21,817 bases of DNA from a virus, in IMG/VR virus record IMGVR_UViG_3300037164_000069, positions 1 through 21,817 of that record; one strand, given 5' to 3'. Below, piece after piece: positions 1 to 21,817 of this stretch (positions within the stretch are counted from its first letter, which is position 1; every line of letters begins with the position of its first letter). The notes below the pieces were generated by a model. That model was not told the DNA's origin. It made no database searches and saw only the letters and a program-made list of their open reading frames with translations. The position numbers and the translations under genes are program-made.

Positions 1-60
1 TGCCCGCGACGGCAGGCAGAGCAGAGCGGCTAGGTTGGCGATCGATTGTCTTCTTGTCAT
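1..60 (-). CDS. Start of a protein with a signal-peptide-like N-terminus (partial)
   Basis: Only the first 20 codons are in the window; the gene runs off the left edge. It starts with ATG at 58-60, preceded by GGGAG at a normal ribosome-binding distance. The N-terminus has two arginines followed by a short hydrophobic stretch rich in Ala and Leu, as in a Sec signal peptide. It is last in the leftward operon, about 100 bp after the previous gene. In a phage such a position could hold a lysis or envelope protein, but nothing in 20 residues identifies it. Reading frame and ribosome site are seen; export is inferred. Confidence 0.5.
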   Translation of the reverse strand, partial: MTRRQSIANLAALLCLPSRA

Positions 61-165
61 CGTTGGGATCTCCCTTTTTCTGCATTCGCCTCGTAACGAG
101 TTTCCATCCGCCGCCGGCGGGCGGGACGCGCGCGTAATGACAGACCCATGAGGGGGCCGGAGACT

Positions 166-372
166 TTATGGGATGAGACTTCCCGGCCGGTGGATAGTGC
201 AGAGTGGGCAGTAATGACGGTGTTTGTCCTTGGTCCACTCGGACGCCAATGAGATCGTGTCGAGGTCGAAGGCGAGCTGCCGCACGGTCTGCGGCTCGTC
301 GTCGCGGAGCCGGTGGCGCATGAAGCTGATCTGGCAGCCGTCGCAGATGAGTTCGACGTAGAGGGCTAGCAT
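166..372 (-). CDS. Small zinc-ribbon-like protein, 68 aa
   Basis: The start chosen is the ATG at 370-372, which overlaps the stop of the upstream helix-turn-helix gene (ATGCTAG), matching the coupling seen across this operon; a longer frame to 465 would run deep into that gene. The protein has two CxxC pairs (Cys10/Cys13 and Cys55/Cys58) separated by about 40 residues with several charged residues, so one structural zinc site is plausible. No enzyme motif is visible. Small CxxC proteins are common in phage early operons and usually lack a known role. Function is unknown; zinc binding is inferred from cysteine spacing only. Confidence 0.65.
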   Translation of the reverse strand: MLALYVELICDGCQISFMRHRLRDDEPQTVRQLAFDLDTISLASEWTKDKHRHYCPLCTIHRPGSLIP

Positions 373-944
373 CGCTGGAACTTCCCTTGGTGGATCATGC
401 GGTACAGGCGCTCGATCCGCATTGCCGTGCGGGCGGTGAGCACACACGGCTTGCGGTACATCCATTGGAGCTTAGGAACCTTGTACGCCATCCACCGCGC
501 CAATTGCGCTCGGCTGTATCCGTCTCGGAGAAGCTCTTGGATGAGGGCGAGAGCGTTTTTTGAATCGACGAGTGCGCCATCGGACACTGCCGAGCGATCC
601 ACCCCCAACAGTCTTTGCTCGGCGTTCGCACGCATCCGCGGTCGCGAGCCCTTTAGGATTCCAAAGACGATGTTTGAAGAGATGCTGGACGCTGCGGCGA
701 TGGCTTTGTATCCGACTCCTTGGGCTTGGAGCTCGAGGATGTGGTTGCGCGCTTTGGTCGTCGGCACTAAGCCATTCCAACCCCCATCCTTCTTCAGACG
801 TTGCCTCTCTAGGTTGTACCTGGAGTGCGCCGCGCGGCAAAGCATGCATTTGCAGCCAGCCACGTAACGCGCGTGCGTCGCGTGTGGCCGGCGCGCCGCT
901 GCGGCTCGGAGCGAAATTAACCGTTCGGATAGTTCAGTTTTCAT
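366..944 (-). CDS. Helix-turn-helix DNA-binding protein, 192 aa
   Basis: The N-terminal third has a basic segment with an HATHARYVAGCKCMLC motif (Cys31, Cys33, Cys36), a pattern common in small phage HTH proteins, followed by a helix-turn-helix-like region at about residues 62-115 (GVGYKAIAAASSISSNIV, then a short basic stretch). A second helical HTH-like region lies at about 128-185 (SRAQLARWMAYKVP). Two DNA-binding units and a cysteine cluster suggest a transcriptional regulator of the element. The start ATG at 942-944 overlaps the stop of the 37-residue gene upstream (ATGAAAACTGA), and its own stop overlaps the next gene. Family membership is recognised by pattern; target and role are unknown. 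Confidence 0.75.
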   Translation of the reverse strand: MKTELSERLISLRAAAARRPHATHARYVAGCKCMLCRAAHSRYNLERQRLKKDGGWNGLVPTTKARNHILELQAQGVGYKAIAAASSISSNIVFGILKGSRPRMRANAEQRLLGVDRSAVSDGALVDSKNALALIQELLRDGYSRAQLARWMAYKVPKLQWMYRKPCVLTARTAMRIERLYRMIHQGKFQRC

Positions 945-1047
945 CGCTGCTCCTTGCGGCGTCTTGCACGGCTTCCGCGATGGTCTGGGCTGTCTCGCTG
1001 AAGTAGAGGATAGCTCGCGTGTAGCGGTTCAAGATTTCAATGCTCAT
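934..1047 (-). CDS. Micro-protein, 37 aa
   Basis: A short gene with strong contextual support. ATG at 1045-1047 is preceded by GGAGG six bases upstream and overlaps the stop of the HNH gene as ATGA; its TGA at 934-936 overlaps the start of the next gene. The sequence begins MSIEILNRYTRAILYFSE and continues with an amphipathic helix (TAQTIAEAVQDAA) and an acidic end. This resembles the leader found before pentapeptide repeats in some phage proteins (a short strand, then an EAVEEAV-type helix), so it may be a stand-alone or truncated version of that leader. No function is known. The gene call rests on coupling and the ribosome site. Confidence 0.65.
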   Translation of the reverse strand: MSIEILNRYTRAILYFSETAQTIAEAVQDAARSSDEN

Positions 1048-1457
1048 TTGGCCTCCATAAGTAGCGGCCGCCGGGCGTCTTTCCGGTCGGACCTGGTTTC
1101 CTTATGGTGCAGGCGGTCGTAGTTGAGGTGGCACCACTGGCAGAGAGCCATGAGGTTTTCCTCGCGGTCGTCGCCGGGGGTGTGGTTGAGGTGGGCGACC
1201 GTGAGGACGATGCTCACGGTGCGCCTCGCGGAGACCATAGGTTCGAAGGTGGTGATGTTTCCCTGAGAGTTGCGCCATGGGGTGCCGCACTCGGCCTCGG
1301 AACTGCGGTAGGAGCCCCCGTTTCCGCGGTCATAGCGATGGTGGTTCTTGACGCCGCACTGTTCGCATCTGTCGTGGGCACGAGCTAGGATGCGGCGCCG
1401 CGTTGCTTTCCAATCGGCACCGGAGTAGTGCTGGAGCAGGTCTTTGCGGATGGGCAT
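1044..1457 (-). CDS. HNH endonuclease, 137 aa
   Basis: A metal-dependent nuclease of the HNH family. A CxxC pair at Cys31/Cys34 (CEQCG) starts the zinc-bound fold, followed by an insertion, then the core: His89 (VAHLNH), Asn101 (EENLMALC) and the CxxCH ending at His110 (CQWCH). All expected catalytic and zinc positions are present. The start is the ATG at 1455-1457 overlapping the upstream stop by one base (TAATG); a longer frame reaching 1520 has no support. Phage HNH enzymes often sit beside the terminase and assist DNA packaging, but here the gene is in the early operon about 7 kb from the terminase, so a role in recombination or host-DNA cleavage is equally possible. Confidence 0.88.
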   Translation of the reverse strand: MPIRKDLLQHYSGADWKATRRRILARAHDRCEQCGVKNHHRYDRGNGGSYRSSEAECGTPWRNSQGNITTFEPMVSARRTVSIVLTVAHLNHTPGDDREENLMALCQWCHLNYDRLHHKETRSDRKDARRPLLMEAK

Positions 1458-1954
1458 TAGAACGGCCTCTCGATGCGGGTGAAGAACCCGCCGGCAATTC
1501 GGGCCGTTTCCCCGTCGCAATCCAGGAGGTCCTCGCGGCTAAACGTGACCTCCCACATTTGGGCGGTGTGATCGACGCCAGCATGAGTGTGAGCGCGGGC
1601 TGCGGAGGAGACGTGTATACCGCGCACGCACGTGTCGCTGCCGGCCGGGGGCAAATCCTGCTCGTGGTAGTCACCCTCCGGTTGGTGAAATCCGACGGTG
1701 TGTCTCCCGCAGCCGTTTGCGGTGGTGGTGCGGTAGGCAACTGCGGAGCCAGACCTGAAGACGATCCCGCACAGCGCAGCCATATAGGTGAGGCGCTCGG
1801 TGTTCTCGTCGCGCCACGTGCCGCCGTACCACGTGCCGTCGCGCCACGTGCCGCCGCGCCAGGCAACTTGCCCGTCTACCCATTCGACGTCGGCATTGCT
1901 CGTGCTGGCGTCGGCGAGCCATTGGGGACAGTTTTGCAGGTCGGAAATGTTCAT
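1457..1954 (-). CDS. W-x-G-G-T pentapeptide protein, 165 aa, function unknown
   Basis: The start ATG at 1952-1954 overlaps the upstream stop (ATGA) and follows GAGGAGG at good distance. Residues 32-49 hold tandem pentapeptides of the form W-[R/Y]-[G/D]-G-T. Such W/G/T-rich repeats occur in many phage and plasmid proteins, next to variable domains. The C-terminal half contains RGIHVSSAARAH and later MWEVTFSREDLLDCDGE, resembling small phage proteins of unknown role with a CKGIHV-type motif. No catalytic motif can be assigned. It lies between a small unknown gene and the HNH nuclease. Repeats are seen directly; any host-interaction role is speculation. Confidence 0.7.
   Translation of the reverse strand: MNISDLQNCPQWLADASTSNADVEWVDGQVAWRGGTWRDGTWYGGTWRDENTERLTYMAALCGIVFRSGSAVAYRTTTANGCGRHTVGFHQPEGDYHEQDLPPAGSDTCVRGIHVSSAARAHTHAGVDHTAQMWEVTFSREDLLDCDGETARIAGGFFTRIERPF
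1808..1861 (-). repeat. Tandem 15-bp repeat encoding WxGGT pentapeptides
   Basis: About 3.6 copies of a 15-base unit around GGCACGTGGCGCGAC, read on the minus strand, encoding residues 32-49 of the surrounding gene. Units differ by a few bases that swap R/Y and D/G at positions 2 and 3 of the pentapeptide. Confidence 0.85.
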
Positions 1955-2235
1955 AGGGCCTCCTCTGGGCAGACGGAGTAGAGGACTAGGCGGCGGATCC
2001 GCGAGGCCTCGATGAGGACATTGCACTCGGCGATCGCGGCGGCGACGGTTTCGGCGGATCCGTTGACCGAAACGCCGGCTTTGAGCGCGAAGCATATTTT
2101 GTCGCCCTTGGCTGTGCTATAGCGGACCAGGCGTACGGCGACTCCTCGGCGCTCGCCCCGCCATGAGCCAGTGCAGGCGAGTTGGTGAATGATCGTGCAG
2201 ACGTCGTGAGGCGAGAACGCTACCGAGCGGCGCAT
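1951..2235 (-). CDS. Hypothetical protein, 94 aa
   Basis: ATG at 2233-2235 is preceded by TGAGGT about seven bases upstream, inside the end of the cysteine-rich gene, giving a 16-base overlap. Its stop overlaps the next start as ATGA. The protein has a basic N-terminus, a central strand-rich part (VAVRLVRYSTAKGDKICFAL), a serine/alanine helix with ETVAAAIAECNVLIEA, and an acidic end. No known family is recognised and no transmembrane segment is evident. The context makes it a genuine early-operon gene. Confidence 0.7.
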   Translation of the reverse strand: MRRSVAFSPHDVCTIIHQLACTGSWRGERRGVAVRLVRYSTAKGDKICFALKAGVSVNGSAETVAAAIAECNVLIEASRIRRLVLYSVCPEEAL

Positions 2236-2588
2236 GCGGCTACCTCAGACAATCCCAGATCCGGACCTTGACGGGCCACGACGGGCGCATCAGGGCGCGC
2301 AGGGAGGGCTTGGTTGCAGGTTATCGCCAGGGCGATGATGTGATCGCACGCGTGCTGGGAGAGCACGCGGGCGACACAGGAATTTGTGTCGAGGCAGAGC
2401 CGGAAGCCGCGCTTGGCTACCGAGTACTGGGCGCGGGAGGAAAACGGGATGCCGCAGCAAGCGCAAACGCAGGCGGTGCAGTGGGTGTGACTTGCGTCGG
2501 ACCAGGCGCAGCCGGTTGGCGCGCAGGGCTTGGTAACGGTGCAGCCGCAGGCGCGGCAGGTTCCACGGGTCGGTGAGATACGGAACAT
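2220..2588 (-). CDS. Cysteine-rich zinc-binding protein, 122 aa, with a duplicated 3' end
   Basis: The start is the ATG at 2586-2588 with AAGGAG just upstream. Residues 9-45 carry CRACGC, PCAPTGCAW and HCTACVCACC clusters, matching a small cysteine motif (CRxCGCT...GCxW.....C.xC) widespread in phage and plasmid proteins of unknown role, likely one or two zinc sites. Residues 46-90 continue with further cysteines. The last 30 or so residues come from DNA (2245-2314) that is a near copy of the replication gene at 4448-4517, read in a different frame, so this C-terminus is probably not ancestral. The copied stretch reads through to the stop at 2220-2222. Zinc binding is inferred; the duplication is seen directly. 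Confidence 0.7.
   Translation of the reverse strand: MFRISPTRGTCRACGCTVTKPCAPTGCAWSDASHTHCTACVCACCGIPFSSRAQYSVAKRGFRLCLDTNSCVARVLSQHACDHIIALAITCNQALPARPDAPVVARQGPDLGLSEVAACAAR
2245..2314. repeat. 70-bp direct repeat, copy 1
   Basis: Matches 4448-4517 in the same orientation with 3 mismatches in 70 bases, with no gap. This copy forms the 3' end of the cysteine-rich gene. In the frame used by the replication gene this copy would run into a stop codon (TAG) just past its end. Confidence 0.95.
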
Positions 2589-2851
2589 GGGACTCCTTGG
2601 GTTGATTGATTGGGGACGTTGAGGTTGCCGCAGGCCGCCGCATGGGCGTAGGCTTGGGCGAGACGGAAGGCCTCGTAGCGGCCTTCGGAGATCGAGAGAG
2701 ACAGTTCGCGCGCCCGGTTGGCCGCAGCGGTGCGGCCGGACGCGGAGACCAAGTCTAGGGTGCCGAGGGCCATCAGAGTCAGGAAACGATCCTCGGGGGA
2801 CAGATGGGGGGCCGACGGCAGGCCGCGGCGACGGCGGTCGAAGCGGGTCAC
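2417..2851 (-). CDS. Hypothetical protein, up to 144 aa, overlapping the next gene
   Basis: The start chosen is GTG at 2849-2851, which overlaps the upstream stop as GTGA and follows GAGGAGGAG. About the first 88 residues look like real protein: a basic start, then a helical stretch (LSPEDRFLTLMALGTLDLV, RELSLSISEGRYEAFRLAQA). From about residue 88 the frame lies over the cysteine-rich gene for 172 bases and becomes Pro/Ala-rich, as a shadow frame would. Either the gene truly overlaps its neighbour, or its original stop was lost by a small indel near 2600. No family is recognised. The first part is supported by coupling; the true end is uncertain. Confidence 0.55.
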   Translation of the reverse strand: MTRFDRRRRGLPSAPHLSPEDRFLTLMALGTLDLVSASGRTAAANRARELSLSISEGRYEAFRLAQAYAHAAACGNLNVPNQSTQGVPCSVSHRPVEPAAPAAAPLPSPARQPAAPGPTQVTPTAPPAFALAAASRFPPAPSTR

Positions 2852-3126
2852 TGAGTGCGCTCCTCCTCGTCGATAAGCGCCTGGAGATCGCCGGCGAGAT
2901 TGCGACATTGGGATAGAGCCGCTTGGAGGGATCCATGGCGGTCCTCGTCGAGGATGAGGCTGCGGAGCAAGCCGCGGCAGGTCTCGGCGGCTTGCAAGGC
3001 GTCATGGTAGGCCTGCAAGGTGTTCTTCGGCATGGCGTCCGGGGGCCGCTGTACTGCTTTGTGTACAGTGCTGCCAAGGCCACTGAGACCCCGGTCACTC
3101 GCTGGGAAATCGAAGGCGGTCCTCAT
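2848..3126 (-). CDS. Hypothetical helical protein, 92 aa
   Basis: ATG at 3124-3126 overlaps the stop of the replication gene as ATGA. A second possible start lies about 30 codons further in (MPKNTLQAYHDAL). The C-terminal two thirds are strongly helical with heptad-like Leu/Ala spacing (TLQAYHDALQAAETCRGLL, then SLQAALSQCRNLAGDLQAL) and end acidic (DEEERTQ), suggesting a small helical bundle or coiled coil. No enzyme motif. Because it directly follows and is coupled to the replication gene, a helper role in replication is possible but unproven. Confidence 0.65.
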   Translation of the reverse strand: MRTAFDFPASDRGLSGLGSTVHKAVQRPPDAMPKNTLQAYHDALQAAETCRGLLRSLILDEDRHGSLQAALSQCRNLAGDLQALIDEEERTQ

Positions 3127-4601
3127 CGGGCACCTCCGGCGACCGCTATTGCATGGGGCTGCGAGGGATCCAGCGAGTCCACCAGTTCCTGCGCGTTGCG
3201 GCGTCTGATGGGAGTGCAGGCTGGGTCCGCGAGCCAGCGCTTGGCCTCCGCCAGGCATTCCGGGAAATTTTCAGGGACGTATACGGGGTCCGGCGGCGGC
3301 GACGGTTGCGGACCGAGGACTGGGACAGAGAACAGCTTGGGGACGGCGGTGAGCAGGAATCCCACCGGGCTGTCTTTGCCGCGGCAGAGGTGGCCCTTGA
3401 GCCGGATGGCCCCCAGAATTTCCACGGCCGTGCAATGCGGGGACCTGCCGCGACACTGAGCGATCATGATGCGGGCTGCGTCCTCGTCGGCAGGGCAAAA
3501 GTGGCGCATGCCGTCCAGGACGTGGGCGACATCGGCAAGAGGCTCCGCCTGTTTCCCGGCGGGTGAGACCGGTCTGCCGGCGGAGGTATACGCCGGAACA
3601 GGCGGAGCGGGGGAAAGACCGGCACCGGGCGCAGTCCCAGGCTGCACCCGGGGAGGATTGCCGATCCCATTCGCGCCGGCAGACGCCTGAGTCCCGACAG
3701 ACGCTGAGGCGGGCGCGAATAGCTTGGGCTGGAGCGGCGGCGCTGGCTGGGGCTTGCCGGGCGTCTTGGCGGCTTGGATCGCCTGCTCCAGGTATCGCTT
3801 GAGGGAGTCGGCCGCGGAGCGGAGCACCTCATGGTAGCTCAGCACGGCGGCCTTGACCTCTTCGCTCCCGGCTATCGCGCCAGCATCCGCGATCAGCTTG
3901 CGCATGCTGTGGTTGCGCATAAAGGCCAGCAGCAGTTGGATGGGACCCCCCTCTTCAACCTCAGCGTTTTCAACAAATTGCGAGCTAATGGAGCCAGATA
4001 TGGCTCCATTAGCTCGCAAGTTATTGGCTTTATTCGGCTTGGGCAGCAGGAAGACTCCAATCCTGCTCGACGGCGAGCCGAGCTTCGCAAGGTCCGCCGG
4101 TTTCAGTTTGCGGAGCGGAGTCAGCCATCCGCGCTTCTCTCCGTCTGCCAAGGAGACGTGTTGCAACTTCTCCGGGGTGCGTTCCAGCCTGGCTCGGACG
4201 ATCAATCCATCGTCCTGCTCCATTTCGACCAGCGCGCGGTGCATGTGCGCCTTCGAAACGCGGAGAGCAACTTTGATCTCGGGGGTCACCTGGATGCCCG
4301 ATTCCGCGCACGCATCGCAGGCCGCCCGGAAGATCATACCGGTGATCATGGACGGCTGGAGTGGCCCGACCCTGGTGGGTGCGCCAGCGTACTCGCCCTT
4401 GCTCATGATGACGGCCAAGTCGGACTCGTAGCCGAAGCTCTGGATCATCAGACAAGCCCAGATCCGCACCTTGAGGGGCCACGACGGGCGCATCAGGGCG
4501 CGCAGGGAGGGCTTGGTGGTGTACATCCACTCGCCGGGTTTGACGCCCAAGCGGGCAAAGAACGGAGGGACAAAGGGCTGTTTGATCGACTCGGCTGCCA
4601 T
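3123..4601 (-). CDS. Replication-initiator-like protein with winged-helix N-terminus, 492 aa
   Basis: First gene of the leftward operon, starting at ATG 4599-4601. Residues about 20-145 form a winged-helix-like region (helical stretches around WPLKVRIWACLMIQ, ALRVSKAHMHRALVEME, then strand DGLIVRARLE), as in phage O/DnaD-type initiators and plasmid Rep proteins. Residues 280-355 are a Pro/Ala/Gly-rich linker. Residues 355-425 are a second helical domain ending in GFLLTAVPKLF, a motif style seen at the C-terminus of such initiators, where it contacts helicase or primase. No helicase or primase motif is present, so it would recruit host enzymes. Codons 195-208 encode a perfect palindrome, possibly the origin. 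Function is inferred from architecture and position, not from a diagnostic motif. Confidence 0.6.
   Translation of the reverse strand: MAAESIKQPFVPPFFARLGVKPGEWMYTTKPSLRALMRPSWPLKVRIWACLMIQSFGYESDLAVIMSKGEYAGAPTRVGPLQPSMITGMIFRAACDACAESGIQVTPEIKVALRVSKAHMHRALVEMEQDDGLIVRARLERTPEKLQHVSLADGEKRGWLTPLRKLKPADLAKLGSPSSRIGVFLLPKPNKANNLRANGAISGSISSQFVENAEVEEGGPIQLLLAFMRNHSMRKLIADAGAIAGSEEVKAAVLSYHEVLRSAADSLKRYLEQAIQAAKTPGKPQPAPPLQPKLFAPASASVGTQASAGANGIGNPPRVQPGTAPGAGLSPAPPVPAYTSAGRPVSPAGKQAEPLADVAHVLDGMRHFCPADEDAARIMIAQCRGRSPHCTAVEILGAIRLKGHLCRGKDSPVGFLLTAVPKLFSVPVLGPQPSPPPDPVYVPENFPECLAEAKRWLADPACTPIRRRNAQELVDSLDPSQPHAIAVAGGAR
3978..4019. repeat. Perfect inverted repeat, 19-bp arms, 4-base loop (candidate origin hairpin)
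   Basis: Arms TTGCGAGCTAATGGAGCCA (3978-3996) and its exact complement (4001-4019) with loop GATA. It lies inside the replication gene, in a locally AT-rich patch (about 3968-4030) within otherwise GC-rich DNA. It is far more perfect than coding demands. Known phage origins often lie within the initiator gene, as lambda ori lies in O. Confidence 0.9.
4448..4517. repeat. 70-bp direct repeat, copy 2
   Basis: Encodes residues 29-52 of the replication protein (around SLRALMRPSWPLKVRIW) and matches 2245-2314 with 3 mismatches. As it fits the continuous protein here, this is probably the source copy. Confidence 0.95.
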
Positions 4602-4831
4602 AGAGACCTCGACCTCACCAACAGGGATTTCTCGAAAGCGCCGGATCGTGTATGATAGAGGCGTCTGCCTCCCGGCGCTTAACCTCGGCTCGATGGCGCC
4701 CGAAAGTTTCTCAGGCCTAAGGCGCGATCGGGCCTACCGAAGGGAGGCGGGCGCCCGCTGCAAGGGCGGCATCCAAGCGGTACAATCCGAATTTGTACCC
4801 CCCTCCGATCGAGACATCCGGCGCGTGACGC
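4602..4831. promoter_or_regulatory. Intergenic control region between the replication gene and the integrase
   Basis: 230 bases separate the divergently transcribed replication and integrase genes, so promoters for both must lie here or nearby. Visible elements are a TATGAT -10-like box at 4651-4656 (its opposite strand reads ATCATA, so it could serve either direction, with no convincing -35), GGCCTA repeated at 4714 and 4731, a 12-base palindrome GCGGGCGCCCGC at 4747-4758, and the inverted repeat at 4779-4799. No tRNA-like or obvious core attachment sequence is seen. Confidence 0.45.
4779..4799. promoter_or_regulatory. Operator-like inverted repeat GGTACAA-N7-TTGTACC
   Basis: Perfect 7-base half sites separated by 7 bases, about 33 bases before the integrase start. 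Half-site length and spacing suit a dimeric helix-turn-helix regulator. The binding protein is unknown. Confidence 0.45.
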
Positions 4832-5803
4832 GTGGGAACCGCGTCCAACGCAGGGATGTCGCCAACCATTGAAGCTGAAATAGAAGAGTTGCGTGAGGCG
4901 CGAGCCAGGCTGGTGGAGCGAGGCGAGTTCGCGCCGATCACGTTGCAGGGGTACGCCTACGATTGGGCCGGATTCGCGGCCTGGTGCGAGGCGAGAGGTC
5001 GCGGCAGTCTGCCGGCCTCCGCGGATACGTTGTCGTTGTACCTGACCGCTCTGTTGGGTCAGGGACTCAAAGTGACGACTGTACGGCGCCGATGCTGCGC
5101 AGTCGTGCACCGGCATCGGATGGCGGGGCTTAGTTCCCCCGCGGGCAAGGAAGTTCTCGCCCTGCTGGCCGGGGCGCAACGGGAGCGAGCCGAGAAGCCG
5201 CGCCAGATGAGGCCCTTGACGGTGGCTCAACTGCGCGAGATCTCGGAATTTCTGGGGGAGCAGGGATCGACGGCCGCTATCCGGGACCGGGCGATCCTGG
5301 TAGTCGGGTTCGCGTCCGCTCTGCGGCGATCGAGTATCGCCGGGCTCAACCTGGCGGACGTGGAGTTCTGCACCGAGGGGATGGTAATCCACGTGGGGCG
5401 CGAGAAGCAAGACCAGACCGGGCGCGGCCGGCTGATCGGTATTCCGTGGGGACGCCACGAGGCAACCTGCGCGGTGCGATGCCTGCGGGCGTGGATCGAG
5501 CGCAGGGGGGAGAGGCCCGGCCCGCTGTTCTGGCGGTTGCAGGGCAGCGCGGGGTTGCGGCTGGACGGCGAGTGCGTGGAGCGGCTCGTCAAGCGTTGCG
5601 TGGCGATCATTGGCCTCGACCCGAGGGACCGCTTCGCGGCGCATTCTCTGCGATCCGGGTTTGTCACCGCCGCCGGCGAAGGGGGCGCCGGCGAGCTGCT
5701 GATCGCGGCACAGACGGGGCATCGGTCCATGGACGTGCTGCGCCGCTACTTCCGGCGGAGCGACCTGTTCCGCGCAAACGCCTGCAACGCGATTGAGCTG
5801 TAG
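4832..5803 (+). CDS. int: Tyrosine recombinase / phage integrase, 323 aa
   Basis: A site-specific recombinase that would insert and excise the element. The N-terminal part (about 35-105) is the SAM-like core-binding domain. The catalytic domain has the expected set: Arg165 in SALRRSSIAGL, a candidate lysine at 192 (GREKQD), His271/Arg274 in HSLRSGF, His297 in TGHRSM, and nucleophile Tyr306 in VLRRYFR. Length fits XerC/D-size integrases. The start is uncertain: GTG at 4832 gives the longest form, ATG at 4856 gives a form 8 residues shorter, and neither has a clear ribosome site. The gene is alone on the plus strand, divergent from the replication operon, with its stop 8 bases from a convergent small gene. 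No excisionase is recognised nearby. Confidence 0.92.
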   Translation: MGTASNAGMSPTIEAEIEELREARARLVERGEFAPITLQGYAYDWAGFAAWCEARGRGSLPASADTLSLYLTALLGQGLKVTTVRRRCCAVVHRHRMAGLSSPAGKEVLALLAGAQRERAEKPRQMRPLTVAQLREISEFLGEQGSTAAIRDRAILVVGFASALRRSSIAGLNLADVEFCTEGMVIHVGREKQDQTGRGRLIGIPWGRHEATCAVRCLRAWIERRGERPGPLFWRLQGSAGLRLDGECVERLVKRCVAIIGLDPRDRFAAHSLRSGFVTAAGEGGAGELLIAAQTGHRSMDVLRRYFRRSDLFRANACNAIEL

Positions 5804-5811
5804 CGACATAC

Positions 5812-5997
5812 TCAGGCCGATGCGGCTGCTTCGCGACGGGCTTTCGCGGCGGCGGCGCCTCGCCGGCGGAGTTCGCCCATCTTGGCGGCGTACTGCTCCT
5901 TCGTCAGGCCCTTTTTGGCGGCGGCCACCGCCTTGCGGGCGAGAATTGCCTGAGCGGCGCGGAGGATGTCTTTCTCTTTGACGGCCTGCTTCGACAT
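5812..5997 (-). CDS. Small basic Ala/Lys/Arg-rich protein, 61 aa
   Basis: ATG at 5995-5997; a GGAG lies about 13 bases upstream, further than ideal. The protein is a likely long helix rich in Ala, Lys and Arg (KEKDILRAAQAILARKAV, then ELRRRGAAAAKARREA) with no cysteines. It could bind nucleic acid. It is convergent with the integrase with an 8-base gap. Its alternating Ala/Arg composition could also arise in a random GC-rich frame, so the call is moderate. An excisionase role is conceivable from position but no wing or HTH motif supports it. Confidence 0.5.
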   Translation of the reverse strand: MSKQAVKEKDILRAAQAILARKAVAAAKKGLTKEQYAAKMGELRRRGAAAAKARREAAASA

Positions 5998-6053
5998 GGG
6001 AACAGAATACTCCGAAATCGACCGGCTGGATAACTATTTTTTGGGGGTATTGG

Positions 6054-6078
6054 CAGGGAGCCACCGGATGGCTCCCTG
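6054..6078. repeat. Hairpin with 10-bp perfect stem
   Basis: CAGGGAGCCA (6054-6063), loop CCGGA, then its exact complement (6069-6078). Contains the GGAGCCA/TGGCTCC core also found in the palindrome at 3978-4019. It has no T-tract right after it in either direction, so it is not a classical terminator, although a T6 run lies about 15 bases to the left (6037-6042), which would follow it for leftward transcription. Confidence 0.75.
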
Positions 6079-6088
6079 AGGGGTGCTT

Positions 6089-6115
6089 GGGGTGGCTCCC
6101 TCGGGGAGCCACCCC
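6089..6115. repeat. Hairpin with 12-bp perfect stem and 3-base loop
   Basis: GGGGTGGCTCCC (6089-6100), loop TCG, exact complement (6104-6115). Shares the TGGCTCC/GGAGCCA core with the neighbouring hairpin. Together they may end leftward transcription or bind a protein. Confidence 0.75.
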
Positions 6116-6190
6116 GGGGCGTTCAATAGAGAGTTACTACGGAGAGTAAAGCAGGGAGAGGGAAGAGGCTTGAGTTACCGCTTAGGAAAT

Positions 6191-6225
6191 CCGTCGTCGT
6201 CGTCGAAGCGGGCCGACGACGACGG
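6191..6225 (-). terminator. Hairpin after the LuxR-type gene, possible terminator
   Basis: CCGTCGTCGTCG (6191-6202) pairs perfectly with CGACGACGACGG (6214-6225) across an 11-base loop. It lies directly after the stop (6228-6230) of the leftward LuxR-type gene. No T-tract follows, so terminator activity is uncertain; the triplet composition could also be a simple-repeat accident. Confidence 0.4.
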
Positions 6226-6227
6226 GG

Positions 6228-6563
6228 TCAAGGGAGGCCCAAAACCGCGGAACAAGCCGGAGATCCGCAGAAGCAGCCGCGGCCGTGATGCGCCAGGGGA
6301 GAGGCATGCCCTTTTATTGAGGACGGGTTGCTGATGGCCCAAATGGAGAGGCTCACGCGATTGCATAGCCCAAGCCCCCGACTGAGGGCGCCAACGTATT
6401 GCTTGACGGTTGACTCGCTGATGCCAAGGCAAGCGGCTATTTGTTTATTGGCAAATCCGTGAGCGAGGTAGTGCAGGACTTCGCGCTCGCGGGGCGATAG
6501 GATGGCCATCTCACGCTGCTTACCGCCGATGGTGGCCCTGATTCGCCTCATCCGATCCCGCAC
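6228..6563 (-). CDS. LuxR/GerE-type helix-turn-helix regulator, 111 aa
   Basis: A stand-alone GerE DNA-binding domain at about residues 20-80: LSPREREVLHYLAHGFANKQ followed by IAACLGISESTVKQYVGAL is a textbook LuxR-type four-helix unit, including the recognition helix SESTVKQYV. There is no receiver or autoinducer-binding domain, so it is a solo DNA-binding protein. The last 30 residues (after SNPSSIKGH) contain several Cys, Gly and His and look unlike the family; the natural end may be nearer residue 82 with a later frame change. The first codon is GTG at 6561-6563; ATGs at 6549-6551 and 6507-6509 are alternatives. It is divergent from the late operon, an obvious place for a late-gene switch; that role is inferred. 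Confidence 0.75.
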   Translation of the reverse strand: MRDRMRRIRATIGGKQREMAILSPREREVLHYLAHGFANKQIAACLGISESTVKQYVGALSRGLGLCNRVSLSIWAISNPSSIKGHASPLAHHGRGCFCGSPACSAVLGLP

Positions 6564-6668
6564 AAATCACTGCGGGTACCCCAACTTGCGGACCGTCTGA
6601 AAGCACTGCCCTTACCTACTACCATTTTACGGATAGCGTGCTCTTAAATACAACCGCAAACTAGAAGC
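6564..6668. promoter_or_regulatory. Divergent intergenic region before the late operon
   Basis: 105 bases between the LuxR-type gene and the first rightward gene. It is more AT-rich than its surroundings near 6628-6660. Related half sites lie in opposite orientation: ACTTGCGG near 6583 and CCGCAAACT near 6654. No confident -10/-35 pair could be assigned. A promoter here is expected because genes run away on both sides. Confidence 0.4.
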
Positions 6669-7103
6669 GTGACACCAAACACGCTACAGACCGTTCCCAA
6701 TCGCGGGCAGCTTATCGACGAATTCGGGGAGTTGGACCGCAGGCTGGCGCTGCTCAAGCCGGCGGTCGACCGCCACAGAGAGCTGAAAGAAATCATTGCC
6801 AGTTGGTATGCGGATACGCCGGCCGAGAAGGCCACGACGGCAAGCGGGAAGCTGTATACGGTACACGTGGCGGCGGCGGGGAACGAACGAACGGTGTTCG
6901 ACAACAAAAAGGCCTTCGCGGCGCTCAAGAAGGCCACCGGCTCGCTGGATGCGGCGGTGGCGGCGATCACGATACCTCTGACCAAGGCCATCGATAAGTT
7001 CATCCCTAAGGAGTTGCACCCCCAGTTCGTGAGCGAGGCTCGCACGGGATCGCGCAAGGTAACAGCCGTCCTCACCGCTTCCGCAACCGAGAAGGCAGCG
7101 TAG
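6669..7103 (+). CDS. Phage protein of unknown function, 144 aa
   Basis: Starts with GTG at 6669 after a weak AGAAG; stop at 7101-7103 touches the next ATG (TAGATG). The N-terminal third is a likely coiled coil (LIDEFGELDRRLALLKPAVD), followed by a strand-turn segment (GKLYTVHVAAAGNERTVFD), then helices and an RTGSRKVTAVL end. This order (helical arm, small beta region, RTGSR-type tail) occurs in many phage proteins encoded near terminase or recombination genes, and faintly recalls Gam-like nuclease inhibitors. I do not recognise a specific family. As first gene of the rightward operon, it could act early in infection. Confidence 0.75.
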   Translation: MTPNTLQTVPNRGQLIDEFGELDRRLALLKPAVDRHRELKEIIASWYADTPAEKATTASGKLYTVHVAAAGNERTVFDNKKAFAALKKATGSLDAAVAAITIPLTKAIDKFIPKELHPQFVSEARTGSRKVTAVLTASATEKAA

Positions 7104-7526
7104 ATGCCCAGGGGAACCCGGGCCGGCAAACAGGCCAAGCGTATCGCCGTCGCAAAAGGCGTTGCGGCGGGGAAATCGGCGACGGCGATCGCCAAAGACG
7201 CCGGCTGCAAACGCCGCCACGTCGAGAGGCTCAAGCAGGAGCCCGAAACCCAACTCCTCATCACGGAAATGATGCGACCTCATCGGCAGCAACTGGAAAA
7301 GCTCGTTGACTCGGCGCTGAAAGCCGTGGCCGCGGGGCTGAGGGCCACCACTGCCCGGAAACGTCCCGACCATGAGATCCGGCTGCGCTCGGTGGGCCGC
7401 GTCAAGCAGTTACTCGAGTTGGCACAAGGAGAGCGTGTCGAGAAACCGACCGAGACGACGGGCCTGGTGACGTGGGAGGAATTCGTGCTGCTATACCGCA
7501 GACGGACACAAGGAGCGGCAGCTTGA
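7104..7526 (+). CDS. HTH protein in the small-terminase position, 140 aa
   Basis: Starts immediately after the previous stop. A basic N-terminus (MPRGTRAGKQAKRIAVAKG) leads to a helix-turn-helix at about 18-45 (AAGKSATAIAKDAGCKRRHV), followed by helices at 55-110 and a short C-terminal patch VTWEEFVLLYRR. Small terminase subunits commonly have this size and order: N-terminal HTH for DNA recognition, central oligomerisation helices, and a C-terminal segment that contacts the large subunit. The large terminase lies one gene downstream, with a sigma factor between. The family cannot be proven without a profile search; a transcription regulator is the alternative. Confidence 0.6.
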   Translation: MPRGTRAGKQAKRIAVAKGVAAGKSATAIAKDAGCKRRHVERLKQEPETQLLITEMMRPHRQQLEKLVDSALKAVAAGLRATTARKRPDHEIRLRSVGRVKQLLELAQGERVEKPTETTGLVTWEEFVLLYRRRTQGAAA

Positions 7527-8131
7527 CACGCGACGATCTGATCCTGGCGCATCTGCCGATGGTCGGTCGAATCGCCGGGAAACTCTCCCACATTCTCCCC
7601 AAGTCCCTGGACATTCAGGATCTAACCGCCGCTGGGTTCGTCGGTCTGATTCAAGCGGCGGACGCCTACAAGCCGGAGCGCGGGCAATTCGACCACTTCG
7701 CGTACTACCGGGTACGCGGAGCCATCATCGATGCCCACCGCAGGCGAGCGTTTCAGGAAGAATTACACGAGTCGATCGACTCGTGGACCGAGGCCACGCT
7801 GGACGCCGGCAACCACAGCGAATTCTATAAGGCGCGCTTCAAGTTGGCAGAACTTCGCGACCGGGCGCCGCTGCCGGAAGCGAAAGCGGCGGAGCGGGAG
7901 AGAGTCCGGCTGCTGTGGTCGGCGATCCGCGATCTACCCCGGGACGAGGGGTGCGTGCTGAGGCGCTACTTGGCGGGAGAGAGCGCCAACGCGATCGCGC
8001 GGCAGCTACGACGGCCGCCAGCCTGGACGCGAGGCAAGCTGGAGTCGGCGCGCCGCCAAGTGGCCGCGACTCTGACGGGCCGGCAGATGCCGGCCCGACC
8101 CCGGCAGTTCGCCGAAAAGCTGGCCGCGTGA
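7523..8131 (+). CDS. Phage-encoded sigma-70 family factor, 202 aa
   Basis: Would direct host RNA polymerase to specific promoters. The TTG start at 7523-7525 overlaps the upstream stop as TTGA and has AAGGAG at ideal distance, better than a longer frame to 7472. Region 2 is at about residues 5-75, with HLPMVGRIAGKL, IQDLTAAGFVGLIQAADAY and the aromatic/basic FAYYRVRGAIIDAHRR. Region 4 is at about 127-182, with RDLPRDEGCVLRRYLAGES and HTH ANAIARQLRRPPAWTRGKL. Region 3 is not recognisable, so it resembles compact SigF/FliA-like or SigI-like factors. It lies between the presumed small and large terminase genes, coupled to both, suggesting that it serves late expression. The sigma identity is strong; its promoters are unknown. 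Confidence 0.88.
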   Translation: MTRDDLILAHLPMVGRIAGKLSHILPKSLDIQDLTAAGFVGLIQAADAYKPERGQFDHFAYYRVRGAIIDAHRRRAFQEELHESIDSWTEATLDAGNHSEFYKARFKLAELRDRAPLPEAKAAERERVRLLWSAIRDLPRDEGCVLRRYLAGESANAIARQLRRPPAWTRGKLESARRQVAATLTGRQMPARPRQFAEKLAA

Positions 8132-9852
8132 ACGCCGAGGATATTTATCTCGGCTTCCAGAACCACGCGAGGTTTTGCGCAGAATCGCTCATCGTCGAGA
8201 CGGAGCATCGGGAGCTGGTGCCGATGATTCTGTCGCCGGGGCAAGTGCGGTTGCACGAGGCGATCGGGAAGCAACGGAACGCAGGCAAGCCGGTTCGAAT
8301 CCTGTATCTGAAGAGTCGGCGTATTCAGGCGACCACGGGAACGGCAGCGGAGTTTTACCACAACACGGCGTTCCAGGCGGGAGTTCACACCGTCGTCCTG
8401 GCGCACGACGAGACGTCGACGCTCAACATCTTCGGGATCTACGACCGCTTCCACAAAAAGTACCGGCCTTTTGCCGGGGCCATCGGGCTGCCCCCATCGC
8501 GGGCCCTGAGCGACCGGCTGTACTTCCAGTATGGAGGAGACCCGGAAAGCTCATTTATTCAGGTCCACACGGCCGGCAACGCGACCTTCGGACGGAGTTT
8601 TCGCATCACCAACGTCCATTTCTCCGAGTTTCCTTACTACGCCGACGCTGCCGGAACGCTGGCCGCGGTTATGTCGGCGCTCCCGAAACTGCCGGAGACC
8701 ACGGCAGTGATCGAGGGCACGGCCAAGAGCATCGGGGATACTTTCCACAAAATGTGGCAGGCGGCGGCCGACTCTTCCTCGGAGGCGGAGTGGCTGGGCA
8801 TCTTCATGGGGTGGTGGGAACACCCGTTAAACCGGATGCCGCTGGCAGTGCCGGCGGACAGGTTCCAGGACTCGCTCTCCGCCGAGGAACGCGAGCTGAA
8901 ACAGAAGTACAACCTGAGCCTGGAACAGTTAGCCTGGCGGCGGTGGACCCTCTACAACGACTTCAACGGCGACCTGACACGTTTCCGGCGCGAGCACCCG
9001 GCGTGTCCGGAGGAAGCCTTCAGCGCCAGTTCCAGAAACCGTTTCTCGATTCCCCACGTGTACAAATCCTACGCGAAAGCGGAAGCCCTATGCGGCGAGC
9101 TGGAGACCGCAGATATGGGGGCGGGCGAGAAGCGCATAGCCTTGCTTCCAGCCGAGCATGGGGCGTTGCGCGTATGGAGGCGCCCCGAGAAAGGCCGTAT
9201 CTACGCATTGGGCGCCGACTGCGCCCAAGGATTGGACGAAGGAGAGAACGAGGGACACAGCGATCCGGATTGGAGCGTTGGCCAGGTTTTGGACCGGGAC
9301 ACGGGAGAGCAGGTTGCCATTTTGCGGGCTAGGATGATGCCCGGCGAAACGGGGCGCTACATGGCCAGGCTGGCGCGCTGGTACAACATGGCGCAGATTT
9401 GCGGGGAGCGCAACCCGGGTGGCGGCGGGGTATCCATGCTGGAGGCGATCCTCAACGCGGATTACCCGTCGTCGCTGATCTACCACCGGCCAACGACGCC
9501 GGACAGAGACCCGCAGGTGAGAGGCGACCGCATCGGCTGGGACACCAGCGGGGTAAGCCGCCCGGTCCTTATCAGCCTGCTTGACGAGACGCTCAGGCAA
9601 CTTGCAATCACGATCCACGACGCGATCACAGCGGGCGAATTGTTGACGTTCGTCATCAAAGCCAGCGGCAAGGCGGAGCACCAGACCGGCTGCCACGACG
9701 ACACGGTTATCGCCCTGGCGCTGGCCCTGATCGTGGTTACCCGGATGCCGCGGCCGGCGGTCCGGGAGACGACGCCAGCGCCGCGGGTGACTCGCTACGG
9801 CCGCGGCGGCGAATCCGAAAGCAGGGGGGCCATCGTTCGTGTGCGGCGCTGA
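8128..9852 (+). CDS. terL: Terminase large subunit, 574 aa
   Basis: The DNA-packaging motor ATPase and headful or cos nuclease. The start is GTG at 8128-8130, overlapping the sigma stop as GTGA. The N-terminal ATPase has a Walker-A-like loop at residues 62-70 (KSRRIQATT; most relatives have KxRQxGxST, so the usual glycine is Gln67 here) and a Walker-B-like VHFSEFP at 163-169 with Glu167 but Ser166 where Asp is common. The C-terminal RNase-H-like nuclease shows Asp364 (GADCAQG), Glu427 (GERNPGG) and Asp524/Asp525 (CHDDTVIALAL). Length is normal. It is followed by two small genes and the portal, as in many phages. Confidence 0.92.
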   Translation: MNAEDIYLGFQNHARFCAESLIVETEHRELVPMILSPGQVRLHEAIGKQRNAGKPVRILYLKSRRIQATTGTAAEFYHNTAFQAGVHTVVLAHDETSTLNIFGIYDRFHKKYRPFAGAIGLPPSRALSDRLYFQYGGDPESSFIQVHTAGNATFGRSFRITNVHFSEFPYYADAAGTLAAVMSALPKLPETTAVIEGTAKSIGDTFHKMWQAAADSSSEAEWLGIFMGWWEHPLNRMPLAVPADRFQDSLSAEERELKQKYNLSLEQLAWRRWTLYNDFNGDLTRFRREHPACPEEAFSASSRNRFSIPHVYKSYAKAEALCGELETADMGAGEKRIALLPAEHGALRVWRRPEKGRIYALGADCAQGLDEGENEGHSDPDWSVGQVLDRDTGEQVAILRARMMPGETGRYMARLARWYNMAQICGERNPGGGGVSMLEAILNADYPSSLIYHRPTTPDRDPQVRGDRIGWDTSGVSRPVLISLLDETLRQLAITIHDAITAGELLTFVIKASGKAEHQTGCHDDTVIALALALIVVTRMPRPAVRETTPAPRVTRYGRGGESESRGAIVRVRR

Positions 9853-10048
9853 ACCGACCAGAGGGCGCGTTCGCGAGACGGGGTGGAGTCCGCGCCACGA
9901 CCGCGAGCGCGCGGCGTTGCACGACTTCAACAACGTGCTGAGCGAGCTGATGGCGACGCTGCTGCTGGGCGAGGACGGGCTGGTGCGGTTCCACATCGGG
10001 GAGCTGACAGCGATGTACGAGGAGGCACTAAAACATGGACGGGCTTGA
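9839..10048 (+). CDS. Hypothetical protein, 69 aa
   Basis: GTG at 9839 overlaps the terminase end by 14 bases; no clear ribosome site is seen, and the first 20 residues are arginine-rich, so the true start could be later. The second half is a convincing helical stretch (ALHDFNNVLSELMATLLLGE, then HIGELTAMYEEALKHGRA). It ends 14 bases inside the next gene. Function is unknown; small genes are common between terminase and portal. Confidence 0.5.
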   Translation: MCGAEPTRGRVRETGWSPRHDRERAALHDFNNVLSELMATLLLGEDGLVRFHIGELTAMYEEALKHGRA

Positions 10049-10268
10049 CGTGCATTGCGAGGTGAACAGGCTTATCCAGCAGGGGATACAGCAGTACGAC
10101 CGGGAGTTGCGGCGCCGCGCCAGGGGAGGCGGCCCGGGTATCGATGAGGCGACGGAGCGGCTACGCAACTTCGCCACGTATCTGCGGGAGGTCTCCAGCC
10201 GGACGAGCGAACTTGCCGGCTTCCTGAACAAGTGGTGCGACGAGGTGGAAGCGAAGGGGCCCGAATGA
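10035..10268 (+). CDS. Hypothetical helical protein, 77 aa
   Basis: ATG at 10035 follows GGAGG about nine bases upstream; the stop overlaps the portal start as ATGA. Most of the protein is predicted amphipathic helix (NRLIQQGIQQYDRELRRRA, then EATERLRNFATYLREVSS) with an acidic end. No family is recognised. Coupling to the portal gene suggests a head-assembly or packaging accessory role. Confidence 0.65.
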   Translation: MDGLDVHCEVNRLIQQGIQQYDRELRRRARGGGPGIDEATERLRNFATYLREVSSRTSELAGFLNKWCDEVEAKGPE

Positions 10269-12547
10269 CGCAGCAGGACTTCCAACTGAACTGGCCCAAG
10301 GCCGAGCTGGACCGGATCGCGACTAGGATACAGACGGATTACCGGGCGGCGCTGGCGGATCACAATCGACGCATCAAGCGCTGGCGCGAGTACTACCGGC
10401 GTTTCCGGGCGATGGTGAACCTGCCGAACGAAGGCGAGGAGACCGCCGCAAACCTGCCGGTGCCCTACGTTCGCTGGAACGTGCTGACGAAGTGGGCCAA
10501 GGAAATGGACGCGCTGTTCGGAGACGACGCGGAGATAGTAGCCGTGCCGGTGGGGGCCTCCGACTACAAGCGCGACGCCAAGGTCTCGAAGTATATGACC
10601 TGGCGCGTGTTCAACAGCATGAAACTGGTGCCGCAGTTCTGCGCCTTCGTGCTGTTCAAGTTGGTGTTCGGGCGCGTGGTGGCGTACTCGCCTTGGAAGA
10701 CGGATTCGTTCGACGTCCCGGCTCCCGAGGGGAAAGCCTTCTACAACTGCAAGAACTGCGGCCGGGACGCCCTGGGGGACGAAGGCGCGCCGCCGCAGGC
10801 CTGCGAGCACTGCCAACATCCGTTGACGGGCAAGGAGTCGCCGAAAGACGAAGGCGAAGTGGTGGAGTACGAGGGGCCGGACTTCGTTCCGTTGTGGCCG
10901 GACGACTTCATCGTGCCGGCCGAGGAAGTCTCCACGCTGCACGAGTTCTCGTTCTGCTTGCGGAAGTACCGGGCGACCCCGGACCAGTTGCTGCGCGGCG
11001 AGGAGAAAGGACGCTACCGCGGCATCAAGGAGCACTGGGAAACCATCCTGAACATGGCGCAGCACGGCATCCAGCGCGAGTACGAAGGCGACGAGGTCAA
11101 ACAGGAGAAAGACGACGCGGAGGGCATCCTGTATCAGAGGCCGCTATCCAGCGGGGAGTCTCTGCTGGTGCTCGAATGGTACGGCCGTTGGAGGCCGTTG
11201 AAGAGCGGGGTGAAGGACGCCGCGGAGTGGGACTTCAAGAAGCGCGAGATGCGGCAACGGGAGTTCGTGGTGCGCTACCTGTGGGACCTGCGCCTGGTCA
11301 TCGGGGTGCAGGACCTGGCGCAGTTGTACCCGACGAAGCGGAACCGGCGTCCGTTCACCGAGGCGTCGATGTTCAAGGACGGCACTTACTGGTCGCCGGG
11401 GATGGCCGAGCTACTCATCGACATCGAGGACGAGCTGTGCGCCAATCACAACCAAGCCACCGAGGCGGGGCAACTGGCCATCAACCCGCCGATTGCTTAC
11501 CGGCCCGGGAGCGGTATGAACCCGGAGACGTTCAAGATCGAGCCGGGCCTGGCGATTCCGCTCGACAACCCGGCTACCGACGTAATCCAGCTCAAAATCG
11601 GCGCGAACATGGACATCGCCCAGTGGAAGGAACAGTGCGTCCTGGCGTACGGCGAGAAGCTGACCGGGATGTCCGACCTGCAGATGGGGCGCCAGAGCGA
11701 CCGGCCCAACGCGCCGCGAACCGCCAAGCAGACGGTCGCCCTGCTGGAAGAGGGTAACGTCCGTATTTCGCTGGACAACAAGGTCCTGCGCGAGGATATG
11801 TCGGGCGTTCTGTCGCATTTCTGGGATCTCGAGTACATCTTCAGCAGCCCGCAGACCTTCTTTCGCGTCACGGAAGACGACGCCGACGGGATATTCGAGA
11901 CCAACAACGGGGGGTCGATCCTGACGCTCGAGGACCGCGACGGCCGCTACGACTTCCGGCTACAGTTCGCCTCCAGCGTGCATTCGCGGGAGGCGAAAAA
12001 GGAACAGGCCTTGGCGCGGTACCAGTTGGACCTGCAGAATCCGCTGGTGGTGCAGAACCCGCAGGCGCTGTGGGAGGCGACGCGGGCGGCGCACGAGGCG
12101 CTGGACGATCCGGACTTCGCCAAGGCGGTGCCTAAGCCGCCGGCGCCGGACGTTTCGATCGATCCCAAGGACGAATGGGTGGAGCTGCTGCACGGCGAAG
12201 ACGTCCACGTCAATCCGGCGGATAACGATCAGGCGCACCTGGTACGGCACATGAAGGACCTGCAGATGTCCGAGCAGAACCCGAACGGGCCGACCGGAGA
12301 CCTGGACGCGGTAAAGAAGCTGATCGCGCACTACCACGACCATATCCAGCAGTTGCAGATGAAGAAGCTGCAACAAGCGATCGTCGAGCAGGCCGCGCAG
12401 GCCGTACAACAACTTGCGGGCAAAGCGAAGCCGTTGCGGATGCCCCAGGGGCTGTTCGGAGGACCCGTTACCGAGCCCGCCGGTAATCCGGCGGCGGAGG
12501 GCCCCAACATCTACAGCGGGCATCCGGAGGTGATGCATGAGCAGTAA
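10265..12547 (+). CDS. Portal protein with a zinc-ribbon-like insertion, 760 aa
   Basis: Forms the ring at the capsid vertex through which DNA enters and leaves. The start ATG at 10265-10267 overlaps the preceding stop (ATGA). Length is close to P22-type portals. Early segments AANLPVPYVRWNVLTKWAKE and the LFGDDAEI region, the central MAELLIDIEDELCANHNQA, PRTAKQTVALLEEGN, and the long C-terminal helices (IAHYHDHIQQLQMKKLQQAI) match large portal proteins. Residues 162-183 hold two CxxC pairs (CKNCG and CEHCQ, CX2C-X14-CX2C), a rubredoxin/zinc-ribbon-like knuckle inserted in the wing region, unusual for portals. It is flanked by terminase upstream and scaffold and capsid genes downstream. Confidence 0.88.
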   Translation: MTQQDFQLNWPKAELDRIATRIQTDYRAALADHNRRIKRWREYYRRFRAMVNLPNEGEETAANLPVPYVRWNVLTKWAKEMDALFGDDAEIVAVPVGASDYKRDAKVSKYMTWRVFNSMKLVPQFCAFVLFKLVFGRVVAYSPWKTDSFDVPAPEGKAFYNCKNCGRDALGDEGAPPQACEHCQHPLTGKESPKDEGEVVEYEGPDFVPLWPDDFIVPAEEVSTLHEFSFCLRKYRATPDQLLRGEEKGRYRGIKEHWETILNMAQHGIQREYEGDEVKQEKDDAEGILYQRPLSSGESLLVLEWYGRWRPLKSGVKDAAEWDFKKREMRQREFVVRYLWDLRLVIGVQDLAQLYPTKRNRRPFTEASMFKDGTYWSPGMAELLIDIEDELCANHNQATEAGQLAINPPIAYRPGSGMNPETFKIEPGLAIPLDNPATDVIQLKIGANMDIAQWKEQCVLAYGEKLTGMSDLQMGRQSDRPNAPRTAKQTVALLEEGNVRISLDNKVLREDMSGVLSHFWDLEYIFSSPQTFFRVTEDDADGIFETNNGGSILTLEDRDGRYDFRLQFASSVHSREAKKEQALARYQLDLQNPLVVQNPQALWEATRAAHEALDDPDFAKAVPKPPAPDVSIDPKDEWVELLHGEDVHVNPADNDQAHLVRHMKDLQMSEQNPNGPTGDLDAVKKLIAHYHDHIQQLQMKKLQQAIVEQAAQAVQQLAGKAKPLRMPQGLFGGPVTEPAGNPAAEGPNIYSGHPEVMHEQ

Positions 12548-12764
12548 TCGGCCACGTCCTTGCCGGGCGGCGTTGGCCCGCAGGCGAGCGCAGGTGGCTC
12601 GCCAGGTGCAGACGCTGCGCGCCCGGACCTACGAGCCGGCAAATGAGTACGAGTACGACCACGCGCGCGCCTGGCTGTACTGTCTGGACTGGGTGCTGGG
12701 GGGCAGCCAGGGCGACGAAGAAGGCTTCGACGCCTGGGTGGCGAGGCTAGCCAATGAAACCTAA
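12537..12764 (+). CDS. Hypothetical protein, 75 aa
   Basis: ATG at 12537 lies inside the portal end, preceded by GGAGG at six to seven bases. An arginine-rich start (RAALARRRAQVARQVQTLRA) is followed by an acidic aromatic region (EYEYDHARAWLYCLDWVLG) and an acidic end. The first part suits nucleic-acid or assembly contacts. No family is recognised. Overlaps at both ends support it as a genuine gene. Confidence 0.65.
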   Translation: MSSNRPRPCRAALARRRAQVARQVQTLRARTYEPANEYEYDHARAWLYCLDWVLGGSQGDEEGFDAWVARLANET

Positions 12765-13005
12765 CGCCATCGTCTCGCGGCGGCTGGACGCCATCGACCG
12801 GGAGCAGTTTCTGAAGATGCTGGACTCCGAGTCCTGGCACCTGTTCGTCGACCGGTTGCGCCAGGAGCTGGAGAGGCACAGGACGATTTGCGAGACCTCC
12901 GGCGACGCGCACGAAGTGACGCGGGCGCAAGGAGCGGCTAAGGCGCTGCGGACGACGCTGGCGCTGCCGGAGATACTGCTTGCGGCGATGCGGGGGAAGG
13001 CGTGA
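12754..13005 (+). CDS. Hypothetical helical protein, 83 aa
   Basis: ATG at 12754 overlaps the preceding stop by 11 bases. The sequence is mostly helical: REQFLKMLDSESWHLFVDRL, RQELERHRTICET, then TRAQGAAKALRTTLALPEIL. Small helical proteins with an S-x-x-W-x-x-F/L core appear beside many phage portal genes without a known role. No motif gives a function. Confidence 0.65.
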   Translation: MKPNAIVSRRLDAIDREQFLKMLDSESWHLFVDRLRQELERHRTICETSGDAHEVTRAQGAAKALRTTLALPEILLAAMRGKA

Positions 13006-13039
13006 ACGTTGGCGCCGATAATGGCGAATTCCCCAACAT

Positions 13040-13270
13040 ATGCAACCAAAGTTCATCGAGGTGGGCGGCGTCATCCTCAACCTCGCAGCCATCGAGGCAG
13101 TGAGGTTCGGCGGAAGCGCTCCGCCGGAAGCCTGCGCGGAGGCTCATGCGCAGGTGCATTTCGCCAGTGGAGCGGTGTTCGACTTCGCCGGACCCGAGGC
13201 GCTGGCGCTAAAGCGCTTTTTCTCGCCCGCGGGCCCGGTCTTGCAGGAGAATCCACCGCGGCCGGAGTAG
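13040..13270 (+). CDS. Hypothetical beta-rich protein, 76 aa
   Basis: ATG at 13040; no strong ribosome site. The sequence is built of short strands (FIEVGGVILNLAAIEAVRFG, AQVHFASGAVFDFAGPEA), a small barrel-like pattern seen in phage and bacterial proteins where a short domain describes a default value (VILNLAAIEAV). A larger overlapping frame on the same strand has arginine-rich, low-quality sequence and is a shadow. Function is unknown. Confidence 0.6.
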   Translation: MQPKFIEVGGVILNLAAIEAVRFGGSAPPEACAEAHAQVHFASGAVFDFAGPEALALKRFFSPAGPVLQENPPRPE

Positions 13271-13276
13271 CCTGTC

Positions 13277-13666
13277 GTGCAACAGATTCGGGGCAGAACG
13301 TACGCCGACAGGCTGGCCTCGTACCGGGCGGGCGAGGCGGCCAAGAAAAAACACGTACAGGCTCGCGAGGAGGCCAGGAAGCAACGCGCGCTTATGGCCC
13401 GTGCGGCGGCCGAACGTTCCCCCGACGGTACCGCGGCGCGCGTGTCGCGCAGAGAGCGCCGATCGGGCGAACAGCGGAGGCGGGAAGAGCTGGATGCGTA
13501 CCTGCTCGACCGAAGATCGGACCGCGAATGGGAGCGCAAATTCCGGCGGCTGCGCGCGGACGAACCCGAGCCGCGCAGCCCTGTGGGAAGTAGCTGGCCG
13601 GCGTTCGAGGCGGCCATCCGAAAGTGGGGGCCGCCCAATACGGTACGGAAAATCTGGAGCTACTGA
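13277..13666 (+). CDS. Basic coiled-coil-like protein, 129 aa
   Basis: GTG at 13277, 6 bases after the previous stop, with a weak GGAGT upstream. Very rich in Arg, Lys, Glu and Ala, forming long helices (LASYRAGEAAKKKHVQAREE, then SGEQRRREELDAYLLDRRSD) and ending in the less charged SSWPAFEAAIRKWGPPNTV. It may bind DNA or assemble with other head proteins. No known family; a capsid or scaffold accessory is possible from position. Confidence 0.6.
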   Translation: MQQIRGRTYADRLASYRAGEAAKKKHVQAREEARKQRALMARAAAERSPDGTAARVSRRERRSGEQRRREELDAYLLDRRSDREWERKFRRLRADEPEPRSPVGSSWPAFEAAIRKWGPPNTVRKIWSY

Positions 13667-13684
13667 GGCGGGGGAGGTTAGGCG

Positions 13685-13891
13685 ATGTTTTACATTCGAT
13701 ACCTGGCCAGGTGCTGTGCGTGCGAGGCGGAACGGGTCCAAATGGACCTTAAGCTCAACGACGAATGCAGCCGCTTCTATACGCCCTCTCTGCCACTCGG
13801 CTGGACGCAGGATCATTGCGGCCGGCTCTACTGCCAGGACCATGTGGTAGTCCTGACGTGCACGGTAGACGGCAGGCCGGTGGTGCGATGA
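13685..13891 (+). CDS. Small Cys/His-containing protein, 68 aa
   Basis: ATG at 13685 follows GGGGGAGG at a good distance. Contains Cys10, Cys11 and Cys13 (ARCCACE), Cys28, a DHC-x-x-x-x-C-x-D-H stretch (DHCGRLYCQDH) and Cys59, enough ligands for one zinc site. Its stop overlaps the next gene's start as ATGA. The neighbouring gene is also a cysteine protein, so the two may act together. Function is unknown. Confidence 0.65.
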   Translation: MFYIRYLARCCACEAERVQMDLKLNDECSRFYTPSLPLGWTQDHCGRLYCQDHVVVLTCTVDGRPVVR

Positions 13892-14241
13892 CTGCGGCGC
13901 CCCGGGTTGTCAGCGTGCGGTGCTCGTGGTGCTCAAAGCAGCGGCCCGAGTTCCGCGTACACCGGCTTACCTCAGGCCAGGCGCTCTGCGATTACTGCCT
14001 GGAGTGGCATTTGGCCGCTCTCGAGGTGCTGAGCGGCGGGGTCCCGGCGGGATGCCAGCAATGCGGCGCGGATTGGGCCCGGCTGCGCGCAGCGGCGCCA
14101 GGTGTCGAGGTCAGAATGTATGTGGTGCCCAAGGATGGCATCTATCAACTGCTTTGCGCGTGCTGCGTGCGGCCCTACGTCGGGAAGCGCGCGGACTTGT
14201 ACGCAGGCACTAGATTCGGAAAGGAAACTCTCAAACTATGA
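13888..14241 (+). CDS. Double zinc-ribbon-like protein, 117 aa
   Basis: The start is ATG at 13888, overlapping the previous stop; a longer frame to 13765 is not needed. Four CxxC pairs are visible: CSWC and CDYC in the first 35 residues, then CQQC and CACC in the second half, compatible with two zinc ribbons. Between them is a strand pair (VEVRMYVVPKDGIYQLLC). The stop overlaps the scaffold start (ATGA). Zinc-ribbon proteins inside head operons are uncommon; the role is unknown. Confidence 0.7.
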   Translation: MTAAPRVVSVRCSWCSKQRPEFRVHRLTSGQALCDYCLEWHLAALEVLSGGVPAGCQQCGADWARLRAAAPGVEVRMYVVPKDGIYQLLCACCVRPYVGKRADLYAGTRFGKETLKL

Positions 14242-15062
14242 ATGACCCAGTCTCTCCGGTCGAAACGACCGTCAGCGGCGATCACGCCCCCGCGGCGGCG
14301 GTGGGAACTCAACCGGGGGCGCCGGCCGCCGAAGGGCAGGACCTTACAGCACTGCGCGCGCAGCTCGACACGCTGAAAGCGCAGATCGCAGAGCAACAGC
14401 GCACAACCGAGTACTGGTACCGCGAGGCCAAGAACCGCGGCGAGCAGCCGGCCGCGGCGACCGCGCAAGTTCCCCAGGCGGGCGACGACGTGGACTTGCT
14501 GGAAGTGGTGACGACACAGGGAGCCAAGGGGCTGGACAAGGTCATCAGCGACCGCGGTTACGTGCGCAAGACGGACGTGGAAGCCATGATCGAGACGCGC
14601 GCCGCGCAGATGACGAAGGAAGTGGAGCTAGTGGGGCGCTTCCCGGACCTCAAGAACCAGCAGTCGGATTTCTTCAAGGAGACGGCGCGGGCGTACGGAG
14701 AGTTCAAGAACCAGGGCGTGCCGCAGCATCTGGCGATGGAGATGGCGGCCGAGCGCGTCGCCTTAGTTTTTATGGAGGCGGGCAAGCTGAAGACGCGATC
14801 GCAGGCATCGGAAGAAACCGCGGCGACGCGCGAGGCCACGCGCAGGGCGCGGGCCGCGGCGCAGGAGGGCGACAGAGGGAACCGTGCACCGGGCGCGGGC
14901 GAGGCCGACGACGGAGAACTCTCCCCCGAACAGCAAAAGATAGCGCTCAGTATGCTGCTAGGGATGCCAGGCGCCGACGGCAAGCCGATGAACCGGGAGC
15001 AGGCCCTAGAGGCCTACAGGACACGCGCCAGGAAGGGCGTGGCGATGAGGGGAGTGAGGTAA
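14238..15062 (+). CDS. Scaffolding-like protein, 274 aa
   Basis: Sits between portal and capsid, where scaffolds normally lie, and is coupled to the preceding gene (ATGA). The start is Pro/Ala-rich and disordered, then a coiled coil at about 38-65 (LTALRAQLDTLKAQIAEQQR and TEYWYREAKNR), a middle helical region (RGYVRKTDVEAMIETRAAQM), and an Arg/Ala/Glu-rich tail ending in a basic patch (RTRARKGVAMRGVR). Scaffolds typically use coiled coils plus a basic C-terminal helix to bind the coat protein, so the layout fits. No protease motif is seen. Confidence rests on position and composition. Confidence 0.6.
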   Translation: MNDPVSPVETTVSGDHAPAAAVGTQPGAPAAEGQDLTALRAQLDTLKAQIAEQQRTTEYWYREAKNRGEQPAAATAQVPQAGDDVDLLEVVTTQGAKGLDKVISDRGYVRKTDVEAMIETRAAQMTKEVELVGRFPDLKNQQSDFFKETARAYGEFKNQGVPQHLAMEMAAERVALVFMEAGKLKTRSQASEETAATREATRRARAAAQEGDRGNRAPGAGEADDGELSPEQQKIALSMLLGMPGADGKPMNREQALEAYRTRARKGVAMRGVR

Positions 15063-15066
15063 GGCG

Positions 15067-16002
15067 ATGCCTAACAAGCGAACGGCCCCGGCGGTGGACC
15101 CGGCCGATGCAATGAATCGGCAGGTGCTGGCCGAGAGGCAGAAGCGAGTCGACGCCAAACGCAAGCAAGAGGAGCGGACGGCGGCGGCGGTAGATCAGAT
15201 GGCCGCGGACCTGGCCCCGCACAGCGCACCGGCGAGCGCGGCCGAGCTGCTCACGGACGAGTGGGACCGCGGAGTCTTCGGCGAGGCGTTGCCCACGATC
15301 ACCCGGAAGGTGTACGGCCCGGACCCGCTTTTGGAAGGGTGTCCGGAATTTCGAGACCGGCTGGAGCAGAACGGCCTGGCGGAGTATGCGAACGCCACCG
15401 CGGAAGCAATCCGGAGCAAGGGATCGAGCGCCGTTCCCGACCCGGTAATGCGCAAGGGGCTGAAGAAAGCAATCGACCGTTTTGGGGTAGAAGCCGTGGC
15501 GCAGGCGTTCCGCGACCGGGTCATGAAGATCCCGGTACGCGAGTACGAAGTGGAAGTGGAGCGCGAGGACACGGTTCAACTCGCCGATCCGATGCGGGAC
15601 GCGGTGGAGCGCTACGGGCGCCCGGGGATGAGGGCGAAGTTCCTCTCCGAGCGGTGCATGGGGGCGCTGGGGATGCGCGGCTACGAGATCGCGAAGAACG
15701 AACGCGGGGATCCGGTGAAGGTTGGAACGCTGATTATGGGCGAGATCCCGGAGCGTTGGGCGCAAGAGCGGCTCGCCAGGTACGCGGGCGAGAGCGAAGC
15801 GGCGCTGCGCGAAATGGAAGACGGCTACATGGACGCGCAGGACCGGCTGCTGCGCGCCGCCGGCGCCGCGGGCGTGCCCGTAGCGGGATCCCGGCCGCTG
15901 GCTCCGGACGAGTCGATGCTGGCCACTGCGACCGAGAGCGAGAACTACCTCGGGCAGGCAAGGGCGGGCGGCCTGCGATTCGAGCGCGAGAACGGAGCGT
16001 AA
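15067..16002 (+). CDS. Phage protein of unknown function, 311 aa
   Basis: ATG at 15067 follows GAGGTAAGG. The N-terminus is charged and helical (VLAERQKRVDAKRKQEERT); the centre has KKAIDRFGVEAVAQAFRDRV and a strand-like EYEVEVERED. The C-terminal part includes REMEDGYMDAQDRLLRAA and a Ser/Glu-rich end. It lies between the scaffold and decoration genes, so it is probably a head protein or assembly factor. No catalytic motif is visible and no family is recognised. Confidence 0.6.
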   Translation: MPNKRTAPAVDPADAMNRQVLAERQKRVDAKRKQEERTAAAVDQMAADLAPHSAPASAAELLTDEWDRGVFGEALPTITRKVYGPDPLLEGCPEFRDRLEQNGLAEYANATAEAIRSKGSSAVPDPVMRKGLKKAIDRFGVEAVAQAFRDRVMKIPVREYEVEVEREDTVQLADPMRDAVERYGRPGMRAKFLSERCMGALGMRGYEIAKNERGDPVKVGTLIMGEIPERWAQERLARYAGESEAALREMEDGYMDAQDRLLRAAGAAGVPVAGSRPLAPDESMLATATESENYLGQARAGGLRFERENGA

Positions 16003-16067
16003 GTTCGCTCGAAATGTCGAATGCAATGTTAGCGGGCGCAGATCCGCGCTGATGGAGGGGTGAGCGA

Positions 16068-16640
16068 GTGGCAAACAACAACAGTCCTTTTGGGTTCCGG
16101 CCGACGATTCGGGCGGGCGGCGCGCCGTTTTCGGTGACCGAGTACGGCAAACCGTCCGGCGACAGCCACGCAATTTTCATGTTCGACCTGGCGATATACA
16201 ACACCTCGGAGTCGATGGCGCTGCCGGAGAGCCCGCAGGGTTACAACCTGCCGAACGCGCAGACCGCTTACCAGGCGACGGCGGGCACCTCGCTGTACCT
16301 GGGCGCCAGCCTGGCCTACGGGGCGGCGTCCACGGCCTCGGTCCACCCGGTAACGGACGAAATCGACGTGATCTACCTGGCACAGTGCAAGACCGGCACG
16401 ACGATTTCGACGTCCTCGCACGTGGGATTGAACGCGAACATCTCGCTGACGACGGCGGGCAGCACGGTGACCAAGCAGAGCGGCCTGGCGGTGGACGGCG
16501 GCACCATCAACACCACCAGCACGCTCGACCTGAACATTCTGAAGGTGGCAATGATTTCGCCGAACGCGGAAGGCGATAGCGCGATTCTGGAAGTGCGCAT
16601 CAACAAGCACCAGTTCGCCCAGGGTACGGCCGGGGCGTAG
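16068..16640 (+). CDS. Capsid decoration-like virion protein, 190 aa
   Basis: GTG at 16068 follows GGAGG about 10 bases upstream. It opens with MANNNSPFGFRPTIRAGGAP, a style typical of head-associated phage proteins encoded next to the major capsid gene. The rest is beta-rich with many Ser, Thr, Gly and Ala residues (TTAGSTVTKQSGLAV, NTTSTLDLNILKVAMI). Length and position directly before the capsid gene suit a decoration or stabilisation protein. It is not a protease. The assignment rests on pattern memory and context. Confidence 0.65.
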   Translation: MANNNSPFGFRPTIRAGGAPFSVTEYGKPSGDSHAIFMFDLAIYNTSESMALPESPQGYNLPNAQTAYQATAGTSLYLGASLAYGAASTASVHPVTDEIDVIYLAQCKTGTTISTSSHVGLNANISLTTAGSTVTKQSGLAVDGGTINTTSTLDLNILKVAMISPNAEGDSAILEVRINKHQFAQGTAGA

Positions 16641-16736
16641 TAGTCGGGGTTTCGGCGGCAACCGGACGGGCGGCCGTCGGAAGGGTAGGCGGCGGGCAAA
16701 GTACCCGCCCCACCCTAAGAATTCGGGGGGGCGACA

Positions 16737-17657
16737 GTGTTCATTCGGACAATTTTTCCGGACCTCTTCTTGCAGTCGATGCTGCCTGCGATCGACGAAG
16801 TGGTCATGACGAAGTACAGCCGGTATCCGGACGAGTTCAGCGAGGTCTTCCGCGTGGAAAGCTCGACGCGGTCAATCGAGCAGACCACGGAAGTGACCGG
16901 CTTCGGCCAGATGGCGGTGATCCCGGAAGGCGATACCACCAGATACGACGAGGCGCTGCCGGGCTTCAATAAAACCTACATCCACGGCCAGTACGGCCTG
17001 GGATTCAAGGTCACCAAGGTGGCCATGGACGACGACAAGTTCGGCGTGGTGCGCAAGCTCGCCACCGAGCTGGGCCGATCGGCGAAGGAAACCAAGGAAG
17101 TAACCGCGGCCAACGTGTTCAACACCGGTTTCACGTCTTCGACGGGGCCGGACGGCACGACGCTGTTCAGCACGGCGCACCCGCTCATCGGCGGCGGAAC
17201 GCAGACAAACCGGCTGAGCTACGCCACGGATCCGGACGTGACGAGCATTCAGCTCGCGCTGAAGGATATGCGGAAGACGGTCGACCACCGCGGGAAGCGG
17301 CTGCGCATCCCGCCGAAGAAAGCGATTTTCCCACCCGAGCTCGAGTTCATCGGCGCCGAATTGCTGGGCGGCAGCGACCGGGCCGACACCGCGAACCGCA
17401 CGATCAACGCCTTCAAACGGCGCTCGGGGATGCCGAGCTTCGACTCGTGGATGGTGTGGGACTATCTCACCAACCCGGACGCCTGGTTCCTGGAGGCGGA
17501 GAAGGAAGACACCGAGCTGCGGTACTACGACCGCGAGGCGTTCAACACGGTCCACGACATCGACTTCGACTCGAGGTCGGTGAAAACGGCCGGCTGGATG
17601 AGATTCTCGGTCGGCTACAACGGCTTCTACGGGATCTACGGGATTCCGTCCAGCTAG
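16737..17657 (+). CDS. Major capsid protein, 306 aa
   Basis: The main shell protein, of the HK97-fold coat class, with features recalling the Mu gpT-type family. GTG at 16737 follows a G-rich run at a plausible ribosome distance, after a 96-base gap. Sequence marks are an N-terminal helix region (MFIRTIFPDLFLQSMLPAID), RYPDEFSEVFRVESSTRSIE, the GLGFKVTKVAMDDDKFG segment, LFSTAHPLIGGGTQTN with the Mu-like STAHP, and a C-terminal NPDAWFLEAEKEDTELRYYD. Position after scaffold and decoration genes fits. A separate capsid protease was not seen. Confidence 0.85.
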   Translation: MFIRTIFPDLFLQSMLPAIDEVVMTKYSRYPDEFSEVFRVESSTRSIEQTTEVTGFGQMAVIPEGDTTRYDEALPGFNKTYIHGQYGLGFKVTKVAMDDDKFGVVRKLATELGRSAKETKEVTAANVFNTGFTSSTGPDGTTLFSTAHPLIGGGTQTNRLSYATDPDVTSIQLALKDMRKTVDHRGKRLRIPPKKAIFPPELEFIGAELLGGSDRADTANRTINAFKRRSGMPSFDSWMVWDYLTNPDAWFLEAEKEDTELRYYDREAFNTVHDIDFDSRSVKTAGWMRFSVGYNGFYGIYGIPSS

Positions 17658-17666
17658 GGGGTTCGC

Positions 17667-18335
17667 ATGGCGTTGCTACCGAACGACACACCGAAGCGGA
17701 CGCGGCTGCGTCTGCTGGACATCGTCCCCCGGGGAGCGATGGGGGCGGGGAACGAGCCGCACGTGGGCGCGGGGGGCGACGAAGCGCTGATTATCCGCGT
17801 GCCCTCGACGCAGAGCGTTCCAGCGGTGCGGATCCGCCGGCAGACGGCAAATGCCGCTCCGACCGAGCTTTTCGACATCGACCAGGCCGGCAATATATCG
17901 GTACTGAGCGGAGTCGCCATGACCACCCAGGTGGCCCAGGTGCCTCTCACGGCGGCCAACCTGATCGCCATGTATGCGACGCCGGTGGTCATTCTGGGGG
18001 CGCCCGGCTCGGGCTTGGCAATCGTGGTTTACGAGATCCTGCTCGAGCTTAAGACCACGGCGACACAGTTCACCAGCGGCGGCGCGGTGCAGTTCCAGTT
18101 TGGGAACACGGCGAACGCCGGAGGCACGGCCGTTCACGCCGGCACGGTCCCGGCGAGCGTGGTGAACGCGGGGGCGGGCACGACCCTGACGGCGCTGTGG
18201 CCGGCCAGTGGATCGAATGGGCTGACGGTTCCGGCGAACACCGGGATCTACGTTTCGAACGCCAGCGGCGCGTTTGCCACCGGCACGGGCACGGCGATCG
18301 CGTACGTGGAGTACGGCATTCTGACGCTCGGGTAA
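17667..18335 (+). CDS. Beta-rich virion-type protein, 222 aa
   Basis: ATG at 17667 follows AGGGGG. After a basic start comes a strand region and then VAQVPLTAANLIAMYATPVV, a segment recurring in phage structural proteins (LTAANLIAMxxTPVxxxxAPG). The second half is rich in Gly, Ala, Thr and Ser with repeated short strands (GGAVQFQFGNTANAGGTAVH). No signal peptide. Probably a decoration, head-fibre or joining protein following the capsid. One of three consecutive proteins of this style. Confidence 0.65.
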   Translation: MALLPNDTPKRTRLRLLDIVPRGAMGAGNEPHVGAGGDEALIIRVPSTQSVPAVRIRRQTANAAPTELFDIDQAGNISVLSGVAMTTQVAQVPLTAANLIAMYATPVVILGAPGSGLAIVVYEILLELKTTATQFTSGGAVQFQFGNTANAGGTAVHAGTVPASVVNAGAGTTLTALWPASGSNGLTVPANTGIYVSNASGAFATGTGTAIAYVEYGILTLG

Positions 18336-18339
18336 GACC

Positions 18340-18729
18340 ATGGCCTTGGGGATCAAGACATCCCGGACGCTGCTCAACAGCGCAACGCGAGCGGCGAATA
18401 CCGCGACGGCGGCTCAGACCGACGCCGACTGCTCGGCACTGCGCTTATATCTGAACGTGAGCGCGGCCAGCGGGTCGGGCGGAATCCTGCCGATAATCCG
18501 CGGTTACGACCGGGTGAGCGGGAATTCGGTGGAGTTGACTACCGGGGGCGTTTACGCGGTGACGCAGGTCGGGACGTACGCGTTCGAGATGAGCTACCAC
18601 CCGAGCGACGCCTTCGGAAACGTGCGGGAGGCGGTAAGCCGCGCGGTTCCCTATCAATGGGACGTGGTTGTGAAGCACTTCGACGGGTCGAATTACGCGT
18701 ATTCCCTGTCGGCGGACATTTTGAAGTGA
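18340..18729 (+). CDS. Small beta-rich virion-type protein, 129 aa
   Basis: ATG at 18340, five bases after the previous stop, with a weak GGGTAAG site. The sequence LRLYLNVSAASGSGGILPII then GYDRVSGNSVELT fits a beta-sandwich repeat seen in phage virion proteins (LNVTAASGTGG..V.I.G.D..SG). It is short and lacks catalytic residues. It likely works with the neighbouring proteins at the capsid or neck. Confidence 0.65.
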   Translation: MALGIKTSRTLLNSATRAANTATAAQTDADCSALRLYLNVSAASGSGGILPIIRGYDRVSGNSVELTTGGVYAVTQVGTYAFEMSYHPSDAFGNVREAVSRAVPYQWDVVVKHFDGSNYAYSLSADILK

Positions 18730-18742
18730 AGGAGAATTTGCG

Positions 18743-19393
18743 ATGTTTCCACCTGCGAGGGTAGGTCCTCAGATTTGCGCAGACGGCGTTCCGGTTCCGG
18801 AGCGGGCCAGCAAGGACGGCTCGATCGTGGGACTCAATGCGCACGGCTTTTACCAGGAGCCGGTGTACCGCGGCAACGTGTTCAGCCTGACGCTGGCCGC
18901 CACCACGGGCGGCGTAGCGGCGGGAAACATCGTCTCCGCGGCGGCGGCGGCGGCGACGCAGTTCGCGCTGTTCAACCCGGCCGCATCGGGAAAACTGCTG
19001 GTTCTGTTGCGCTTCCGGCTTGGCATCATATCGGGGACGCCGGGCGCCGGTCCCGTCTTTCACGGCTACATCCCCAACGTGCCCACCGCGACCGCTACGG
19101 GCACGATCCTCAACAACATGCTGTCGAGCGGGGCGTCGTCGGTGGCCAGGAGCTACGCCACGGGAACTACCGGCACCACCCTGACGGCGGGGGCGGCTCC
19201 GGTAACTCACATGCTGGCCAATTTCAGTTCAACCGCCACCGCACAGGCCTCGCCCTACCTGGTGACGGCCGACGACGTGCTCGACGGGCAGCTCGTCGTG
19301 GCACAGGGAGCCGGATGGCTGCCGCTGTGGGGAGCCGCCGGCAGCTCGCTGCTCTGCGGCTACTCCATCACCTGGGAAGAGATCCCCGCCTAA
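18743..19393 (+). CDS. Beta-rich virion-type protein, 216 aa
   Basis: ATG at 18743 with a strong AAGGAG upstream. The start FPPARVGPQICADGVPVPER is followed by alternating strands and Gly/Thr/Ala-rich loops (GNIVSAAAAAATQFALFNPA, SYATGTTGTTLTAGAAPVTH) and a Trp-rich end (GWLPLWGAAGSSLLCGYSIT). A short GCG run encodes the polyalanine. Similar in style to the two genes before it and possibly related by duplication, though this needs alignment. Probably structural. Confidence 0.6.
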   Translation: MFPPARVGPQICADGVPVPERASKDGSIVGLNAHGFYQEPVYRGNVFSLTLAATTGGVAAGNIVSAAAAAATQFALFNPAASGKLLVLLRFRLGIISGTPGAGPVFHGYIPNVPTATATGTILNNMLSSGASSVARSYATGTTGTTLTAGAAPVTHMLANFSSTATAQASPYLVTADDVLDGQLVVAQGAGWLPLWGAAGSSLLCGYSITWEEIPA

Positions 19394-19426
19394 GACCGCG
19401 GGACTCCGCCGAGAGCGAGGTTCTAC

Positions 19427-20533
19427 GTGACACGACCGGGTAGGTTCGCGGCGGCACTGCTGGCGATCACCGCGGGGCTGAGCGCGCAAGCGCTGCAATA
19501 CCCTGCACAGCCGGCCAATCCGTCGGGGCAGGTGTCGGTCACCACGTCGTGGTTGTACTGGAACAAGATGCACTACGCCGGCACCTGGTCGGCGACAACC
19601 GTCTACAACTCGCAGGACCTGGTGATTTACGGCGGGGCGCCTTACGTCAGTCTGGAGACGAGCAACCTGGATAACAACCCGGCGTCGGCGGGGCTCTGGT
19701 GGGTGGCGCTGCCAGGGGGCAGCGGTGGCGCGGGAGCGGTATCGAGCGTGTTCGGGCGGGCCGGCGCGGTGGCCGCGGCGGGCGGCGACTACACGGCGGC
19801 ACAGGTGACCAACGCGGTGAGCGCCGCGGGCAGCTACACGGACCCAAGCTGGCTGACTCTGACGGCGGCGGGCGGCCGGATTAGCGGCTTTCAGACTACC
19901 ATCTCGGGAGCACCCGGGAGCTGGCCGAGTTTTGCGGCGTCGGCGACAACCGACACCACCAACGCCGGCAACATCGGCAGCGGCACATTACCGCACGCGC
20001 GGTTACCGGCGCTGCAATCGGGGGACATCCCGAGCAACGCAGCCAATACGTCGGGGAGCGCGGGCAGCCTCTCGGGCACCATCTCGCAGGGTGCGGTGTA
20101 CGCCGGGCCGGCGTCGGGGGGATCGGGTGCGGCCTCCTGGCGCGCCCTGGTGCCAACCGATCTACCGGCTACCGAGGCTCCCGCGTTTATCATCTGCACA
20201 ACGGCCGGCTGCCTCGCCGAGCAGACCTTCACGAGTTATTTTGTCGGCAATCCGAACGGAGTGACGTTCGACGAATGCGGCCTGTCGCTGCAAACGATGC
20301 CGACGGTGCAGTCGGTGATCGTCGACATTCAGACGGCCGCGGGGGTGTCCATCTTCGGCGCCAGCAAGTTAGTGGTGGCAACGACGGACACGCCGGGCGT
20401 AGCAAACTTTCAGGCGACCTTCGCCAACTCCCCGCAGACGGCCGCAAAAGGCGCGGAATTCTTCGCGACGGTGCTGCAGAGCGACACCGGCGGAGTGGCG
20501 CAGGGCGGCTACATCCGGTGCCGGGTACACTGA
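19427..20533 (+). CDS. Fibre-like protein with a signal-peptide-like start and a carbohydrate-binding-like segment, 368 aa
   Basis: GTG at 19427 with GAGG upstream. Residues 1-22 (basic residues, hydrophobic Ala/Leu core, AQA motif) look like a Sec signal peptide, unusual for a virion protein. Residues about 50-75 (YAGTWSATTVYNSQDLVIY and GAPYVS) resemble the chitin-binding-like family V/XII module in phage fibres. VSSVFGRAGAVAAAGGDYTA is a motif frequent in fibre proteins, followed by a Gly/Ser/Thr/Ala-rich shaft and a beta-rich C-terminus with two cysteines (ICTTAGCLAEQTF). It probably binds cell-surface sugars. Alternatively it is a secreted host-modifying protein. Confidence 0.7.
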   Translation: MTRPGRFAAALLAITAGLSAQALQYPAQPANPSGQVSVTTSWLYWNKMHYAGTWSATTVYNSQDLVIYGGAPYVSLETSNLDNNPASAGLWWVALPGGSGGAGAVSSVFGRAGAVAAAGGDYTAAQVTNAVSAAGSYTDPSWLTLTAAGGRISGFQTTISGAPGSWPSFAASATTDTTNAGNIGSGTLPHARLPALQSGDIPSNAANTSGSAGSLSGTISQGAVYAGPASGGSGAASWRALVPTDLPATEAPAFIICTTAGCLAEQTFTSYFVGNPNGVTFDECGLSLQTMPTVQSVIVDIQTAAGVSIFGASKLVVATTDTPGVANFQATFANSPQTAAKGAEFFATVLQSDTGGVAQGGYIRCRVH

Positions 20534-20534
20534 C

Positions 20535-21512
20535 ATGACCTGGGGCCAACTGCGATTCCAGCTACAGACGGGGGCGCCGGGCGTGCCGGCGGATCTCCTC
20601 GACGAGTTTTTGAACACGACCTACGAGGCGGTGCTCGAGGCCACCGACTGGCAGGGGCTGAAGTATCACTGCGCGGTGCAGACGCTGGCGGCGTACCAAT
20701 CGGCCACCGACACGGTCACCCTGACGGTGGGACAAACCGGGGTGACGGGGCTGGGCACGAACTGGGGCAGCAGCCAGAGCGGGCTGAAGTTTTACCGCCC
20801 GGGCGACACGCCGACCTACGTGTTCACACAGACGGGAGCTACGACGGCGACGCTGGACCGGCCATACGAAGGCAACGGCATCGACGCGGCGGGCACGGTC
20901 TACCTCGGCGCGGCTTACGTCCTGATGCAGAACGTGTACGCGCTTCCCTCCGACGTGCGAACGGTAGTGTCGGTGCTCGACCCGATGACCGGTTTCCCGC
21001 TGCAGCCGTTCTCGCAGGACCGGCTGGACCAGTCGGCCGGGCCGCGGACCCTGGTGCAGGATCCGGTGAGTTACGCCATCACGGACGATTCCGGCGAGAG
21101 CGGCGGCGCGGTGGTACACCAGATCGAGTTTTTCCCGCCGCCCGTGCACGCGCGAGCCATGAGCGTGGAGTACGTCCACGCGGCGCTGGCGTTCGACGGG
21201 GCGTCGACGCAAACCTCGCCGCTCCCGTTCGTCTCGACCGGCGTTTTGCTGGACGGAGCGCGGGCGAAGGTGGCGCGGCACCTGGCGGGCAGCGCCGAGG
21301 CGCCCGCGGCGGCCGCAGGGTACTCGGTGCAAGCCAATTCCTACGAGGCTCTTTTCCAGCTTGGACTGCGGCGCATGCTACTGCTCGAACACAGCCAGAA
21401 GCGCCTGAAAGCGACGATGCGGATGGCGGACCGGTTCGTGCGGCACCGGATGGCCAGGGCGGCGCGCGGACGAAACAATAACTGGGGTCCCGGGATGGGC
21501 GGCCCGAACTAG
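20535..21512 (+). CDS. Neck/adaptor-like protein, 325 aa
   Basis: ATG at 20535, one base after the previous stop; ribosome site weak. The N-terminal helices (LLDEFLNTTYEAVLEATDWQ) match phage adaptor (head-tail connector) proteins of the gp4-like type, where a helical bundle binds the portal. The middle is beta-rich with GTNWGSSQSGLKFYRPGDTP and YEGNGIDAAGTVYLG. The C-terminal tail is basic (HRMARAARGRNNN). Adaptor genes normally follow portal and capsid genes, as here. Not verified by profile. Confidence 0.7.
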   Translation: MTWGQLRFQLQTGAPGVPADLLDEFLNTTYEAVLEATDWQGLKYHCAVQTLAAYQSATDTVTLTVGQTGVTGLGTNWGSSQSGLKFYRPGDTPTYVFTQTGATTATLDRPYEGNGIDAAGTVYLGAAYVLMQNVYALPSDVRTVVSVLDPMTGFPLQPFSQDRLDQSAGPRTLVQDPVSYAITDDSGESGGAVVHQIEFFPPPVHARAMSVEYVHAALAFDGASTQTSPLPFVSTGVLLDGARAKVARHLAGSAEAPAAAAGYSVQANSYEALFQLGLRRMLLLEHSQKRLKATMRMADRFVRHRMARAARGRNNNWGPGMGGPN

Positions 21513-21518
21513 GACGCC

Positions 21519-21817
21519 ATGCAGCTCTCCGATATGGTGGCGCGGGTCTCGCAACGGCTCAACGAGGCCGCGGGCCCGGGATTCTATCCGAAGGCCGAGA
21601 TTGTGGCGGCGCTGAACGAAGCGCACAGGCTTTTCGTGCTGTTGACGCTGGGACTGGAGACCACGGCATCGTGGACCATTCCGCCGGGGTCTACGTTCGC
21701 GGCGTACCACATGCTGGCCACATTCCCGGATTGGATCGTGCCACTGCGCGTAACGACGTCCACCGGGGCCAAGGTACGGCCGGCACGCCTGGAGGACCTG
21801 GCGTCGCTGGACGCCGG
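21519..21817 (+). CDS. Second adaptor-like protein (partial)
   Basis: Starts at ATG 21519, 6 bases after the previous stop, and runs off the right edge (99 codons seen). The opening MQLSDMVARVSQRLNEA then GFYPKAEIVAALNEAHRLF is the helical start common to phage adaptor/connector proteins, as in the gene before it, so the two may be paralogues or successive neck rings. A strand-like stretch follows (TTASWTIPPGSTFAAYH). The rest of the gene, needed for a firm call, is missing. Confidence 0.6.
   Translation, partial: MQLSDMVARVSQRLNEAAGPGFYPKAEIVAALNEAHRLFVLLTLGLETTASWTIPPGSTFAAYHMLATFPDWIVPLRVTTSTGAKVRPARLEDLASLDA

Follow-up and report, generated by a model that had tools for sequence, protein, structure and literature searches.

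The cysteine-rich early gene of a soil phage most probably owes its present length to a single non-homologous copying event, in which 70 bases of a large early gene would have been placed near its 3′ end and its stop codon displaced. The phage is represented by a single complete IMG/VR virus record, linear and 21,817 bases long, which constitutes the window, i.e., the whole stretch of DNA that was analysed. Relatives of its terminase-to-capsid region are numerous in IMG/VR; the terminase also has relatives in assemblies of genomes labelled Bryobacterales or other Acidobacteria, and in one labelled Streptosporangiaceae. Two IMG/VR contigs, L003 and L018, which come from two other datasets (IMG 3300036912 and 3300014496), are 99.98–100% identical to the window phage, but only over 7735–19849; the L018 contig shows an apparent extension of ~1.3 kb past the right end of the window. 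The left arm (366–4601) is a series of minus-strand early genes and harbors the features listed in Table 1. Within the window, 15-base tandem units in a 165-aa gene (1807–1861) encode repeated GGTW/DGTW motifs.

Table 1. Coordinates of the repeat pair and of the genes that carry or adjoin it (window numbering).
Feature	Position	Strand	Description
Copied segment	2245–2314	minus	70 bp, now codons 92–115 of 122 in the cysteine-rich gene
Donor segment	4448–4517	minus	Codons 29–52 of the 492-codon large early gene; R38, P39, L43, and V45 lie inside
Cysteine-rich gene	2220–2588	minus	122 codons; ATG at 2588 after AAGGAG; TAG at 2220–2222, 16-base overlap with the next gene
Inferred former TAG stop of the cysteine-rich gene	2240–2242	minus	In frame without the 70 bases: ATA ACC TGC AGG TAG
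Next operon gene	1951–2235	minus	94 aa; homologue in L060/L061
Donor gene	3123–4601	minus	492 aa; probable replication initiator (inferred); no named family

The two segments form a direct repeat of 70 nt with a start-to-start spacing of 2203, in which 67 of the 70 positions are identical (96%). The mismatches lie at 2253/4456, 2264/4467, and 2272/4475, leaving 42 bases as the longest stretch without a mismatch. A query of 90 bases around the copy finds two copies only in the whole record (E = 1.9e-28 for the second place), which answers, for this record, a check for further occurrences that the sequence-only reading had proposed. That reading had described a 70-bp same-orientation match with three mismatches, and the repeat search returned exactly this pair. 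Its placement of the donor stretch at residues 29–52 was likewise confirmed, as was its statement that the copy is read in another frame as the late part of the cysteine-rich protein. The reading frames of the two copies differ because the spacing is 1 mod 3. Together with the 67/70 identity, the different frames agree with the earlier view of a DNA-level copy rather than protein conservation.

Of the other viral contigs searched, none contains an exact match to a 25-base piece of the repeat, and the repeat was not found in any related phage examined. An 18/20 match to it in L012 looks like chance. To give a base rate, a survey of 95 loci (1.29 Mb with the window counted in) yielded 23 dispersed repeats with a length of 45 bases or more and an identity of 85% or more; those inspected, sorted by eye, mostly resemble domains shared by paralogues, repeats inside one gene, or palindromic elements. 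L048 carries five dispersed, imperfect palindromes of 47–55 bases and of the type GATTGGC...GCCAATC (731–785, 1246–1292, 1742–1788, 2167–2219, and 3622–3676), which overlap different open frames and have the appearance of a small palindromic repeat element. In L075, an 88-base repeat (4851–4938 and 5956–6043, 95% identical) encodes MKRAAKKKPAAKKKPAAKRTTT and occupies the start of one gene and the inside of another open frame. In the window, the near-identical copy is above chance and both a recognisable donor and a recognisable recipient are present, as in a templated out-of-frame partial gene duplication.

The direction of copying can be assigned with good confidence from composition and conservation, which point to the large gene as source and the small gene as recipient. 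An alignment of the donor family, comprising the window protein and five relatives at 23–33% identity to it, contains 16 invariant residues, four of which (R38, P39, L43, and V45) fall within the copied 24-residue block. Translated in the donor frame, the small-gene copy reads TKPSLRALMRPSWPVKVRIWDCL, with the changes L43V and A49D. The small-gene copy is thus the one that drifted, since invariant L43 is broken and A49 is changed. The GC content of the copy by donor-frame position 1/2/3 is 0.54/0.57/0.91, so its peak falls at position 1 of the cysteine frame, while in the remainder of that gene GC is highest at the gene's own third position (0.81). The copy thereby keeps the codon periodicity of the large gene and not that of its host gene; recognition of an ancestral frame by composition is the approach of PMC3744397. 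The opposite course, in which the segment originated in the cysteine gene and was then copied into the large gene, found no support and is very improbable, given that the segment carries a quarter of the large protein's invariant residues across distant phages and that its codon periodicity matches the large gene's frame.

When the 70 bases are removed in silico, the frame of the cysteine gene reads ALAITCR and then meets the TAG at 2240–2242, one codon past the junction. When 70 bases are deleted at random from these genes, 7.2% of the deletions bring a stop to within three codons of the junction, a control that makes the junction stop supportive rather than conclusive, as it could arise by chance about 7% of the time. 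The TAG lies four bases ahead of the ATG of the next gene (2235), and the operon's next two junctions are overlaps of 1–4 bases. The start at 2235 is probably genuine because the L060/L061 homologue starts at nearly the same place (in L061, no more than one codon from the corresponding position). In the present frame, 24 codons containing copied bases are followed by seven more before the end at 2220–2222 within the next gene. From these frames, the small protein was probably 92 residues long and has become a 122-residue protein with a 30-residue tail. The claim that a small gene gained a new C-terminus by overprinting copied DNA accords with the restored stop and with the reading of the tail in another frame.

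In relatives, the small proteins that share the N-terminal pattern C..CGC...C...C.W...C..C are mostly 63–96 residues long, with one of 144. The sequence-only reading held that finding the segment at the end of cysteine genes in distant relatives without the replication-gene copy would refute its view; none of the relatives' small cysteine proteins found carries the copied tail. Searches for relatives of the cysteine gene returned no close relative having it without the insert, and the ancestral gene is therefore reconstructed, not observed. Single-protein queries of IMG/VR with the cysteine protein, the product of the next gene, and the donor protein gave no relatives, and phage GenBank records contain neither the cysteine protein nor the donor protein. 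Across 399 genomes of a single class, the cysteine protein has weak and short matches, most of them in interrupted frames.

We infer a clean insertion, with 2240–2242 as the old stop, and propose the following course. Seventy bases of the large early gene (4448–4517) would have been copied into the cysteine gene close to its 3′ end, with a single codon left ahead of the stop. The old stop would have been thrown out of frame, because 70 is 1 mod 3; translation would read the copied bases in a different frame and terminate at a TAG that lies within the beginning of the next gene, so that a protein of about 92 residues became one of 122. If some of the target had been replaced, instead of a pure insertion, a similar picture would be expected. 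Homology at the junctions is limited to one base at most, and duplicated target bases are not seen. A switch of templates during replication and a short free fragment joined in by illegitimate recombination fit equally well, as so little junction homology does not distinguish the two. As in short-range template switching (PMC7954356) and the double illegitimate recombination of Acinetobacter baylyi (cited in PMC8116780 as its reference 41), a non-homologous site has received a short piece of DNA from another part of the genome, whereas junction microhomology here amounts to one base at most.

Extension of genes by overprinting, in which a new frame is used on existing coding DNA, has been reviewed (PMC8227390 and PMC3744397). 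The present case is alike in that coding DNA is read in an unselected frame and the ancestral frame is visible from composition. It is unlike these cases in that the DNA is a moved 70-base copy, not the original gene, and merely adds a tail to an existing protein.

A chimeric join in the metagenome contig is a rival explanation. The record is a single linear one, and the span shared with the near-identical L003 and L018 excludes the repeat. However, three positions separate the copies, and the sequence on either side of each is coherent and belongs to its own gene; a misjoin via a k-mer common to both would produce a single identical junction and not two flanked, diverged copies. An assembly artefact is accordingly unlikely. 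A diversity-generating retroelement, with a template repeat in one gene and a variable repeat at the 3′ end of another, shares with the window pair the direct orientation, a similar size, and the position of one copy at a gene's 3′ end. Yet the record, itself a fragment, has no reverse transcriptase in a search that was positive on control genomes, and the donor-to-copy changes on the coding strand are C>G, G>C, and C>A, with none at an adenine. This explanation is exceedingly improbable and was rejected on both counts, as diversity-generating retroelements are marked by a reverse transcriptase and adenine-specific changes. A single copying event with a displaced stop remains the best explanation of the longer gene.

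There is no sign that the copy, which most likely arose as an ordinary copying accident, has a function of its own. In the cysteine frame, the three differences change P to R and A to P and leave one codon silent; in the donor frame, there are two amino-acid changes and one silent change. The count of substitutions in each frame that the sequence-only reading had suggested thus gives no sign of selection in either frame, although three changes afford little power. The new tail would be near-neutral. Selection on the copy, through a new property that the tail gives to the protein or that the junction DNA gives to the operon by setting translation of the next gene, is improbable; if true, a copied fragment read in a new frame would have brought about a recent gain of function.

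Retention of the second copy as a DNA site, whether bound by the initiator, used in recombination, or setting translation of the next gene, is also unlikely. The junction now reads TGAGG-7 nt-ATG, with GAGG seven bases before the next gene's start, slightly better than the earlier CAGG, and the donor copy is predicted to form a hairpin as DNA (z = −2.6). In the cysteine copy, however, this hairpin is lost (z = +0.5), the repeat occurs in no relative, and the likely binding sites are other sequences, namely the candidate GGAGCCA dyads at 3990 and 6057. Anatomy rules out antisense pairing at the repeat: both genes share one strand, and their transcripts cannot pair there because they hold the same sense sequence. 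The suggestion that the repeat is kept as a recombination, binding, or antisense site is therefore not upheld, with no relative carrying it, the hairpin lost, and the transcripts coming from the same strand.

The donor gene has distant relatives in L037, L057, L058, L096, and L120, the last from an assembly labelled Terriglobia. Its protein has no match in Pfam, PHROGs, or the PDB, no significant Foldseek match, and no match in 84,980 prokaryote genomes; the six-sequence alignment is too divergent to serve as a search query. The structure model is of low confidence and uninformative. The copied segment had been assigned to a winged-helix region, for which the model offers no demonstration, as it has very low confidence there and its helix–strand region starts near residue 85. 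The label of a replication gene gains nothing from the family and structure databases; an initiator role is suggested by an internal palindrome.

This palindrome (3971–4026) has 26-base arms that are 92% complementary and a 4-base loop, and it scores 20, while 60 codon shuffles reach 10 at most. A palindrome, each time of a different sequence, is found at the corresponding place in L037 (14-base arms) and L121 (16-base arms) and weakly in L058 and L120, with further related palindromes downstream in L121; L057 and L096 have none there. The place, shortly after a P-A-K-like motif containing the invariant P189 and A192, thus appears occupied in five of seven homologues, a count made by eye on the alignment. 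In the codon-shuffle control, only the window and L121 are clearly above, and L037 equals its shuffle maximum. More distant proteins in L099 and L101 have internal palindromes too. The core dyad GGAGCCA-N-TGGCTCC recurs at 6057–6075 (0.00 expected), followed by an inverted version at 6093–6111, and these dyads sit between genes. The three sites (3971–4026, 6057–6075, and 6093–6111) are possible candidates for the origin and for initiator binding. By analogy, the donor gene could encode an initiator with the origin inside it, and the best reason for this is its likeness to lambda O, as the lambda origin lies within gene O (PMC6022878). The donor gene may resemble lambda O in its internal palindromes; it has no sequence or significant fold match to known initiators.

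The 70-base copy is a clear example of how a short copied fragment can extend a gene by shifting its stop, with a direction that is readable from codon periodicity and protein conservation; it leaves existing knowledge of phages unchanged. The palindrome observation on the donor gene may be worth more than the copy itself. Palindromes inside this gene would offer a handle on the start of replication in little-studied phages with relatives in Acidobacteria genomes.
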